A stretch of 64,000 nucleotides of DNA from Actinopolyspora biskrensis (GTDB taxonomy: Bacteria > Actinomycetota > Actinomycetes > Mycobacteriales > Pseudonocardiaceae), in contig NZ_JACBYW010000001.1 in the NCBI RefSeq assembly GCF_013408175.1, forward strand, positions 930,001 through 994,000, given 5' to 3'. This document shows, one piece after another, positions 1-64,000 of the stretch (positions within the stretch are counted from its first letter, which is position 1; each line of letters begins with the position of its first letter). Under the pieces are notes generated by a model. That model was not told where the DNA came from. It worked only from the letters and a program-made list of their open reading frames with translations, and searched no databases. A program made the position numbers and the translations under genes.

Positions 1-1
1 T

Positions 2-754
2 GCGCAGCTCTCGTCGGACATGCCGATCTGCGTGCTGCGCGGTACCGGTTACCTCGATGTCGGGGGAGAGGACCGGAAGCCCTACCTGGCCGAACTGGCG
101 GCGCTGCTCGGATATGTTTCGGACAGTAATGTCGTCGACGAGCGGAGCGGCACGTTCGTCGACGAAGTGCGTCCATCAGACCCCGGCAGCAAGGATGTCA
201 CCTTTCAACTGGGCGCGTGCGAGGCTCACGCCGACGAAAGCTCGAAGTTGGTCCCTGAAGATGTCGTCGGGCTCTGGTGCGCACGCCCTGCAGCCGAGGG
301 GGGGAGCAACTTGGTTTGGCTCACCGGAGACCTCGTCGAGAACATCGCGGCGCAGCCCAACGGCCCTGAACTGGTCGAAACCCTCCGACAGCCAGACTTC
401 ATGTTCGGGGGCAAGCTGCGGCAGCCCCCGAAGGTGGTTCGGGCCCCGATCTTCTTCGGCCAGGACGGCGTACGGTTTCGCCTCGGCTCCCTGCAGGACG
501 CGATCGAGGTCACCGAGCGGCCGCTGAGCGAGAAGCAGGAGGCCGCGCTAAAAGCGCTAATCTCAGCGACCCAGACCGCGACTCCCCTCGAGTACAACCT
601 CGACGCCGGCGAGGCGCTGGTGTGGATGAACCGCAAAGCCCTGCACTCTAGGACCGATTTCGACGACCGCAGTCGGCTCCTATACCGTACGCGCTGTTTC
701 AACGACGCCCTAAGCAACACGCGCGACGACCGGTCCGAGTGGTTGACGTTGTGA
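2..754 (+). CDS. TauD/clavaminate-synthase-like Fe(II)/2-oxoglutarate oxygenase, 5' partial
   Basis: The frame is open from base 2, so the true start may lie before the window; the first ATG inside is at 20 and gives 244 aa. Numbered from that Met, it has a facial-triad-like His70-Ala-Asp72, then a distal His209 in 'ALHSRTDF' followed by Arg223/Arg225, which is the layout of TauD/clavaminate-synthase enzymes (iron ligands H-x-D/E...H plus an Arg that binds 2-oxoglutarate). It is expected to hydroxylate or oxidise a small molecule in the cytoplasm. It is the first gene seen in a run on the same strand, 133 bases before the nucleoside phosphorylase start. The substrate cannot be told from sequence. 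The family call is reasonable but the N-terminus is missing. Confidence 0.7.
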   Translation, partial: AQLSSDMPICVLRGTGYLDVGGEDRKPYLAELAALLGYVSDSNVVDERSGTFVDEVRPSDPGSKDVTFQLGACEAHADESSKLVPEDVVGLWCARPAAEGGSNLVWLTGDLVENIAAQPNGPELVETLRQPDFMFGGKLRQPPKVVRAPIFFGQDGVRFRLGSLQDAIEVTERPLSEKQEAALKALISATQTATPLEYNLDAGEALVWMNRKALHSRTDFDDRSRLLYRTRCFNDALSNTRDDRSEWLTL

Positions 755-887
755 CGTGATCCGAATCAAGAGTAGCCGAACCTCACGTCATCGGTCCCGC
801 CGGAAACGCGGGACACGGTGCCCGGCAACCTCGGTATGCCGGGCACTCCCGCAAGCACGAATTCACTCTCGCGACGAAAAGGTGCCC

Positions 888-1688
888 ATGTCGACCACAC
901 CTATCGCCATCATCGGAGGTACCGGGTTCTACCGGTTCCTGGACGAGGGCGAGGACCACCACATTGATACCCCTTACGGCAGCCCAAGCGCTCCTATCCG
1001 TATCGGCGAGGTCGCCGGTCAGCGCGTGGCCTTCCTCCCTCGGCACGGCCGGAACCACGACTTCCTGCCATCAGAGGTTCCCTTCAAGGCCAACCTGTGG
1101 GCACTCCGGGAAGCCGGCGTGCGGCAGGTCATCGCTTTCAACTCCGTCGGGAGCCTTCAGTCAGAATACCGCAAAGGAGAGTTCGTTCTGGTCGACCAGT
1201 TTGTCGACCGCACCCACGGCCGAGACGCCAGTTACTTCACCGGGTCCGATATCGCCCACGTCAGTGCGGCGGAACCGTACTGTGAGCGGATGCGAAACCT
1301 TGCCGAAGAGGCGCTTCAGGACGCCGATATCCGCATCCACCGCACAGGCACCGTCGTCGTGATCCAAGGTCCCAGGTTCTCGACGACCGCGGAGAGCCGG
1401 TGGTTCAGCCAGCAGGGTTGGCACCTCGTCAACATGACCCAGTACCCCGAGGTGATTCTCGCCAGGGAACTGGAGATGTGCTACGCGAACCTCTCCTACA
1501 TCACCGATTACGACGTGGCCGCCAAGGAAGTGGTCGGAGATGCCGAGGAAGCGGTATCACACGCCGCTGTGATAAAGGCGTTCAGCTCCGACTCCGAACT
1601 CATTTATGGTGCCATCCAGCGTCTAGTCAAAGCATTGCCCGATGAGGACTGCCAGTGCCGAAGCGCTCTGGCAAACGCACGCGGATAA
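888..1688 (+). CDS. mtnP: 5'-methylthioadenosine/adenosine-type nucleoside phosphorylase
   Basis: A 266-aa PNP/MTAP-family phosphorylase, close to the usual family length. The N-terminus has the phosphate-binding 'IIGGTGFYRF' and 'LPRHGRNH' motifs, followed by 'FNSVGSL'. The base/ribose site reads 'NMTQYPEVILARE' and then 'ITDYD'; the two Asp residues of the TDYD segment are the adenine (6-amino) signature of MTAP, not of guanine/inosine PNP. The expected reaction is phosphorolysis of a 5'-modified adenosine to adenine and a 5-modified ribose-1-phosphate. The frame opens at 756, but the ATG at 888 is where family homology begins, so I chose it. No methylthioribose-1-phosphate isomerase follows, so this may be a pathway-specific enzyme (compare the fluorinase and chlorinase pathways) and not ordinary methionine salvage. 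Confidence 0.85.
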   Translation: MSTTPIAIIGGTGFYRFLDEGEDHHIDTPYGSPSAPIRIGEVAGQRVAFLPRHGRNHDFLPSEVPFKANLWALREAGVRQVIAFNSVGSLQSEYRKGEFVLVDQFVDRTHGRDASYFTGSDIAHVSAAEPYCERMRNLAEEALQDADIRIHRTGTVVVIQGPRFSTTAESRWFSQQGWHLVNMTQYPEVILARELEMCYANLSYITDYDVAAKEVVGDAEEAVSHAAVIKAFSSDSELIYGAIQRLVKALPDEDCQCRSALANARG

Positions 1689-1755
1689 GCAGCGTTTCGC
1701 ATGACCGACCAAGCACCCCCTACGACCGACGACCACACATACCCGGGCGGATAAC

Positions 1756-2475
1756 GTGAGCGAACACTCGGAACTGGCCAGCAAACTGATCCTGATCCGG
1801 CACGGCCAGACACCGTGCGTCGTGATCAATCGCTTCTGCGGCGATCATGAGGCCGAGCTGACCCCCGAGGGCCGACTAATGGCCGAGTACGTAAGGGGGA
1901 ACCCGGCGCTCGACGACGTCGAGCTGATGCTCAGCAGCCCGAAGAAGCGCGCCATCGACACGGCGGAGACGATCGCAAAACACCATAGTATGGGAGTGAC
2001 CGTCGACAACCGTTTGTCCGAAGTCTCCTTCGGGCTCTGGGAGAATCAGCTGCCCAGCGAACTGCCGGACAAGGGGCCCCACCGGGCGTGGGAGGCCAAT
2101 CCTGCGCTGTTCAGTCCGCCGGGAGGCGAAACCGGCCTGCAGGTGATGGCACGGGCAGTCGCTGCGGCTCGCGACGCTGCACAGCAGGCCAAATCGGTCG
2201 CGATCGTCTCACACAAAGCGCCCATACGTTTGATCGCAGCATTCTTCCTTGGAATCTCACCATCACGTTACCGGGATATCGCTAACGTTTCCTGCAGTTC
2301 CGTATCCACCCTCGAACTGCAAGGCAGTAGCGTAGCTCTCAAGCAACTGGGCGATGTCTCCCACTTACCTGCTGAATGGCAGACGGCTCCGGACCAGTAC
2401 CAGGGAGTCACGAAGAGCCAGGATAGGATGCGCCGATCCAGCACCGACAGCGATTCAAAGGAAGTAAGTGCGTGA
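1756..2475 (+). CDS. Histidine phosphatase superfamily (phosphoglycerate-mutase-like) phosphatase
   Basis: A 239-aa branch-1 histidine phosphatase. The catalytic signature is 'LIRHGQT' (R15-H16-G17), the probable acid is Glu89 in 'LSEVSFGLWE', and the second core His is H153 in 'VSHKAPIR'. Such enzymes dephosphorylate small phosphates or act as mutases. Here it could remove phosphate from a sugar phosphate made by the neighbouring phosphorylase or aldolase; this is inference from position. It starts with GTG, and its stop overlaps the GTG of the MFS gene by 4 bases (GTGA), which suggests translational coupling of phosphatase and exporter. The last 30 or so residues are polar and probably not part of the fold. 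Confidence 0.85.
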   Translation: MSEHSELASKLILIRHGQTPCVVINRFCGDHEAELTPEGRLMAEYVRGNPALDDVELMLSSPKKRAIDTAETIAKHHSMGVTVDNRLSEVSFGLWENQLPSELPDKGPHRAWEANPALFSPPGGETGLQVMARAVAAARDAAQQAKSVAIVSHKAPIRLIAAFFLGISPSRYRDIANVSCSSVSTLELQGSSVALKQLGDVSHLPAEWQTAPDQYQGVTKSQDRMRRSSTDSDSKEVSA

Positions 2476-3671
2476 AAACCACCGAACAATCGCTGGACAA
2501 TAGCAAGTCATCATCCCTGCGGGACGCGCTCCTTTTAGCAGCCGGTCTTATTCTGCTCCACATGCCGGCCGGCCTGCCCGCACCGCTCTATCCGCTGTAC
2601 CAGGATACGATGGGGATTGGGCCCGGTATAGTGAGCATGCTGTTTGCTAGCTACATCGCGGGCACCATCATCGGGCTTGTACTGATGCCCACTGCAGTAC
2701 GGAGTCGATACGGACTCATTTGGGCGTGCCTTTTGTCGATCATCGGTGACTTTTTATTCATCTTGGCGACCGGCGCGCTTGGACTTTTCGTGGCGCATAT
2801 TCTGCAGGGAATTGTGTTAGGGATCTTCACTGGAGCAGTTCCCGCGGCGCTGGCGAAACTCGACTTGGCACAACTCGGAAAAGCAGTCGGACGAATCACA
2901 ACCTCCGCTAACGCGATCGGGCTTGCGGTGTCACCGCTGTGGAGTGGTCTGCTCCTGCAGTTTGCTCCCTGGCCCGGCGAGCTGGTGTGGGTTATCCAGA
3001 TCGTTGCAACGTTGATCGTCGCTCCCTTCTTGCGCCTGCCCAGTCACGTGAACACACCTACTGATTCAGTCTCCGTGCGCGGGATCCTCGCCACGATCAG
3101 ACGCGGTCGGTCAATGCCCGCAAGCTTCATAGTTGGATTTTGTGCATTCTCCTCGGGTGCACTGCTTAGCGCACTCGGGGCGCTAGTACTGCGTGATGCA
3201 GTGCACACCAACAACGGTGCTCTCGAAGGATTCGTCGTAAGCATCTGCTTTATCCTATCGGCAATCATCGGCGCCGTGAAGTGGAGGAGCAACGATCTCG
3301 GAATGGTCCGGATCGGACTCCTGTGGGTCGCGCTGGGATGCTTCGGCCTGGCTATTGGGGCCTACGTCGGAATCTTGCTATTGATAATCCTGTCTGCGAT
3401 CGCCTGCGGGGTGGGTCAGGGGATCGGGCTTCAAGGCGCCACCGAGGTCGTCGCGTTGGAGTTCGACGAAAACTCCCGGAACAAGGCGATCTCGATATTC
3501 TTCATCTCCTGCTACGTCGGCACCGCCCTGGCGGCGCTCGGCGTGGGCTCCCTCATCAATGCAACCGGACTGCCTATGGGTTTCGGAGGATTTGCGTTTT
3601 TGCTCGCCCTGCTGGGGACGGTGGGTATCGCACTCTCACGGACGCAAAAGCCGTATTTGATTACCCGTTAG
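2472..3671 (+). CDS. MFS transporter, probable exporter
   Basis: A 399-aa major facilitator with about 12 hydrophobic segments, starting inside the stop codon of the phosphatase gene. The first loop reads 'LPAPLYPLYQ', very like the 'LPSPLYPGYQ' of a second MFS protein at 30315-31613, so both belong to one actinobacterial MFS subfamily. Its position between biosynthetic-looking enzymes suggests export of the product made by this gene set. The substrate is unknown. GC content and codon use are lower than in the genes between 10 and 50 kb, as for its neighbours here. Confidence 0.85.
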   Translation: MKTTEQSLDNSKSSSLRDALLLAAGLILLHMPAGLPAPLYPLYQDTMGIGPGIVSMLFASYIAGTIIGLVLMPTAVRSRYGLIWACLLSIIGDFLFILATGALGLFVAHILQGIVLGIFTGAVPAALAKLDLAQLGKAVGRITTSANAIGLAVSPLWSGLLLQFAPWPGELVWVIQIVATLIVAPFLRLPSHVNTPTDSVSVRGILATIRRGRSMPASFIVGFCAFSSGALLSALGALVLRDAVHTNNGALEGFVVSICFILSAIIGAVKWRSNDLGMVRIGLLWVALGCFGLAIGAYVGILLLIILSAIACGVGQGIGLQGATEVVALEFDENSRNKAISIFFISCYVGTALAALGVGSLINATGLPMGFGGFAFLLALLGTVGIALSRTQKPYLITR

Positions 3672-3737
3672 GAGGTGGTGTTCAATCGAAAGCAAGTAAA
3701 CAGCACGAGTGAACACTCTAGGAAATCGGGAGAATCG

Positions 3738-4763
3738 ATGACATCCACGACATTGGTGGAACGTATAGAACGGCTTTCGAATAACGGAACGGGCCTCCTC
3801 GCCGCCGACGAAAGCAACCCGACGGCCAGCAAGCGAATGGCCGAGTTCGGTGTGGAATCGACAACAGAGTCAAGACGCCGGTATCGCGAACTATTGATCT
3901 CTACTCCTGGTCTCTCGCAATGGGTGAGTGGCGTCATACTCTATGATGAAACCGTCCGGCAGGCCGATTCGGACGGCACACCATTGTGCCGATTGGCCGT
4001 TAAGAACGGTCTCGTTCCGGGGGTCAAGGTAGATCGTGGAACACGCGTCATGGGGGACCGTCCACGAGAATTCCTCACTGAAGGAATCGACGCTTTAGGG
4101 CAACGTTTGGTCGAGTACCGTGATCTCGGCGCTGAGTTCACAAAATGGCGTGCCGTGTTCCAGGTCGACGCCGAGCGACCGACCCCTGAGGCGATCAAGG
4201 CCAACGCGCATGCGCTCGGCAAGTATGCTGCCATTGTGCAAGAGCATGAAATGGTTCCGATCGTTGAACCCGAAGTCCTCATGGAGGGTAACCATTCTTT
4301 GGCGCATGCCGAAGAGGTAACCTCCTCGGTGCTGGAAGCGGTGTTCCAGGAGCTCACGGATCAACGGGTGGCGCTTGACGGAATCCTATTGAAGCCGAAT
4401 ATGATTGTCCCAGGAAAACAGCATACTCCCCAGGCAAGCATCAGTGAAGTAGCGGAGGCGACGGTACGAACCCTGTTACGCACGGTTCCTGCCGCGGTAC
4501 CAGGAATTGGATTCCTATCGGGCGGACAGGATGATCAGACTGCCACGGCCCATCTCAACGAGATCAACCGACACGGTCCGTTCCCATGGAACGTGACCTT
4601 CTCATTCGCTCGGGCACTGACTGGCGCGGCGCTAAAGGCATGGTCTGGCAAGGACGCGAACCGCGCGTCTGGCCAAGCGGCACTGGCTCACCGAGCGCGA
4701 CTCAATGCTATTGCGTCGCAAGGAAGGTACAGCCCCAAGCTAGAGAAGGAAGACTTGTCCTGA
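3738..4763 (+). CDS. Class I fructose-1,6-bisphosphate aldolase (eukaryote type)
   Basis: A 341-aa Schiff-base aldolase. Landmarks of the animal/plant-type class I enzyme are all present: 'GLLAADES', 'TKWRAVF' (Lys136), 'GILLKPNM' with Schiff-base Lys219, 'GIGFLSGGQ' and 'WNVTFSFARAL'. It should cleave or form ketose-1-phosphates with DHAP as one partner. The ATG at 3738 has GGGAG 6 bases upstream and was preferred to an upstream GTG at 3675. Class I FBA of this type is uncommon as a housekeeping aldolase in actinomycetes, which mostly use class II, and it sits next to a DXP synthase. It may therefore supply glyceraldehyde-3-phosphate to that enzyme, or act on another ketose phosphate; both are inference. 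Confidence 0.9.
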   Translation: MTSTTLVERIERLSNNGTGLLAADESNPTASKRMAEFGVESTTESRRRYRELLISTPGLSQWVSGVILYDETVRQADSDGTPLCRLAVKNGLVPGVKVDRGTRVMGDRPREFLTEGIDALGQRLVEYRDLGAEFTKWRAVFQVDAERPTPEAIKANAHALGKYAAIVQEHEMVPIVEPEVLMEGNHSLAHAEEVTSSVLEAVFQELTDQRVALDGILLKPNMIVPGKQHTPQASISEVAEATVRTLLRTVPAAVPGIGFLSGGQDDQTATAHLNEINRHGPFPWNVTFSFARALTGAALKAWSGKDANRASGQAALAHRARLNAIASQGRYSPKLEKEDLS

Positions 4764-4829
4764 CAATTCCAGTATTGCTACCTCTTGTATCCCACAGATA
4801 CGCGAATATCGGAATCGAGGAGGCGAACC

Positions 4830-6698
4830 ATGGAAATCATTGACCCAGCCATCGGACCGGATTACCTCCGCAAGCTTTCCGAGGACGAGCTCACTAGCGT
4901 ATGCCAGGAAATCCGTGATCATCTGGTCTCGAGCGTGACATCAACCGGCGGCCACCTAGGATCCAACTTAGGAGTCGTTGAGCTGACCGTCGCTTTGCAT
5001 CGGGTGTTCGATTCGCCGATTGACAAGGTCGTGTGGGACATAGGTCATCAATCCTATGTGCACAAGATGGTGACGGGTCGAGCGAATGAGCTCCCTACTC
5101 TCCGCAAACTCGACGGGCTGTCGGGGTATCCGAGCCAGCGTGAATCTGTTCATGACATCGTCGAAAATTCCCACGCCTCGACATCCCTGGCATACGCGGG
5201 TGGGCTCGCCAGGGCATTCGAACGACGTGGTGAGACCGAGCGCTCGGTGGTCGCGGTGATCGGTGATGGCGCGCTGACCGGAGGTATGTCCTGGGAAGCT
5301 CTGAACAATATCGCCCTGCTGCGCAACCACAGGGTGGTCATCGTCGTCAATGACAACGGACGCTCCTATGCGCCGACCGTGGGCGGCATCGCTAGCCACC
5401 TCGCCGCCCTCCAGAAGAGCGCATTCTACGACGGAACCGGTACGGAGGATCCAATTGTAACGCGGTATAAGGAACGAGTTGGTCCCGAGTCGGTAAATTC
5501 TGAGGAAAGTACCGACGAACTCACGTACTCTCGATCAATATTTGAGAGCCTCGGATTCGCTTACGTCGGTCCATTGGATGGCCATCACGTCCCCTCTCTT
5601 GAGGAATATCTCCGCCGTGCCAAGGATTACGGAGATCCGGTAGTGGTGCATTGCATCACCCGCAAGGGAAATGGGTACGGGCCCGCTGAAAACGAGCCGA
5701 TCGACCGATTGCATACGGTGAAGCCGTCACCCTCTTCGAATGCGAAGTCGCCGGCCAAGAAAAAATCGTGGACCAGCGTGTTCTCAGAGGAAATCAGTGT
5801 ACTTGCGGATACCCATTCCCACATCGTAGCGGTGACCGCAGCGATGTCCGACGCGGTGGGGCTGGGCAGACTTTTTGAAGTGCATCCAGACCGTGTTATG
5901 GATACCGGAATCGCTGAGCAATACGCTGTCACATCGGCGGCAGGGATGGCGCTTGGTGGGCTGCATCCGGTTGTTTCGATATATTCGACGTTCCTCAACC
6001 GCGCGTTCGATCAGATCGTTCTGGACGTCGCTTTGCACGGGTGTGGTGTGACGTTCGTACTCGATCGAGCGGGCGCCACAGGGGAAGACGGCCCTAGCCA
6101 CAATGGCATGTGGGACCTCTCGCTGTTGCAGGTGGTTCCAAGTCTTCACATCGCGGCTCCTCGGGATGCGCCGTCACTTGTTGAACAGTTGCGGGAAGCG
6201 GTGCGGGTCGATGACGCTCCGACAGCAATACGATTTCCGAAAGGCGAGGTCACGGAAGACCTTCCCGCGTCACGCAGGATCGATGGTATCGATGTGCTCC
6301 ATGAAGGTACCGACCCCGAGATCCTCCTGGTTGGTATCGGGGCGATGGCGCCTTCATGTGTTGCAGCAGCTAAGATGGTGGAAGAGTACGGAATCGATGC
6401 CGCAGTGGTGGATCCGCGCTGGATCAAGCCTGTTCCCGATGCACTGGTGCACTTCGCACGCCGATTCCGGTATGTTGTGTCTGTGGAAGACAGTGGCCGC
6501 GTCGGCGGATTCGGTAGTGCTATCTCACAGCGGTTGACCGACGCCAACGTGATGGCACGCGTCCACAGTCTTGGATTGCCTCAGGATTTTCCGGAACACT
6601 GCTCGCGATCGGAGTTGCTAAATAGTAGCTGTCTTACTCCTCACGGTATCGCATCGTCGATCCAAGGTATTCTCGAGTCAGACTCCGCGCACAATTGA
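4830..6698 (+). CDS. dxs: 1-deoxy-D-xylulose-5-phosphate synthase-like thiamin enzyme
   Basis: A 622-aa DXS family protein. It has His42 in 'TGGHLGSNLG', the ThDP/Mg motif 'GDGALTGGMSWEALNN' (145-160), 'PLDGHHV', the catalytic Glu363 in 'DTGIAEQ', and 'DRAGATGEDGPSHNG' with the conserved His. All core residues are therefore present and the enzyme is probably active, joining pyruvate and glyceraldehyde-3-phosphate to DXP and CO2. The ATG at 4830 has a strong GAGGAGG 7 bases upstream and was chosen over 4785. Differences from housekeeping DXS include 'NDNGRSYAPTVGG' where 'NDN-MSISPNVG' is usual. It is the last gene of the left-hand set and could be a pathway-dedicated or resistance/precursor copy. 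Confidence 0.88.
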   Translation: MEIIDPAIGPDYLRKLSEDELTSVCQEIRDHLVSSVTSTGGHLGSNLGVVELTVALHRVFDSPIDKVVWDIGHQSYVHKMVTGRANELPTLRKLDGLSGYPSQRESVHDIVENSHASTSLAYAGGLARAFERRGETERSVVAVIGDGALTGGMSWEALNNIALLRNHRVVIVVNDNGRSYAPTVGGIASHLAALQKSAFYDGTGTEDPIVTRYKERVGPESVNSEESTDELTYSRSIFESLGFAYVGPLDGHHVPSLEEYLRRAKDYGDPVVVHCITRKGNGYGPAENEPIDRLHTVKPSPSSNAKSPAKKKSWTSVFSEEISVLADTHSHIVAVTAAMSDAVGLGRLFEVHPDRVMDTGIAEQYAVTSAAGMALGGLHPVVSIYSTFLNRAFDQIVLDVALHGCGVTFVLDRAGATGEDGPSHNGMWDLSLLQVVPSLHIAAPRDAPSLVEQLREAVRVDDAPTAIRFPKGEVTEDLPASRRIDGIDVLHEGTDPEILLVGIGAMAPSCVAAAKMVEEYGIDAAVVDPRWIKPVPDALVHFARRFRYVVSVEDSGRVGGFGSAISQRLTDANVMARVHSLGLPQDFPEHCSRSELLNSSCLTPHGIASSIQGILESDSAHN

Positions 6699-6721
6699 TC
6701 GCGGTAAGTAACATGAGTAGA

Positions 6722-7072
6722 CTAACCGTTCGCGCTTCCCCTGTCCGCCCAATGGCACCGTGACCGTTTGGAAGCGGCGAATACGCCGCTGATCTCAGCC
6801 GTGATTTCACGTGGTTTAACCACCGTTCGAAACGGAAGCGAGAACGCGAGGCTTCGCGGGGTGTCCCGGAGCTCACGCAAGACACGGTTCGGTTTCGACC
6901 GTATTCGGGACGCGAGATCAACTAGATAGTTATTGACGACTCTCTGGCGCATGACCGCACCGCAACGATGGCATTTGACGTAAAGTAGGATCCTGCCCGC
7001 GTAAGCCAACGTGTGTAAAGTATCGTTGAAACAGGCAACACACTGCAACTCGACTGTTACAGAACTGCGCAA
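6722..7072 (-). CDS. Small zinc-ribbon-like protein of unknown function
   Basis: A 116-aa reading if the TTG at 7072 is used; it has GGAGGG 6 bases upstream, whereas no ATG or GTG lies close. The N-terminal part has two Cys pairs, 'CVACFNDTL' and 'KCHRCGAVM', spaced as in a small zinc ribbon, followed by a basic, mostly helical segment ('RSKPNRVLRELRDTPRSLAF') and a conserved-looking 'RTVVKPREIT' stretch. The pattern looks like a real conserved actinobacterial small protein and not a shadow, but I cannot name it. It faces the DXS gene tail to tail, 23 bases apart. Confidence 0.5.
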   Translation of the reverse strand: MRSSVTVELQCVACFNDTLHTLAYAGRILLYVKCHRCGAVMRQRVVNNYLVDLASRIRSKPNRVLRELRDTPRSLAFSLPFRTVVKPREITAEISGVFAASKRSRCHWADRGSANG

Positions 7073-7516
7073 GACAACCCTCCATGCTGACTCTAGGACC
7101 CTGGTTACCACATCACAATACACGAAAAGTATCCGGTTGTGTAAGGCTACTGTAGACCGTCGTCCGATCAGCTGAGTGAGCCAGGGAAGGGATCGATTCA
7201 GATCCTCGTTTTGGTTTTCTGTCGCGCACAGCTGGCCCGGGACGAGGCGGATCCAAGCGAGTTTCGACATGTATCGGTGTTTCTCCGTGCCGAGAACACA
7301 GTGGATTTGCCCCAATCGGACGATTACTCTCGAGTGGTACCGCGAATACGATGAACGGCGGTGACTGGACACCGCGTACACCGAATGTCATTACGCGCTG
7401 TCCGCGGTTTTCTGTGTATAATTGGTTGCGCTTCACAAGTTGCGATGCGATAGTAGTAATAGGGTACTGGGATTGGTAACGGACATTGCGTGGCCTCGCT
7501 TCTGTCTGGCCCTTGC
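7073..7516. other. Intergenic, no gene seen
   Basis: This stretch separates the zinc-ribbon gene from the IS630 element. Frames here are short or are read-throughs of neighbours. It has lower GC than the flanks downstream and presumably holds the promoter for the zinc-ribbon gene. I see no RNA gene or repeat in it. Confidence 0.4.
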
Positions 7517-7519
7517 CTA

Positions 7520-7535
7520 GTGTGCTGAGTCGTTA
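7520..7535. repeat. IS630 left terminal inverted repeat
   Basis: GTGTGCTGAGTCGTTA, preceded by the TA target dinucleotide. Confidence 0.8.
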
Positions 7536-7583
7536 GTTCGGTGTTTGTTTGTGTGATGGGACGTTGAGGGGCGTGTCTGCGGG

Positions 7584-8595
7584 GTGTCTCTCGTCGATGC
7601 CGAGCGTCGGATGGTGGGAGGCTGGGCGTGTCGGGGTTCCATGGCACAGGCGATGGCACTGCGGGCGCGGATTGTGTTGGCGTGCGTCGATGGTGTGTCC
7701 AATATGGATGTGTCGTGGCAGCTATGGGCCTCGCGGCCGACGGTGACCAAGTGGCGACGCCGTTTCCTCGAAGATGGTCTGGGGGCCTGTCCGATGAACC
7801 GTGGCCGGGTGCTCCTCGTGCGATCACCGATGAGCATGTCGAGCAGCTGATCATCAAGACGCTGGTGGAGGCGTCACCGCGCGACGACACGTACTGGTCG
7901 ACTCGGTCGATGGCCGAGGTGATGGGTATGTCGCAAACCGCGATCTCGTGCATGTGGCGGGCCTTCGGACTCAAACCACACGTGGTGGATACGTGGAAAT
8001 TGAGCACCGACCCGCAATTCATCGACAAGGTCGGCGACGTCGTCGGGCTCTATATGGATCCGTCCGAGAATGTGCTGGTGCTGTGCGTGGACGAGAAGAG
8101 CTAGATGCAGGCCCTGGATCGCCCCGGCAGGCCCATGACTACGTCCGCCACGGTACGACCAGCCTGTTCGCCGCCCTGGATGTAGCCGGCGGCGGAGTCA
8201 TTACCGCCCACCAGCGACGGCATCGGCACCAGGAATTCTTGAAGTTCCTGACAACGATCGACACAAATACTCCTGTCGAGCTGGACCTGGACCTGGTCTG
8301 CGATAGCTACGCCACCCACACAACGCCGGCCATCACAAAGTGGCTCCTGCAGCACCCGCGTTTCCACGTGCCTTTCACGCCGACCAGCGTCTCCTGGCTC
8401 AACCTCGTCGAACGCTGGTTTGGTGAACTCACCACGCGCAAACTCCGCCGGTCTGCCCACCGTAGCGTCACCGAACTCGAAGCCGACGTCGCAGCATGGA
8501 TCCAGCAATGCAACACCGACTCCAAACCCTTCGTGTGGACCAAGACCGCCGACAGACATCCTCGGCACCCTCGCCGCAAACTGCCAACGCATTAA
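7584..8595 (+). pseudogene. IS630-family transposase, frameshifted and interrupted
   Basis: Transposase homology runs through three frames. Frame 1 (from 7584) holds the N-terminal helix-turn-helix region ('DVSWQLWASRPTVTKWRRRF'). Near 7785 it shifts to the frame carrying '[14 protein letters not shown]' and '[18 protein letters not shown]', up to 'VLCVDEKS', the first catalytic Asp. There a TAG at 8102-8104 stands where CAG (Gln) is usual, and a further shift leads to '[18 protein letters not shown]', 'LVCDSYATH' (second Asp) and '[13 protein letters not shown]' (catalytic Glu). All DDE residues are still readable but not in one frame, so the gene is dead. Confidence 0.9.
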
Positions 8596-8608
8596 CAACT
8601 CAACACAC
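8593..8608. repeat. IS630 right terminal inverted repeat
   Basis: Reverse complement reads GTGTGTTGAGTTGTTA, two mismatches from the left repeat; followed by TA at 8609-8610. Confidence 0.8.
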
Positions 8609-8611
8609 TAG

Positions 8612-8858
8612 CTCCTTCGCCCGATCCGGTTCCTGGAATACTCGAGCCCTCGTGCTGGCCGTGGTCGATGTGGGCCTGCTTGACCCAGTTGCCCAGGGGC
8701 GAGCCGTAGAAACCCAGCTGCCGGTCAGCTTCGGCCGCCGAATTCTCTCCGACCAGTACCAGCTCCACTGCCTCGCGGTTCAAGTCCACCTCGGCAGGAC
8801 CGGGCCTGTAAGAGCTCACCACCCCCGAGTCCGACTCGATCGGATCCGTTTCTGCCAC
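8612..8858 (-). pseudogene. IS3-family transposase OrfA fragment
   Basis: Read on the minus strand from a GTG at 8858, the translation has the OrfA helix-turn-helix pattern 'NREAVELV...SAAEADRQLG...PLGNWVKQAHIDHGQ', matching the usual 'RREAVELV..SG.SVAEVARELG...TLGNWVKQ..IDRG' of IS3 OrfA proteins. It stops making sense at the IS630 boundary and no OrfB is seen, so it is a remnant, probably interrupted by the IS630 insertion. Confidence 0.6.
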
Positions 8859-8931
8859 AAGTTGCGGCCGCGTGCGAGGCGTGGCTCACTGGGAATGGAG
8901 ACGGCATGTCCTATGCGGAGGCACGGTGCGG

Positions 8932-9999
8932 ATGAGGACACTCACGTTTCATCCCGAACGGCTCGGCCCGGCATCCCGGCAGGTACTGCTCGAGCGCGTC
9001 GCCGACGTCCATCAGCGGGTCTTCGACGACTCCTCCAGCCGAGCCCCCTTCGCAGAGTTTCTCTATCCACCGGGCGCCCGGACCACGGTCAAGGTGCAGA
9101 TCGACGCCGCCGGACACACGGTCGGCTTCATCGCCCTGCACCACTACCGGCTGTCCCACCGCCGCAGGAAGATCGACGTCTTCCGAGTGCAAGCGGGCAA
9201 GGTGTCTCAGGCGCGAGGCAACGCGGAGACAGCACGGACCATGCTCACGCACTGGCTGGGGTATCTGGTCAAGCATCCCCTGCGACGGGCCTACTACTTC
9301 TCCGCACTCGTGGACCCGTCCAGCTACCGTGGGGTCTGCGCCTACGCCCCACGCATGTGGCCCAAACCCTGGGAAGAGCTCCCGTCGGACGTGCGTGAGC
9401 TCATGGACACCCTGTTGACGGCCTTCCACTTCGATCCCGAGGTCACGCAGCGCCACCCTTATCCGCTCGTGCACGTCGGCTGGCGCACCCGCGACCCCGG
9501 AAGCGGAAGAACGGACGAATCGATCCGTCACGATGACCCCACCACGTTCTTCCACCACGTCAACCCCGGTTACCGGGCCGGAACGGGGCTGGCGACCATC
9601 GTCGCGATCAGCAAACGGGACGCGGCCATCGCAGTAGCTCGCTTCACACGCCGCGCCCTGCACCGCACCTGTGCCACTCCCCCTGGAACCGGCTTCCGAT
9701 CCTCGTGCTCACGCTCGCTCCTCGGACCAGTCCGGCACGTCCAGCAGCCGCGAGGCCGCCAAGAAACGCCTCACCGACGCCGAAACGCGACTCCGCCGGT
9801 TCCAGGAGGCCATCGAAGCGGGCGTGGACCCCGCAGCATTGGCCGAGACGATCAACGAAGCCCAAGCCGAACGAGCAGCGGCCACCGCCGAACTCGACGC
9901 CACCCCCACGAGCAGCGCTCTGAGCGAGGCCGAGATTCACGCACGGATCGACTCACTCGGAGACATCGGCCCGGCACTGGCCAACACCAGCCCGGATAA
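8932..9999 (+). CDS. Hypothetical protein, C-terminus probably disrupted
   Basis: Unrecognised protein. The first 245 or so residues (to about 9670) have balanced composition and coherent secondary-structure-like blocks ('TVGFIALHHYRLSHRRRKIDVFRVQ', shown only in part as VGFIALHHYR; 'TMLTHWLGYLVKHPLRRAYY'). The remaining 110 residues are Arg/Pro/His-rich low-complexity sequence, typical of a wrong frame in GC-rich DNA. Over that stretch a different frame encodes the tail of a serine recombinase, so the real C-terminus was probably lost at a rearrangement near 9670-9740. Start: GGAGG at 8917-8921 serves either the GTG at 8926 or the ATG at 8932. Function unknown; a GNAT-like fold is possible but unproven. 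Confidence 0.45.
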   Translation: MRTLTFHPERLGPASRQVLLERVADVHQRVFDDSSSRAPFAEFLYPPGARTTVKVQIDAAGHTVGFIALHHYRLSHRRRKIDVFRVQAGKVSQARGNAETARTMLTHWLGYLVKHPLRRAYYFSALVDPSSYRGVCAYAPRMWPKPWEELPSDVRELMDTLLTAFHFDPEVTQRHPYPLVHVGWRTRDPGSGRTDESIRHDDPTTFFHHVNPGYRAGTGLATIVAISKRDAAIAVARFTRRALHRTCATPPGTGFRSSCSRSLLGPVRHVQQPRGRQETPHRRRNATPPVPGGHRSGRGPRSIGRDDQRSPSRTSSGHRRTRRHPHEQRSERGRDSRTDRLTRRHRPGTGQHQPG

Positions 10000-10198
10000 A
10001 CTCGCGAACCCGTACACAGCCGTTTCCCCGAAGATTCGCCACCAACCCGACGACCACGCGACCGACGTCACCATCGAGCCCGTGGGCCAGGTGAACAGTA
10101 AGGATGTCGGAGGGGACTTGACCCCTGACACGTGGGTGGCATCCCCATTCCGGGGATTGGTCACCATGCCCAGCACTGTCATCCAGCCCCGCGCGTAA
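9741..10198 (+). pseudogene. Large serine recombinase, C-terminal remnant
   Basis: Only the C-terminal coiled-coil and tail region of a large serine recombinase/resolvase is left. Recognisable blocks are 'AAKKRLTDAETRLRRFQEAI', 'GVDPAALAETINEAQAERAA', 'SLGDIGPALANTSPDKLANP' and 'VTIEPVGQVNSK'. The N-terminal catalytic domain (with the Ser nucleophile) is absent, and the frame differs from that of the preceding hypothetical gene. This marks a former integrative element whose left part has been deleted. Confidence 0.75.
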
Positions 10199-10851
10199 GC
10201 GAACGGGGGCATCCTTATCCGGATGCGAGTGGGTGATCCTCCCCCGTCAAGAACGCGCGCAGCAAGCTTCGCCGATCCGTGCCGTTCTCGGCGCTGCGAT
10301 CGATCGCGTTGCGGATGAAGGCCCTGTTGAAACCCGTTACCACTCCTGTCGCCGATCAACAACCGAACCGGGCACCCCACCCCCATGCCGCGGATCCAGA
10401 AGTGTCCGGTATCGCCACTCGCAGTGAAAGACGTCGTGACCGGCCACGCACGTCGAAGTCCCCGATCGTGCGAAAACAGCTCTTCGACCGAGGACGCGCG
10501 CGTGTCGCACCGATCGCCACGCGAACCCCCGCAATCAGGGCATGATTCGCTGGCCGACGAACAGGGGTGGGTGATCCTCCCCGAGGCAGCCGAATGGCGA
10601 CAGCGCGACGATGCACGTCCTGCAGCGGTACGAACGGTGGCGAACCGTCGTCCGCGCGCGGGGAGACGGCATTCGTGCTGACGTCCCAGGTGCTCAACAG
10701 CACTGAGTGGACTCCTGGTCCGGCTGGAGCAGCGCCAGCGGGAGCTCGTCGGGGTTCCGGCCGAGGAGTGGTGCTTCGACTGAGCACCGCCCGACCACCT
10801 GTCCGGAGCCGGACCGTCGGCGGGTGAGGCTGGACTCGGTGCCCGTGCAGC
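10199..10851. other. Intergenic, degraded sequence
   Basis: No convincing gene. The 16-base word GTGGGTGATCCTCCCC occurs twice, at 10229-10244 and 10567-10582, as direct repeats 338 bases apart. Long frames across this stretch (one of them spanning 10356-12728 on the minus strand) are Arg/Pro/Ala-rich shadows. It is probably decayed mobile-element flank. Confidence 0.4.
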
Positions 10852-10891
10852 GAGGGCGGGGCGGCGCTCGGTGGCGCTGCCCCGCCCTCGC
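10852..10891 (-). terminator. GC-rich hairpin after the Old Yellow Enzyme gene
   Basis: A 12-bp perfect stem CGAGGGCGGGGC / GCCCCGCCCTCG, extended by an inner GCGC/GCGC after one mismatch. It starts 13 bases past the OYE stop codon on the minus strand. There is no clear U-tract. Confidence 0.65.
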
Positions 10892-10903
10892 CGGACCGGA
10901 GGG

Positions 10904-12025
10904 TCAGTACAGCGTGGTGAGTGCCTCGCGGGTGAACGGGACGAGCTCGGTCTCGCGGCCGTCCAGCACCTTCCGGCTCCACTCCGGGTCGGCCAGCAGG
11001 GCGCGACCGACGGCGACGAGGTCGAACTCGTCGCGCTCCAGTCGTTCGGCCAGCCCTTCGACGCTGGCCACGTCGGTTCCCGCGCCCTCGCCGAGGGTGG
11101 CCGGGTCGAACACCGCGTCCAGCCCGACCGAGCCCACGGTGATGACCGGCTTGCCGGTGAGCTTGCGGGTCCAGCCGCCGATGTTCAGGTCCGGGTCGGA
11201 CTCGGGGAACTCGGGCTCCCAGTAGCGACGTCCGGAGGCGTGGAAGGCGTCGACCCCGGCCTCGCTGAGCGGGGTGAGTATCGCCTGCAACTCGTCCGGG
11301 GTCTCGGCGAGCTTGGCTCCGTAGTGGTCGGCCTTCCACTGCGAGAAGCGCAGGACCACGGGGAAACCGGGCGATACCCGCTCGCGCACGGCGGCGACGA
11401 TGTCGGCGGCGAACTTGGTGCGCTCGACCGGGGAACCGCCGTAGGCGTCGGTGCGCCTGTTGGTGCGCTCCCACAGGAACTGGTCGATCAGGTAGCCGTG
11501 CGCGCCGTGGAGCTCCACACCGTCGAATCCGGTGCGCTCGGCCTGCTGCGCGGCGTCGGCGAAGGCCTCGACGAGGCGTTCGACGTCGGCCAGGGCGAGT
11601 TCCTCGCCCGCCTGCGGGGTGCCGTCCAGAGCGCGGCCGGAGGGTCCGACCGAGGGTGCCTCGGGGTAGGGCGGTTTGCCGGCCTGGCGCTGGATGCCGA
11701 CGTGCCACAGCTGCGGCATGATCTTGCCGCCTGCCTCGTGCACGGCGGAGACGACGTCGCTCCAGCCTGCCAGCGCGTCCTGTCCGTGGAAGCGCGGCAC
11801 GTTGGCGCGGTCCCCGGCGGAGGGAGCGTCGACGTAGGTGCCCTCGGTGATGATCAGGCCGGTTCCGGCGGCGGCGCGCCGGGCGTAGTAGGCGACGACG
11901 TTCTCGTCGGGAACGCCTCCGGGGGACTGGTCGCGGGTCATCGGAGCCATGACCAGCCGGTTCGGTAGCTCCACCGAGCCGAGGGCGAGCGGGCGGGCGA
12001 GTGCCTGGGCGGCGCGAGCGGACAT
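10904..12025 (-). CDS. Old Yellow Enzyme family NAD(P)H:flavin oxidoreductase
   Basis: A 373-aa FMN (beta/alpha)8-barrel ene-reductase of the alkene reductase/NemA type. Landmarks are 'LPNRLVMAPMTR' at the N-terminus, 'GTGLIITEGTYV', 'HVGIQRQ', the substrate-binding 'ELHGAHGYLIDQFLWERTNRRTD' (part), 'FDAFHASGRRYWEPEF' region and the phosphate-binding 'DLVAVGRALLADPEW'. It reduces activated C=C bonds of enals, enones, maleimides or nitro compounds. The ATG at 12025 has AGGAGG 6 bases upstream. It is divergent from an Rrf2 regulator, a pairing that suggests induction by electrophiles or redox stress. Confidence 0.9.
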   Translation of the reverse strand: MSARAAQALARPLALGSVELPNRLVMAPMTRDQSPGGVPDENVVAYYARRAAAGTGLIITEGTYVDAPSAGDRANVPRFHGQDALAGWSDVVSAVHEAGGKIMPQLWHVGIQRQAGKPPYPEAPSVGPSGRALDGTPQAGEELALADVERLVEAFADAAQQAERTGFDGVELHGAHGYLIDQFLWERTNRRTDAYGGSPVERTKFAADIVAAVRERVSPGFPVVLRFSQWKADHYGAKLAETPDELQAILTPLSEAGVDAFHASGRRYWEPEFPESDPDLNIGGWTRKLTGKPVITVGSVGLDAVFDPATLGEGAGTDVASVEGLAERLERDEFDLVAVGRALLADPEWSRKVLDGRETELVPFTREALTTLY

Positions 12026-12053
12026 GTGGGCATCCTCCTGGTGCACACGAAAA

Positions 12054-12078
12054 AAGTGTTCGTAATAAAGATACACTT
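12054..12078. promoter_or_regulatory. Inverted repeat between OYE and Rrf2 genes, candidate operator
   Basis: AAGTGT (12054-12059) and ACACTT (12073-12078) form a perfect 6-bp inverted repeat separated by 13 AT-rich bases (TCGTAATAAAGAT). It is an AT island in GC-rich DNA, 29 bases from the OYE start, and a natural binding site for the divergent Rrf2 protein. The match is visible; its role is inferred. Confidence 0.5.
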
Positions 12079-12170
12079 CTTTGTGGAGGGCCGTAGCCAG
12101 GCGTTGCTAACCTGGGGTGCCGCCGGTGAGGAGCCGCCGGGTCCGGCCGAGGAAGGGAGGTGTTGCCGTC

Positions 12171-12617
12171 GTGCTGGACATCCGCTTCTCCAGTGCCCTG
12201 ATGGCGATGCTGATCCTCGCGGTCGCGGAGGAGGACGGGACCCCGACGCTCAGTTCGGCCCAGCTCGCCGAGAGGATGGACACCAACGCGAGCCTGGTGC
12301 GCAAGCTGCTCGTCCCGCTCGCACAGGCCGAACTCGTCGTCTGCACCAAGGGACGCGCGGGGGGAGCCCGGCTGGCACGGCCCGCCGCGGAGATCACGCT
12401 GGCCGAGATCTACCGCTGTTCGACGGGGGACAAGCCGCTGTGGAACTGCCGCTCGGGCAACGAGCAGGACTGCCGGGTCGCCGCGAACGTGCAGTCCTAC
12501 TTCGCCGAGCTGACCGCGGAGGCCGAGCAGGCCGTGCTCGGCGCGCTCGGCGACCGCACGCTCGCCGACGGGGTGCGTGACCTCCGGCGTCCCGGTCGAG
12601 AGCCGTCCCGGGGCTGA
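12171..12617 (+). CDS. Rrf2-family transcriptional regulator
   Basis: About 148 aa from the GTG at 12171 (GGGAGG 10 bases upstream). It has an N-terminal winged helix ('LSSAQLAERMDTNASLVRKL') with the Rrf2 wing 'GRAGGARLARPAAEITLAEIY'. Three Cys follow at the usual Fe-S position (spacing C-x9-C-x7-C: 'RCSTGDKPLWNC' then 'RSGNEQDC'), which might hold a cluster or act as thiol sensors. It is divergent from the Old Yellow Enzyme gene and probably controls it and itself through the inverted repeat between them. Confidence 0.85.
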   Translation: MLDIRFSSALMAMLILAVAEEDGTPTLSSAQLAERMDTNASLVRKLLVPLAQAELVVCTKGRAGGARLARPAAEITLAEIYRCSTGDKPLWNCRSGNEQDCRVAANVQSYFAELTAEAEQAVLGALGDRTLADGVRDLRRPGREPSRG

Positions 12618-12622
12618 GGCCG

Positions 12623-12654
12623 CGCGTCCGCGAATCCGCTGGTGTGCGGACGCG
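12623..12654. terminator. Hairpin between convergent genes
   Basis: CGCGTCCGC ... GCGGACGCG, a perfect 9-bp stem with a 14-base loop, placed between the Rrf2 stop (12617) and the convergent lipoprotein stop (12694). It is probably a bidirectional terminator. Confidence 0.6.
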
Positions 12655-12693
12655 TTCGCCGCGGGAGTCCCACTTCGGGCGGGGCACTTGAGT

Positions 12694-13347
12694 CTACTGG
12701 TACGCCCAGGCGCGGACGCCGATCTCACCGGTGCTCCCGAGATCGATGGTGATCTCGTTGCGGTCCTTCCCGGGCGAGTTCCGTTCCCGGCCGACCGGCT
12801 TCACCGGCTGCCAGGGCCGGTCCCGCGCCGGAGTGATCCTCAGGTACTTGCCCACCGAGGGAGCGTCGAAGCTGGTGTTGGTGTTGCGCCACATCAGCTG
12901 GGTCTCGGCGTGCTCGCCCGGGCGCACCGTGATCGCCTCCGGCGGGGCGTCGAAACCGTCGACGTGCGCGATGTCGGCCGAACCCTGCTCGGTCCGCACG
13001 TCCAACGGTTGCCGGGCCTCGTCCAGCACGCGCACGCGCGGGTAGCCGTTCAGCGCGTAAGGCCGCTCGCCGCAGTTGGTCAGCTCGACGTGCATCAGCC
13101 GCAGGCCCATCGCCGTTTCCACCAGGTCGGTCGTGAGACGTACCCCCGTCTCCGGGCAGGCCGCGGTGGTCGTGTCCGGGGTGGAGGTCGTGGGGGCGGA
13201 CGTGGTCGAGGAAGGGCTCGAGGACGAGGGAGGGCTCGAGGACGAGGGAGACGACGTTTCCCCGGCCGGCTGTGCCGGGTGCGCGGCACAACCGACGAGG
13301 ACGAGCGGTAACAGCGCCACGATCCTCCGAGGTTTCACGGCCGCCAT
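12694..13347 (-). CDS. DUF4232-domain lipoprotein
   Basis: A 217-aa secreted lipoprotein. It has a short basic N-terminus, a hydrophobic stretch and a lipobox 'LVLVGC', so Cys22 or thereabouts is the lipidated residue. A Ser/Thr/Pro-rich linker of about 35 residues precedes a DUF4232 domain ('CPETGVRL', 'RLMHVELTNCGERPYALNGYP', in part). The domain occurs in many actinobacterial surface proteins; its function is unknown. It lies 43 bases downstream of the small gene at 13391-13711, so it may be co-transcribed with the EamA exporter. Confidence 0.85.
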   Translation of the reverse strand: MAAVKPRRIVALLPLVLVGCAAHPAQPAGETSSPSSSSPPSSSSPSSTTSAPTTSTPDTTTAACPETGVRLTTDLVETAMGLRLMHVELTNCGERPYALNGYPRVRVLDEARQPLDVRTEQGSADIAHVDGFDAPPEAITVRPGEHAETQLMWRNTNTSFDAPSVGKYLRITPARDRPWQPVKPVGRERNSPGKDRNEITIDLGSTGEIGVRAWAYQ

Positions 13348-13390
13348 GATCGCACGCGGCGACCGCGCCCGGTGTGCCGGAGTTCGTCGG

Positions 13391-13711
13391 TCAGGAGCGG
13401 TTGGGCGCGGACCGGTGCTTCCGTGGTCGGACCCGTGCGGAGGAGTGCGCCGGGGCGTTGTCCGTGGAGCAGCCGGCCTGGGCGGGACACCAGCCGCTGC
13501 GGGTGGTGCTGCGGCAGCGGTTCCTCGTCGTGGGGACGAGGTGTCCGTGGAGCCGCCAGCTCCCGCCGTCGTGGCTCCAGTGCAGGAAGTTCTCCTCCCA
13601 GGGACGGTTGAGCAGGATGCGGCGTTCTTCGAGCTCACGGATTCGGGTGCCGAGCTGCCGCAACCAGCGGATCGCGGCGCGTGCTCGGGAGGTGTTGTTC
13701 CGTTCGCGCAT
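13391..13711 (-). CDS. Small hypothetical protein
   Basis: A 106-aa protein starting at an ATG with GGAG 8 bases upstream. The first 60 residues look conserved and helical ('RARAAIRWLRQLGTRIRELE', 'NRPWEENFLHWSHDGGSWRL', 'HGHLVP'); the last 45 residues are basic, low-complexity and may be poorly constrained. The start lies inside the end of the EamA gene (77-base overlap, different frame), implying coupling. I do not recognise its function. Confidence 0.55.
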   Translation of the reverse strand: MRERNNTSRARAAIRWLRQLGTRIRELEERRILLNRPWEENFLHWSHDGGSWRLHGHLVPTTRNRCRSTTRSGWCPAQAGCSTDNAPAHSSARVRPRKHRSAPNRS

Positions 13712-14657
13712 GTTCTTTCTCCGTGTCGTGGGTGGAGAGGTCCTGTCCGGACCGGACGGAGCGGGAAGTCCGGTGGCTGCCCAGCAGCACACCGGTGATG
13801 ACCACGGTGGCGGCAGCCAGTTCGACCAGGGCGTACTGCTCGCCGAGCACGAGCCGGCTCGTGCTCATGCCGACCACGGGCACCAGCAGTGAGAAAGGTG
13901 CGACCACACCTGCGGGGTGGCGCCGCATCAGGGTTGTCCAGATGCCCGAGGCCACAACGGTGGCCAGCACCACGATGTAGGCCAGCGCGGCCCACCCGGT
14001 CGGCGTGTTCAGGGTGGTCACCGCGCGCGGTCCGGCTTCAGGGCCCTCGAACGTCACGGACAGCGCCGCCAGCGGCATCGGCGGCACGACCGACATCCAC
14101 AACGTCAGCCGCATGGGGTCGGTCTGACCGGCCCGCCCATCCGGGCGTGAGCGATTCGCGGGGGACAGCGCCTGACGGCTGCAGAGATTGCCGAGGGCCC
14201 AGCCCAGGGCTCCGGCCAGGGTCAGCGCCACGGGGAGTGCCGCGGCGACCTCGGCGCGGTACAGGAGGATCACCGTCATCCCGCCGATGGCCAGCGTGAT
14301 CCCGGCGAGCTGGATGCCGCTGGGGCGTTCCCGCAGTACCAGGATTCCCAGCAGCACGGTGAACGGAGCGGATGCCTGCAGCACCAGGGAGGCCAGCCCG
14401 GCGGGCATCCCCACGTGGATCGCGGTGAACAGCAGGCCGAACTGGGCGGTACCGAACCCGAGCCCGTAACCGAGCACCCAGCGTGTCGGCACCGCCGGGC
14501 GGGGCACGAACAGCACTGTCGGCACCGCGATCACGGCGAACCGCAGGGCGGCGAACAGCAGCGGGGGGAAGTGCCGCAGTCCCACGTCGATGGCCAGGAA
14601 GTTGACTCCCCACAGCACCGCGACGGTGAGAGCGAGCAGGCGGTCCCGGATCGGCAT
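13635..14657 (-). CDS. EamA/DMT-family transporter
   Basis: A 340-aa membrane protein with about 10 hydrophobic segments in two EamA repeats ('LLALTVAVLWGVNFLAIDVG' at the start of repeat 1; 'VVASGIWTTLMRRHPAGVVA' in repeat 2), like RhaT/YdcZ-type metabolite exporters. Its C-terminal 45 residues are hydrophilic and overlap the next gene. It is divergent from a LysR regulator 72 bases away, an arrangement typical of inducible amino acid or metabolite exporters. Confidence 0.85.
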   Translation of the reverse strand: MPIRDRLLALTVAVLWGVNFLAIDVGLRHFPPLLFAALRFAVIAVPTVLFVPRPAVPTRWVLGYGLGFGTAQFGLLFTAIHVGMPAGLASLVLQASAPFTVLLGILVLRERPSGIQLAGITLAIGGMTVILLYRAEVAAALPVALTLAGALGWALGNLCSRQALSPANRSRPDGRAGQTDPMRLTLWMSVVPPMPLAALSVTFEGPEAGPRAVTTLNTPTGWAALAYIVVLATVVASGIWTTLMRRHPAGVVAPFSLLVPVVGMSTSRLVLGEQYALVELAAATVVITGVLLGSHRTSRSVRSGQDLSTHDTEKEHARTEQHLPSTRRDPLVAAARHPNP

Positions 14658-14729
14658 GTCTCCAACCTGCACGCTCAATAATGTGAAGCACCAGCGCAGA
14701 TTTTTGCACCACATCGGTAGCATCGCTTT

Positions 14730-15638
14730 ATGGACATGACGCGCCTGCGGACCTTCCGGGAGCTGGCCAACCGCGGCACCGTCGCCGCGGCGGCCGCCGC
14801 GGTGCACTGCACGCCCTCGGCCGTGTCGCAACAGATCAAAGCCCTGTCGGCGGAGCTGGGGGTGGCGTTGACCGAACCGGCCGGGCGCGGCCTCCGGCTC
14901 ACCGACGCGGGAGAGGCCCTTCTCCGTCACGCCGACGAGGTCCTCGCGGCCTCCGAACGCGCCGAGGCCGAACTGGACGCCTTCCGGACGGTTCCCCGCG
15001 GGCGGGTACGTGTGGCCCTGTTTCCCTCCGGGGCGTTGTTGCTGCTGGCCGGGCTGATCCGGCGGGTGAACGAGCTGTCGGAGTTGACCGTGGACTACCG
15101 CGACGTGGACATGCGCCATTCCGAGGCCAAGGGGCTGCTCGCCGACTTCGACATCGTGGTCACCCACTACGACGAGCGGGGTTTCTCGGCCGCCGACGAG
15201 CGCGCGGACGCCGTTCCGCTGCTGCGGGAGCCGCTGGACGTGGCGTTACCACCCGGGCACCGGCTGGCGCGGCGGCGCACCGTACGACTGGAGGAGCTGG
15301 CCACCGATCCGTGGATCAGCGTCGACGTCGGGATGCCCGTCGACGACGTGCTGGGCTCGCTCGCGGTGCGCACCGGCATACGTCCCCGCATCGTGCAGCG
15401 CATCAACGACTTCCGTGTCATCGAAGAGCTCGTAGCAGCCGGGCACGGCATCGCCCTGCTCCCGCGCTACACCACCAACTGGACCAGTTTGTTGCAGCGC
15501 CCGCTGAGCGGCATCCGCGCCGCTCGGCACATGGAGGCACTGGTCCGCCCCGGCACAGCGACCCGTCCCGGCATCGCCGCCGTGCTCGACGCCCTTCGCG
15601 CCGAGATCGCCACCGTCACGGCTTCCGCACCCGGGTGA
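14730..15638 (+). CDS. LysR-family transcriptional regulator
   Basis: A 302-aa LTTR. The N-terminal winged helix ('MTRLRTFRELANRGTVAAAA', 'HCTPSAVSQQIKALSAELGV') is followed by the effector-binding periplasmic-protein-like domain. It starts at the ATG at 14730 and is divergently transcribed from the EamA exporter, so it most likely controls that gene. The 72-base intergenic region carries GGTGC twice and an AT-rich core, but no clear T-N11-A palindrome that I would defend. Confidence 0.9.
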   Translation: MDMTRLRTFRELANRGTVAAAAAAVHCTPSAVSQQIKALSAELGVALTEPAGRGLRLTDAGEALLRHADEVLAASERAEAELDAFRTVPRGRVRVALFPSGALLLLAGLIRRVNELSELTVDYRDVDMRHSEAKGLLADFDIVVTHYDERGFSAADERADAVPLLREPLDVALPPGHRLARRRTVRLEELATDPWISVDVGMPVDDVLGSLAVRTGIRPRIVQRINDFRVIEELVAAGHGIALLPRYTTNWTSLLQRPLSGIRAARHMEALVRPGTATRPGIAAVLDALRAEIATVTASAPG

Positions 15639-15797
15639 TCCTCCGCGGCGGGGTGCCCGGACGAACCGGAAGCAGTCCGCAGCGGCCATCGCGCCGACGG
15701 ACGCCGGTGGGGTGTGCTCGATGTGCTGGCCCCCGCAGCGAGGCCCCGGTTGAGGTTCCCCCGCGGAACCACCCGAGCAGGCCGATCCGTGCACTCT

Positions 15798-16619
15798 TCA
15801 AGGCAGGATTCCGACGGCTCCGTATACGTTGCCGCGCCGGGCCTCCTGCTCGGTGACGGGCTGATCGGGGCGCCACAGCGACGCGGGCACCACTCCCGGA
15901 TCCAGCAGTGCGTAGCCGGGCAGCAGTGCGGCGACCTCCTCGGCGGTGCGCATGTACAGGTTCGGTGTCGAGGTGTCGGCCAGCAGGGAGCGCAGCCCCT
16001 CGACCTCCTGGTCGGTGCGGCTGAGCTGGGCGTTGTTGGACACGGCCAGCGCACTGCCCGGCACGCACGCGTCGCGGTAGCGGGACACCAGTCCCGCGCC
16101 GTCGGTGGTGGGCAGGATGTCGAGGATGCCGAAGGCCAGCACCGCGATCGGGCGGGTGAAGTCCAGCAGTCCCGCCACTCCGGCGGCGTTGAGCACGGTC
16201 TCGGGCTCGCACACGTCGGCCTCGGTCACCGTGACTCGGTGCTCGTCGGGACCGAGCAGGTGGCGGGCGTGGTGGCAGGCGATGGCGTCCCAGTCCACGT
16301 AGGCCACGCGGGCGGACGGGTCGTGCTGGTGGGCGCTCTCGTGCACGTTGCCCACCGTCGGCACTCCGGAGCCGAGGTCGAGGAACTGCTCGATGCCGTG
16401 CTCGGCGACGAGGGTGCGGACCGCGCGGCCCAGGAACGAGCGGTTGGCCCAGCAGTAGTCTCGCTCCGTGGGGGCGATCCGCAGTGCCTGCTCGGCCACG
16501 GTCCGGTCGACGGCGAAGTTCGCGGATCCACCGAGGTGGTAGTCGTACATCCGCGCGATGCTGGGCCGGTCGAAGTCCGCGTCCTCCACCTGGGCGGCCG
16601 GTTCCGCGTCGTGCGACAT
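15798..16619 (-). CDS. DUF574 SAM-dependent methyltransferase
   Basis: A 273-aa member of the actinobacterial Methyltransf_19/DUF574 family. Characteristic blocks are 'RPSIARMYDYHLGGSANFAVD', shown in part as ARMYDYHLGG, the SAM motif 'FLDLGSGVPTVGNVHE', 'VAYVDWD' and 'PIAVLAFGILDILPTTDG'. The family is greatly expanded in Streptomyces and Pseudonocardiaceae, usually without an assigned substrate. It stands alone here and is not obviously in an operon. Confidence 0.88.
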   Translation of the reverse strand: MSHDAEPAAQVEDADFDRPSIARMYDYHLGGSANFAVDRTVAEQALRIAPTERDYCWANRSFLGRAVRTLVAEHGIEQFLDLGSGVPTVGNVHESAHQHDPSARVAYVDWDAIACHHARHLLGPDEHRVTVTEADVCEPETVLNAAGVAGLLDFTRPIAVLAFGILDILPTTDGAGLVSRYRDACVPGSALAVSNNAQLSRTDQEVEGLRSLLADTSTPNLYMRTAEEVAALLPGYALLDPGVVPASLWRPDQPVTEQEARRGNVYGAVGILP

Positions 16620-16965
16620 GTCGGCATCCTAACTGTGATAACTCGGGACGTTGGTGACACCGCGACGGGGTTTGGACAACGGTGATCCGCGGGAGGGGCT
16701 GCTGGTTTCGGTGTGGATCGCGACATCGACACTGACCCTTCCGGAGTCCTCCTGTGTCGGGGCAACCACTCGCGGGCCGCGAGAGGGCCCGCACAGCGAG
16801 CACCCCGCCAGGGGAGCACGGAAAAACCTCGATCAGATGGAGTTCACGGACCCAGCGGCGCTCCGAGAGCGGGTTCCCGAAGCACCGATGACCGTATCCG
16901 AGGCACTGTCGATCGGTCATCGTGCTCGAACGGGATCCCCTCATTCCTCCGGGCCTGTTGTGGAG
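16620..16965. other. Intergenic, no gene seen
   Basis: It lies between the DUF574 gene and the downstream end of the SDR gene. It contains one GC hairpin (GCGGGCC at 16772-16778 with GGCCCGC at 16786-16792) that could end transcription. No coding frame with convincing composition. Confidence 0.4.
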
Positions 16966-18222
<1,257 letters not shown>

Positions 18223-18294
18223 GCCGGTCGAACGGAGGGCTCCCCCTGGGGAGCGGTTCAGAGTCCGGGGGCGCTCTTCTCGTGGTTGCAGTGG

Positions 18295-19458
18295 TTACAG
18301 CGACCAGTGGCTGGGGTTGTCGGGGTGGTCGAGCCAGAGCCACTGGTGGTGGGCGGTGGCGGTGAGGCCGAGTCGGGGCCAGTCGGGCTGGTCGTGCTCG
18401 AGCCAGGTCTGGTGGGCGTGTTCGACGGGGTCCCACAGGTGGGTGGGTCCGGTTTCGGTGAGCTCGTGGCGGCTGTCGTCGGAGGCGGTGAGGCTGACTT
18501 CGGCGGTGGACCCGTCGGGGGCGGTGAGTGTGGCCGCGGCCGGTTGCTGGGTGTCCGGGTCGAGGCGCATGCCGATGGTGACGCCGGTGGGCATGCCGTG
18601 GAGTTGGGCGAGCAGCCAGACCACGCGGTTGTCCCACCAGGGGCTTGGTGGCGTGGTGGTGGTGCGGGTCCGTGGTTCGGTGCCTTCCGTGCTTGCGCGC
18701 GGTGTGGGTGGGGTCTGGTTGTGGGGGTGGTGGCGCATGGTCATGAACGCCGCCCACCGTTCGGTGAAGCGTCCTTCCAGCCGGTCGGGGTGTCGGTGCA
18801 GCAGGGCGAGGTTGCCCGCGTGGATGTTGGGTTTGACGTTGACGAGCACGGCCCCGCCCGGGGTGAGCTGTTCGGCCCAGCTCCACGGGACGCGGGGTAC
18901 CGAGCAGGTGGCGATGATGCGGTCGTAGGGCGCGTGTTCGGACAGGCCGTCCGCGCCGTCTCGGGTGTCCAGTGTGGGGTGGTGGCCGAGGCTGGCCAGC
19001 CGGGTGCGGGCGGTTTCGACCAGAGCGGGGTCGATGTCGATGGAGTACACGTTGCGGTCGCCGAGTCGGTGGGCCAGCAGGGCGGTGGTGTAGCCGGTTC
19101 CTGTTCCCACGGCCAGCACCCGGTGCTGGTCGTGGATGTCGAGGGTTTCGAGCATGCGCACGATCAGGTCGGGTTTGGTGCTGCTCGAGGTGGATTCCCG
19201 GTGGGAGCCGCGGTGGGCCAGCTGGGTGATCAGGGTGGTCGGTGAGTAGGCCAGCTCGAGGCCCTCGCCGGAGTCGGTGGTCAGCTGCTGCCACGTTCCG
19301 GTGCTGTCCTGCTGGTGTGCCTCGGGCACGAGCACGTGTCGGGGTACGGCGGCCACGGCGGTTTTCCAGGCCGGGTCGGTGAGGTCGCCGCGGGTTTCGA
19401 GGTCGTCGGCGAGCCGGCGTGCTCGCCAGGTCCAGTCGGTGTCGAGGTGTGTGGTCAC
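18295..19458 (-). CDS. PIMT-like methyltransferase of a graspetide (ATP-grasp RiPP) locus
   Basis: A 387-aa protein-L-isoaspartate methyltransferase homologue. The N-terminal PCMT domain has 'AVPRHVLVPE', the SAM motif 'VLAVGTGTGYTTALL' and 'YSIDIDPALVETA', followed by a 140-residue C-terminal extension typical of actinobacterial PIMTs linked to ATP-grasp peptide maturases. In fuscimiditide-type graspetides such an enzyme methylates an Asp so that an aspartimide forms. Its GTG start overlaps the stop of an upstream ATP-grasp remnant (GTGA, 19455-19458), which identifies the locus. Because the partner gene is truncated, the enzyme is probably an orphan. Confidence 0.82.
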   Translation of the reverse strand: MTTHLDTDWTWRARRLADDLETRGDLTDPAWKTAVAAVPRHVLVPEAHQQDSTGTWQQLTTDSGEGLELAYSPTTLITQLAHRGSHRESTSSSTKPDLIVRMLETLDIHDQHRVLAVGTGTGYTTALLAHRLGDRNVYSIDIDPALVETARTRLASLGHHPTLDTRDGADGLSEHAPYDRIIATCSVPRVPWSWAEQLTPGGAVLVNVKPNIHAGNLALLHRHPDRLEGRFTERWAAFMTMRHHPHNQTPPTPRASTEGTEPRTRTTTTPPSPWWDNRVVWLLAQLHGMPTGVTIGMRLDPDTQQPAAATLTAPDGSTAEVSLTASDDSRHELTETGPTHLWDPVEHAHQTWLEHDQPDWPRLGLTATAHHQWLWLDHPDNPSHWSL

Positions 19459-19682
19459 GTGGTTTCCTTGCTCAGCAGGTCGGCCAGGGTGCTGGTCAGT
19501 GGGTGGTCGGTTGCGGATTCGAGCCAGCCATACTGCCCGCCCGGGTTGATCTCGAGGAACACCCAGTCACCGTCCGGGGTGACGACGAAGTCCAGCGCGC
19601 CGTAGTCCAGCCCGAAGCTGTCCAGCAACGCCCGGATCCCGGCAGCGACCGGCCGTGTGGCCGGATGATCATCGCTCCAGTC
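19455..19682 (-). pseudogene. Graspetide ATP-grasp ligase (TgmB-like), C-terminal fragment
   Basis: The last 75 codons of an ATP-grasp maturase remain. They include 'GLDYGALDFVVTPDGDWVFL' followed by 'EINPGGQYGWLE' (the metal/ATP-binding E-x-N-P-G-G-Q signature) and end at the TGA that overlaps the PIMT start. Upstream in frame there is a TGA at 19683-19685, and beyond it the DNA encodes an Rhs protein on the other strand. A normal ligase is about 320 aa, so three quarters of the gene and the precursor-peptide gene are gone. Confidence 0.8.
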
Positions 19683-19701
19683 TCATGTCACGACGGGAGC
19701 G

Positions 19702-22700
19702 GTGGAGACCACGATCACCACGCAGGTGCACAGCGGTTCGGGATTCACCGACGTGAACTCCTGGAGCCTGCGGCACGAATTCCCGGACCCGGGCGATGGT
19801 GAAACGCCGGCGATGTGGCTGGACGGCATCGAGCACACCGGACACATCGGTGGTTCGTCGATCAGTCTGCCGGAGGTCACCTTCGAAGGTGTGCCGAAAC
19901 CCAACCGGGTCTACGCCGAGGACGGGCACGCCGCGCTGATCCGGTACCGAATCAGCGCGATCGTCTCCGAAACGGGCGGAGTGCTTTCGGTGAAGTACGC
20001 CGAACCGGAGTGCGAGACCGATGTGAACATGCCGGACAACCCGGAGACGAACACGCTGCGCTGCTTCCCGGTCACCTGGTCGGCGCCGTACGTGTCGGAG
20101 CGCACCGACTACTTCCACAAGTACGTGGTCGAGTCGGTGACCGAGCACGACCGCATCGGCAGCACCGCGGGGTCGGTCACCAGCTACGAGTACCTCGACG
20201 GTGCGGCTTGGGCCAGCCCCACGTCCGCGGTGGTTCCGGACGACGAGCGGACCTGGAACGAGTTCCGCGGCTTCGGACGGGTTCGGATCCGTTCCGGATC
20301 GGGCGACGACGGCCCCGTGACGCTGACCGAGAAGCGCTTCTTCCAAGGGATGGACGGCGACGCCCTGCCCGACGGCGGCGAGCGCAGCGTCCAGGTCACC
20401 GATTCGGAGGGAAACAGCCACACCGACCACGCGTGGTTGCGCGGGTTCGAGTACGAATCCATCACTTACAACGGCGAGGGCGGCCCGGTGGTCAACAAGA
20501 CCATCACCGAGCCGACCTGGCAGGGACCGACCGCCAAGCGTGACGAGCTCGAATCCTACGTGGTCAAACCCGGAACCGAGACCACGTACACGCCACTGGA
20601 GAGTGGTGGCAGACGCGTCACGCGCACCGTGACCAGCTACAACGAGCAGGGGCTGGTCACAAGGGTCAACGACCTCGGCGACGTGGACGATCCCGCCGAT
20701 GATCTGTGCAAGCACACCGCTTACGCCCGCAACACCGACAGCTGGCTGCTCAAGCTCCCGAAACGGAAGTGGACCAACTCGGTGGCCTGCGGGCAGACGC
20801 CTTCGCTGCCGGAGGACGCGGTGTCGGACACCCGCACCAGCTACGACGGCGGAAACTTCGGCGATGCTCCCACCTCGGGCAACGCCACCCACGTCGAGGA
20901 GCTGTCCGGCCACAGCGGTGGATCGCCGGACTACACGACCACGGCGACGAAGACCTACGACGCCCATGGCCGGATACTGACCGAGTCCGACGCGCTGGGG
21001 CGCACCACGACCACCAGCTACACCCCACAGCTGGGTGGTCCGCTCACGTCGAAGGACGTGACCAACCCCGCCGGGCACACGAACACCATCACGTTGGCCC
21101 CGGAATCGGGGAAACCGAAACGCAAGGTCGGGCCGGACGGACGGGTCACCGAGATCAGCTACGACGCGCTGGCTCGCAAGACCGCGGTGTGGTTGCCGAA
21201 CCGCGAACGCGCGGACAGTGAAAGTCCGAACTACCGCTTCGGCTATCGTGTCGCCCGCGAGAAGCCGGTCGTGGTCACCACCGAGGAACTCAACGCCTCC
21301 GGCGACTACACGGTTGCGAACAAGATCTACGACGGTCTGCTTCGTGTCCGCCAGACCCAGAGACAGGCTCCGGGCGGCGGCAGGCTGATCACCGAGAAGC
21401 ACTACGACTCGCACGGTCGCCTCCACCGCGCCACCAAGCCGTACTTCAACGACAATCCGGTGGACAAGAAGCTGTGGCGAGCGAGCAGTGCGGGTGATGT
21501 TCCCGCGATGACCCGCATCGAGTACGACGGTGCCGGGCGCGAGGTCGCCGAGATCTTCATGGGTGGCGGCGTCGAGAAGTGGCGCACCGAGTACGGCTAC
21601 GGCGGTGACCGCAAGCACGTCACCCCGCCGAAGGGCGGGACCGCCACCACCACGATCAACGACGCTCGCGGCCGCGAGGTCGAGCTCCGGCAGTACGAGA
21701 ACCCAACTCCCACCGGTGAGTACGACTCGACGAGCTACACCTACACGGATGCGGGCAAGCTCGAAACGGTCACCGATCCGGGCGGGAATACGTGGCACTA
21801 CACCTACGACCTGCGTGGGCGCAAGACCAAGGTCGAGGACCCCGACCGCGGGACCACGAGCTACTCCTACGACGCCGCCGGTCAGATGGTCTCCGAGACG
21901 GACGCCCGGGGTGAGACGCTCGTCTATGCCTACGACGCGCTCGGCCGGAAAACCACGACACACTCGGGTTCACCGGACGGCTCGAAACTGGCCGAATGGG
22001 AGTACGACACAGCACTGCAAGGCACGGGTGAGCTCGCGTCCGCGACGCGCTGGATGGATGGCAACGCCTACCAGCGAAAGGTCGCGGGGTACGACTCGCT
22101 GCGCAACCCGCTCAAGACGGAAACGATCGTTCCGGATGCGGAAGGAAAACTCGCCGGGACGTACACCTCGTACTTCAAATACGCCCCGGACGGATCACAG
22201 GACAGCAGAACGTACTCGTCCATCGGCGGGTTGGCCGAGGAGACGGTGAGCCACACGCATGGCGAGCTGGGCAACGTCCTGACCACGTGGGGGACGATGG
22301 ACAACAGTCCCGAGTACGTTTCCGACACGCGGTACACCTCCTACGGTGAGGTCGCTCGTGTCCAGATGGGCGAGACCGGGAACCGGGCGTGGCAGTCGTA
22401 CTACTACGACGAGCACACCAGGCGCACCGAGCGCATGATCGTCGACGCCGAGGTGCCGGATCCGATGCAGGCAGATCTGGCCTACTCCTACGATCCGGCC
22501 GGCAACGTGACCTCGATCGCGGACCAGCCGCGCGGCGGTGTGGCGGATGTGCAGTGCTTCCGCCACGACCACCTGAGCAGGTTGACCGAGGCGTGGACCA
22601 CGGGTTCGCAGTGCTCGCAGGACCCCAAGACCGAGGAGTTGGGGGGCCCGGCGCCGTACTGGCGTTCCTACACCTACGACGAGGTCGGTAACCGGCTCAC

Positions 22701-24603
22701 CGAGACACGGCACTCCGCCGGCGGTGACACCGTTCGTGAGTACTCGTACGAACAGCAGGGTCACGCCCTGAACTCGGTGTCGACCGACGGTTCCACGACC
22801 GGTGAGTTCGGCTACGACGCCACCGGCAACATGACCAGCCGCAAGGTGGCCGGTCGCGAGCAGCAGAAGCTGGAGTGGAGTGAGCGCGGGAACCTCGAGA
22901 AGGTTTCCACACCGGACGGTGACAGCACCGAGTTCGTCTACGACGCGGAAGGGGAGCGGCTGCTGCGTCGTTCGCCGTCGGGAACCACGCTGTACCTGGA
23001 CGGTCAGCAGCTGCGGTTGAACGCTACGACCGGGGAGCTGTCGGCCACCCGTTACTACACGCACGGCGACAGGACCGTGGCGATGCGCGAGTCCGGCGAG
23101 GGGTTGACCTGGCTGACCTCGGATCACCAGGGAACCTCGAAACTGGCGATCGACGCGGACTCGCTGCAGACGACGCGGCGGCGGTTCCTGCCGTTCGGTG
23201 CCTCGCGTGGTGGGCAGATCGAGTTTCCGGGGGAGAAGGGGTTCGTCGGTGGGACGATCGACGCCTCGGTCGGACTGACCACCCTGGGTGCGCGGCAGTA
23301 CGACCCGAACACCGGTCGGTTCATCTCGGTGGATCCGGTGATGGATCTGACGGATCCGCAGCAGATGCACGGATACACCTACGGCAACAACAACCCCGCG
23401 ACGAATGCGGATCCCAGCGGGAAGTTGTTCGGGATTTTCGGACGGATCTTCTGGCTTCGTTTCAGTTTGTTCCTGAATTCGCTGTGGGAACAGAGTGGTC
23501 AGGGTGCGCAGCGCCATTCGGTTGGCGGTGGTGGTTCCCAGAATCGCTCCGGCGGTGTGTCCGGGCAGCGTACGAAGTCGAAGTCCGAGTCCGACAAAGA
23601 GGACAACCATTCGTGGTTGCCGATGCTCAAGAAGGCCGGGCACGCGATGTTGGATGTGGCCGGAATGGTCCCGGTTGTCGGCAATGTCGCCGACGGCGCC
23701 AACTGCGGCTGGTACATGGCCGAGGGGAAGAAGACCGATGCCGCGCTCTCGTGTGCGGCGGCGGTGCCCGGTGCGGGACTGGCAGCGACGGCGGGCAAGT
23801 ACGGCAAGCGTGGTTGGGACGCGGCCAGTGGTCTGCGGAAGACACCTGGGTTGTCCGCGTCGCGGCGCAAGGCCGCCTGTGTACCGAACAGTTTTGTTCC
23901 GGGCACGGCGGTGTTGATGGCCGATGGTTCGCACGAGCCGATCGAGGACGTCGAGGTCGGGGATCGGGTGGTGGCCACCGATCCGGAGACCGGCGAGACG
24001 GTGTCGAGGAAGGTCGTGGCCACGATCACCGGGCAGGGCGAGAAGGACCTGGTCGAGGTCACCGTCGACACCGACGGTGATGCCGGTGATGAGACCGGGG
24101 TGGTGGTGGCCACCGGTGAGCATCCGTTCTGGGTGGATGACCGGGGGCGCTGGGTCGATGCCGAGGACCTGGACACCGGGGACCAGCTGCGCACCCCGGA
24201 CGGTGAGCTGGTCGAGATCACCGACACCCGTGAGTGGGCCCAGGCCCGGCGGGTGCACAACCTCTCGATCGCCGGTGTCCACACCTACCACGCAGTTGCG
24301 AGTGACACACCGGTATTGGTGCACAATAGCGACTGCGGGCCAGCCTCGAAATACAAGGATACCACTAGGCCTGGTGCCCGTATGCTGAACAAATCGACCG
24401 ATGTGGGACCCGAGGAGTTCGGCAAGAATCTCGAGATGAACGGATGGGCTCGCACAGACAAAGGGCCAAATATTATGTACGAGAAGGATGGGGCAAGGTA
24501 TTTCCTCCGAGGGAAGGCGAACAGTCACGAAGGATGGACTGCTGACTATTATAATCCAGGGTCTAAGAAAGCAGATATCAAAATCCGGCTGGGAGAGGAC
24601 TGA
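19702..24603 (+). CDS. Rhs/YD-repeat polymorphic toxin with HINT domain, 5'-truncated
   Basis: The frame (open from 19669; first usable start GTG 19702) gives 1633 aa, but there is no signal peptide or N-terminal trafficking region, so the front is missing. Residues about 1-390 are the pre-repeat shell region, then many YD repeats ('YDALGRKTT', 'YDPAGNVTSI', 'YDATGNMTSR'), and the Rhs-core end 'ARQYDPNTGRFISVDP' to 'NNNPATNADPSG' (near 1236). A HINT/intein-like pretoxin domain spans about 1393-1543 ('SFVPGTAVLMADG', 'GEHPFWVDDRGRW', 'HTYHAVASDTPVLVHNS'). After the VHN-S cleavage point a 90-residue tip (1544-1633) is the toxin candidate. Its family is not recognised. Confidence 0.85.
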   Translation: METTITTQVHSGSGFTDVNSWSLRHEFPDPGDGETPAMWLDGIEHTGHIGGSSISLPEVTFEGVPKPNRVYAEDGHAALIRYRISAIVSETGGVLSVKYAEPECETDVNMPDNPETNTLRCFPVTWSAPYVSERTDYFHKYVVESVTEHDRIGSTAGSVTSYEYLDGAAWASPTSAVVPDDERTWNEFRGFGRVRIRSGSGDDGPVTLTEKRFFQGMDGDALPDGGERSVQVTDSEGNSHTDHAWLRGFEYESITYNGEGGPVVNKTITEPTWQGPTAKRDELESYVVKPGTETTYTPLESGGRRVTRTVTSYNEQGLVTRVNDLGDVDDPADDLCKHTAYARNTDSWLLKLPKRKWTNSVACGQTPSLPEDAVSDTRTSYDGGNFGDAPTSGNATHVEELSGHSGGSPDYTTTATKTYDAHGRILTESDALGRTTTTSYTPQLGGPLTSKDVTNPAGHTNTITLAPESGKPKRKVGPDGRVTEISYDALARKTAVWLPNRERADSESPNYRFGYRVAREKPVVVTTEELNASGDYTVANKIYDGLLRVRQTQRQAPGGGRLITEKHYDSHGRLHRATKPYFNDNPVDKKLWRASSAGDVPAMTRIEYDGAGREVAEIFMGGGVEKWRTEYGYGGDRKHVTPPKGGTATTTINDARGREVELRQYENPTPTGEYDSTSYTYTDAGKLETVTDPGGNTWHYTYDLRGRKTKVEDPDRGTTSYSYDAAGQMVSETDARGETLVYAYDALGRKTTTHSGSPDGSKLAEWEYDTALQGTGELASATRWMDGNAYQRKVAGYDSLRNPLKTETIVPDAEGKLAGTYTSYFKYAPDGSQDSRTYSSIGGLAEETVSHTHGELGNVLTTWGTMDNSPEYVSDTRYTSYGEVARVQMGETGNRAWQSYYYDEHTRRTERMIVDAEVPDPMQADLAYSYDPAGNVTSIADQPRGGVADVQCFRHDHLSRLTEAWTTGSQCSQDPKTEELGGPAPYWRSYTYDEVGNRLTETRHSAGGDTVREYSYEQQGHALNSVSTDGSTTGEFGYDATGNMTSRKVAGREQQKLEWSERGNLEKVSTPDGDSTEFVYDAEGERLLRRSPSGTTLYLDGQQLRLNATTGELSATRYYTHGDRTVAMRESGEGLTWLTSDHQGTSKLAIDADSLQTTRRRFLPFGASRGGQIEFPGEKGFVGGTIDASVGLTTLGARQYDPNTGRFISVDPVMDLTDPQQMHGYTYGNNNPATNADPSGKLFGIFGRIFWLRFSLFLNSLWEQSGQGAQRHSVGGGGSQNRSGGVSGQRTKSKSESDKEDNHSWLPMLKKAGHAMLDVAGMVPVVGNVADGANCGWYMAEGKKTDAALSCAAAVPGAGLAATAGKYGKRGWDAASGLRKTPGLSASRRKAACVPNSFVPGTAVLMADGSHEPIEDVEVGDRVVATDPETGETVSRKVVATITGQGEKDLVEVTVDTDGDAGDETGVVVATGEHPFWVDDRGRWVDAEDLDTGDQLRTPDGELVEITDTREWAQARRVHNLSIAGVHTYHAVASDTPVLVHNSDCGPASKYKDTTRPGARMLNKSTDVGPEEFGKNLEMNGWARTDKGPNIMYEKDGARYFLRGKANSHEGWTADYYNPGSKKADIKIRLGED

Positions 24604-25223
24604 TGGTAGATTCAGATTTGCTCGTACTTGATTGCGATGAGTACCAACGTGTCCGCTCCCGTGTGGCGAACACGTTCGACTTGGATGCAAGGCTGCCTGG
24701 TCAGGTTTTCCAGGAAAATAGGTGGGATTCGCTTTTTTGTGAGTTCGATGCGGTCCTTGCTCCGGAGTTTTGGCCCGCGCTGTGTGAGCTGGCCCGATGG
24801 CATGGCGATGAATGCATCGACTTGCTGGTTCTTGATCCTGCTTGTGAAGCTTTCTACTTTCCGGAGTACCGAATGTATCCGGCTATGTCGTTGTCGGTCG
24901 AGGCCGGGACGGACGACTACTGGTCGGGGATCGGTCACGAGCCGGGTGGCGACATCATGGGGTCGATCGCGGTCTCGGCGGACGTCGTAGCCGTCACCGG
25001 AGGATCCGGGGAGTGGGGGTGCTGGGGTGAAAGAAACCCCGAAGTCGCAGTGTTCCAGGGTTTTCCGAGTACGGTCGCACGGAACGAGTGGCGCGCGCAG
25101 TTCGGGCCTTTCCTGGAGGTGTCGGGGGCGTTGGAGTCGTATGTGTACCCGGCTCCGGCGGGACGGACTGTCCCGGACGAGTACGCTGCGATCCTGACGG
25201 CCAACTATGGTTCTTCGGGATGA
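24603..25223 (+). CDS. Candidate immunity protein to the Rhs toxin tip
   Basis: A 206-aa acidic, soluble protein whose ATG overlaps the toxin stop (TGATG). It is preceded by GGAGAGG inside the toxin gene, so the two are translationally coupled. It has no signal peptide or membrane segment, as expected of a cytoplasmic antidote. Trp/Glu/Asp-rich blocks include 'ARWHGDECIDLLVLDPACEA' and 'GSGEWGCWGERNPEVAVFQG'. No family name is offered. Position and size are the basis for the call. Its GC is lower than that of the Rhs shell, like the tip it follows. Confidence 0.65.
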   Translation: MVDSDLLVLDCDEYQRVRSRVANTFDLDARLPGQVFQENRWDSLFCEFDAVLAPEFWPALCELARWHGDECIDLLVLDPACEAFYFPEYRMYPAMSLSVEAGTDDYWSGIGHEPGGDIMGSIAVSADVVAVTGGSGEWGCWGERNPEVAVFQGFPSTVARNEWRAQFGPFLEVSGALESYVYPAPAGRTVPDEYAAILTANYGSSG

Positions 25224-25312
25224 CTGGGTGGTCGAAGTGGACGCTCTGGACCGCTGAACCAGCCGTGAGCGAACCTTACAGGGCGATGTGCGACGTGATG
25301 GGGTGATTGCCG

Positions 25313-25618
25313 ATGCGCGTAGAGTGTCTTCATCGCAATGCGGGCTCGATAGGTGCGCATTGGAGTGAAAGTATTTTCCCGCCCTCGATCGATTACTCTG
25401 TAACGGTGGGAGATGTCTACACGGTATACGCGGTCCGATTTGTCGAGCCAGGGTCGATGATTCTGTTGCTGGGGGACTCTGATACGCCCGACTGGTATCC
25501 CTTCGATTCTTTTTCGGTGGTGGACGACGATATTCCGTGGGATTGGAAGATCGGAAAAATTGAATGGCATACGGGGGATGTGCACGATTTTGGGTTACCC
25601 GGAGATGGTGGAAGATGA
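25313..25618 (+). CDS. Small acidic protein, possible second immunity gene
   Basis: A 101-aa protein starting at the ATG at 25313, 89 bases after the first immunity candidate. It is rich in Trp, Asp and aromatic residues ('TPDWYPFDSFSVVDDDIPWD'), lacks membrane segments and has a low-GC composition like the preceding toxin tip. Orphan immunity genes often accumulate behind Rhs loci, which is the reason for the suggestion. It is otherwise unrecognised and could be an unrelated small protein. Confidence 0.45.
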   Translation: MRVECLHRNAGSIGAHWSESIFPPSIDYSVTVGDVYTVYAVRFVEPGSMILLLGDSDTPDWYPFDSFSVVDDDIPWDWKIGKIEWHTGDVHDFGLPGDGGR

Positions 25619-25944
25619 GGATCATCACGACCTTCTGATCGAACGTGACAGATCGACGTTGTCGATTTTCTCGAAATATGTCAAGCAGTACGCGGTGGAC
25701 GACTGAAGCAGCCTGGCGTTTTCGTGGCCCCGACTTGCGGTGTTCGTGGTGTGGCTGCGCCGTAGGTGGGGTCGAAATGGCGGGGCAACACGCGCTGAGC
25801 TGCTGTTGGTGCCCCCGGCTGTTCGGACGGGGTGGGGGAAGGTCGCTTGACGATCGTCGAGTGCTGCAGGAGACTCCGCTCGTGCTCGTCACCGGGCAAC
25901 GGGCGGAGGTCACCACAAGGTGCTGTGTTGTGTGCGTGTGTGCC
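25619..25944. other. Intergenic, no gene seen
   Basis: It lies between the Rhs immunity genes and an SDR remnant. No frame of convincing composition and no repeat seen. Confidence 0.35.
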
Positions 25945-26217
25945 TGTTCACGAGGGGCACGGTGCCTTGATCGTTAAAGAATCAGCCGGTGGGGCCGTTC
26001 TCGGTGGTCGTGGCCAGATCCACGATGACTTGGGCTCCTTCTTCGACGGCGCGGGTGCCGCGGTGTTGGATGAAGTCGGTGGCGGTGTATCCCGGTGTCG
26101 TCGAACCGACCCTGACGTGGGACAACTCCGGGGTCTTGGCGAAGGCATAGGAGTACTGGGTAGTGAGCATGTCGAGCGCGGTCTTCGACGAGGAGTTCGC
26201 CGAGACAGGGTAGGTGG
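25945..26217 (-). pseudogene. SDR-family oxidoreductase, C-terminal fragment with frameshift
   Basis: On the minus strand the DNA reads 'YPVSANSSSKTALDMLTTQY', then 'ELSHVRVGSTTPGYTATDF' and 'TRAVEEGAQVIVDLA...GPTG', the second half of a short-chain dehydrogenase (active-site Lys region, then the 'PGYTATD' loop). At 25982 a TGA interrupts where a Gly codon is expected; shifting frame restores 'FFNDQGTVPL', the usual C-terminus of this SDR group. The N-terminal half with the Rossmann motif is missing. Confidence 0.7.
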
Positions 26218-26218
26218 G

Positions 26219-26570
26219 TCAGCAGCATGTTATAGGTGCTGTTTTCGGCGTCGAGAACAGCACCGCGCATGGTTGGTGGCTTGCCTCGGGTAGATCCACT
26301 GCCGAGTCGGGGGTGACTTCAGAGGACCACATGGGGGATCCATCCAGCCCGGGGACGACCTGGACAGTGCCGCCGAACTGGGTGGTGACCGGAGTACCAC
26401 AATGTGCGCAGCGTGTACCTCGATGGCTTCGTGGAGGTAGCGGTACGCGGTCGGGATACCGATCCCGGCGTCGACGGCCAGCTGCACCATCCGAGTGTCG
26501 TCGCGGAACCGGAGCGCCGTGGCGTGACCTTCCCGAACGGTACGGGCCGTGCATGAGCGGCTGCGCGTGT
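26219..26570 (-). pseudogene. IS5-type (DDE_Tnp_4) transposase remnant
   Basis: Minus-strand pieces in two frames: the helix-turn-helix 'FRDDTRMVQLAVDAGIGIPT' plus 'AYRYLHEAIEV', then, after a shift, 'GGTVQVVPGLDGSPMWSSEV', which matches the 'GGNVQVL.DP.G.PLW.S.V' block of DDE_Tnp_4 transposases. The region between the blocks and the C-terminus are missing. It abuts the SDR fragment and a second transposase remnant on the opposite strand. Confidence 0.6.
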
Positions 26571-27195
26571 GGACCGCGGACGGCACCTGGCAGCGCATCC
26601 TGGATGAGATCGTGGTCAAAGACGACTCGCTCGGTGAGCCGGAATGACTGATCAGCGTGGACTCCACGGTCGTACGAGCCCACCAGCACGCCGTCGGCGC
26701 CCGGAAAAAAGGGGCTACCGACCAGGCAACGAACTGCTCGCCGTCGACGGAGAAGGAGTCGGGCGCTGCCGGGGCGGACTGAGCACGAAGGTCCCTCTCG
26801 CTGTCGACGGGCGCGGTCTGCCGATGCGCGTGGTCCTTCCCCGGTCAGTCCGGGGACAACCCGCCACTGCTCCCCCGCTGGACGGGATTAGCGTGGCGCA
26901 TCCGGGCCCGGGTAGGCCTGGTGCCGCCCGGACATAGTAATCGCGGACGAGACCTAATCGCACCCCTCGACTCGACACGCGATGCGGCGACGACGAATCC
27001 GTTTTGTGTGTCCCGAACGCGATGATCAACACGCCCACCGGGCAGCCCAAGGCTCACGCGACGGCCGCCCGCCAGGGTTCGAGCCGTAGCTCCACAAGCA
27101 CCGCAACGTCGTGGAACGCTGCTTTAACCGGCTCAAACAGTTCCGAGACCTGGCCACCCGTTACGCCAAACGTGGTCCGGCCGGGCCGTATCGGG
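26560..27195 (+). pseudogene. IS5-family transposase remnant
   Basis: Plus-strand pieces in several frames of a common actinobacterial IS5 transposase: 'WTADGTWQRILDEIV', 'SVDSTVVRAHQHAVGARKKG', 'GGLSTKVPLAVDGRGLPMRV' and 'VERCFNRLKQFRDLATRYAK'. Frameshifts and stops lie between the blocks, so the gene is dead. Catalytic Asp (SVDST) and Glu (VERCFNRLK) positions are still recognisable. No terminal repeats found by eye. Confidence 0.75.
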
Positions 27196-27333
27196 TTTCG
27201 GAGCGGAACTCGTGTGGACGGTCGGGTAGTCGGTGCAGGAGATGGCGGAGCGGGAGCGTCGCGGGGAAACACCGAGCAGTCACCTGCTGCGTGTGCTCTG
27301 TCGTCTCGTGGCGCGTTCGCCGTATGAGTCGGA

Positions 27334-27362
27334 GCTGCTCACCCCGGGCCGGGGTGAGCAGC
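27334..27362 (-). terminator. Hairpin after the secreted-protein gene
   Basis: GCTGCTCACCCCG / CGGGGTGAGCAGC, a perfect 13-bp stem with a 3-base loop, 21 bases past the stop codon at 27384 on the minus strand. Confidence 0.75.
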
Positions 27363-27383
27363 CGAGCCGAACGAAACGCTCCG

Positions 27384-28733
27384 TCAGGGGTTCTTGGGAA
27401 CCGAGGCGTAGACCATCCGCCTGTTCGGGTGCTCGGCGACGGTCCAGATGTTGCCGAGAGTGGTTCCGCCGCGTCCTTCTTCCCAGTGCGAGAGGTCCTC
27501 CGGGCCGACGGCGGCCGGTTGGACCTCTCGTGGCCGAAGGACCTCGTCCGACGCGGAGGCCCGATCCGTCTGGTACAGCAGTCCTGCCGCGTCATTCCCG
27601 CGGCTCTGGCTCAGGTACCAGCGCTCGTGAAAACGGACCGCTCCCTGAATGTTGCTGTACGGGAGTTCGTGCGCGGCGTCGGCCTGCCACCGGTATCCGG
27701 TATCGGTGATCTGCTCCCCGTCTTCGTCGGTGGCACCGGCGATCGGCCATGCGGCCACCCGGCCGGGAACTTCCTCGCTCTTCTTGCAGTACTCCCCCGC
27801 GAGCATGTGATCAAGGCCGCTGCGGTCCAGACCCGCGTAGGAGAAGCTCATGGCTTGGTCGTCACTGGTGCACTTCTCGCCCTTCGGGGCGGTGACGGTC
27901 CACGAGGCCACCTGCGGCATCACGTAGCGGTACCCGTGGCCGTGATACGTCCCGCTCCGCCGACCGATCCGGCTCCGGTCCTGGGTGCTGCCGTTGGAGG
28001 CGGCCCCCAGATCGTAGATGTGGCGCATGTCGAATACCCGGAAGCCGCGTCCGGTGTCGGCCACGTACAAGTGGTTGCCGTACCAGACGATCCCGCCACC
28101 GTGCAGGGAGGTGCCCTCGCCGGTCTGCTTGTAGCGCACGCTCATGTAGCTGGGATTGTCGTAGGAGTTGATGGTCGGATAGACGAGAAGCACGTGACGG
28201 TAGCGCCCGGTGTGCGGGTCCATGAAGGACACGCGCACACCCTTTTCCAGCTCGTCTTCGCCGTCGTCGACCCCGTCCTTCTTGCTGCTGTCGTACCAGG
28301 AGACCAGAACGGGCTGGTTCTCCGCACCCCAGTGCTTGTCGTCCTGCGCGTCGGCGATGGTGCTCACGCCCTGCGGGTACCACAGCATGGTGGAGTTGTC
28401 GCCGGAGTTGAAGCACATGCTCGTACTGAGCCTGCGTACGAATTCTCCCGTGCCGTCCAGGTCCGCGTTCTCGTTGCAGACCCCGCCCTCGACCACGCCC
28501 GTCCGGTTGGCGTCCTCGAAGATCTTCTTCACTCCGGCCCTGGGCAGTTCCTCGTCGAGTCGGGCGACTCGGTCCTTGAGCTCGGTGCCCATCTTGTTGG
28601 GACGCAGTTCGAAGTTGGCCAGGTCCAGGGGGTCGTCCGCAGGGGAAGCCGCCGCGTGGGCGGGGACCGTCGTGGCCAGCAAGCCGAGGACGGCCAAGCC
28701 GGCCACGGCCAGCCCACGTCGTCGTGTGCGCAT
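27384..28733 (-). CDS. Secreted protein of unknown function
   Basis: A 449-aa protein with a classical signal peptide (basic 'RTRRRG', hydrophobic core, cleavage after 'PAHA'). The mature part is soluble, with aromatic and Gly-rich strands ('HGGGIVWYGNHLYVADTGRG', 'RVFDMRHIYDLG', 'WYLSQSRGNDAAGLLYQT'), suggesting a beta-propeller-like or lectin-like secreted protein; this is only an impression. The ATG at 28733 has GAGGAG 6 bases upstream. A strong hairpin follows the gene, so it is probably monocistronic. No catalytic motif recognised. Confidence 0.75.
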   Translation of the reverse strand: MRTRRRGLAVAGLAVLGLLATTVPAHAAASPADDPLDLANFELRPNKMGTELKDRVARLDEELPRAGVKKIFEDANRTGVVEGGVCNENADLDGTGEFVRRLSTSMCFNSGDNSTMLWYPQGVSTIADAQDDKHWGAENQPVLVSWYDSSKKDGVDDGEDELEKGVRVSFMDPHTGRYRHVLLVYPTINSYDNPSYMSVRYKQTGEGTSLHGGGIVWYGNHLYVADTGRGFRVFDMRHIYDLGAASNGSTQDRSRIGRRSGTYHGHGYRYVMPQVASWTVTAPKGEKCTSDDQAMSFSYAGLDRSGLDHMLAGEYCKKSEEVPGRVAAWPIAGATDEDGEQITDTGYRWQADAAHELPYSNIQGAVRFHERWYLSQSRGNDAAGLLYQTDRASASDEVLRPREVQPAAVGPEDLSHWEEGRGGTTLGNIWTVAEHPNRRMVYASVPKNP

Positions 28734-29303
28734 CACAGGCTCCTCATCGGGGATGGTTGCACTCCAGGGCTGGTTTCCGCCCGGAGGTTCTCGGAGAACT
28801 CAGCCTAGTGGGACCCCCGGTCCCCGGGAGGCGAAATCGGCGAAGAGCGGCCGAATGGCCCAACCCCTGCTGGGCCCGCCGCAGCACAGTGGCATCGAAC
28901 GCTTCCGGGGCGCTCGGTTGGGTTCCGGGGTGTGCTGCCGCATGTCCTGCTCGGTTCGGAACGTCTCCCGTCGACGTTGCACGCCGCTGTGCATGTCGCG
29001 GGATGACCCCCGTGTCGAAGCCCTCGTCTCCCGGATGAGGGAAATCCGGTTGGGCGAAATCATGGACAGTGGCACCCAACGGTGTTCAACGACATCCGAT
29101 CAGCTTTCCAAAAGTGAGGACTTCTTCGAACGGAGTTTCCTGATCGACCCCTGGTAACGGGGGAGCGGGTTCCGCCCTCCGGGGGCGGAACGCGGATTCG
29201 GCGCGCTGCTCCGTGCGAGGACGTGCTTTCACATCGAGGCTGGTTCCGTCCTGGCGCGGTGTTCGCGAACGGCGGTGACCTCGACTGAAGTCGCTTTCTC
29301 CGC
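28734..29303. other. Intergenic, no gene seen
   Basis: A 570-base gap holding the promoter of the secreted-protein gene and the downstream region of a LysR gene. Frames across it are shadows. No repeats or RNA gene seen. Confidence 0.35.
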
Positions 29304-30242
29304 TCATCCCTCCTGTTCGGCGGGCTGTCGGGGCGCCGGGTGCAGGGCGGTGGCGGTGGTGGTGATGGTGTCCAGGGCGGTGGTGACCACGGGGTGCTCG
29401 CGGCTGCCACGGCGGGTGGCGGCGAGGATGCGGCGTGCTGGGGCGGGCTCGCCGTGCAGGGGGATGCGTGCGACGGGCCGGTCCTCGTGCAGCCGGGCGA
29501 GCCGGGGCACGAGGATGATGCCGAAGTCGTGGGCGACCAGGGCGGTTCCGGTGTCCCACTCGTCGGCGTAGTGGACGATGCTGGGGGTGAACCCGGCGGC
29601 CATGCAGGCGGTGAGCACCAGGTGGTGGTAGGTGCTGCCGGGCCGGCCCACGATCCACGGCTCGTCGGCGGCGTCGGCCAGGGTGACCCTCCTGCGGGCG
29701 GCCAGCGGGTGCCCGCTGGGCACGACCAGGTCGAGGGGATCGTCCAGCAGGGGGTGCTGCTCGAAGCGGGTGTCCGATGTGGGGGGAGTCTCGGCGGTGG
29801 CGATCAGCAGCGCCAGATCGGCGTCACCCGCCAGCAGCAGGTCGAAGCAGCGGGCGGGTTCGGCCTCGATGACTCGCACCTTGGACTGGGGGTAGTGGTC
29901 GCGCAGGGTGGCCGCGGCCGGGGGAAGCAGGTGCGTGGCGGCGGTGGAGAAGCCGCACAGGGTGAACGATCCGCCTGCTCCTTCGGTGGCGGCGGTCAGC
30001 TCGGCCTGCGCGCGTTCGGCCTGGGCGTGGAGCACGTCGGCGTGGCGGAGCACGGTGCGCGCCGCGGTGGTCAGCCGGATGCCCCGGCCGGACTGGGTCA
30101 CCAGCTCGACGCCGAGTTCGGCGGCCAGTTGACGCAGCTGGTGCGAAACGGCGGAGGGCGTGTAGTGCAGTGCCGCCGCGGCGGCGGTCACCGTGCCGTG
30201 GTGGGCCACCAGCTGCAGCACGCGCAGCTTCGGATCGATCAT
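29304..30242 (-). CDS. LysR-family transcriptional regulator
   Basis: A 312-aa LTTR with the N-terminal winged helix 'HHGTVTAAAAALHYTPSAVS' and a standard effector domain ('FSTAATHLLPPAA', 'VVPSGHPLA'). It ends in a Pro/Gln-rich tail. It is divergent from the MFS transporter starting near 30315, which it probably controls; the roughly 70-base gap is AT-rich (ATTTTACAC) in an otherwise GC-rich area. Confidence 0.88.
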   Translation of the reverse strand: MIDPKLRVLQLVAHHGTVTAAAAALHYTPSAVSHQLRQLAAELGVELVTQSGRGIRLTTAARTVLRHADVLHAQAERAQAELTAATEGAGGSFTLCGFSTAATHLLPPAAATLRDHYPQSKVRVIEAEPARCFDLLLAGDADLALLIATAETPPTSDTRFEQHPLLDDPLDLVVPSGHPLAARRRVTLADAADEPWIVGRPGSTYHHLVLTACMAAGFTPSIVHYADEWDTGTALVAHDFGIILVPRLARLHEDRPVARIPLHGEPAPARRILAATRRGSREHPVVTTALDTITTTATALHPAPRQPAEQEG

Positions 30243-30314
30243 GCAAATATTTTACACGGTCTCGTCTAAGAACGTTTGCTTCTCTTTGCTGGTCCTGAGC
30301 GCCAGGATGTGGTT

Positions 30315-31613
30315 GTGCTGCTCAAGGGGATCTTCGACGAGGGTTGTTCCGGTGTCTCCGACACCCGGATCACGCACCGGACGCGCCGGGACGCGCGCGA
30401 GGTGCGCACGGCGGTGTACCTGCTGGTGGTGCTCACGGCCGGGGCCTATCTGCCCAGCCCGCTGTATCCGGGCTATCAGCACGCCTTCGGGTTCGGCGAC
30501 CTGACGATGACGCTGATCTACGCGATGTTCGCGCTGGTCAGCGCTCCGGCGCTGCTGCTGTTCGGCTCGGCGGCGGATGCGCTCGGCTCCCGGAGGGTGC
30601 TGCGGATCAGCGTGGCGGTGGCCGCGCTCGCCTCGGGGTGCTTCGCGCTCGCGACCGGCCCCGGGTGGCTGTTGCTCGGCCGCGCCGCGCAGGGGGTGGC
30701 GCTGGGCGCGGCCACGGGGGCGACGACCGCGCTGATCACGGCGCGTGCTTCCGGTGGGAACCGGGCGCGGGCGTCGGTGCTGGCCGGAGTGGCGTTCGTG
30801 GGGGGAACCGCGGCGGGCCCGGTCGTGGCGGGTCTGCTGGCGCAGTACGCGCCCGCACCGCGGGTGCTGCCGTACGTGGTGCACCTGGTCCTGCTGGCGG
30901 TGGGGTGGTACCGCGTCTCCGCCCTGAGCCCGTCCGCCGCGCGGGGGCGCCGCTGGCGGCCCACGCGCCCGCGCGTCCCGGCCGGTGCGCGGTTGCTGTT
31001 CACCGCCGCCGCGGCGACCGGTTTTCTCGCCTGGACCGTGGCCGGTCTCTTCCTGGCGGTCGTCCCGGCGGTGCTCGGCCGCGTCGCCGGGATCGACGAC
31101 CTGGCGGTCATCGGCGGCGTTCTCGGCGCCGTGCTGGTCTGTTCGGTGCTGTCCCAGCCTCTCGTGCCCCGCTGGGGTGCGCGTGGTGCGCAGCTGCTCG
31201 GTCTGGGCGCGCTACTGGTCGCGCTCGCGGCCCTGGCGTGGACCGGCGGTGGGTCGCTGGTGGTCACCGTGCTCGCGGCGGTGGTGGCCGGATTCGGACA
31301 CGGTCCGGCCTACGGCGGGGCCGCCGCGGCCGTGGACGCGGTCGCACCGGCGCGGGAACGTGCGGCGATCAACTCCGCGTTGTACCTCGCGTTCTACTGC
31401 GGCACCGGGGGCCCCGCCGTGGCGGTCGGGCTGCTGACGCTGCGGCTGCCCCTGGACACGGCAACCTCCTGGCTCAGTGCCGCCGCGGCGGTGCTCGTGC
31501 CGTTCGTCGCCGCTGCTGTCGTGCTGGCCAACCGCGGGCCACGAGTGCCCCGTGCGGGCGCCGGGTGGAACCACGGCCGGGGTTACACGGCACTTCGGTC
31601 CGACAAGGTGTAG
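30315..31613 (+). CDS. MFS transporter
   Basis: About 432 aa with 12 hydrophobic segments. The first periplasmic loop 'LPSPLYPGYQ' and 'SAADALGSRRVLRI' (motif A position) place it in the same MFS subgroup as the transporter at 2472-3671. The frame opens at 30276; GTG codons at 30309 and 30315 are candidates, and 30315 has AGGA 7 bases upstream. It is divergent from a LysR gene, so it is probably an inducible drug or metabolite exporter. Confidence 0.85.
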   Translation: MLLKGIFDEGCSGVSDTRITHRTRRDAREVRTAVYLLVVLTAGAYLPSPLYPGYQHAFGFGDLTMTLIYAMFALVSAPALLLFGSAADALGSRRVLRISVAVAALASGCFALATGPGWLLLGRAAQGVALGAATGATTALITARASGGNRARASVLAGVAFVGGTAAGPVVAGLLAQYAPAPRVLPYVVHLVLLAVGWYRVSALSPSAARGRRWRPTRPRVPAGARLLFTAAAATGFLAWTVAGLFLAVVPAVLGRVAGIDDLAVIGGVLGAVLVCSVLSQPLVPRWGARGAQLLGLGALLVALAALAWTGGGSLVVTVLAAVVAGFGHGPAYGGAAAAVDAVAPARERAAINSALYLAFYCGTGGPAVAVGLLTLRLPLDTATSWLSAAAAVLVPFVAAAVVLANRGPRVPRAGAGWNHGRGYTALRSDKV

Positions 31614-31758
31614 GCATCGGCGAGCGTCGTGGGGCGCACACCGCAGGAACGGCCCGCACCCCACGAATCCGAGTGTCCTTCCCGGACGGTCCTCACCGGC
31701 TTGTCGGATCAGGAGGGGGTGCCGACCCGGCCGGGGAGGAGCTTCTCGGGGAGGGGAT

Positions 31759-32451
31759 TCATCCACTGACCGTGATGTTGGAGTTCCCGCTGCTCTGGTA
31801 CCCTTCCGTAGCGAGGATCATGTAGTGGTCGAAACTTCCCAGCGGCATGTTGTGCCGGGCCCACGCGTCGAAGTGGCTTCCGGTGGTGATCGTCCCGCCC
31901 GATCTCGGCGACTGCCGGACGCTCCAGAACTGCGGGAAGGTCGCGGTCCCCTCGACGGAGGGGGCGTCGTAGCGCATCGTGCGGTAGATGTCGTAGGTTC
32001 CGCCATCGCTGGTGACCGTGCCCCGGTGGTCGTCCCCACCGGGGCGATAGGTTCCGTAGCTCTCGACGATGTAGTACTCCACGAGCGGATTCGACGTCCA
32101 CCCGTAGAGGGTCAGATATCCGTTCCCGGACGGGTTGAAGCTTCCCGAGTAGTGCACGTTTCTGCGACCGCCGTTGCTCCACCCCTTACCGCAGACGAAA
32201 TTACCGCAGTCGGTCCACGATGTGCTGTAACTCCCACCGGACGACAGGGTCATGGAGACCGAGCCGCCACCATTGGTCCAGAAAGAATAGTAGAATCCGC
32301 CGTGGGTTCCGGTCTGGTTTTGGGTTATGGTCGTGTCCGCGGAGGCGGTGCCCGGGAGAAGCAGGGCGGAGGCGCCCAGCGCCAATGTGCCGGCACTTCC
32401 GAGGAAACTCCTGCGGTCGAACGAGCGCGCGTAGGAATCGTCCGTGCTCAT
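31759..32451 (-). CDS. GH11 endo-1,4-beta-xylanase
   Basis: A 230-aa secreted family 11 glycoside hydrolase. A twin-arginine signal ('[10 protein letters not shown]', R13-R14) and an 'TASA' cleavage site are followed by the beta-jelly-roll with '[18 protein letters not shown]', the nucleophile Glu125 in '[10 protein letters not shown]' and the acid/base Glu216 in '[11 protein letters not shown]'. It is a catalytic domain alone, with no carbohydrate-binding module. It cleaves internal xylosidic bonds of xylan outside the cell. It is divergent from a CE4 deacetylase, and a ROK (XylR-like) regulator follows that gene. Confidence 0.95.
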
Positions 32452-32874
32452 CTTTCCTCCTAGTCAGGGCGATGTCGAACAGGTGGTGCGAACCGACGGG
32501 CCCGTCGGTGGAGCGGTATTCGCGCGGATGACCAGGATCAACGGTGATCAAGGCCTGTCGACACCGAATAATGTTGGTCAGATACCTTCGGATTGTCAAT
32601 GCGTTCCCCGGCTGTTTTCGAAATGCGATCCCGATTCGTGGTGGCGCAATGATAGGATAATACTAAATTTTTCCAGGTAAAGCAGAGTGCACTGTGGAAT
32701 AAAGTTTTGTCCGGTGGGTTCGTCGTCGCGCTGTGGGGGATGCTTTCCTGGTGTGTTTCGCCGGTGAGCGGCGTTGACATCCCCGGAGGACGGTCCTACG
32801 TTTCCCGTGTTCCCCGTATTGTTTCCGGGAGATTCCGGTGATTCTGCGTCGGCGCGTCCCGAGGGAGGACCATC
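32452..32874. other. Divergent promoter region between xylanase and CE4 deacetylase
   Basis: About 420 bases without a gene, with an AT-rich core (around 32640-32700). It must hold the promoters of both divergent secreted-enzyme genes. A possible shared regulatory word: CTAAATTTTTCCAG near 32660 resembles TTAGTTTTTCGATT about 35 bases upstream of the ROK gene; the match is loose. Confidence 0.4.
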
Positions 32875-33585
32875 ATGGTGAATCGAGGATTTCGACGACG
32901 GCGAGGACGGGTGTGCGCCTCCCTGGTGGCCGTCGGATTGTTGTTCGGAGTGGTGAGTTCCGCGCAGGCCGAGCCCCGCGAGTCGGCGGATGCCACCATC
33001 GTCGACTCGACCGGGCGTGCGGGCCGCACGGTGGCGCTGACCTTCGACGACGGGCCCGATCCGCGCAACACGGCGCGGATGCTCGACGTGCTCGGCGAGC
33101 ACCACGTCAAAGCCGTCTTCTGCCTGTGGGGCGAGCACGTGCGGCAGCACCCGGGGCTCGTGCGGCGCATCGTCGACGATGGGCACGCGCTGTGCAACCA
33201 CACGATGCGGCACGAGAACATGAGCACGTGGACGCCTGCCGCGATCAGGCAGAACCTGCGGGCCACCAACGCGGCGATCCACGCCGCGGCCCCGGGGGCC
33301 GAGGTGCGGTACTTCCGGGCGCCCAACGGTGCTTGGGGCGACACGCCGCAGGTGGCCGCGGAGCTGGGCATGCAGCCGCTGGGCTGGCGCCTCTCGGTCG
33401 GGGACTGGAACCGGCCCGGCGCGGACGTGCTGGTCCGCAGGCTGCGCGAGGGTGTCTCGCCGGGCAGCGTGGTGCTGCTCCACGACGGGGGTGGCGACCG
33501 CGGTCAGACGGTGGAGGCGGTGTCGCGTTTCGTCCCGTGGGCGCGCGGTGCTGGGTGGGAGTTCACGCTCCCCGCCCGTGGCTGA
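32875..33585 (+). CDS. Secreted polysaccharide deacetylase (CE4)
   Basis: A 236-aa NodB-homology-domain protein with a signal peptide (basic start, cleavage near 'AQA'). Motif 1 is 'LTFDDGPD' (Asp58/Asp59), motif 2 the metal ligands 'HTMRH' (H109, H113), then 'RAPNGAW' and 'GWRLSVGDW', and 'SVVLLHDGG' with the last His. CE4 enzymes remove acetyl groups from chitin, peptidoglycan or xylan. Beside a GH11 xylanase, acetylxylan is a sensible substrate, but a cell-wall role is equally open from sequence alone. Confidence 0.9.
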   Translation: MVNRGFRRRRGRVCASLVAVGLLFGVVSSAQAEPRESADATIVDSTGRAGRTVALTFDDGPDPRNTARMLDVLGEHHVKAVFCLWGEHVRQHPGLVRRIVDDGHALCNHTMRHENMSTWTPAAIRQNLRATNAAIHAAAPGAEVRYFRAPNGAWGDTPQVAAELGMQPLGWRLSVGDWNRPGADVLVRRLREGVSPGSVVLLHDGGGDRGQTVEAVSRFVPWARGAGWEFTLPARG

Positions 33586-33805
33586 GCACGCCCGTTGGTT
33601 CATTTCGTGTACGAATCAGTGGGCGCCGAGGCTATGGAAACCCCGCTGGCCTGCCCTGCCGCGATGAGGAGTGTTCCCTGGTGACAGGGTTGCTCCGTGT
33701 CCCCGTTGTCGTGTTTCCCCGCCGAGGCGCTCGTCTTAACGGGCTATGGCGTTTCGGGAGGGGCTTGGTTAGTTTTTCGATTATCCTTATTCGAGAGGAG
33801 ATCGG

Positions 33806-35080
33806 GTGCGCGAGGACGACAACGGGGACGGACGGGACGGCAAACGCGGGGGTGTGGACCACACCGCCGTCCGACGGGACAACCTCGCCCGCGTGCTCGG
33901 CGAGATCCGCTCTCCCGGAACGCTGTCCCGCGCCGCGCTGGCCACGCGGACCGGGTTGACCAAGGCCACGGTCTCCAACCTCGTCAACGAGCTGATCGAA
34001 CGCCGGTTGGTCCGGGAGACCGGCTGGCGTCAGACGGGCAACGTGGGCCGACCGGGGCGGCTGCTGGAACTCGACGGTAGTTCGGTGGCGGCGCTGGGGC
34101 TGGAGGTCAACGCGAACTACCTCGCCGTGCGCGGGGTCGACCTCGCCGAGCGAGTGCTGATCGAGCGGCGCGTCGGCTTCGACGCGGTCGGGGCGGAGGC
34201 CTCCCGCGCGGTCGGGGAGCTGGCGCGGCTCGCGAGCGAGGCGATCGCCGAGTTGGAGGGGGCGCGCACGAGCCTGGTCGGTATCGGCGTGGCCGTGCCG
34301 GGACTGGTGGACGTGCCGAGCGGCACCGTGCGTTACGCGCCGAACCTGCCCTGGCAGGACGTGCCCATCGCCGAGTGGCTGCGTCACCGGCTCGGGCTCG
34401 GGGACGGAATCGGGATCACGGTCGACAACGAGGCGAACCTGGCGGCGCTGGCCGAGTTCGGCAGCGCGGCCAACACGGCCGATGACCTGGTTTATCTGAC
34501 CGGCGAGCTCGGCATCGGTTCCGGCCTGGTCTCCGGGGGGAGGTTGTTGCGCGGCTCGGACGGTTTCAGCGGCGAGATCGGGCACGTGCCGGTCGACCCC
34601 CACGGGCACAGGTGCGGCTGCGGGCAGCACGGGTGCCTGGAGACCAAGATCGGCCTGCCCGCGGCGACCCGGGCGGCCGCACCGGACCTGGACGGGACGT
34701 TCCGCGATCCCGAGGAGCAGGCGCGGGTGCTGCTCCAGCGCGCCGAAGCCGGGAATCCGCAGGCGCTGGCCGGGCTCGACGAGATCGGGCGCTGGCTCGG
34801 TGTCGGGGTGTCGGTCGCGGTCAACATGCTCAATCCGGGCGCGGTCGTGCTCGGCGGGTACTTCGCCGTGGTGTCGGCCTACGTGGTCCCGGCCGCGATG
34901 CGGGAGCTGCGGAGCCGGACCATCGCGGGGGAGACGGCCATCTGTCCCATCACCGCGTCCTTCTTCGGTTTCACCGCCGCCGTCCGGGGCGGAACGAGCG
35001 TGATCACCGAGGAGGTGTTCCGGGACCCGCTGCGCGCCCCTGCCGGTGCGGGACGGCAGGGCCCCGAGGGCACGGTCTGA
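33806..35080 (+). CDS. ROK-family transcriptional regulator (XylR-like)
   Basis: A 424-aa ROK repressor. The N-terminal winged helix 'LSRAALATRTGLTKATVSNL' is followed by a ROK sugar-kinase-like domain with 'TVDNEANLAALAEF', the zinc site 'CGCGQHGCLET', and 'MLNPGAVVLGG'. The helix-turn-helix marks it as a regulator and not a kinase. It starts with GTG at 33806. Located after the xylanase and CE4 genes, it probably senses xylose or a xylo-oligosaccharide and controls them. Confidence 0.9.
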   Translation: MREDDNGDGRDGKRGGVDHTAVRRDNLARVLGEIRSPGTLSRAALATRTGLTKATVSNLVNELIERRLVRETGWRQTGNVGRPGRLLELDGSSVAALGLEVNANYLAVRGVDLAERVLIERRVGFDAVGAEASRAVGELARLASEAIAELEGARTSLVGIGVAVPGLVDVPSGTVRYAPNLPWQDVPIAEWLRHRLGLGDGIGITVDNEANLAALAEFGSAANTADDLVYLTGELGIGSGLVSGGRLLRGSDGFSGEIGHVPVDPHGHRCGCGQHGCLETKIGLPAATRAAAPDLDGTFRDPEEQARVLLQRAEAGNPQALAGLDEIGRWLGVGVSVAVNMLNPGAVVLGGYFAVVSAYVVPAAMRELRSRTIAGETAICPITASFFGFTAAVRGGTSVITEEVFRDPLRAPAGAGRQGPEGTV

Positions 35081-35183
35081 CCGCGCGAACGCGGTGGCCC
35101 GGCTGCCGCCGCGGCGGGTTTAGTCCGCCCCTGCTCCGGGCACCGACCGGGAGAGGCCCGGTGCCGTTGTGGAGGGGGTGCGC

Positions 35184-36215
35184 GTGCTGCGAATCGTCGA
35201 GTCGGCGAGGCCGGTGCGGGACGAGCCCCCGCGCCACCCGGAGGACGTGGCGGCGGCGCTGCGGCAGGCGTTGGAGCGGGGCGAGCTGGAGCTGCCCCTG
35301 CCCGGGAGGGGCGAGACCGCGCGCCGCTGGGCCGAACTGGCCGGATACGGACGTCGGGACTTGGCACTGGCCCGTCTCGTCGAGGGGCACGCGGACGCCA
35401 CGGCCATCCTGCACGAGGCCGGGGAGAAGCCGGAGCCGAACGCCCTCTACGGGGTGTGGGCCTCCCGGGCCGCGGGCAAGGGCGCCGTGCTCTCCTCCGC
35501 GGGGGCCGACGCCGTGCTGACCGGCACAGTGCCGTTCTGCTCGGGGGCCGATCTGCTCGACCGGGCGCTGATCGTGGCGCGTCCGGAGGGCGCGGGCGGT
35601 GCCGAGCACGACGTGGTGTTCGACCTCGTCCTGGACGACTCCCGGGTGTGCTCGGTACCGGACACCTGGCAGGCGACCGGCATGGCCGCCTCGCGAACTC
35701 TGGACGTCGAACTGCGGGAGCTGCCCGTCGACGGGCAGGAGCACATCGGCCCGGCCGGGTTCTACACCGCGCGGCCGGGATTCCGGCTGGGTGGCGCGGG
35801 CGTCGCGGCGGTGTGGCTCGGCGGGGCGGTCGGCTTGCACGATCGGGTGCTCGACCTGCTCACTCGGCGTGGGGCCGATGAACACCAGCTCGCGCACATC
35901 GCGGCGATGCACGTGGCGCTGCTGGCGGCCGAGAGCGCGCTGGACCGCGCGGCCGCCACCGTGGACGACTCGGAGGCCGACCCGAGCGGGGCCGCCGCCA
36001 CCTGCCGTTCGGCCGTGGAGCACGCCGCCCGCCAGGTGCTGGAACGCGCTCCCCGCGTCAGTGGCCCCGGCCCGCTGACGCGGGATCCGGTCTTCAGCCG
36101 CAGGCTGGCGGACCTCGAAGTGTACGTGCGCCAGCACCACGGCGAGCGCGAACTCGCCGAACTGGGCAGACGGGTGCTGCACGACCGGGCGGGCGGGATC
36201 GACCGTGAGCCCTGA
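35184..36215 (+). CDS. Acyl-CoA dehydrogenase-like protein
   Basis: About 343 aa from the GTG at 35184 (GGAGG 8 bases upstream). It has the acyl-CoA dehydrogenase layout: helical N-terminal part, a beta middle domain ('GKGAVLSSAGADAVLTGTVP', 'FCSGADLLDRALIVA'), and a C-terminal helical bundle ('AAMHVALLAAESALDRAA'). The usual catalytic Glu cannot be placed with confidence, and the protein is shorter than the typical 380 aa, so it may not be a beta-oxidation enzyme. Its stop overlaps the PIG-L start. It is the first gene of a four-gene coupled set (35184-38335). Confidence 0.75.
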   Translation: MLRIVESARPVRDEPPRHPEDVAAALRQALERGELELPLPGRGETARRWAELAGYGRRDLALARLVEGHADATAILHEAGEKPEPNALYGVWASRAAGKGAVLSSAGADAVLTGTVPFCSGADLLDRALIVARPEGAGGAEHDVVFDLVLDDSRVCSVPDTWQATGMAASRTLDVELRELPVDGQEHIGPAGFYTARPGFRLGGAGVAAVWLGGAVGLHDRVLDLLTRRGADEHQLAHIAAMHVALLAAESALDRAAATVDDSEADPSGAAATCRSAVEHAARQVLERAPRVSGPGPLTRDPVFSRRLADLEVYVRQHHGERELAELGRRVLHDRAGGIDREP

Positions 36216-36942
36216 TCCCGTCCCGGTCACGTCCGAAGCCGAGTGGCTGGACGCGCTCGCCCGGAGCCGGTTGGGACCTCCGGACACGGCGGAGTGGTTC
36301 CGGGGCGTGATCGTGGCGGCGCACCCGGACGACGAGACCCTGGCGGTGGGCGGGTTCCTGCAGGAGCTGTCCGCGCGGGCGGTGCGTCTCAGGATCGTCG
36401 TCGCCACCGATGGGGAAGCCGCGTTTCCCGGGCTCGCCGCGGCGGAGCGCGCGCGGTTGGCCGACACGCGCAGGGAGGAACTGCACGCGGCGCTGCGCGC
36501 GCACGGCTTGGGAAGCGTTCCGGTGACCTGGCTGGCGTTCCCGGACTCCCGTCTCGTCGAGCACGAGCGGAGCTTGGCGCGCGCACTGCGGCCGCTGCTG
36601 GCCGGGGCCGACGCGAGCGTGGTCCCGTGGCCGGTGGACCCGCACCCGGATCACCGGGCGGCGGGTCGTGCCGCCTCGGCCGCCGCTCCCGAGGGCGGTC
36701 GGGTGTGGTCCTACCCCGTGTGGATGTGGCACTGGATGCGCCCGGACAGCGCGGTGATCCCGTGGCGGAGTGCGGTTGTCCAGCGGCTCACCGGTGAGCA
36801 GCGCGCGCGCAAGTCGGCGGGGCTGGCCGAGTTCGTCTCCCAGACCGGCCCGGACCCCGCGGGCAACGGTCCCGTGCTTCCTCCGCGGGTGTTGGCGCAC
36901 TTCGAACGCGATGTCGAGGTGCTCTTCGAGGAGCGCCGGTGA
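36205..36942 (+). CDS. PIG-L/LmbE-family N-deacetylase
   Basis: A 245-aa PIG-L enzyme. Zinc and catalytic motif 'VIVAAHPDDETLAVGGFL' is near residue 35-52, and the second site 'DPHPDHRAAG' near 145. The family (MshB, GlcNAc-PI deacetylase) removes N-acetyl from sugars. The GTG start overlaps the preceding gene by 11 bases and its own stop overlaps the methyltransferase start. In this set it would deacetylate an amino-sugar or similar product of the glycosyltransferase; this is inference. Confidence 0.88.
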   Translation: MSPDPVPVTSEAEWLDALARSRLGPPDTAEWFRGVIVAAHPDDETLAVGGFLQELSARAVRLRIVVATDGEAAFPGLAAAERARLADTRREELHAALRAHGLGSVPVTWLAFPDSRLVEHERSLARALRPLLAGADASVVPWPVDPHPDHRAAGRAASAAAPEGGRVWSYPVWMWHWMRPDSAVIPWRSAVVQRLTGEQRARKSAGLAEFVSQTGPDPAGNGPVLPPRVLAHFERDVEVLFEERR

Positions 36943-37514
36943 GCAGTACACCGCTGGAACGCTTCGGCGAACTGCACGAGAGGTGGTTCGACCCGTGGGA
37001 CACCGCGAATTCCTGGTACGAGCGGCGGAAGCGAGCCGTCGCTCTCGCCTGCCTGCCGAGACCGGTTTACCCCGCGGTGGTCGAACCGGCCTGCGGTATC
37101 GGCGAGTTCACGGCCGAGCTGGCCCCGCGGTGTGCGCGGCTGGCGGCTTCCGACGGGCTGGAGGTGGCGGTGCGGCGGGCACGGCAGCGGTTGGTGGACC
37201 GACCTCACGTGAGCGTGTGCCGCCGTCGATTGCCCGACAGGTTCCCGCCCGAGTACGCGAGTGCCGATCTGGTCGTGCTCAGCGAGGTCCTGTACTACTT
37301 CGACACCGGTGACTTCGACGCCGTCGTGGACGCGGCGGTGCGTGCCCTGCGCAGCGGGGGAGAGCTGCTCGCCGTGCACTGGCGACCCCGTGCCGACGAC
37401 GCCGTCCGCGACGGGGACTCCGCGCACCGTCGGTTACGGGGGTGGTCCGAGTTGGAGGTTGTGGTCACTCACCGCGAGGCCGAGTTCCTCGCCGAAGTGC
37501 TGAGGTTGTGTTGA
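36939..37514 (+). CDS. Class I SAM-dependent methyltransferase (NodS-like)
   Basis: A 191-aa methyltransferase with SAM motif 'VVEPACGIGEFTAELAP', acidic motif II region 'LAASD', and 'SADLVVLSEVLYYF'. Text and size resemble NodS-type N-methyltransferases, which methylate a free amino group made by a deacetylase; the PIG-L gene immediately before it would supply such a substrate. ATG overlaps the PIG-L stop (ATGA-type overlap of 4 bases). Confidence 0.82.
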   Translation: MSSTPLERFGELHERWFDPWDTANSWYERRKRAVALACLPRPVYPAVVEPACGIGEFTAELAPRCARLAASDGLEVAVRRARQRLVDRPHVSVCRRRLPDRFPPEYASADLVVLSEVLYYFDTGDFDAVVDAAVRALRSGGELLAVHWRPRADDAVRDGDSAHRRLRGWSELEVVVTHREAEFLAEVLRLC

Positions 37515-38335
37515 GGTCGCGCGTCGGAGCGGTGGCCGTGGTGGTGCCGGCGCACGACGAGCAGGAGCTGCTCCCCGGTTGCCTGCACAGCGTGGCCAGG
37601 GCCCTGCGGCGTGTTCCGGCCGGTGTGCGCACGGGGGTGTTCATCGTGGCCGATCGATGCACCGATGTCACCGCAGCCCGCGCGCTGTCCTTCGCCGCGG
37701 AGTTCGACGAGTTCGCGCTGCTGGTCAACTCGGCCCCGCTGGAGCTGGGCGGAGTGCGCAATCTGGGGGCCTCCGGCGCTTTCCGCGCGCTGTCGGCCCA
37801 CGCGCCGGAGCGGACCTGGCTGCTGCACACCGACGCGGACACCACGGTCCCGCCGGACTGGGCGCTCGATCACCTGCGTTACGCCGAACGAGGGACGCAC
37901 GCCGTGGCGGGACGGGCGATGATCCGGCGTTGGTCGGGTCCGGCCGCGCCTGCGCGGTACCGCTACGAGGCCCTGGTCGCCGAGCACGTCCGTGCGAGCG
38001 GGCACCATCACGTCTATGGGGCCAATCTGGGGGTGCGCGCGGACGTGTTCGCCTCCTTCGGAGGGTTTCCGGCGGTGTCGACCGGGGAGGACCACGCGTT
38101 GTGGCGGCGTGTCGTCCGGGCGGGGTGGGTGACCGGGCAACCGAACGACCTGGTGGTGTTCACCAGCGATCGGACCCGGGGGCGCGCGCACGGTGGACTG
38201 GCCACGTTCCTGCACGAACTGTCCGTCCTGGACCGGTCCGCGGCGGTCGCCGGCCCGAGCACGGCGTTTGGGCCGCCCCGCGGCGGGCAACACTGGAGTC
38301 ATGCGCCCGTTTTCCGCACTGGACCGGATCGCTGA
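37508..38335 (+). CDS. GT2-family glycosyltransferase
   Basis: About 275 aa from GTG 37508 (TTG 37511 also possible), overlapping the methyltransferase stop. It has the GT-A fold features 'VVPAHDEQELLPGCL', the DxD motif in 'LLHTDADTTVPPDW', and 'GEDHALWRRVVRAG'. No transmembrane segment, so probably cytoplasmic. The last gene of the coupled ACAD/PIG-L/methyltransferase/GT2 set; its C-terminal 30 residues overlap the following gene. Confidence 0.85.
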   Translation: MLRSRVGAVAVVVPAHDEQELLPGCLHSVARALRRVPAGVRTGVFIVADRCTDVTAARALSFAAEFDEFALLVNSAPLELGGVRNLGASGAFRALSAHAPERTWLLHTDADTTVPPDWALDHLRYAERGTHAVAGRAMIRRWSGPAAPARYRYEALVAEHVRASGHHHVYGANLGVRADVFASFGGFPAVSTGEDHALWRRVVRAGWVTGQPNDLVVFTSDRTRGRAHGGLATFLHELSVLDRSAAVAGPSTAFGPPRGGQHWSHAPVFRTGPDR

Positions 38336-39209
38336 GTGGTCCTGGCTGGACAAGCCCGCCTCCGCACTGCGTGACACGGTGTTCGCCCTGCTCCGGAACC
38401 GGCGGTTCCGGGACGTGCTCCACGGTGTCTGGCTGGGCCACCCCCTGCATCCGATGATGGTGCAGACGCCCGTGGGAGCGTTCCTGTTCGCCGGGGTGAT
38501 CGACGCGTTCCCCGACCGGGGAGCAGGGGAGCGGCGAGCGGCCGAGTCGCTGATCGGGTTGGGCCTGCTGACCAGCATTCCGGCCACGTTGGCCGGGGCG
38601 GCCGATTTCGCGCAGGCCCACGAGGAGCAGCAGCGCACCGGGCTGGTTCACGCCGTGGCCAACGGCGCCGCGTTGACGAGTTACCTGCTGTCCCTGCGGT
38701 GGCGGTCCGGAGGAGCCGAGCGTGCCGGTGTACTCGCCGGGTGGACGGGGCTGGCGTTGACCGCGGCCGGTGGGTTGCTGGGCGGGCATCTGTCGTATCA
38801 CCAGTCCACCGGGGTCAACCACGCCGACGCGGTTCCGCACGTCGCCCCGGAGGAGTGGACCGATCTCGGTGCGCTGACCGAACTGCGGGACCGGGTTCCG
38901 AGCAGGCGGATGGTGGGCGAGGTGCCCGTGGTGGTGCTGCGGGACGGTGCGGAGCTCTACGTGCTGGCCGACCGGTGCAGCCACGCCTCGGGCCCGCTGT
39001 CCCGGGGGACGCTGTCCTGGCAGTCGGAGAGCTCGGGGAACTCGCCGTGCCTGCGGTGCCCGTGGCACGGGAGCGTGTTCCGGCTCTCCGACGGAGGTGT
39101 GGAACACGGCCCGGCGACAGCCCCCCAGCCGACGTTCCACACCCGGGTGGTGGACGGCCACGTGCAAGCCAGGGTGCGGCGCATCCCGGGGGTCCCCGCA
39201 GGAGGGTGA
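38301..39209 (+). CDS. DUF2231 membrane domain fused to a Rieske 2Fe-2S domain
   Basis: A 302-aa protein. Residues 1-175 form a DUF2231 domain with about four membrane segments ('LGHPLHPMMVQTPVGAFLFA' at its start). Residues about 190-302 form a Rieske ferredoxin domain with the cluster ligands C-x-H in 'DRCSHASGPLSRG' and C-x2-H in 'CLRCPWHGSVF'. Such fusions are probably membrane-anchored electron carriers. The ATG overlaps the end of the glycosyltransferase gene by 35 bases; whether it belongs to that pathway is unclear. Confidence 0.88.
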   Translation: MRPFSALDRIAEWSWLDKPASALRDTVFALLRNRRFRDVLHGVWLGHPLHPMMVQTPVGAFLFAGVIDAFPDRGAGERRAAESLIGLGLLTSIPATLAGAADFAQAHEEQQRTGLVHAVANGAALTSYLLSLRWRSGGAERAGVLAGWTGLALTAAGGLLGGHLSYHQSTGVNHADAVPHVAPEEWTDLGALTELRDRVPSRRMVGEVPVVVLRDGAELYVLADRCSHASGPLSRGTLSWQSESSGNSPCLRCPWHGSVFRLSDGGVEHGPATAPQPTFHTRVVDGHVQARVRRIPGVPAGG

Positions 39210-39350
39210 CCGTCGCGGGGCGAGCCGCTTCCTCCGGGCCCCCGGGTGAGCGGGTCGTTTTCAGGGCCGGGGACACCCGCTGCCCCTCCCGAACCGCCTG
39301 CCGCCAGGCTCGAGCCACGCGGGTGATCCGCGGTTCGACGGGGGACGGTT

Positions 39351-41195
39351 TCACGGGGAGGTTTCCACCGTCGGTTCCGTGCTCACCAAACGCGCGTAGC
39401 GCACTCCGGCGGCCAGCAGCACCAGTCCGGTGCACAGGAACGCCACCACCCGCGCGAATCCGTCCAGAGCGGCCAGATCGAACAGGAACAGTTTGGTCAG
39501 CGCCACCGGAAGCAGCACCATGCCCGCGATGCGAAGAGCAGCCAGCCTGATCCCGCGCAGCAGCAGCGTGATCGCCACGACCACCCAGCTCAGCGTGATC
39601 AGCACGTGTCCGGTGAGGAAGCCGGAACGGTCCTGCTGGAACAGCGCGACCAGCGCCATCGTCGTACTGGCCGTGCCGTACAGCACCAGGACCCCCGCCA
39701 GACTCCACAAAGTCTTCGCCGCAGGCGGACGGGACAGCACGCCGAGACGAACCGCCGCGATCGGAACCACCACCGCGACCAGCGCGGTCAGCACGCCCAC
39801 CAGGACCCCGGCGAGACCCGCGGAGTGCGGCACCAGCACCAGGTGCCACGGCGGGATGTCGTGCTGCAGCGCCAGCACCGTGCCGATCGTCGCGTAGCAC
39901 AGCGCCCCGAGCAGCACACCGGATCTGCGCAGCCACAGCGCCCCGAAAGTCAACAACAGTGCTTCGCACAGCAGCGCCGTGGGCCACACCGAGGCGTCGA
40001 GCGAGGTCATCGTGGACTGCATCGCGGCCACCGCCGCGAGTCCGCCGGCCGCGGTGGTGAACCCCTCCGGCAGCCGAGCACGCGGGCTCGGGACGAACCG
40101 CGAGCTCCACAGGGTCGCCAGCATCGCGGCCACCCCAGCAGCGAGCGCCGCCGCGATCGGACGTTGCACCAGTGGAGTGGCGAGCAGGGCCGGTACCGGT
40201 GCGGCCACCAGCGCCGCGATCGCGGTGTCGTCGTCCGGGCGGAGAGCGGCGGTGAGCGTGGCGACCACCATTCCCAGCAGCGAGGCGGCGCTCATCGCGA
40301 GTACCACGGCGAGGGGATCGACCGGGGCCAGCATCGCCCACGTGTCGGCGAGGACGGCGGCGAGCACCACGGGCAGCGCGGCTGACCGGGCCAGCTGCCT
40401 CCATCCGTGTCGGAGTTGCACCGGGGTGGCCACCAGGTGCAGCAGCATCAGGAAGCCGACCAGGGTCGCGTTCGGTTCCCCGGTGATCAACGGCGCGCAC
40501 ACCGCGCATCCCAGCACCACCCCCACGGCCAGCGGCTGGGCACTCCAGCGGTCGGAGAGCAGCAGTCCGCCGCCCGCGATGGCGAAACCCGCCGCGAGAC
40601 CGCCGAACACCGGCAGGTAGTCGTACAGGGTGGTGGCAGCGACCGTGTCCAGGTACAACGCGGCGAATCCCGTCGCGGCCAGCGCGTAACTGCCGGAGGT
40701 GCCGCCGGGTCTGCCGCGCACCCAAAAAGCGGCCGCGAGCAGTGCCGTTCCCAGACCGACGCCACCGAGTGCTCGGGTGGCGGGGCCGAGCCAGCCACGT
40801 TGGACCGCCAGCACCAGCAGGAAGACCACGCCGAGCAGCGTCACCACACCGCCGCCCCAGGCCAGCAGTCTGCTCGGAGTCCAACCCCGCCCCGGGGGAC
40901 GGGACTCCGGACTCCGTTGTTCCTCGTCCGGGGCGATGGTCCGGGGCGGTTCCGGTGCTGTGTACCAGGACGGCTCGGCCGGGACGGGATCGGGGATCGG
41001 TGCGGACGGTGGGGCCTGCGGCATCGAGGCGGGTGGTGCCGCGGTTGGTTCCGGGGGCTCCTGTGCCTCGCAGGTGTGTGATGGAGGACGGTCCGCCTGG
41101 AGGTACACCGCATCGGCGAGACGGTCCAACCGGCGCCCCATCTCGGCGAGTTCGTCGGCGACGGTCTCCAGCGCGTGCTGTTCCGGCTCGGACAT
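39351..41195 (-). CDS. DUF2339 polytopic membrane protein
   Basis: A 614-aa protein with an N-terminal coiled-coil-like segment ('ETVADELAEMGRRLDRLADA'), a Pro-rich linker of about 70 residues, then around 20 hydrophobic segments. This is the DUF2339 layout. Function unknown; predicted in the cytoplasmic membrane. It is followed on the same strand by nothing and preceded by a small cytoplasmic protein gene. Confidence 0.8.
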   Translation of the reverse strand: MSEPEQHALETVADELAEMGRRLDRLADAVYLQADRPPSHTCEAQEPPEPTAAPPASMPQAPPSAPIPDPVPAEPSWYTAPEPPRTIAPDEEQRSPESRPPGRGWTPSRLLAWGGGVVTLLGVVFLLVLAVQRGWLGPATRALGGVGLGTALLAAAFWVRGRPGGTSGSYALAATGFAALYLDTVAATTLYDYLPVFGGLAAGFAIAGGGLLLSDRWSAQPLAVGVVLGCAVCAPLITGEPNATLVGFLMLLHLVATPVQLRHGWRQLARSAALPVVLAAVLADTWAMLAPVDPLAVVLAMSAASLLGMVVATLTAALRPDDDTAIAALVAAPVPALLATPLVQRPIAAALAAGVAAMLATLWSSRFVPSPRARLPEGFTTAAGGLAAVAAMQSTMTSLDASVWPTALLCEALLLTFGALWLRRSGVLLGALCYATIGTVLALQHDIPPWHLVLVPHSAGLAGVLVGVLTALVAVVVPIAAVRLGVLSRPPAAKTLWSLAGVLVLYGTASTTMALVALFQQDRSGFLTGHVLITLSWVVVAITLLLRGIRLAALRIAGMVLLPVALTKLFLFDLAALDGFARVVAFLCTGLVLLAAGVRYARLVSTEPTVETSP

Positions 41196-41391
41196 GTCCC
41201 CAGGCTGGTGGGCATGATCCCGCCGCGGGAACAGTACGACTACTCAGATGCCGGCGCCGTGTTCGTAGGCACCCGGCCGTTTCGCCGGTGCTCTCCGGTC
41301 AGCCGTGATTCCGGGCGGGAACGGGTCGGCTCCGCAGGGCTTGCGCACCCGTGCGGGCCGAACCGTCCCCGCGGGGATCACCTCGGCCGGT

Positions 41392-41997
41392 TCAGGACTC
41401 GGAGCTCTCGGAGCCCGCACCCGAGCCGGAGCGGGCCTGCTCGGTCAGCGCGCGCAGCTGGTCGATGTTCTCGAGAGCGCTGCTCAGTGCCTGGTGTGCC
41501 GTGTCGAGCTGTTCGGCGACCGAGTCGATGTCGGCTTGATCTGCGAGGGTGTGGCCCGCCGCGCTCACGGTCAGCAGCCGGTCCAGCCCCTCGGCGGTCT
41601 GGGCCGCGGCCACCGGGACGGGGCCGGCCTGTTCGGTTCGGGCGTTCTCCCGCAGCGGGGCGGAGATCCGCAGCAACTGCCACCGCAGGAACTCGAGCAT
41701 GCCGCTCTGGTCGCCGGCGACCCCGACGGTTTGCTGCTGCTGGAGGTAGACGGCGGCGCGTTGCTCGTTGTCGAGTTCGACGGATTCGTTCAGGATCGCT
41801 TCGAACTGGGCCGCCCCGAGCAGCGCGTTGGCCAGGTACGCGCGGTAGACCGCTTCGCCGCCGAGTCGTTCGGCTGCGGCCGTGTGCTCGTCCGCGGTGT
41901 TCGTCCCGCGGTAGTGGCCCAGTGCTTGCAGTGCGGTCGCCAGTTGGTCGACCGCGGCAGGCTGATCGGTTTCCGGCGAAGAGGACGGGGTGGTCAT
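41392..41997 (-). CDS. Hypothetical cytoplasmic protein
   Basis: A 201-aa soluble, acidic, mostly helical protein with no signal peptide or membrane segment. Two long helix-like stretches ('LDTAHQALSSALENIDQLRA', 'AVYLQQQQTVGVAGDQSGML') and a Ser/Gly/Glu tail. It is not recognised. It lies 195 bases upstream of the DUF2339 gene on the same strand and might share its transcript. Confidence 0.6.
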   Translation of the reverse strand: MTTPSSSPETDQPAAVDQLATALQALGHYRGTNTADEHTAAAERLGGEAVYRAYLANALLGAAQFEAILNESVELDNEQRAAVYLQQQQTVGVAGDQSGMLEFLRWQLLRISAPLRENARTEQAGPVPVAAAQTAEGLDRLLTVSAAGHTLADQADIDSVAEQLDTAHQALSSALENIDQLRALTEQARSGSGAGSESSES

Positions 41998-42290
41998 CGC
42001 CGGGCAGCATAACGGTCTGCGTGGACGCGTCGCGGGGTGACGGTGGGTGGGACCACCGCGTCGCCACGTGTGAGGACCTTCCCCGGCCCCGTCGAACGAG
42101 TGCGCGAGGGGTGCGGCACCAGGTCCGTGATCCGCCGGTGATCCCGAGCCCCGTCCGAGCGGGTACGGGCTGGCCGGTACCGGGGAGGTCCCGGCGCGAA
42201 ACCACCCCGGAAACCGGAACGACCCGGAACGACGAGGTCGCCGTGCCGTGTTCGGCGGGCCTGCTCGCCACCGAGGGCTCCGGGGTTCCC

Positions 42291-43055
42291 TCAGGCCGGG
42301 TAGCCGAGTGAGCCGGAGACGATGGTGGCGGCACGGGTGACGGTGGGAGCGAGCAGGACGAGGTCCTGCATGCTGTGCTCCAGCGAGAGCGTGGAGATGC
42401 TGACCCCGCCCATGACCGTCGCGGTGTGGTCGCGGACCGCGGCCCCCACGCAGCGGATGCCGTCCTCGTTCTCACCGTCGTCGACGGCGTAGCCGGTGTG
42501 GCGCGCCTGCTCGAGTTGTGCCGTGAGCGCCTCGCGCGTGGTCAGCGTGTACGGTGTTCTCGCCTCCAGGTGCAGCGTGTCCAGCAGGGTTTCGAGTTCT
42601 TCGACGGGCATCGCGGCCATCACCGCCTTGCCGATGGAGCTGCTGTGCCACGGCAGGCTCATCCCCACCCGCGAACTCATCCGGTACGGTTTGTCCGGTT
42701 CCTTCTTGTGGGTGTAGAACAGTTCACCCCCGGTTCGCAGCGCGAAGTGCACGGTGCAGCCGGTCTCGTGCAGCAGTCTGGACAGCGCGGGCTCGGCCTG
42801 CGTGGTGAGGTCGAAACGGTCGATCACCCGGTTGGCCAGGCGGACCGCCCGGCTGCCGACCCGGTAGTTGCCCGCTCCGTCCGTGCCGACGAAGCCCATC
42901 TCGACGAGCACCTTCAGCAACCGGTGCACAGTGGATTTGGGAAGTCCTGTCGCCGTGGACAGATCGCTGACCCGACTGTGTTCGGTGAGGGATTCGAGGA
43001 CGCGCAGCGCCTTGGGCGTCGCTCCGGGCTCCTCGGAGGGGATGTCGTTGCTCAA
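42291..43055 (-). CDS. IclR-family regulator of the kdu genes (KdgR-like)
   Basis: A 254-aa IclR protein. N-terminal winged helix 'LTEHSRVSDLSTATGLPKST' continues into 'VHRLLKVLVEMGFV'; the C-terminal effector domain has 'RVGMSLPWHSSSIGKAVMAA' and 'GIRCVGAAVRD'. The start is inferred to be TTG at 43055, inside the stop of kduD (TTGA overlap), since no ATG lies before the helix-turn-helix. It probably binds the twin 17-bp sites upstream of kduI and the permease and responds to a hexuronate degradation product. Confidence 0.88.
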   Translation of the reverse strand: MSNDIPSEEPGATPKALRVLESLTEHSRVSDLSTATGLPKSTVHRLLKVLVEMGFVGTDGAGNYRVGSRAVRLANRVIDRFDLTTQAEPALSRLLHETGCTVHFALRTGGELFYTHKKEPDKPYRMSSRVGMSLPWHSSSIGKAVMAAMPVEELETLLDTLHLEARTPYTLTTREALTAQLEQARHTGYAVDDGENEDGIRCVGAAVRDHTATVMGGVSISTLSLEHSMQDLVLLAPTVTRAATIVSGSLGYPA

Positions 43056-43810
43056 CGGCTCATCCAGCCACCGTCGACCGCGAGAACGTGTCCGTTGACG
43101 TAGTTCGCCGCGTCCGAGGCGAGGAACACCGCCGCACCGGTGAGGTCGTCGGGGGTGCCCCAGCGCCCCGCGGGGATGCGCCCCCGGATCTCCGGCTCGC
43201 GGGCGGGGTCGGCGCGCAGGGCGGCGGTGTTGTTGGTGGCGATGTAGCCGGGAGCGATCGCGTTCACCCGAACCCCGTGCGGTCCCCACTCGTTGGCCAG
43301 GGCCTTGGTCAGTCCCGCGACGGCGTGCTTGGAGGCGGCGTAGGCGGGCACGCCCTTGCCGCCCTGGAACGACAGCAGGGAGGCTATGTTGATGACCCTG
43401 CCGTGTCCCCGTTCGACCATGCCGCGCCCCACGAGCTGGCTGAGCGCGAACACCGAGTCCGTGTTGATGTCGAGCACCCGGCGCCAGTCGGCCATGTCGA
43501 CCTCGGTGGCGGGTTCGCGGTGGATGGTTCCTGCGTTGTTGACCAGTACGTCGATCTCGTGCTCGGCGACGACGGGTTCCAGCAGCTCGCGTGCGTGCTG
43601 GGGGTCGGTGAGATCGGCGACGACCTGCCGCACCGCGCTGCCCCGGTCGCGGGCCTGGCCCGCGACCTCCTCGAGGTCGTCGTTGTGTCCGAGCAGGATC
43701 AGGTCGGCACCGGCCTCGGACAGGCCGAGAGCCACGGCCCGTCCGATGCCGGTGCGCGCTCCCGTCACCAGGGCGGTCCGCCCGCTCAGGGAGAACAGTT
43801 CGGTGCTCAT
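43052..43810 (-). CDS. kduD: 2-deoxy-D-gluconate 3-dehydrogenase / KduD
   Basis: A 252-aa SDR with 'VTGARTGIGRAVALGLSEAG', 'NNAGTIHREPA', 'INIASLLSFQGG' (catalytic Ser), Tyr/Lys in 'YAASKHAVAGL', and the KduD-type 'VDGGWMSR' C-terminus. It reduces 2,5-diketo-3-deoxygluconate to KDG in pectin/alginate-type uronate catabolism. It lies 14 bases downstream of kduI, and its stop overlaps the IclR start. The kdgK and kdgA genes needed next are not in the window. Confidence 0.9.
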   Translation of the reverse strand: MSTELFSLSGRTALVTGARTGIGRAVALGLSEAGADLILLGHNDDLEEVAGQARDRGSAVRQVVADLTDPQHARELLEPVVAEHEIDVLVNNAGTIHREPATEVDMADWRRVLDINTDSVFALSQLVGRGMVERGHGRVINIASLLSFQGGKGVPAYAASKHAVAGLTKALANEWGPHGVRVNAIAPGYIATNNTAALRADPAREPEIRGRIPAGRWGTPDDLTGAAVFLASDAANYVNGHVLAVDGGWMSR

Positions 43811-43824
43811 TGCGATGCCTCCGG

Positions 43825-44646
43825 TCAGCGCAGCTCGTCGATGGCGACGTGGTCCATGTCCGTGAACGCCTGGTTCTCCCCGGCCATCGCCCACACGAAG
43901 CCGTAGCGGTGGGTGCCGGCTCCGCTGTGGACCGACCAGCTCGGCGAGATCACGGCCTGCTCGTTGCGCACGATCATGTTGCGTGTTTCGTGGGGCTGGC
44001 CGAGCAGGTGGATCACCCGGTGCTCGGGGGGAAGGTCGAAGTAGAGGTAGCACTCGGTGCGCCGGTCGTGGGTGTGGCAGGGCATCGTGTTCCAGATGCT
44101 GCCCTCGGCGAGCTCGGTGACGCCCATGACGAGCTCGCAGGAGCGGATCCCGTCGGGGTGGACGTACTTGCGCAGCTCGCGCACGTTGGCGGTCGCCGGG
44201 TCGCCGAGCCTGGCCGGAACCGTGTCCGCGTGCCGGGCCACGCTGGTCGGGTAGGAGGTGTGCGCCGGGGTGGAGACCAGGTAGAAGCGGCCTCCCTCGG
44301 AGCTGTCGAACGACACGGACCTCGCGCCGCGGCCGACGTAGAGGCAGTCGCGGTGGGCGAGTTCGTAGGTGCTGCCGTCGACGGTCACCGCCCCCTGGCC
44401 CAGGGACAGGACTCCGAGTTCCCGGCGTTCGCAGAAGTACTCGCTGCGCAGCGGGGGTTCGGTTTCCAGCTCCAGCGGGGAGCCCGGTTGCGGCACCGCA
44501 CCGCCGAGGACGACGCGGTCCTGGTGGGAGTAGACCGTGTGGATCGCGCCCGGCTCGAAGAGCTCCTCGACGAGGTAGTGCCCGCGCAGCGCCGAGGTGT
44601 CGAAGGTCGGGATCTGATCGGGGTGCGTGGGGTGCCTGACGTCCAT
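43825..44646 (-). CDS. kduI: 5-keto-4-deoxyuronate isomerase
   Basis: A 273-aa KduI cupin. Zinc-site and family blocks include 'MDVRHPTHPDQIPTFDT', 'LGVLSLGQGAVTVDG', 'NTMPCHTHDRRTECYLYFDL' (His/Glu ligands) and 'SWSVHSGAGTHRYGFVWAM'. It converts 5-keto-4-deoxyuronate (from unsaturated galacturonate) to 2,5-diketo-3-deoxygluconate. ATG at 44646 has GGAGG 8 bases upstream. A long hairpin lies 25 bases before the start. Confidence 0.95.
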   Translation of the reverse strand: MDVRHPTHPDQIPTFDTSALRGHYLVEELFEPGAIHTVYSHQDRVVLGGAVPQPGSPLELETEPPLRSEYFCERRELGVLSLGQGAVTVDGSTYELAHRDCLYVGRGARSVSFDSSEGGRFYLVSTPAHTSYPTSVARHADTVPARLGDPATANVRELRKYVHPDGIRSCELVMGVTELAEGSIWNTMPCHTHDRRTECYLYFDLPPEHRVIHLLGQPHETRNMIVRNEQAVISPSWSVHSGAGTHRYGFVWAMAGENQAFTDMDHVAIDELR

Positions 44647-44670
44647 GTCGCTGTCCTCCGCGGAGAGCGG

Positions 44671-44711
44671 GATTCGTTCACGGACCGGTTTCGCCGGTTC
44701 GTGAACGAATC
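44671..44711 (-). promoter_or_regulatory. Long inverted repeat in the kduI leader
   Basis: GATTCGTTCACGGACCGG, five bases (TTTCG), then CCGGTTCGTGAACGAATC: 18 bp arms with a single mismatch. It lies 25-65 bases upstream of the kduI start, between the operator at 44741-44757 and the ribosome-binding site. In RNA it would form a stable stem-loop, either a leader attenuator or stabiliser; as DNA it could be a regulator binding site. Confidence 0.7.
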
Positions 44712-44740
44712 GCTGTGTCTGTCGCGGTATATGGAATAGC

Positions 44741-44757
44741 GTTCTGTTTTTCGGAAC
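44741..44757. promoter_or_regulatory. Candidate IclR operator 1
   Basis: GTTCTGTTTTTCGGAAC, an imperfect palindrome (GTTCyG-N5-CGGAAC), placed on the kduI side of the divergent intergenic region. Sixteen of 17 bases match operator 2. Confidence 0.65.
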
Positions 44758-44851
44758 AACCGCTTTTCGGATGATTCCGAATTCCGTCGAATGGTCGCTG
44801 TCGCCGTTTTGTGGTTCGAGCCACGATGTTCGTCACGACATGCAGAACATT

Positions 44852-44868
44852 GTTCTGTATTTCGGAAC
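44852..44868. promoter_or_regulatory. Candidate IclR operator 2
   Basis: GTTCTGTATTTCGGAAC, one base different from operator 1 and 111 bases away from it, 31 bases before the permease start. One copy beside each divergent gene suggests joint control by the IclR protein. Confidence 0.65.
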
Positions 44869-44898
44869 GACTGTCTTTTTCGCAGGTCGGAGGTCGTC

Positions 44899-46518
44899 GT
44901 GCCGTACCACCAGGAAGCGAATCCGACCGGATCGCTGTTGGTGTCAGCCTTGCTCGCCCTGTTCCCGCTGCTCGTGCTGCTCAGTCTGCTCGGCGTTTTC
45001 CGGTGGAAGGCGCACTGGGCCGGTGTCGCGACATTCGGTGTCTCACTGCTGATCGCGGTCGGTGTCTACGGGATGCCACCACTCATGGCGGTCAACGCCG
45101 GGCTCTACGGTGCGGCACAGAGCGTGCTGATCATCCTGTGGCTGACGTTCAACGCCATCTGGATCTACAATATGACCGTCCACAGCGGCCATTTCGCGGT
45201 GCTGCGGCGGGCGTTCTCCTCGATCGGAGACGACATCCGGATCCAGGCGATCGTCATCGCGTTCTCCTTCGGCGCGCTGTTGGAGGCCCTGGCGGGCGGC
45301 GGCAGCCCGGTCGCCATCTGCGCGGTGATGCTCATCGCGCTGGGGGTGCGGCCGCTGAAGGCGGCCACCCTGACGCTGATCGCCAACACCGCGCCGGTGG
45401 CCTTCGGCGGGATGGGCAACCCGATCACGGTGCTCGGCGAGGTCACCGGCCTTCCCGCCGAGGACTTCGGCGCGATGGCCGGACGGCAGGTCTCGTTGCT
45501 GGCGGTCGTCGTCCCGTTCGTGCTGCTGTTCGTCGCCGACGGCAGGCGCGGGCTGCGCCAGGCGTGGCCGGGCGCGCTCGTCGGCGGGGTGAGCTTCGCG
45601 GTCGCCCAGTTCCTCACCTCGGAGCTGGTCTACCAGCTCGCCGACATCATCGCCGCGATCGTCTCCGCCGCCGCGCTGCTGCTGTTGCTCCGGTTCTGGC
45701 GCCCAGCCGGTGAACCGGTGACCGCGGCGGCCATCTCGGGAGGAGGCGGCGCGGTCGAGGAATCCGGCCCGGAGCGGAACTCGCGCTCCGAGGTGCTGCG
45801 CGCCTTCGCTCCCTACGTGATAATCATCCTGGTCTTCTCGCTGGTGCGGGTCGACGCGCTGCGAGCCCCGCTGGAGACGATCGGCACCACCTTCGCCTGG
45901 CCGGGACTGGACATCGTCTCGTCGACGGGCGCGACCGTCGACACCGACTACGCGTTCGCCTTCGGCTCGGCCACCGGAACCCTGCTGCTGATCTCCGGGC
46001 TGCTGTCCCTGCCGTTCCTACGCGTCTCACCGCGCGAGGGGGTGCTGGTGTGGGGACGCACCGTGCGCCAGTTCGGCTGGGCGATCCTGGCGATCCTGTC
46101 GGTGTTCGCGCTGTCCTACGTCATGAACTTCTCCGGGCAGATCACCACCCTCGGCACGTGGCTGGCCGACACCGCTCCCTTCTTCGCGTTCCTGTCGCCG
46201 ATCGTCGGTTGGTTCGGCGTCGCGATCACCGGCACCGACGCGGGAGCGAACGCTCTGTTCGGCAAGCTGCAGACCACGGCGGCCGAACGGATCGGCGCCG
46301 ACCCCGTCCTGCTCGGCGCGGCCAACTCCTCCGGGGGCGTGATGGCCAAGATGATCTCGCCGCAGAACCTGGCCGTGGGCACCGCGGCGGTCGGGCTGGT
46401 CGGTCAGGAAGGCGTGCTGTTCCGCCGCATCTTCGGCTGGAGCCTGCTGTTGCTGCTGGCCGTGTGCACTCTGGTCTTCCTGCAGTCCACCCCGGTGCTG
46501 GGCTGGATGGTCCCGTGA
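44899..46518 (+). CDS. LctP/L-lactate permease family transporter
   Basis: A 539-aa permease with about 13 hydrophobic segments and the family blocks 'FSFGALLEALAGGGSPVAIC', 'ANTAPVAFGGMGNPITVLGE', 'TGTDAGANALFGKLQ' and 'NSSGGVMAKMISPQNLAVG'. Start GTG 44899 with GGAGG 5 bases upstream. Family members carry lactate or glycolate; divergence from kduI and the shared operator sites suggest that this one takes up a uronate or related acid. That substrate is inferred. Confidence 0.88.
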   Translation: MPYHQEANPTGSLLVSALLALFPLLVLLSLLGVFRWKAHWAGVATFGVSLLIAVGVYGMPPLMAVNAGLYGAAQSVLIILWLTFNAIWIYNMTVHSGHFAVLRRAFSSIGDDIRIQAIVIAFSFGALLEALAGGGSPVAICAVMLIALGVRPLKAATLTLIANTAPVAFGGMGNPITVLGEVTGLPAEDFGAMAGRQVSLLAVVVPFVLLFVADGRRGLRQAWPGALVGGVSFAVAQFLTSELVYQLADIIAAIVSAAALLLLLRFWRPAGEPVTAAAISGGGGAVEESGPERNSRSEVLRAFAPYVIIILVFSLVRVDALRAPLETIGTTFAWPGLDIVSSTGATVDTDYAFAFGSATGTLLLISGLLSLPFLRVSPREGVLVWGRTVRQFGWAILAILSVFALSYVMNFSGQITTLGTWLADTAPFFAFLSPIVGWFGVAITGTDAGANALFGKLQTTAAERIGADPVLLGAANSSGGVMAKMISPQNLAVGTAAVGLVGQEGVLFRRIFGWSLLLLLAVCTLVFLQSTPVLGWMVP

Positions 46519-46546
46519 GGACCACCGCTGTTCGCCCGGTGGTTCC
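46519..46546 (+). terminator. Hairpin after the LctP gene
   Basis: GGACCACCG / CGGTGGTTCC, stem of about 9 bp with one mismatch and a 9-base loop, directly after the stop codon. Confidence 0.5.
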
Positions 46547-46723
46547 GAACGGACCGAGGACGTGCTCGGGAGGGCGACGGGCAACCGTTCCGGGGGGGAG
46601 GTGCCGAGGCGTCCTCCCCCGGGGACCGTGCCGTCGCGGTGCTGCTTCGGCCGCCCCCGAGCACGCCCGTCTTCGCCCGCGGCGTGGACACCGGCCGCCC
46701 GGACAGGTGTCCCGCGGCGGTTC

Positions 46724-47491
46724 TCACGCGGTGTTTTTGAGGGTGCGGTCGAACAGGGCCAGCAGCTCCGTCCAGTGCCGTTCGGCGGCCTCCTGGTCGT
46801 AGCTGGCCGTGTCGGCCTGGGTGTAGCCGTGGGCGGCGCCCTCGTAGACCTCGGCGCGGTAGCGAACGCCGGCCTCGGTGAGCGCCCGGTTGAGCCGGTC
46901 GATCTGCTCGGGCGGGAGGGCGTGGTCCTGGTCGGCGTGCCCGAAGTACAGCTCGGCGGTGATGTGCTCGGCGAACAGGTGCGGGCTGTCCGGTGCGTCC
47001 GTGGCCAGGCCCCCGCCGTGGAAACCCGCGGCCGCGGCGATCCGGTCGGGGTAGGCGGCTGCGGTGCGCAGGGACAGCGCGGCACCCATGCAGTACCCGG
47101 TGACGCCGATGGGGCCGTTGGCGGCCTCCGGGCGGGTCGATAGCCACTCGAGGTAGGCCCCGGCGTCGCGCACCGCGCGTTCCGGGGTGAGGTCCTGCAT
47201 GATCGGCCCGATCGTCTCGAAGATCTCGGGGCGCTGCCCGGGGTCGATGAACTCGGGCAGCTCGACCACCGGGGTGCGGCCGTGCCGGTAGAACACGTTG
47301 GGCACCACGACGGTGTAGCCGGAGGAGGCGAGCCGGTCGGCCATCCCGTTCAGGTGCGGGCGCAGTCCGAAGGCGTCCATGTAGAGCAGCACGGCCGGGT
47401 GGGCTGCGTTGTCGTCCGGATGGGTGAAGTAGGCATCGGCCACGCCGTCCGGAGTGGGAATGTCCACCGATGTTGCGCTTACGGCGGTCAT
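46724..47491 (-). CDS. Dienelactone hydrolase family protein
   Basis: A 255-aa alpha/beta hydrolase. The nucleophile motif is 'VTGYCMGAAL' (Cys in place of Ser, as in true dienelactone hydrolases), the acid lies in 'YFGHADQDHALPP' and the His in 'YEGAAHGYTQAD'. It would hydrolyse dienelactones or related esters. ATG at 47491. It stands between the LctP permease (convergent) and LtrA (same strand, 240 bases away) with no clear pathway partners. Confidence 0.9.
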   Translation of the reverse strand: MTAVSATSVDIPTPDGVADAYFTHPDDNAAHPAVLLYMDAFGLRPHLNGMADRLASSGYTVVVPNVFYRHGRTPVVELPEFIDPGQRPEIFETIGPIMQDLTPERAVRDAGAYLEWLSTRPEAANGPIGVTGYCMGAALSLRTAAAYPDRIAAAAGFHGGGLATDAPDSPHLFAEHITAELYFGHADQDHALPPEQIDRLNRALTEAGVRYRAEVYEGAAHGYTQADTASYDQEAAERHWTELLALFDRTLKNTA

Positions 47492-47731
47492 GGGAAGCGG
47501 TTCCTCCTCGCAGTTGGCGTTCGTCCGCTGTGACAGGCCGTTCGATCTCATCACGTCGCACGCCCGGTGTGCGGGGACAGGGGCGGGGAGTCCCACGACG
47601 GGACGGCCGCCGCGAGCGGAGCCGTGCCGGCCGGGTCGGCAGCACACCGGTCCGGCCGGCACGCACCGCTGCCGGAACGGAGCACGATCCGGCAGCGGTC
47701 CGCCACGGCGGTCGCGTGCCCTCTCCCGTCG

Positions 47732-48931
47732 CTACTCGGCGGCCGCGGTCGCGGAGCGGCTGGAGTTGACCTGGGTGGAGACGGCGAGCACGCCCATGAT
47801 GAGGACGGTGGCCACGCCGAGCAGCAGCGGTGGAACGGCGTGGCCGAGCACCAGCCCCACGACTCCGACGACGATCAGCGCGCCCGCTGCCGCGTAACGG
47901 GCACGCGCGACGGCCCCGGTCCGCGAGCGCAGGAACAGGATGTTGCCCAGCAGGTAGATCAACGGTCCGCCCACTGTGGTCAACACCAGCGACGGGCCGG
48001 TGTGCTCGTGGGTCAGGCGCAGTTCGATCGACACGGCCACCACGATCGCCCCGGCGACCATGAGCGCGTGGGCGTAGGCGAACGCCGAGCGCAACGCCGA
48101 GGTGCTGGCGTCGCCGCGGCTGGCCTGGGTGTTGTGCCCGGCCAGTGCGAAGTAGGCCCACCACTGCACGAACAGGCCGAGGAAACCGAGCACCGTGGCC
48201 GCCACCGCTCCCGGCGGGATCGGGTCGATCTCGGACAGGGTGAAGCCCATGATCAGGATCGACTCGCCGAGCGCGATGATGAACACCCCGCGGTTGCGCT
48301 CGGCGAGGTGTTCCGGGTCCGTGGGCCAGGTGTGCATCGGCGCCGCGCCGAGCAGGGGGAAGCGGAACTCGAACCGCGGGGCGGCGACGTCCACGGCCAG
48401 CGCCACCAGCCACCACACCAGCCGCAGGTCGGGCGGGAACAGCGCGCCGACGATCCACAGCACCCCGGCCACGGTGCTCCAGGCCAGCAGATTCGCGTAG
48501 TTGCCCGACAGCACGTGCCCGCGCAACGCGACCACCATGAACGCGGCACGTCCCACCTGGGCGAGTACGTAGCAGCCCGCGAACAGCAGACCGTCCTCGG
48601 CGAAGGCGTGCGGCAGCCCCAGCGACATGCCCAGTGCGGCCAGCATCAGCAGCAGGTTGAGTACGCGCACCACCCCGCTGTGCGGGTCCAGCCAGTTCAT
48701 CGCCCACGCCGAGTAGTTCCACGCCCACCACACGGCTCCGAACAGCAGGGCCACGCGCAGGGCTCCCAGCCAGTTCAGCTCGTCCAGCAGCGTGTGCGAG
48801 ATCTGGATGATCGCGAACACGTACACCAGATCGAAGAACAACTCGATCGGTGCGACCTCCGAGCGCCCTGCTCCCGGAGCCCGCATCAACCGCGGTCGCG
48901 ACTCCGCGGTCTCACCGTCCTGTTCAGCCAT
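47732..48931 (-). CDS. Low-temperature-requirement A (LtrA) family membrane protein
   Basis: A 399-aa protein with about 11 membrane segments. Family signature near the N-terminus: 'VAPIELFFDLVYVFAIIQIS', then 'WWAWNYSAWAMNWLDP' and 'IALGESILIMGF'. LtrA proteins are widespread in actinobacteria; their role is unknown beyond a Listeria cold-growth phenotype. ATG at 48931 has GGGAGG 4 bases upstream. Confidence 0.88.
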   Translation of the reverse strand: MAEQDGETAESRPRLMRAPGAGRSEVAPIELFFDLVYVFAIIQISHTLLDELNWLGALRVALLFGAVWWAWNYSAWAMNWLDPHSGVVRVLNLLLMLAALGMSLGLPHAFAEDGLLFAGCYVLAQVGRAAFMVVALRGHVLSGNYANLLAWSTVAGVLWIVGALFPPDLRLVWWLVALAVDVAAPRFEFRFPLLGAAPMHTWPTDPEHLAERNRGVFIIALGESILIMGFTLSEIDPIPPGAVAATVLGFLGLFVQWWAYFALAGHNTQASRGDASTSALRSAFAYAHALMVAGAIVVAVSIELRLTHEHTGPSLVLTTVGGPLIYLLGNILFLRSRTGAVARARYAAAGALIVVGVVGLVLGHAVPPLLLGVATVLIMGVLAVSTQVNSSRSATAAAE

Positions 48932-49490
48932 CGTTCCTCCCCGGAAAACCTCTCTTCGGAGGTGATTTTGGCGGTTCCGGCGACGTACGGCGCGGGCGGC
49001 CCTGACGGACCGCCCGCGCGTCCCCCTCCCCTCTCCCCAGGAGGGTGTTTCGGCACCGACGCGCCGCCGCGGCGTTGTTCGCGCGTTTTCCGGTCGAACG
49101 TGTCGACGATGTCGTTCGTGAGTGGTGCGCGCTGCGCGGGTGCCACGGACATCACGACGTCGACCGGTTCGTCGTGTCGACCCGGCGGAGCGGAGGTGGA
49201 CGTGTTTCCGTTCACTCGTGCCGCTCGAACGTCGCGACAGCATCGTCGACGTTGGACGAGTGCGGGAACCGGTGGAAAACACACCTCTCCGGTGGGGGCA
49301 CAAACAGGAGTGATACCCCCCCGGGGCGGTTCGCCCGTTCGAAGTTTTTCCACCCGGGTCGACGGAGGTGGTTCGCTGTCACCTCCGGCGGTAAGACGCC
49401 GGTGCGGGGTGCCGAGTTGCGCTCGTGCGCGTTCGGTGGGCTCATGACCAGCACGGAACGGATCAGTCCTCTTCGGGGAGGAGTGTCGGG
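48932..49490. other. Intergenic, no gene seen
   Basis: A 560-base gap between LtrA and the purU pseudogene. Frames are short or Arg/Pro-rich shadows; no repeats noted. Confidence 0.35.
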
Positions 49491-50224
49491 GTGACCGCCT
49501 CCCGGCAGGCTTCTTCCACCGCGGAGTCCGCCTCCGCACACCAGCACGCCTCGTTGGTCGTGCGGGGCAGGGACAGCCCCGGGACCGTCGCCGCGACCGC
49601 GGGGGTGCTGCGTGAGCACCACGCGAGCATCGTGCCCCTGGACCAGTGCTCGGACAATCCGCAGGGCGGCGCGTTCTTCCAGCGCACCGTGTTCGGTTTG
49701 GACAACCTCAAGGCCGCGCTGCCGGGGATCGAGAGCGCTCCCGAGGAGCGGCCGGCGCGGGAGTTCGACCTCGAGTTCACCGTTCGGGAGATGCCGGTTC
49801 CCGAACGTGTCGCCGTGTTCGCGTCGAAGGCCGATCACTTGCGGCTGCTGCGGGGAAACGTCGCCCTCGTGGTCCTCGCGCGCCACATGCGGATCCCGTC
49901 GGAGGAGTTCCCGTCCGAACTCGGGGTGCCGATCATCAAGATCCTCCACTCGTTCCTGCCCGCGTTCATCGGGGCGGTCCCTACGCGCAGGCCGAGCAGC
50001 GCGGGGTCAAGCACGTCGGTGCCACGGCGCACTACGTGACCGAGGAGCTCGATCAGGGGCCGGCCATCGAGCAGGACGTCGCCCGGGCCACCCATGCCGA
50101 CACCGTCATCGACCTGCAGCATCGCGGTGCCGACGTCGAGCGCACCGTGCTGTCCCGCGCGGTGCGCTGGCCCTGCGAGGACCGCGTGATCCGGCACGAC
50201 AACGGCGCCACCGTCTTCGGCTGA
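49491..50224 (+). pseudogene. purU: Formyltetrahydrofolate deformylase, internally deleted and frameshifted
   Basis: It starts at GTG 49491 with GGGGAGGAG 7 bases upstream and an ACT domain ('LVVRGRDSPGTVAATAGVLR', 'NPQGGAFFQRTVF'). After 'PERVAVFASKADH' the text jumps to 'LVVLARHMRI', so about 60-70 residues of the formyltransferase domain are missing. At 'HHSFLPAFIGA' (here 'HSFLPAFIGA') the frame shifts, and the next frame gives 'RGVKHVGATAHYVTEELDQG' and 'AIEQDVARATHADT'. The intact enzyme would hydrolyse 10-formyl-THF to formate and THF for purine synthesis. The remains cannot be functional. Confidence 0.88.
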
Positions 50225-50285
50225 CCCGGGACTGTGTTTGCCCCGCCGCGCAGTGGGCAATCACTCGGGAGTAGGAGATGCGGAG

Positions 50286-50699
50286 GTGAGTATCGTGCCT
50301 GGTCGTGAAGAACTGCCTTCGACCCTGCAGCGGTCCCCGAAGGAAGCCCAGGAAACGTGGTTGAAGACCCACGACAGCGCGGTGCGGGAATACGGTGAGG
50401 GCCAGCGGGCCCACCGGACCGCTTTCGCGACGCTGAAGCGCAGCTTCGAGAAGGTGGGCGATCACTGGGAGCCCAAGCCGGAGCGCGGTCCCTCGGACGA
50501 GCAGGCCCGCAGGGGAGGAGCGGGCAAGCGCGCGAAGCCGACCCGCGGCGGGGTGAACGCCCGGGCCAGCAAGCAGCACCTCTACGAGCGGGCCCAGGAG
50601 CTGGACGTGCCGGGGCGCTCCTCGATGAACAAGGAGCAACTGGTCGAGGCGCTGCAGGAGAAGAGCGGTCGGCAGTCCCGTCGGGCCGGGCGGCGATGA
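50286..50699 (+). CDS. ChaB-domain protein with Rho-N-like tail
   Basis: A 137-aa protein from GTG 50286 (AGGAG 8 bases upstream). Residues about 7-60 form a ChaB domain ('LPSTLQRSPKEAQETWLKTH', 'AFATLKRSFEKVGDHWEPK'), then a basic linker and a C-terminal Rho-N/SAP-like helical element ('SKQHLYERAQELDVPGRSSM', 'NKEQLVEALQEK') that may bind nucleic acid. The biological role in actinobacteria is not established; ChaB was named for a cation-transport regulator. Confidence 0.85.
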   Translation: MSIVPGREELPSTLQRSPKEAQETWLKTHDSAVREYGEGQRAHRTAFATLKRSFEKVGDHWEPKPERGPSDEQARRGGAGKRAKPTRGGVNARASKQHLYERAQELDVPGRSSMNKEQLVEALQEKSGRQSRRAGRR

Positions 50700-50735
50700 G
50701 GTGTCCCCGGCTCCGGTGAGAGGGGGTGACGTGTC

Positions 50736-50918
50736 GTGGCCGAGGAGAGCGGCACATACGCGCGCGTTTCCGGATCGGCCGATAACGGCCCGCGGGAGTG
50801 GGGGAGGGTCGAGGACAGGACGCTGCGGGAGCGAACCGCGGAGTGGCGCTTCCCCGAGCAGGGGCAGTTGGAGAAGGAACCGTCGGCCACCGACGAGGAC
50901 ATGGTCGGGGAGGAGTGA
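50736..50918 (+). CDS. Small acidic protein
   Basis: A 60-aa reading from GTG 50736, weak GAGAGGGG upstream. Highly charged and probably unstructured ('GRVEDRTLRERTAEWRFPEQ', 'SATDEDMVGEE'). It follows the ChaB gene by 36 bases on the same strand and could be its operon partner. Not recognised; short enough to be chance. Confidence 0.4.
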   Translation: MAEESGTYARVSGSADNGPREWGRVEDRTLRERTAEWRFPEQGQLEKEPSATDEDMVGEE

Positions 50919-51296
50919 GAAGCGCTCGTCCGCCCTCGCACCGGGAACCCCTGGGTGGAGCGGTGCGACTCGGCGGAAGGCCACCGAGCTCGTTCTCCGA
51001 CCGGCAGGTGCGGTCCGGAGATGTGGTGTCGAGATGTGCCGTGCCTGGTGCCGCGAGCCCGGTTGCTCCGCGCGGGTAGCACGTCCCGGTGCCGAAGCCG
51101 TGCTGTGCTCCAACGGGCCGCGTCCTTCCGGGGGCGTGAGCGCGGTTGTCTTCCGCCGTGCGGCGGCTCGCCTTTCCGGAAGGCCCCCGCCGTCTCGCTG
51201 TAAACGCGCTCGCTCGGAGAACTTCCCCTGGGAAGATCGGGGAGACCGTTGGCGGGATCATCGACAGGTCGTGGAAGAGATGAGCTTCGGGAAGCG
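50919..51296. other. Intergenic, no gene seen
   Basis: No convincing gene between the ChaB pair and the IS5 remnant; probably decayed flank of the transposon. Confidence 0.35.
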
Positions 51297-51585
51297 CACC
51301 AGTTGCCCGTGGCTGGATCCGCCGGAACGGTTCGGCCCATGGCAAAACAGCGCGGCCCCGCTTCTACAGCTGGGCTGGTGAAGGTAAGCAGGAACGCATC
51401 CTGACCGAGCCGCAGCGGGCAGGCGAGACGCCGCAGGCCAGCTGGATTGGACGGTCAGCGTGGATTCCACCGTGGACTCATCAGCACGCCACCGGCGCAG
51501 GGGGGCAGCCACAAGCCCTCAGCCGCTCGCGAGGAGATCTGAGCACTAAGGTGCACCTCGTGGTCGACGGACGCGGAGTCCGCTG
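51297..51585 (+). pseudogene. IS5-family transposase remnant
   Basis: Short blocks in shifting frames: 'TSCPWLDPPERFGPWQ' (usual 'TGCPWRDLPERFGPWQT'), 'AGQLDWTVSVDSTV', and 'DLSTKVHLVVDGRGV', each separated by frameshifts and stops. This is the same transposase type as the remnant at 26560-27195. The C-terminal catalytic part is missing. Confidence 0.7.
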
Positions 51586-51879
51586 AGTACGCTGCTCACC
51601 TCTGGGGCGGCTGGGGAGCCGCCACATGTGGCGACGAGGCCAATCCTGGAACCAGTTGATCAGGCTGGGTGTCGTCGCAGGCGCGCTTCCCGCGACGGAC
51701 GCCCGCGTTCGTCACGAACGTGTTGGGCACGATCTCCCGCGTCGTTGGGTCGGAGACCGCGCTCATCGAAATCACCGCCCGCATCACATTGCCGGCCCGT
51801 GTCGCGGAATCTTCTCCCATCGTTCAGCTCCGGGAGTCCGGTCCTGGCACCCCGTCTCGTTGGAGGCACCCAATACGAG
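51586..51879. other. Intergenic, no confident gene
   Basis: It lies downstream of the TetR gene. A 74-aa minus-strand frame (51596-51820) shows no recognisable domain, so it is not called. Confidence 0.3.
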
Positions 51880-52500
51880 TCAGCGAGCCTCGGCTCTCTG
51901 ACCGCTCTGATCGCGCGTCGGATGTTTTCCGGTCTCGACCGCCACGATATCGCGGGCGAGTGTCACGCTGATCTCGGACATGTCCTCCGGGCCGGCCGTG
52001 TGCCCCGGTGAGTAAAGACCATTGATGATCAGGAGAATACGTTCGGCGAGTCGGTCCGGTTCGGGTGCGCCCGTTTGGCGCGCGATATCGCCGAGCTGTT
52101 GCCTGACCAAGGAAAAGTGTTCGAGCGCGACCTGACGTGCGGGGTGGTCGTGCTCGGGGAACTCGGCATAGGTGTTGCGCAGCGGGCAACCACGCGTGCC
52201 GGGAACTTGTCGGCTCACCGTACGAACCAACTCGATGAGTTGCTCCTCCGGTCGTGTCGTGGTCGCACGGGTGGAGTCCAGGGTCTGGTCCCAGTACTGA
52301 CAGCTTCGGCGAAGATAAGCCACGATCAGATCATCCTTGCTCGGAAACTCGCGGTAGAGCATGTACTTCCCACAGCCCACCTCGTCGATGACCCGCTGCA
52401 GACCGACGGCGTGGACTCCATAGCGATCGAAGAGATCCGCGGCGGCGTTCAGCACACGTTCGCGGACCACCTCGGTGGATTGCCGCACCATGTGCCACAT
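51880..52500 (-). CDS. TetR-family regulator
   Basis: A 206-aa TetR protein with the N-terminal helix-turn-helix 'LFDRYGVHAVGLQRVIDEVG' and 'GKYMLYREFPSKDDLIVAYL'. The ligand domain has 'GTRGCPLRNTYAEF', a Cys at the position seen in YxaF/LmrA-type repressors. The ATG at 52500 has no clear Shine-Dalgarno and lies 6 bases from an operator-like palindrome, so the mRNA may be leaderless. It is divergent from the DHA2 exporter and almost certainly represses it and itself. Confidence 0.9.
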   Translation of the reverse strand: MWHMVRQSTEVVRERVLNAAADLFDRYGVHAVGLQRVIDEVGCGKYMLYREFPSKDDLIVAYLRRSCQYWDQTLDSTRATTTRPEEQLIELVRTVSRQVPGTRGCPLRNTYAEFPEHDHPARQVALEHFSLVRQQLGDIARQTGAPEPDRLAERILLIINGLYSPGHTAGPEDMSEISVTLARDIVAVETGKHPTRDQSGQRAEAR

Positions 52501-52506
52501 GGTAGC

Positions 52507-52520
52507 AGACCGATCGGTCT
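52507..52520. promoter_or_regulatory. TetR operator 1
   Basis: AGACCGATCGGTCT, a perfect 14-bp palindrome 6 bases before the tetR start. Confidence 0.75.
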
Positions 52521-52571
52521 TGTGTTGTGGAAACGATTTGACACCGCTCGAGGGAGTCGGCCACTCTCTGC

Positions 52572-52589
52572 TCAGACCGATCGGTCTGA
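52572..52589. promoter_or_regulatory. TetR operator 2
   Basis: TCAGACCGATCGGTCTGA, a perfect 18-bp palindrome that contains the whole of operator 1. It lies 74 bases before the exporter start. Confidence 0.8.
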
Positions 52590-52663
52590 ATGGGGGTCAA
52601 CAGCGAGGTGCTGACTGGTCCCACCGGCCATCATGCCCATAGTGGGTGATCAAGGAGTGCAAC

Positions 52664-54112
52664 GTGACCACTGAAACAACGCCGGAGGCGCAGCGGGAAG
52701 GTGCGGAGAGCGGCGAAGTGCCCTATCCACGCCGGTGGGCAGCCGCGTCGGTGCTCATCCTGGCTTTCATGCTCGATCTGCTCGACATCACGATCGTCAA
52801 CGTGGCCCTGCCTGCCATGCAGCGTGATCTCGGTGCCAGCGGTACGGAGGTCGAATGGTTTTCCGCGGCCTACCTGCTCGCTTTCGCGGTGGCTTTGATC
52901 ACCTCGGCGAGGTTGGGAGATCTCTTCGGCAGGAAGAGGATGTTCCTGTTCGGGCTCACCTTGTTCGCCGTGACCAGTGTTTGGTGCGGGATCTCGACGA
53001 GTCCGGGAGAACTGATCGCCGCGCGTGCTGTGCAGGGGGTGTCGGCCGCCATGTTGGCTCCCCAGGTGATGAGTATCCTCCACACCATCTTCACTGGGCG
53101 CGAGCGGGCGTCGGTCTTCGGGGCGTTCGGGGTCGTCGCCGGGATCGCTCAGGCTGGTGGAATGGTCCTCGGCGGGCTGTTGGTCAGCGCGAATATCGCC
53201 GGGCTGTCGTGGCGGCCGATCTTTTTGATCACTGTGCCGGTCGCCGTTCTCCTCGTTTTGCTGGGAGCCTGGCTGGTCCCGGAGAGTCGGGCCTCCGGTA
53301 ACCGTCCGCGCTGGGTCTCCGCCGGGGTCCTGACCGTCGGTCTGGTCGCGATCGTGTTCCCACTGCTCGAAGGACGTGTCTACGGCTGGCCGGCATGGTC
53401 CTGGATCATGCTGATCGCAGGCATACTGATCGTGGTCGGCCTGGCCTACACCGAGCACAGCCGTCCCGAGTGGCGCGCGGGTGCCCTGCTGCCCGTGGGA
53501 GTGTTCCGGAGTCGCACCGCTGCCGCCGGGCTCGTCGTGCAGCTGGTCGCCTTCGCGAGCTTCAGCGGCTTCCTGCTGATCTTCGCGTACTGGTTGCAGG
53601 AAGGTCAGGGTTACACCCCGCTGCAGGCAGGTGTGCTCACCATCGCGTTTTCGGTGGGCGGGCTCGCCATGGCGCTGTTCGTGGGTCGACTGACCTTCCG
53701 ATTCGGTCGGCTGGTGGTACTGGCCGGTTGCCTGATCGGAGGTGCGGGCGCGCTCGCCGTGTTCTTCGCCGGTGGGCAAGGCGCGACGACCGGAATCAAC
53801 GGCTGGGCACTCGTTCCCGGTCTGTTCGCGCTGGGAGTCGGGATGAACATGGTCATGCCGCCGTTGACGACTCTCTTCCTCGTCTCCGTTCCTCCTGAAC
53901 TCGCCGGATCCGCCTCGGGTGTGTGGACCACCAGTCAGCAGTTCGGCGCCGCGGTGGGTGTAGCCGGACTCGGTACCGTCTTCTTCTCCGCGCTCAACGG
54001 CGGTGGATTCCCACTGGCGCTCACTGCGTCGATGATTACCATGATCACCGCCCTTGTGGTCAGCGCGGCTTTGTGTTTCGTCATCGCGCCTCGGTCGCAG
54101 ATATCCATGTAG
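52664..54112 (+). CDS. DHA2-family (EmrB/QacA) MFS drug exporter
   Basis: A 482-aa, 14-segment MFS exporter. Family motifs are 'LDLLDITIVNVALPAMQRDL' (motif D1), 'GDLFGRKRMFLFG' (motif A) and 'GVVAGIAQAGGMVLGGLLVS' (motif C of exporters). GTG 52664 has AAGGAG 8 bases upstream. It is controlled by the divergent TetR through two palindromes. It lies a few kilobases from a type II polyketide edge, so it may export that product. Confidence 0.92.
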   Translation: MTTETTPEAQREGAESGEVPYPRRWAAASVLILAFMLDLLDITIVNVALPAMQRDLGASGTEVEWFSAAYLLAFAVALITSARLGDLFGRKRMFLFGLTLFAVTSVWCGISTSPGELIAARAVQGVSAAMLAPQVMSILHTIFTGRERASVFGAFGVVAGIAQAGGMVLGGLLVSANIAGLSWRPIFLITVPVAVLLVLLGAWLVPESRASGNRPRWVSAGVLTVGLVAIVFPLLEGRVYGWPAWSWIMLIAGILIVVGLAYTEHSRPEWRAGALLPVGVFRSRTAAAGLVVQLVAFASFSGFLLIFAYWLQEGQGYTPLQAGVLTIAFSVGGLAMALFVGRLTFRFGRLVVLAGCLIGGAGALAVFFAGGQGATTGINGWALVPGLFALGVGMNMVMPPLTTLFLVSVPPELAGSASGVWTTSQQFGAAVGVAGLGTVFFSALNGGGFPLALTASMITMITALVVSAALCFVIAPRSQISM

Positions 54113-54160
54113 CAGTGGTCGATCTTGGCCAATGTCAGCGACGACCGATTGGAGCCGATC

Positions 54161-54769
54161 ATGGCAGGCGGAACACGCGTCGATTTCTGGTTCGACCCGA
54201 TGTGTCCTTGGGCGTGGATTCTTTCCGAATGGCTGCGTGAAGTGCGCGAAGTTCGCCACATCGATCTGCACTGGCACGTTATGAGCCTGTCGGTACTCAA
54301 CGACGAGGAACCGATGGCGCAAAAGTGGCAGGCGATGCTCGCCAGAGCATGGGGGCCGGTGCGCGTGCTCACCGCAGCTCGGCTGGAGAACGGTCCGCAG
54401 ATCATCGATCCGCTCTACTCCGCGATGGGAAGGCGGCTTCACGTCGAAGGTGCCACCGATCTCGACGACGTTGTCGTCGAAGCACTCGGTGAAGTAGGGC
54501 TCGACTCGTCGTTGGCAGACGCTGGAGCCGACGACAGCTATGACGATGAGCTACGGAGAAGTCATCACGAAGGTATGGACCCCGTAGGGATGGACGTCGG
54601 TACACCAGTGATCCATGTCGACGGTGGTGCGCTGTTCGGACCGGTCCTTTCGCGTGTACCGCGTGGTGAGGTGTCCGGTGACATCTTCGATGCCACTCGG
54701 ACACTGGCCGGTCACAGTCACTTCTACGAACTGAAGAGAACCAGACGTGAGGCCCCCAGCTTCAGCTGA
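54161..54769 (+). CDS. DsbA-fold oxidoreductase, Rv2466c/mycothiol-dependent nitroreductase family
   Basis: A 202-aa thioredoxin-fold protein with the active-site text 'FWFDPMCPWAWILSEWL'. The motif is C-P-W-A, so the second Cys of Rv2466c's C-P-W-C is missing; a single Cys could still work with mycothiol. Further blocks 'HVMSLSVLN' and 'VGTPVIHVDGGALFGPVLSR' match the family. ATG 54161 has GGAG 6 bases upstream. It follows the exporter by 48 bases in the TetR-controlled unit, so it may help deal with a thiol-reactive compound. Confidence 0.82.
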   Translation: MAGGTRVDFWFDPMCPWAWILSEWLREVREVRHIDLHWHVMSLSVLNDEEPMAQKWQAMLARAWGPVRVLTAARLENGPQIIDPLYSAMGRRLHVEGATDLDDVVVEALGEVGLDSSLADAGADDSYDDELRRSHHEGMDPVGMDVGTPVIHVDGGALFGPVLSRVPRGEVSGDIFDATRTLAGHSHFYELKRTRREAPSFS

Positions 54770-55078
54770 GTTGCGAGTGGGCGCTCTCTGTTGGTAAGAG
54801 CGTTGGCTTGACTGTGTATGCGCCCGGCATCGCGCGTATGAGGAAAGCGGGCGTAGGATCTCCCGGTTGGCCCGGTAGTCCTACGTCCGCGCACTCTGTT
54901 GTTCACTCGAGAAAGCGGGCGTGTGCGGGGTCGGTGCTGCACGCTCGCACGATTCCCCGAATCATTGCCAGAATCGAGCTTGCACGGGTGTTCGGATGAG
55001 GATTTTTCCGGCGGGTACCGTTGCTGCGCTGTCGGCCTCACGGTTGTCGAAATTATTCGTTTCCAAGGGTGCTGGTGG
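54770..55078. other. Intergenic, hairpin only
   Basis: No gene seen between convergent units. CGCTCT (54782-54787) and AGAGCG (54797-54802) form a small hairpin after the DsbA-like gene that could end transcription. Confidence 0.4.
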
Positions 55079-56485
55079 TCAGTCACAGCAAATTACTGCG
55101 TAGGACAAATCACGCCGATTGGATATGTTTCGTTTCTTGAAAACCTTGGAAAGGTGTTGCTCGACCGCTCCGACGGTGATGTACATTTGGTCGGCGATTT
55201 CATTGTTGCTCATACCGGTTTTTGCGAGCCGGGCGACTCGCTTCTCTTGTGGCGTCAACTTGGCGGAGGTGCTCGCGTGGTTCGGGCCGTTCAGTGCCTG
55301 ATCGGCCCGTGAGCTCCAGAACGAGTTCCCACATTGGTGCGCGACCCTTTTGGAAGTCGCCAGCATGTCGCTCGCCTCCTCGGCGAGTTGAATCTCAGAA
55401 AGATGGGTTCCGAAGTCGAAGTATAATTTGGCGCAGTAACGCCAGATCTGACTGTGTGTTAATAGAGATGTAGCTTCCCGAAGCTGGTGTACAGTTCGTT
55501 CGTCTCCTTGGGAAAGGGCAACTGAATGCAAAGCCATCGCCTGTATCCAGGGAGTTCCCCATTTTCGTGCGGCCCGTAGTTCTTCGTTGGAAAGAGCGAT
55601 CGCCAGGTCTTTCTGGTCAAGCGTGGTAGCGCACAGTGCTGCTTTTGACCGCCAATTGGTGACAGCCGGATTGAACACTCCGAGTCTGGTAAGTTCCCGG
55701 CCGCATGCGAGAAAATCTTCGAGAGCCCGTTCGAAACGTCCGACGCTCAACTCGACAGAACCGCGAGCGGACAAGAAGGCAGGGCGGTTTTCGATGTTTG
55801 CTATCGGCCCGGGAAAGGTGTGTACGTGGAGAAGCTCTTTTGCCTCTTCGGACTCGGCCAGCTCGGCCAATATTTCCAGGTGCCAAGCAACAGAAATTTC
55901 GGATAGTCGCGGATGTAACTTCTTGGAGTTTACTTCGGACAGAATTTTGCGTGCTTCCTGGAGGTTCCCTTTGAACGCTGTCAACCTGGCCTGCAGAACT
56001 GCGAGGGAGTCGCGAATATCGTCTACGTCGGACCAGCGAGCGGATTTTTTTGCCTTGATTACCTCGTGTTCGGCGAACTCTACTTCCTCGGCGTAGATCA
56101 AGAGCGTGATGGCATACCAGAATAATACTGGATCGCTGTCTTTCGAGTTGTTCAGGGATTCCATCGCGAGCATGGTTGCGGACTGGCGGTCGATGCCGCG
56201 GTTCGCCAGCAGGAGTGCTTTGCATAATCGGCGTCGAGAGTGCTGTACGTGCTCTCCTTTTTCGGTGTTATGAATTTGGTTTCCCCACGGCGGTTCGCCG
56301 GAAGTGTAAACCAGACTGCACAGGTCTTCTATCTTGGTGAACAATGAGCTGTTTGGCGGCTGATTCAGAAAATTTATCGTCGTGTCGAATGCTTCTGCCC
56401 AGCGGCCGCTGAGCGCCAGTTGATTGGTCTCGGCTTTCACTGATTTAATGTAGTCTTTTTGCTGTTCGTCTATATGGGCACTCAC
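55079..56485 (-). CDS. LuxR-type regulator with TPR-like helical domain
   Basis: A 468-aa protein with a C-terminal LuxR helix-turn-helix ('KLTPQEKRVARLAKTGMSNN', 'VGAVEQHLSKVFKKRNISNR'). The preceding 390 residues are helical repeats like the back half of LAL/MalT regulators ('ALEDFLACGRELTRLGVFNP'), but there is no Walker A nucleotide-binding domain. It has low GC and many Lys/Asn codons compared with the 10-50 kb region. Such proteins are frequent pathway activators; it may control the polyketide genes to the right. Confidence 0.85.
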   Translation of the reverse strand: MSAHIDEQQKDYIKSVKAETNQLALSGRWAEAFDTTINFLNQPPNSSLFTKIEDLCSLVYTSGEPPWGNQIHNTEKGEHVQHSRRRLCKALLLANRGIDRQSATMLAMESLNNSKDSDPVLFWYAITLLIYAEEVEFAEHEVIKAKKSARWSDVDDIRDSLAVLQARLTAFKGNLQEARKILSEVNSKKLHPRLSEISVAWHLEILAELAESEEAKELLHVHTFPGPIANIENRPAFLSARGSVELSVGRFERALEDFLACGRELTRLGVFNPAVTNWRSKAALCATTLDQKDLAIALSNEELRAARKWGTPWIQAMALHSVALSQGDERTVHQLREATSLLTHSQIWRYCAKLYFDFGTHLSEIQLAEEASDMLATSKRVAHQCGNSFWSSRADQALNGPNHASTSAKLTPQEKRVARLAKTGMSNNEIADQMYITVGAVEQHLSKVFKKRNISNRRDLSYAVICCD

Positions 56486-58969
56486 GAGAATATCCTGCCA
56501 AACTTTGTCGAATTGGAATTTTATTTTCGTGATATTGTTCTTTTCGGGCCTTGTTTGATTGATATTTTAAGATTTCTGATGTCTGTGATTCGTGTCGTGT
56601 TTCAAGTTTTTCTGTCAAATGTTGAACGGCACTCCGGGGATGCTACTTGGAAGCACGTTGTCAGAAGTCACAGGAATCTGAGTTCGCCACGATGGGGAGT
56701 GGTTCGCGTGAGGTGTTGCTGAAGTGGTGAGGAAGGTTCATGACACCGGTCGGTGTGACCTTGATCATCCACCTCGAGAAGCGCTGTGCTCGGACTGTGG
56801 TTGTGGTGGTGGTCGGGAGCACCGGTATGGGTCCAGTAGGACTGGGGACATCAATCGTGAACTCACCGTTCGCGGAACACGATTTTCTCGTTGATGTCCT
56901 GGATAGATCCTTCGTGGAGTTATCGGGCTCCGACTGCTTTGATCGACTTGTCGCACAGTTGACATTTGGAGTCAGACTCTCTTTGTCGCTGCGTACGCGT
57001 CGATAGCGTTGTTCCCCAGTGTCATCGTATCCCCAGTGTGCCGTGCTGCCACGATTCGTTGGGGTCTGCATGGTTATGCTAGACTCCGACGAATCGGAGT
57101 CTAGATTGTTGTGGGGTCTTCTGCAACTCTTTTTGTTGTTTTTAACAGAGGCGACCGGGTGCGCGCTCTTGGTGTCGGACATTTGGCCCTGTCCGTGCCG
57201 GCGATTGGATCAGTAACCGGCCCCGCGGAGTATTCGTGTAGTTGGCGACCCCCGGCACGACCGGAGTGGGAGTCACGTCGGCAGGGGACCGGTGACCGCA
57301 TGGTGTACGGGGCTGAACGGCCTCCCGGGGTTCGAGTGTCCGCCGCGATCGTCCACGCATCACCGTCGTGCTCGCCGATCAACTCGTGTTGTCCAATGAG
57401 CGTGTCCGCATCGCGCGCTCGACTTGACCGGAGAGGGATGCGTTAGACACGGATAGCGGTACGCCACAGCTGGGAGCGACTGTGCCCCAGGTCCGCCGAA
57501 GTGATCCGCGACGTCGGACAGGTGTCAACTCAACCTGGCTCCCCGGCCGCCCGAGAGAGAACAGGACATGCCGAATAGCAGGTCAGCTGTGGAAGTGGTG
57601 ACGTTACCTCACCCGGGCTCCCGGAGACATACACTCGCTCGCCACTCGTTTCCAGGTTTTCCGGGGACTGTGCGCCCTGATCCCATCAAGTTACCGTCCC
57701 TCCCGCGCGAACGTGCCACAAAACAGGGGGATCGCTCGAATCAGGGCATCATGCGACGCAGCACCCGTTCCTGCTCGCCTCGAGGCGAGGTCTTTCGCGG
57801 TACCATCCACCACGTCGCATGAAGCTGACCCTGCGCGGTTCGGCGGGGATGGGGCGGAGACGGTCTCGGTACACCGGTTTGCTCACCAGTGATTCCTTCG
57901 ATCCCTCGTCGCGTACGTACCAGCGACACGTCCTTTGCGGACTCGGCACAGGTCCACCGCATTACCGGCACATTTTTCGGGGTGGTTCGGAAAGATCCCC
58001 GACCTCCCAGCGGAGTGGCCTGTTCGCCTGTCCAATTGCCGCCCCACGTCGGTAAACGTCATCGCGGGAAGCGGGGGAGCCCTCGCATCACGACCGCCCA
58101 GTCGCCTTGCGATGAGTCCGAACTCACGCGCGAGGGTCAACTCGGGGCGCGTCGGCCGGGCTTTGATTCACAGCATCACCGCGAAAGGATCTTGAGCCGT
58201 GCCCTAATAACCGGTGGCTGGGAGTGTGATGACCATCGATGATGGATTGAGCCGTCTCATCGATTTGGTATCGGACGAGCTGGCGGGCATTGGCGATTCA
58301 GGGTGTTCACGAGTGATTCCGAACGGGGGGAGTCAGTTGGGAAACGGCACTCACACGGTCGGCTCGACCATCGAGGAGGGACCGGGTTCATGTCCATCTG
58401 ATCACCGGGAAGCCGACTTCCGCTGCGAACTTCCCAGTGTCCAATACCCACGACAACCGCGTGTTGATCCGGCTGATGCCGGTTGAGCCGCCCCTCGCGG
58501 TCGTCGAGGTCAGCGGTGATCTCACGCGACCAAGTCGCATGCTGACGCGAACAGCGGGATCAGGTAACCACTCCGACCACCGTGACATCATCACAGTCTC
58601 CAGGACCGACGTCTCGGGCACCGAGCACATTCGGACGGCACCGTCGGTCAGTCGAACACGTGCTCCGCCGCTCGGTTATCGCACTCCGGGGAGTGCGATA
58701 CGAAGGCCGCGGCAACACCTTCAGCCGCCGTGAGAACTCACCGCACGCGACACAGCGCCAGCGCGGATCGGTCGTCGCTCATCGTCGCCGGCCGCGTTCT
58801 TTCCGGAAGCCTTCTTTAAGAGAAGGGTGTTTGAATGATTTTCGGATGAGGTGTCGCTTGTGAGGGGATCCCGGGTGGGGCTGGTGAATGGCTCCCCTCA
58901 GGGGGCGTGGTGGATTGGGTGGGAGTCCAGGAGGGGAGAGTGGTTCACCTGATCTTTTTCTGCCGCGGT
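56486..58969. other. About 2.5 kb without a convincing gene
   Basis: Many short frames exist on both strands, none with a start, ribosome-binding site and composition that persuade me. Two weak hints only: a minus-strand stretch near 57750-57950 reading 'WYVRDEGSKESLVSKPVYRD', and a plus-strand stretch near 58437 ('PPLAVVEVSGDLT') that faintly recalls a STAS domain. The region is probably degraded DNA between the LuxR gene and the polyketide genes. The hairpin CCTTCT-TTAAG-AGAAGG lies at about 58808-58824. Confidence 0.4.
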
Positions 58970-59479
58970 TCACCAGGGCCAGCGCCAGCCCTCATTGTCC
59001 GGAACTACCCAGTAATGATCGAGTTGTACCTTCGCGAAGAGCCATCGGTCGTCCTGGTACACGTACTTGTCGGTAAACTGCCCGATGCTCTGATATATCT
59101 CGGTTTCCTTGTTGAACCTGATCATTTCCTCGAAGAAGCACACGCCTGTGGCTGATTCGTCGCTCAGGATCGTTGATTGGTGGCCATGGATAAAATTCTT
59201 GAGTGCTATTTCGGTTGCTCCGCGTCGGAATTCTGCGATTTTTTGGGCCAGTGCGCTGTAGTAGTGGCGTATCTCTTTCGCGCCGTGTGCTTGTCCGTAC
59301 TGCCCGTAGTCGAGGTGGGCTTCGTCGGTGAATAGGTTGCTGAGATTGTCCCACTCGGCGTTGTTGAGGCAGCGGTGGAACTCTTTGCGTAAGTTGGTGA
59401 GCTCTTGCGTGATCTCCAGATGCTGGACTCGACTGGCGAGTCGTTCCACCGTCTCGGCGAGGTCGGTATTTTTTTGCAC
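58970..59479 (-). CDS. SnoaL-like (NTF2-fold) protein
   Basis: A 169-aa protein of the SnoaL_4/NTF2-like group. N-terminal helices ('LEITQELTNLRKEFHRCLNN') precede the cone fold with 'NLFTDEAHLDYGQYGQAHGA', 'FIHGHQSTILSDESATGVCF' and 'QFTDKYVYQDDRWLFAKVQL'. Family members act as cyclases, dehydratases or hydroxylases in aromatic polyketide pathways, or as scytalone-dehydratase-like enzymes. It is divergent from the SDR gene; the 195-base gap holds both promoters. Confidence 0.85.
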   Translation of the reverse strand: MQKNTDLAETVERLASRVQHLEITQELTNLRKEFHRCLNNAEWDNLSNLFTDEAHLDYGQYGQAHGAKEIRHYYSALAQKIAEFRRGATEIALKNFIHGHQSTILSDESATGVCFFEEMIRFNKETEIYQSIGQFTDKYVYQDDRWLFAKVQLDHYWVVPDNEGWRWPW

Positions 59480-59674
59480 CTGATTTCCCTTCTGGATTTG
59501 TTTTCCGGAGTTTTACCGTACGTGTTCTACTTGTTTATGACTATGGCAGCGATGTGCTGTGGTCGCAATGATGTGCTGTGGGAACTGGGGGAGTACCGAA
59601 GGGTCAGGTGACCATTCGTGCCCTAGAGTCGCTCAGCGGGAACTGCAACAGGATACTTTGGTCGAGGAGGACGC

Positions 59675-60460
59675 GTGCAGCACTCAACTCGGATAGCGTT
59701 GATCAGCGGAGCGGGTCGTGGTATCGGGGCCGCTACAGCGCTTGAGATGGGTCGGCGAGGGTACCACGTTGTCGTCAACTACCTACAGAACACCGGTGCG
59801 GCGGAGGAGGTAGTCAGGGCGATCGAAGCGGCTAGCGGATCAGCGGAAACCGCGCAAGCTGATATCTGTGATCCGCAAGACGTGGAAGAAATGGTGGATC
59901 GACTGTACCGTGAACATGGCCGCATAGACGCGCTCGTCTGCAACGCGAACACAGTGAATCCACCGTTCGAACCGCTGCTCGCGCTCTCCTGGAGTGATTT
60001 CATCGGCAAGGTGAGTGGCGAGTTGGCCGGCTCGTACTTCTTGACCCAGCACGTGTTGCCGGTCATGCGAAAACGGGGAGAGGGGCGGATAGTCTATGTT
60101 TCGAGTACCGCTGCTGACACGATAGGAAGTGTCGCGGCGCACTCGACGGCCAAGGCCGCGCTCAATACGTTCAGTCGGCATGTGGCGGGAGTCGCCGCAC
60201 AGTACGGGATCGTGGCTAATACGATCGCGTTGCCCGCCGTGCGTACCGACGCGACCACAGGCGTCATGAATGATCAGCTTCGTCAGTTTTTCCAGAGCCG
60301 TTCCGTCGAGGGGAGACTGCTCGAACCCGAGGATGCGGCGAGGAGCATCGCACTGCTCGCCGATGACTTCGGCGCGGCGGTTGGGCAAGTGATTCGAGTT
60401 GACGGCGGTTTCGATGTCCTTGATCAACAACTTCACACCATGGTAGCACATTTCGAGTAG
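59675..60460 (+). CDS. Atypical SDR family protein lacking the catalytic Tyr
   Basis: A 261-aa SDR. The cofactor motif 'ISGAGRGIGAATALE' is intact. The NAG motif reads 'CNANTVNP', the Ser is present in 'IVYVSSTAAD', but the Tyr-x3-Lys site reads 'AHSTAKAAL', with His (codon CAC) where Tyr should be. The usual Asn of the tetrad is also not evident ('KVSGELAGSYFL'). It could be a ketoreductase-like protein with altered chemistry or a non-catalytic partner. First of a rightward set of polyketide-type genes. Confidence 0.85.
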   Translation: MQHSTRIALISGAGRGIGAATALEMGRRGYHVVVNYLQNTGAAEEVVRAIEAASGSAETAQADICDPQDVEEMVDRLYREHGRIDALVCNANTVNPPFEPLLALSWSDFIGKVSGELAGSYFLTQHVLPVMRKRGEGRIVYVSSTAADTIGSVAAHSTAKAALNTFSRHVAGVAAQYGIVANTIALPAVRTDATTGVMNDQLRQFFQSRSVEGRLLEPEDAARSIALLADDFGAAVGQVIRVDGGFDVLDQQLHTMVAHFE

Positions 60461-60632
60461 GCCGCATTTTCTTCGTGGGTGACGCCGCTCATATTGCTGC
60501 TAGCTGGATCTGGGGTGGCTCCACAGTGAGGACGTCGGCTGCGGCTCGCTAATATTGGATTTGTTCGTGACAGGGATGAACTCGTCGGGTGGGGTTCGCG
60601 CCCCTGGCACCTGCTGTGGAAGCGAGGTATAT

Positions 60633-61073
60633 ATGCTGCAGAAAAATACGACGAAACGTTTGGGGTATTGGTTGGTGCTTCTGCATCAACTGTTCGACTC
60701 CGCCACTGAACGGGCGCTTTCTGGTGAGCAGCTCACCCGCAGAGAGTGGCAGGTTCTGCATGCGGTCAATATCGGAATGAGGACCGTGTCAGACGTCGAC
60801 AAGGGGTTGGCCCCTTTTCTTGTCGAGGACGAGATGAACTCGTACAGGGGGGTTCTGGAAACTTTCGCCGAGAGGGGTTGGGTGGTACTGGATGGTGGTT
60901 CGATCGAGACTACCGAATCAGGGGTATTGGCCCACGATCGTGCTGAGGTGCTGGTAAATTCCTACGCTTCGGGGGCGCTTGAAGGTATAACTGAGGAAGA
61001 GTTCCTTGCCACGAACGATGTTCTGCGTCGTATCGCTCTCAATCTCGATCCGAAGAGCGTTGAGGACAACTAG
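60633..61073 (+). CDS. MarR-family regulator
   Basis: About 146 aa from ATG 60633 (GCGAGG 6-7 bases upstream); the frame is open from 60555. Winged helix with 'LTRREWQVLHAVNIGMRTVS' and 'VLETFAERGWVVLDGGSIET', 'TESG' as in MarR wings. Probably local control of this gene set in response to a phenolic ligand. The N-terminal dimerisation helix begins 'KRLGYWLVLLHQLFD'. Confidence 0.75.
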   Translation: MLQKNTTKRLGYWLVLLHQLFDSATERALSGEQLTRREWQVLHAVNIGMRTVSDVDKGLAPFLVEDEMNSYRGVLETFAERGWVVLDGGSIETTESGVLAHDRAEVLVNSYASGALEGITEEEFLATNDVLRRIALNLDPKSVEDN

Positions 61074-61110
61074 TCCTTGAACAAGGAAATGGCCTCGAGA
61101 GGAATCCATC

Positions 61111-62880
61111 GTGCAGAAAGTGCTCATAGCCAACCGAGGTGAGATCGCGGTTCGGGTGGTTCGTGCATGCAGGGATGAAGGAATTGCGAGCGTGGCTGTC
61201 TATGCCGATCCCGATCGTGATGCGTTGCATGTGCGATTGGCCGACGAGGCGTACGCACTTGGTGGTGATGACCCAGCATCCAGCTATTTGGACCCCGGAA
61301 AGCTTCTGCGGGTGGCGGAGGAAGCTGGCGCCGACGCGATCCATCCAGGCTACGGGTTCCTCGCGGAGAACGCCGATTTCGCCCAATCGGTCATAGACAG
61401 CGGTCTTGTCTGGATAGGTCCTCAGCCCCGAGCCATGCGTGCCCTCGGTGACAAAGTCGCGGCACGCAAGGTGGCTGAAACGGTGGGCGCGCCGCTCGTA
61501 GCGGGGACCGCCGAGCCCGTCTCCGGGGCGGAGGAGGTATGCGACTTCGCGGAGGAACACGGCTTACCCATCGCGATAAAGGCTGCCTTCGGTGGGGGTG
61601 GTAGGGGGCTGAAGGTAGCGAGGTCGCACGAGGAGATAGCGCCGCTCTACGATTCGGCCGTACGAGAGGCTACCGCGGCGTTCGGGAGAGGCGAATGCTT
61701 CGTGGAGCGTTACCTCGACCGGCCCCGTCACGTCGAAACTCAGTGCCTCGCTGATGAGCACGGTACGGTCACCGTGATCTCTACCCGCGATTGCTCCCTA
61801 CAGCGTCGGCATCAAAAGCTGGTCGAAGAGGCACCCGCCCCGTTCCTGACTGCTGAGCAGACCGCTGAGCTCTATGCCGCTTCCAAGAAGATCCTCGCGA
61901 ACGTGGGTTATGTGGGTGCCGGGACATGTGAGTTCCTGGTGGGCCAGGATGGGACCATCTCCTTTCTGGAAGTCAATACGCGGATTCAGGTGGAGCATCC
62001 GGTCAGTGAGGAAGTCACTGGCGTCGATTTGATGCGCGAGATGTTTCGTATAGCTCGTGGCGATCCCCTGGAACAGCTTGACCCGGCTCCGCGTGGCCAT
62101 TCGATCGAGTTTCGGATCAACAGTGAGGATCCGGGGCGCGGCTTTCTTCCCGTACCGGGGTTGGTGCGGGAAATCAACCTCCCGGCTGGACCGGGGGTCC
62201 GGACGGACGCGGGGGTGACCTCCGGGGACGTCATCGGTCCTGAATGGGACTCACTCATCGCGAAACTGATCGTGACTGGGGCCACGCGAGAGCAGGCGCT
62301 GCGGAGGTCTTACCGAGCGCTCTCGGAGTTCGAGGTCTCCGGTGTGCCGACCACGTTGCCGTTCCACCTCGTGGTGGTGGAGGATCTCTCGTTTTCCGCT
62401 TTGAGCGAAGAATGTCGGTTTGACGTGCACACCCGGTGGATCGAAAATGATTTCGACAATCGGATCGAGCCTCAAATCGACGAGTCGGGGGAAATCCGCG
62501 GGGTTTCCCGAGAGCGGGAAACGATGGTTGTTGAGGTCGATGGTCGGAGGGTGGAGGTATCGCTACCTGCGATCACTCCCTCACGATCTGTGGGGGAAAC
62601 TGACCGCAAGTCCAGGCGTCCGCGAAGAAAGGATGCCAATCGCGACGTTTCCGGTGAAGAGCTCGTTTCGCCGATGCAGGGCACGGTTATCAAGGTCGCC
62701 GTGGAAGAAGGACAGCGAGTCGAGGTAGGCGACCCCGTAGTAGTGCTGGAAGCGATGAAGATGGAACAGCCACTGGTCGCGCATCGAGATGGCGTAGTTC
62801 GTGAACTTGCAGCGGTGACCGGGGCATCCGTTGTCGGAGGGGCGAAGATATGTCGCCTTACGGACACGACAGTCAACTGA
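61111..62880 (+). CDS. Acyl-CoA carboxylase alpha subunit (biotin carboxylase + BCCP)
   Basis: A 589-aa fusion. Biotin carboxylase domain (1-450): '[20 protein letters not shown]', '[10 protein letters not shown]', the ATP loop '[14 protein letters not shown]', and '[20 protein letters not shown]' (usual 'FLEMNTRLQVEHPVTE'). C-terminal biotinyl domain (515-589) with the biotin acceptor Lys550 in '[11 protein letters not shown]'. With a carboxyltransferase partner it makes malonyl- or methylmalonyl-CoA. Dedicated copies occur in angucycline clusters (JadJ of jadomycin is the known case), supplying extender units. Starts at GTG 61111. Confidence 0.92.
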
Positions 62881-62920
62881 AACCCTGGCTTATCCCTTGC
62901 CCTCGTTTCTGGAGAATTGA

Positions 62921-64000
62921 ATGGACACTTCGGTCGTAGTCGTGGGAGCGGGGCCGGCTGGACTCATGCTGGCTGGAGAGCTGCGCTTGGCGGGGATCGA
63001 CGTCGTCGTACTGGAAAAATTGGAAGAAAGAACCGGTGAATCGCGCGGGATCGGATTCACGATCCGAACGATGGAAGTGTTCGACCAGCGTGGATTGCTT
63101 CCTCGCTTCGGTGATTTCCAAACCAGCGACATGGGGCATTTCGGAGGGGTTCCCCTCGATCTGGGAGTGCTGGACTCGGAGCACTGGGCCGCCAAGACGA
63201 TACCGCAGTCGCAGACCGAGACGGTGCTCGAGAGCTGGACGTCGGAGCTGGGGGCCGACATCCGTCGAGGTCAGGAGTTTACCGGGGTGGTCGCGGACTC
63301 CGAGGGGGTCAGCGTGCACGTTCGCGGTTCCGATGAGCCTCTGACGGCCCGGTACCTCGTCGGTTGCGACGGGGGGCGCAGCGAGGTGCGGAAAGCCCTG
63401 GGGTTCGATTTCCCGGGAACCGCGGCCACGACCGAGCTGTTCCTAGCCGATGTCCGGGGCGTCGAGTTGGAGCCTCGGATGACAGGGGAGCAGGTCTCCG
63501 GTGGCATGGTCATGGCCGCGCGGCTCCCGGACGGTGTGCAGCGGATCATCGTCGGGGAACGTGGAGTTCCACCGCAACGCCGCACGGAGCCGCCAGCCTT
63601 CGCCGAGGTGGCTGATATCTGGAAGCGTCTGACCGGGGACGATATTTCAGAAGCCGACCCGGTGTGGGTGAGTGCCTTTGGCGATGCCGCCCGACAGGTC
63701 ACTCAGTACCGGAAGGGAAGGGTGCTGCTAGCGGGTGACGCCGCGCATATTCACCTGCCGGCTGGCGGGCAGGGGATGAACACCAGCATCCAGGACTCGG
63801 TGAACCTCGGCTGGAAGCTTGCCGCCGTGCTGCGTGGCAACGCTCCCGAATCCCTGCTGGATACTTACCACGGCGAACGCCACGAGGTCGGTCGCAAGCT
63901 CCTGGAGAACACCCGTGCGCAGAGCATGCTCATTCTCGGAGGCGACGAGGTAGGACCGCTGCGGGACGTGCTCGGCGAGTTGTTTGGATACCCCGAGATC
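62921..64000 (+). CDS. FAD-dependent aromatic polyketide hydroxylase, 3' partial
   Basis: The first 360 residues of a class A flavin monooxygenase; it runs off the window. FAD motif 'VVVVGAGPAGLMLAGELRLA', 'ESRGIGFTIRTMEVFDQRG', 'YLVGCDGGRSEVRKALGFDF' (DG motif) and 'RVLLAGDAAHIHLPAGGQGM' plus 'NTSIQDSVNLGWKLAAVLRG' (GD motif). The text is of the PgaE/RdmE/JadH type that hydroxylates angucycline or anthracycline cores. ATG 62921 has GGAG 6 bases upstream. Confidence 0.92.
   Translation, partial: MDTSVVVVGAGPAGLMLAGELRLAGIDVVVLEKLEERTGESRGIGFTIRTMEVFDQRGLLPRFGDFQTSDMGHFGGVPLDLGVLDSEHWAAKTIPQSQTETVLESWTSELGADIRRGQEFTGVVADSEGVSVHVRGSDEPLTARYLVGCDGGRSEVRKALGFDFPGTAATTELFLADVRGVELEPRMTGEQVSGGMVMAARLPDGVQRIIVGERGVPPQRRTEPPAFAEVADIWKRLTGDDISEADPVWVSAFGDAARQVTQYRKGRVLLAGDAAHIHLPAGGQGMNTSIQDSVNLGWKLAAVLRGNAPESLLDTYHGERHEVGRKLLENTRAQSMLILGGDEVGPLRDVLGELFGYPEI

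Follow-up and report, generated by a model that had tools for sequence, protein, structure and literature searches.

Genes and boundaries of the segment

The window analysed here, a stretch of 64,000 nucleotides from Actinopolyspora biskrensis, begins with six intact open reading frames on the plus strand, free of internal stops, whose families are backed by Pfam and NCBIfam profiles: a 2OG oxygenase (OXY), a phosphorylase, a histidine phosphatase (HPP), an MFS exporter (MFS), a class I aldolase (ALD) and an enzyme of the DXP synthase family (DXS). Their arrangement is operon-like, with a GTGA overlap at 2472–2475 joining HPP and MFS and the remaining intergenic gaps measuring 133, 67, 66 and 66 bp. 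Per-gene GC content is 57–64% (OXY counted from position 20), against 69% for window 10905–54000. The reading frames, coordinates and base composition thus agree with the first-pass annotation, which had described six same-strand genes with one GTGA overlap and low GC. Its six genes are not the whole set, since OXY starts at window −154, behind an AGGAGG, and two divergent genes, for a mutase and an HD hydrolase, adjoin on the left, giving eight in total. These lie in locus L009, which covers the DNA left of the window and whose position 15000 abuts window position 1; the left neighbours, which the annotation had proposed to check, complete no known cluster. No Rfam family was found at gathering score in the window and L009. 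The features are as follows.

2..754, plus strand, N-terminus beyond the window edge (start at L009 14846 = window −154): OXY, TauD/clavaminate-synthase-type 2OG oxygenase (PF02668, E 3e-13)
888..1688, plus strand: purine nucleoside phosphorylase, annotated as MTAP but grouping with the aristeromycin-cluster clade (tree, identity, NCBIfam)
1756..2475, plus strand: HPP, histidine phosphatase (PF00300)
2472..3671, plus strand: MFS exporter (PF07690)
3738..4763, plus strand, ATG at 3738: ALD, class I fructose-bisphosphate-type aldolase (NF033379)
4830..6698, plus strand: DXS, strongly diverged DXP-synthase-family enzyme (TIGR00204)
L009 12486–14174, minus strand, left of the window: PGM/PMM mutase, divergent from OXY
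L009 11401–12405, minus strand, left of the window: HD hydrolase, divergent from OXY
7517..8611, plus strand: right IS630-type copy (DDE_3)
L009 10303–11397 (window −4697 to −3603), flanking the HD gene: left IS630-type copy, identical to the right one
1..7516, no strand: in-window part of the foreign segment between the IS copies, whose left part (L009 11398–15000) holds the mutase and HD genes

A low-GC segment of 11,119 bp (~11.1 kb) that holds all eight genes is bounded by two identical, equally oriented IS630-type copies of 1,095 bp. Among the listed matches of this segment to the nine further genomes of the genus there are only ordinary genes, for PGM (64–67%) and for aldolase and DXS (66–73%), and the OXY protein is missing from all nine. 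Two IS copies enclosing DNA that relatives are without is a trait of composite transposons. Just 4 bp separate the end of the HD gene from the left IS copy, which may therefore have clipped the gene. In the left flank, beyond the IS, there is an SDR gene unrelated to the SDR of the clusters compared below, and a recombinase-like fragment nearby (window 9724–10126, family read by eye) is repeated elsewhere in the genome. No second genome with the complete gene set was found among the genomes searched, and the literature searched contained no description of this combination, in keeping with what had been supposed at first.

The phosphorylase and its companions in aristeromycin-type clusters

The phosphorylase passes the curated MTAP models narrowly, with 277.6 bits for TIGR01694 (cut-off 274.85) and 308.4 for PRK07823 (cut-off 306). 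This annotation notwithstanding, phylogeny places it among the phosphorylases of aristeromycin-type clusters: it falls inside an eight-row clade from such clusters (support 94/93; 100/99 for a ten-row set), and a 100/99 branch divides it from ordinary actinomycete MTAPs. Its identity to the phosphorylases of aristeromycin-type loci is 67–71% in six genomes and 56% in a seventh. The phosphorylases of the aristeromycin pathway, MacI/MacT (PMC8694150) and Ari9 (PMC8599513), are described as adenosine phosphorylases. The initial proposal of an MTA-type enzyme acting on a 5'-modified adenosine is thus not sustained, and salvage of MTA or 5'-deoxyadenosine as the core logic was set aside because of the position of the phosphorylase in this clade. 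The gene is the only one of MTAP type found in the genome and, as noted earlier, no methionine-salvage genes follow it in the DNA examined here. At the position of human MTAP Val233, in the 5' pocket, the protein has a histidine shared by all ten clade rows, but 18 of the 99 other rows carry it too, so it was dropped as proof of adenosine specificity and is at most a weak hint on the preference between MTA and adenosine.

Seven aristeromycin-type loci were compared (L066, L067, L068 and L069–L072; 20 kb each, one 16.7 kb). L068 belongs to Micromonospora haikouensis DSM 45626, for which an aristeromycin/coformycin cluster is reported (PMC8706298), and it carries MIPS-, SAHH-, SAICAR-synthetase- and SDR-type genes. 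An HPP homologue adjoins the phosphorylase in seven of 80 loci, which are exactly these seven, with 50.7–57.1% identity in six and 38.0% in the seventh; the island MFS is 47.2% (L067) and 42.3% (L070) identical to MFS genes next to HPP, the order in both being HPP, then MFS. The identity gap and the neighbourhood strongly indicate that HPP and MFS derive from the same aristeromycin-type clusters, an ancestry argued from identity and not from a tree. The set is consequently not wholly unrecognised, as had been thought: phosphorylase and HPP, with MFS in part, form a module of these clusters. The suggested search for co-occurrence found phosphorylase and HPP together in seven other genomes but did not find OXY, ALD or DXS with them.

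The remainder of the aristeromycin-type loci is different. All seven have their own MIPS-type cyclase, Gfo/Idh, DJ-1, SDR, RidA and PfkB genes, and six of the seven an SAHH-like gene; none of these had a match (E 1e-8) in window 1–12000 plus L009. The lone genomic MIPS (42%) is on another contig, and with no cluster-type MIPS turning up genome-wide, a carbocyclic product by the known route was set aside. Conversely, the loci, within their 20 kb (one 16.7 kb), are without OXY, ALD, DXS and an HD gene of the island type. Each has a PGM-family mutase, but that of the island is from another subfamily, being only 26% identical to the aristeromycin-cluster mutase and 51% to the host mutase, whose gene comes after a PNP gene (recognised by eye); the island enzyme is phosphopentomutase-like. 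The HD hydrolase is of the SAMHD1-like sort, and a search with its protein gave two weak, partial plasmid matches.

Other loci share less. That of Nonomuraea deserti (L064/L088) has a clade phosphorylase 54.5% identical to that of the island and is likewise without a MIPS match, but its neighbours are of ABC transporter, glycosyltransferase, aminotransferase, epimerase and PHP type (by eye), with no HPP, OXY, ALD or DXS match. The nucleocidin and angustmycin clusters, compared by description, are also adenine-nucleoside systems, in which adenine comes from the MTAP-like phosphorylase NucPNP and the phosphoribohydrolase AgmA, respectively; the latter (AgmA-F) includes phosphatase and MFS genes as well. 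Both differ in their phosphoribosyltransferase-type coupling (NucV, AgmE), no counterpart of which was seen in the island.

The oxygenase, aldolase and DXP-synthase-type enzyme

In OXY, residues H128, D130, H267 and R277, corresponding to the HxD...H iron ligands and the 2OG-binding arginine, are invariant in a 17-row alignment. Its nearest relative (41.5% identity) is encoded on a plasmid of Paraburkholderia sp. PREW-6R, where it is followed by a HAD phosphatase-like gene; the neighbours there include a gene for an epimerase fused to an aminotransferase and one for a radical SAM protein, unlike the island, and the 28.8 kb of that locus (L016) gave no match to phosphorylase, HPP, MFS, ALD or DXS. 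A scan of genome contigs with two short patterns only gave 36 pattern matches, of which none was confirmed. Weak matches (34–36%) occur in two of 393 other actinomycete genomes and matches of 25–36% in 16 of 297 genomes of another family, with one genome (G332) common to both sets. OXY was abandoned as a tracer of sister clusters.

ALD and DXS are both second copies in the genome. ALD (NF033379, 448.7 bits, cut-off 250) retains the Schiff-base lysine motif LLKPNM and is 56.3% identical to the host copy. DXS (TIGR00204, 568.9 bits, cut-off 465.95) is strongly diverged: in alignment with solved DXS its catalytic motifs are retained, and it is altered in 48 of 262 otherwise invariant columns, including a change of EQH to EQY. 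As tracers of sister clusters both failed: among 296 genomes DXS had no outlier relative (best other, 57%) and ALD none besides the island copy at E ≤1e-112. The eight genomes with a clade phosphorylase have complete DXS matches at 40–54% and fragments at up to 63%, none of them inside the 20-kb phosphorylase loci. In the loci and genomes compared, no nucleoside-cluster relative is known for OXY, ALD or DXS.

A candidate route to an adenine nucleoside

The segment is probably a gene cluster that was gained by horizontal transfer and makes an adenine-nucleoside natural product, a reading that upholds the earlier suggestion of a nucleoside-related small-molecule set with its own exporter. In favour are the clade position of the phosphorylase, the HPP and MFS neighbourhoods, the PNP-linked kin of the mutase, the SAMHD1-like HD enzyme, the foreign character of the segment and the intact genes; against it stand the MTAP-model scores, the missing front-end genes (seven of seven), the non-cluster mutase, the lack of nucleoside-cluster relatives of OXY, ALD and DXS, and an HD gene perhaps clipped by the IS. 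The sugar part would arise by a non-MIPS route, and the mutase would shift phosphate between positions 5 and 1 of a sugar or pseudo-sugar, whose 1-phosphate the phosphorylase might couple to adenine; alternatively, the phosphorylase might split adenosine to provide the adenine for this step. Dephosphorylation would fall to HPP, the HD enzyme or both, OXY would hydroxylate or oxidise the sugar or nucleoside, and MFS would let the product leave the cell. Less firmly, ALD and the diverged DXS could build or feed an unusual sugar in place of the MIPS/PfkB/SAHH front end. Since the aristeromycin-type phosphorylase, HPP and MFS are shared and ALD, DXS and OXY replace the sugar-building genes, the nucleoside is possibly an undescribed one.

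Three other explanations have to be weighed against this cluster. Close to the idea of the first-pass annotation is a salvage scheme, which we regard as unlikely, in which (deoxy)adenosine nucleotides are converted to a pentose 5-phosphate by the HD enzyme, the phosphorylase and the mutase, ALD provides glyceraldehyde 3-phosphate, and DXP is formed by DXS and dephosphorylated by HPP, so that 1-deoxy-xylulose or a relative, and no nucleoside, is exported. Every enzyme class needed is on one segment, the main motifs of DXS and ALD are kept and the mutase resembles a PNP partner; yet the phosphorylase clade, HPP and MFS indicate nucleoside-making clusters, OXY is left unexplained, and a nucleoside route to glyceraldehyde 3-phosphate would be odd because central metabolism already supplies it.

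Still less credible, to about the same degree, are two further possibilities. ALD and DXS, both second copies of host enzymes, could be spare resistant versions of housekeeping targets in a cluster whose nucleoside module supplies, wholly or in part, an inhibitor of either target or of the two together; a DXS changed at many conserved positions with its catalytic motifs kept is what a resistant copy may look like, but two simultaneous targets would be unusual and too few genes would remain for building an unusual sugar. We know of no nucleoside inhibitors of class I aldolase or DXS. Alternatively, the segment could be unrelated cargo brought together by IS elements or by recombination, in which case only the phosphorylase-HPP-MFS module would act in a common pathway, as the identical IS copies on both flanks, the repeated recombinase-like fragment and the failure to find a second example of the combination would allow; on the other hand, every reading frame is intact, and the six genes share one strand, with an overlap or spacings of 66–133 bp and without any IS copy interrupting the row.

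Within the preferred reading of an adenine-nucleoside cluster, we tentatively propose that the aldolase and the DXP-synthase-type enzyme might combine C3 units and pyruvate into a sugar phosphate of the 1-deoxy-ketose or C-methyl-branched kind, that mutase and aristeromycin-type phosphorylase might attach it to adenine, and that the 2OG oxygenase might finish the product. If true, this would yield a new adenine nucleoside by a compact route and put the DXS family to a new use, and sugar assembly from C3 units and pyruvate would be a further way to non-ribose adenine nucleosides, beside MIPS-type cyclisation and PRPP-analogue transfer. In that case the phosphorylase motif FN[TS]VGSLQ would be usable for genome mining, and there would be a warning for annotation: what is labelled a methionine-salvage MTAP gene can encode a phosphorylase of nucleoside-antibiotic synthesis. 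The aristeromycin-cluster module of phosphorylase, phosphatase and exporter would, if the proposal is correct, be portable and able to take another sugar-building front end.

A foreign segment between two insertion sequences

The window opens within a run of six intact genes on the plus strand that are arranged like an operon and encode, in order, a TauD-type 2OG oxygenase (OXY), a phosphorylase, a histidine phosphatase (HPP), an MFS protein, a class I aldolase (ALD) and an enzyme of the DXP-synthase family (DXS). HPP and MFS are joined by a GTGA overlap, and the remaining intergenic gaps in the run are 66–133 bp. In L009, the DNA extending to the left of the window start (window position = L009 position − 15000, a conversion that was checked), OXY starts at 14846 with AGGAGG upstream, and about 670 bp to its left lies a divergent pair encoding a PGM/PMM-family mutase and an HD-domain hydrolase. 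All eight genes are carried by an island of 11,119 bp with 59.3% GC, set in DNA of 69–70% GC and bordered by two identical copies of an IS630-type element, each of 1,095 bp and in the same orientation. The HD gene ends 4 bp from the left copy and may therefore be clipped. Against nine other genomes of the genus, only the mutase (64–67%) and ALD and DXS (66–73%) appeared among the matches listed for the island, and flanking host DNA gave matches of up to 92–93%. The segment is foreign to its host.

Adjoining the right IS copy, window positions 9724–10126 hold a fragment resembling the C-terminus of a serine recombinase, with 93% identity to fragments at G000:C1:556237 and in G002; this locus may be an integration hotspot. 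Left of the window and outside the IS, L009 2772–8194 contains a gene set of the host genus with KAS III, SDR and acyl-CoA-oxidase-type genes (Pfam) and two ORFs that are AfsA-like by eye, part of which is 85–92% identical in three genomes of the same genus. A second low-GC stretch (56–62%), at window positions 55000–64000, includes ORFs recognised by eye as a LuxR-type regulator, an SDR, a biotin-carboxylase/carrier protein and an FAD monooxygenase, and is perhaps the beginning of a polyketide-type cluster extending beyond the window.

The phosphorylase and the aristeromycin-type loci

Annotation models call the phosphorylase MTAP with a score barely over the cut-off. In a set of 296 genomes of the class, which took in that of the window itself, its best other match is 55%, in a genome that is probably Nonomuraea deserti, and the remaining genomes do not exceed 51% along most of the protein, or 53–54% over shorter pieces; in a wider sample of that species' family (297 genomes), N. 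deserti provided the sole match at E 1e-79. A scan of genome contigs with a 44-residue clade-specific alignment yielded 213 confirmed relatives, and among the best 80 of the 213 loci, which were retained, seven stand apart with alignments of near full length.

Identity of the window phosphorylase to its matches in the seven loci
Streptomyces sp. NBRC 110611: 68.7%
Longimycelium tulufanense: 68.9%
Micromonospora haikouensis DSM 45626 (L068): 66.9%
Kutzneria buriramensis: 68.5%
Actinokineospora sp. NBRC 105648: 67.9%
Saccharopolyspora elongata: 70.8%
Uncultured Rhodobacteraceae bacterium (L070): 56.2%

A tree built from 64 of 109 distinct rows nests the window phosphorylase in the seven-locus group, with support of 94/93 for the eight rows and 100/99 once the Nonomuraea sequence and the second copy from Saccharopolyspora join, both being long branches of unsure exact placement. 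Asn occupies the column that we take to be the human Thr93 position in 13 of the 109 rows, ten of which are those of the clade. The tree shows the phosphorylase to be a member of the aristeromycin-type clade.

Genome mining of M. haikouensis DSM 45626 is reported to have revealed a cluster for antibiotics of this group, and pathways to aristeromycin and coformycin were proposed from it (PMC8706298); the gene content of L068 agrees (MIPS-like, three SAHH-like, SAICAR-synthetase-like and SDR genes). MacI and MacT of aristeromycin biosynthesis are described as characterised adenosine phosphorylases (PMC8694150), and Ari9 as the adenosine phosphorylase of the pathway (PMC8599513). Mapping by tblastn with proteins of the seven loci as queries placed Gfo/Idh, MIPS, DJ-1, SDR, RidA, PfkB, PGM, HPP and phosphorylase genes in every locus and SAHH-like genes in six (all except L069); MFS follows HPP in L067 and L070, two of the seven.

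Second, more divergent phosphorylase copies (48%) lie close to the aristeromycin-type clusters of S. elongata (L072 1241–1990) and Streptomyces sp. NBRC 110611 (L066 19852–20127), which is consistent with two phosphorylases per pathway. The aristeromycin-type cluster at L070 3167–15327 resides in a proteobacterium, the uncultured Rhodobacteraceae bacterium, and comprises MIPS, phosphorylase, two SAHH-like, HPP and MFS genes and an ORF that is HD-like by eye. At L064 4222–13838 of N. deserti, a clade phosphorylase is near genes that by eye are PHP-type, epimerase, DegT-like, Gfo/Idh-like and glycosyltransferase-like; these genes may form a further cluster for a nucleoside or aminosugar, so far undescribed, that lacks MIPS.

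Partner genes and the absent front end

Of the 80 loci retrieved, seven contain an HPP match at E 1e-6, and these are precisely the aristeromycin-type ones, with identities of 50.7–57.1% in six and 38.0% in the Rhodobacteraceae locus, and MFS is 47.2% and 42.3% identical in two of them. Against plasmid records, HPP reaches up to 34% among the best 12 of 67 and MFS 28% among the best 12 of 16. These comparisons strongly indicate that HPP and MFS derive from aristeromycin-type clusters, as the phosphorylase does. The island mutase shares only 26% identity with that of the clusters but 51% with one host mutase, whose gene comes after one that by eye encodes a purine nucleoside phosphorylase. The distant matches of the island mutase include a solved phosphopentomutase, and it is probably a phosphopentomutase-like enzyme that partners a nucleoside phosphorylase. 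For the HD protein, even the best matches, to HD proteins and to SAMHD1, are weak.

At E 1e-8, neither window positions 1–12000 nor L009 gave a match to the Gfo/Idh, MIPS, DJ-1, SDR, RidA, PfkB or SAHH-like proteins of the clusters. The left flank holds an SDR unrelated to that of the clusters, and the single MIPS match of the host genome (42%, on a different contig) is probably a housekeeping gene.

In place of those genes the island has OXY, ALD and DXS. The closest relative of OXY (41.5%) is on a Paraburkholderia plasmid, at a locus without other island genes, and the family profile of OXY comes closest to those of hydroxylases, among them asparagine oxygenase, clavaminate synthase and TmpA. 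On that plasmid (Paraburkholderia sp. PREW-6R, L016 11165–18018), the OXY relative lies next to a fused epimerase-aminotransferase, a HAD phosphatase-like protein and a radical SAM protein resembling cyclophane-type maturases; the stretch is unannotated in its collection. The host has its own ALD and DXS, to which the island's second copies are 56.3% and 51.6% identical, and the island copies have no close relative among the 296 genomes sampled. Of 262 columns that do not vary among 12 other DXS sequences, the island DXS departs at 48; when each of the 12 is compared in turn with the other 11, it departs at 0–19 columns (highest in the host copy). Its main motifs are retained, but EQH is changed to EQY and residues at about 224–244 are remodelled, so that action on a different acceptor is possible. 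ALD retains LLKPNM and has SFARAL for the SYGRAL of solved relatives.

Relation to known clusters and proposed working

The island would work as the back end of aristeromycin-type clusters does, but it is not a member of that group, because neither the MIPS-type cyclase nor the other front-end, sugar-building genes of such clusters were found in it. Searches of genomes and collections, which were samples or pattern scans, gave no second case of the gene combination, and no description of it was found in the open literature as searched.

The island could, less probably, be explained as a source of a deoxy-ketose product, as a set of resistant target copies or as a patchwork; we lean, with some reserve, towards a nucleoside pathway. 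A weaker proposal within that reading, less likely than not, is that ALD and DXS build the sugar part; OXY would decorate it. In the nucleoside pathway, the mutase would convert a 5-phosphate to a 1-phosphate or the reverse, the phosphorylase would couple or release adenine, and a phosphatase step and an exporter step would complete the back end.
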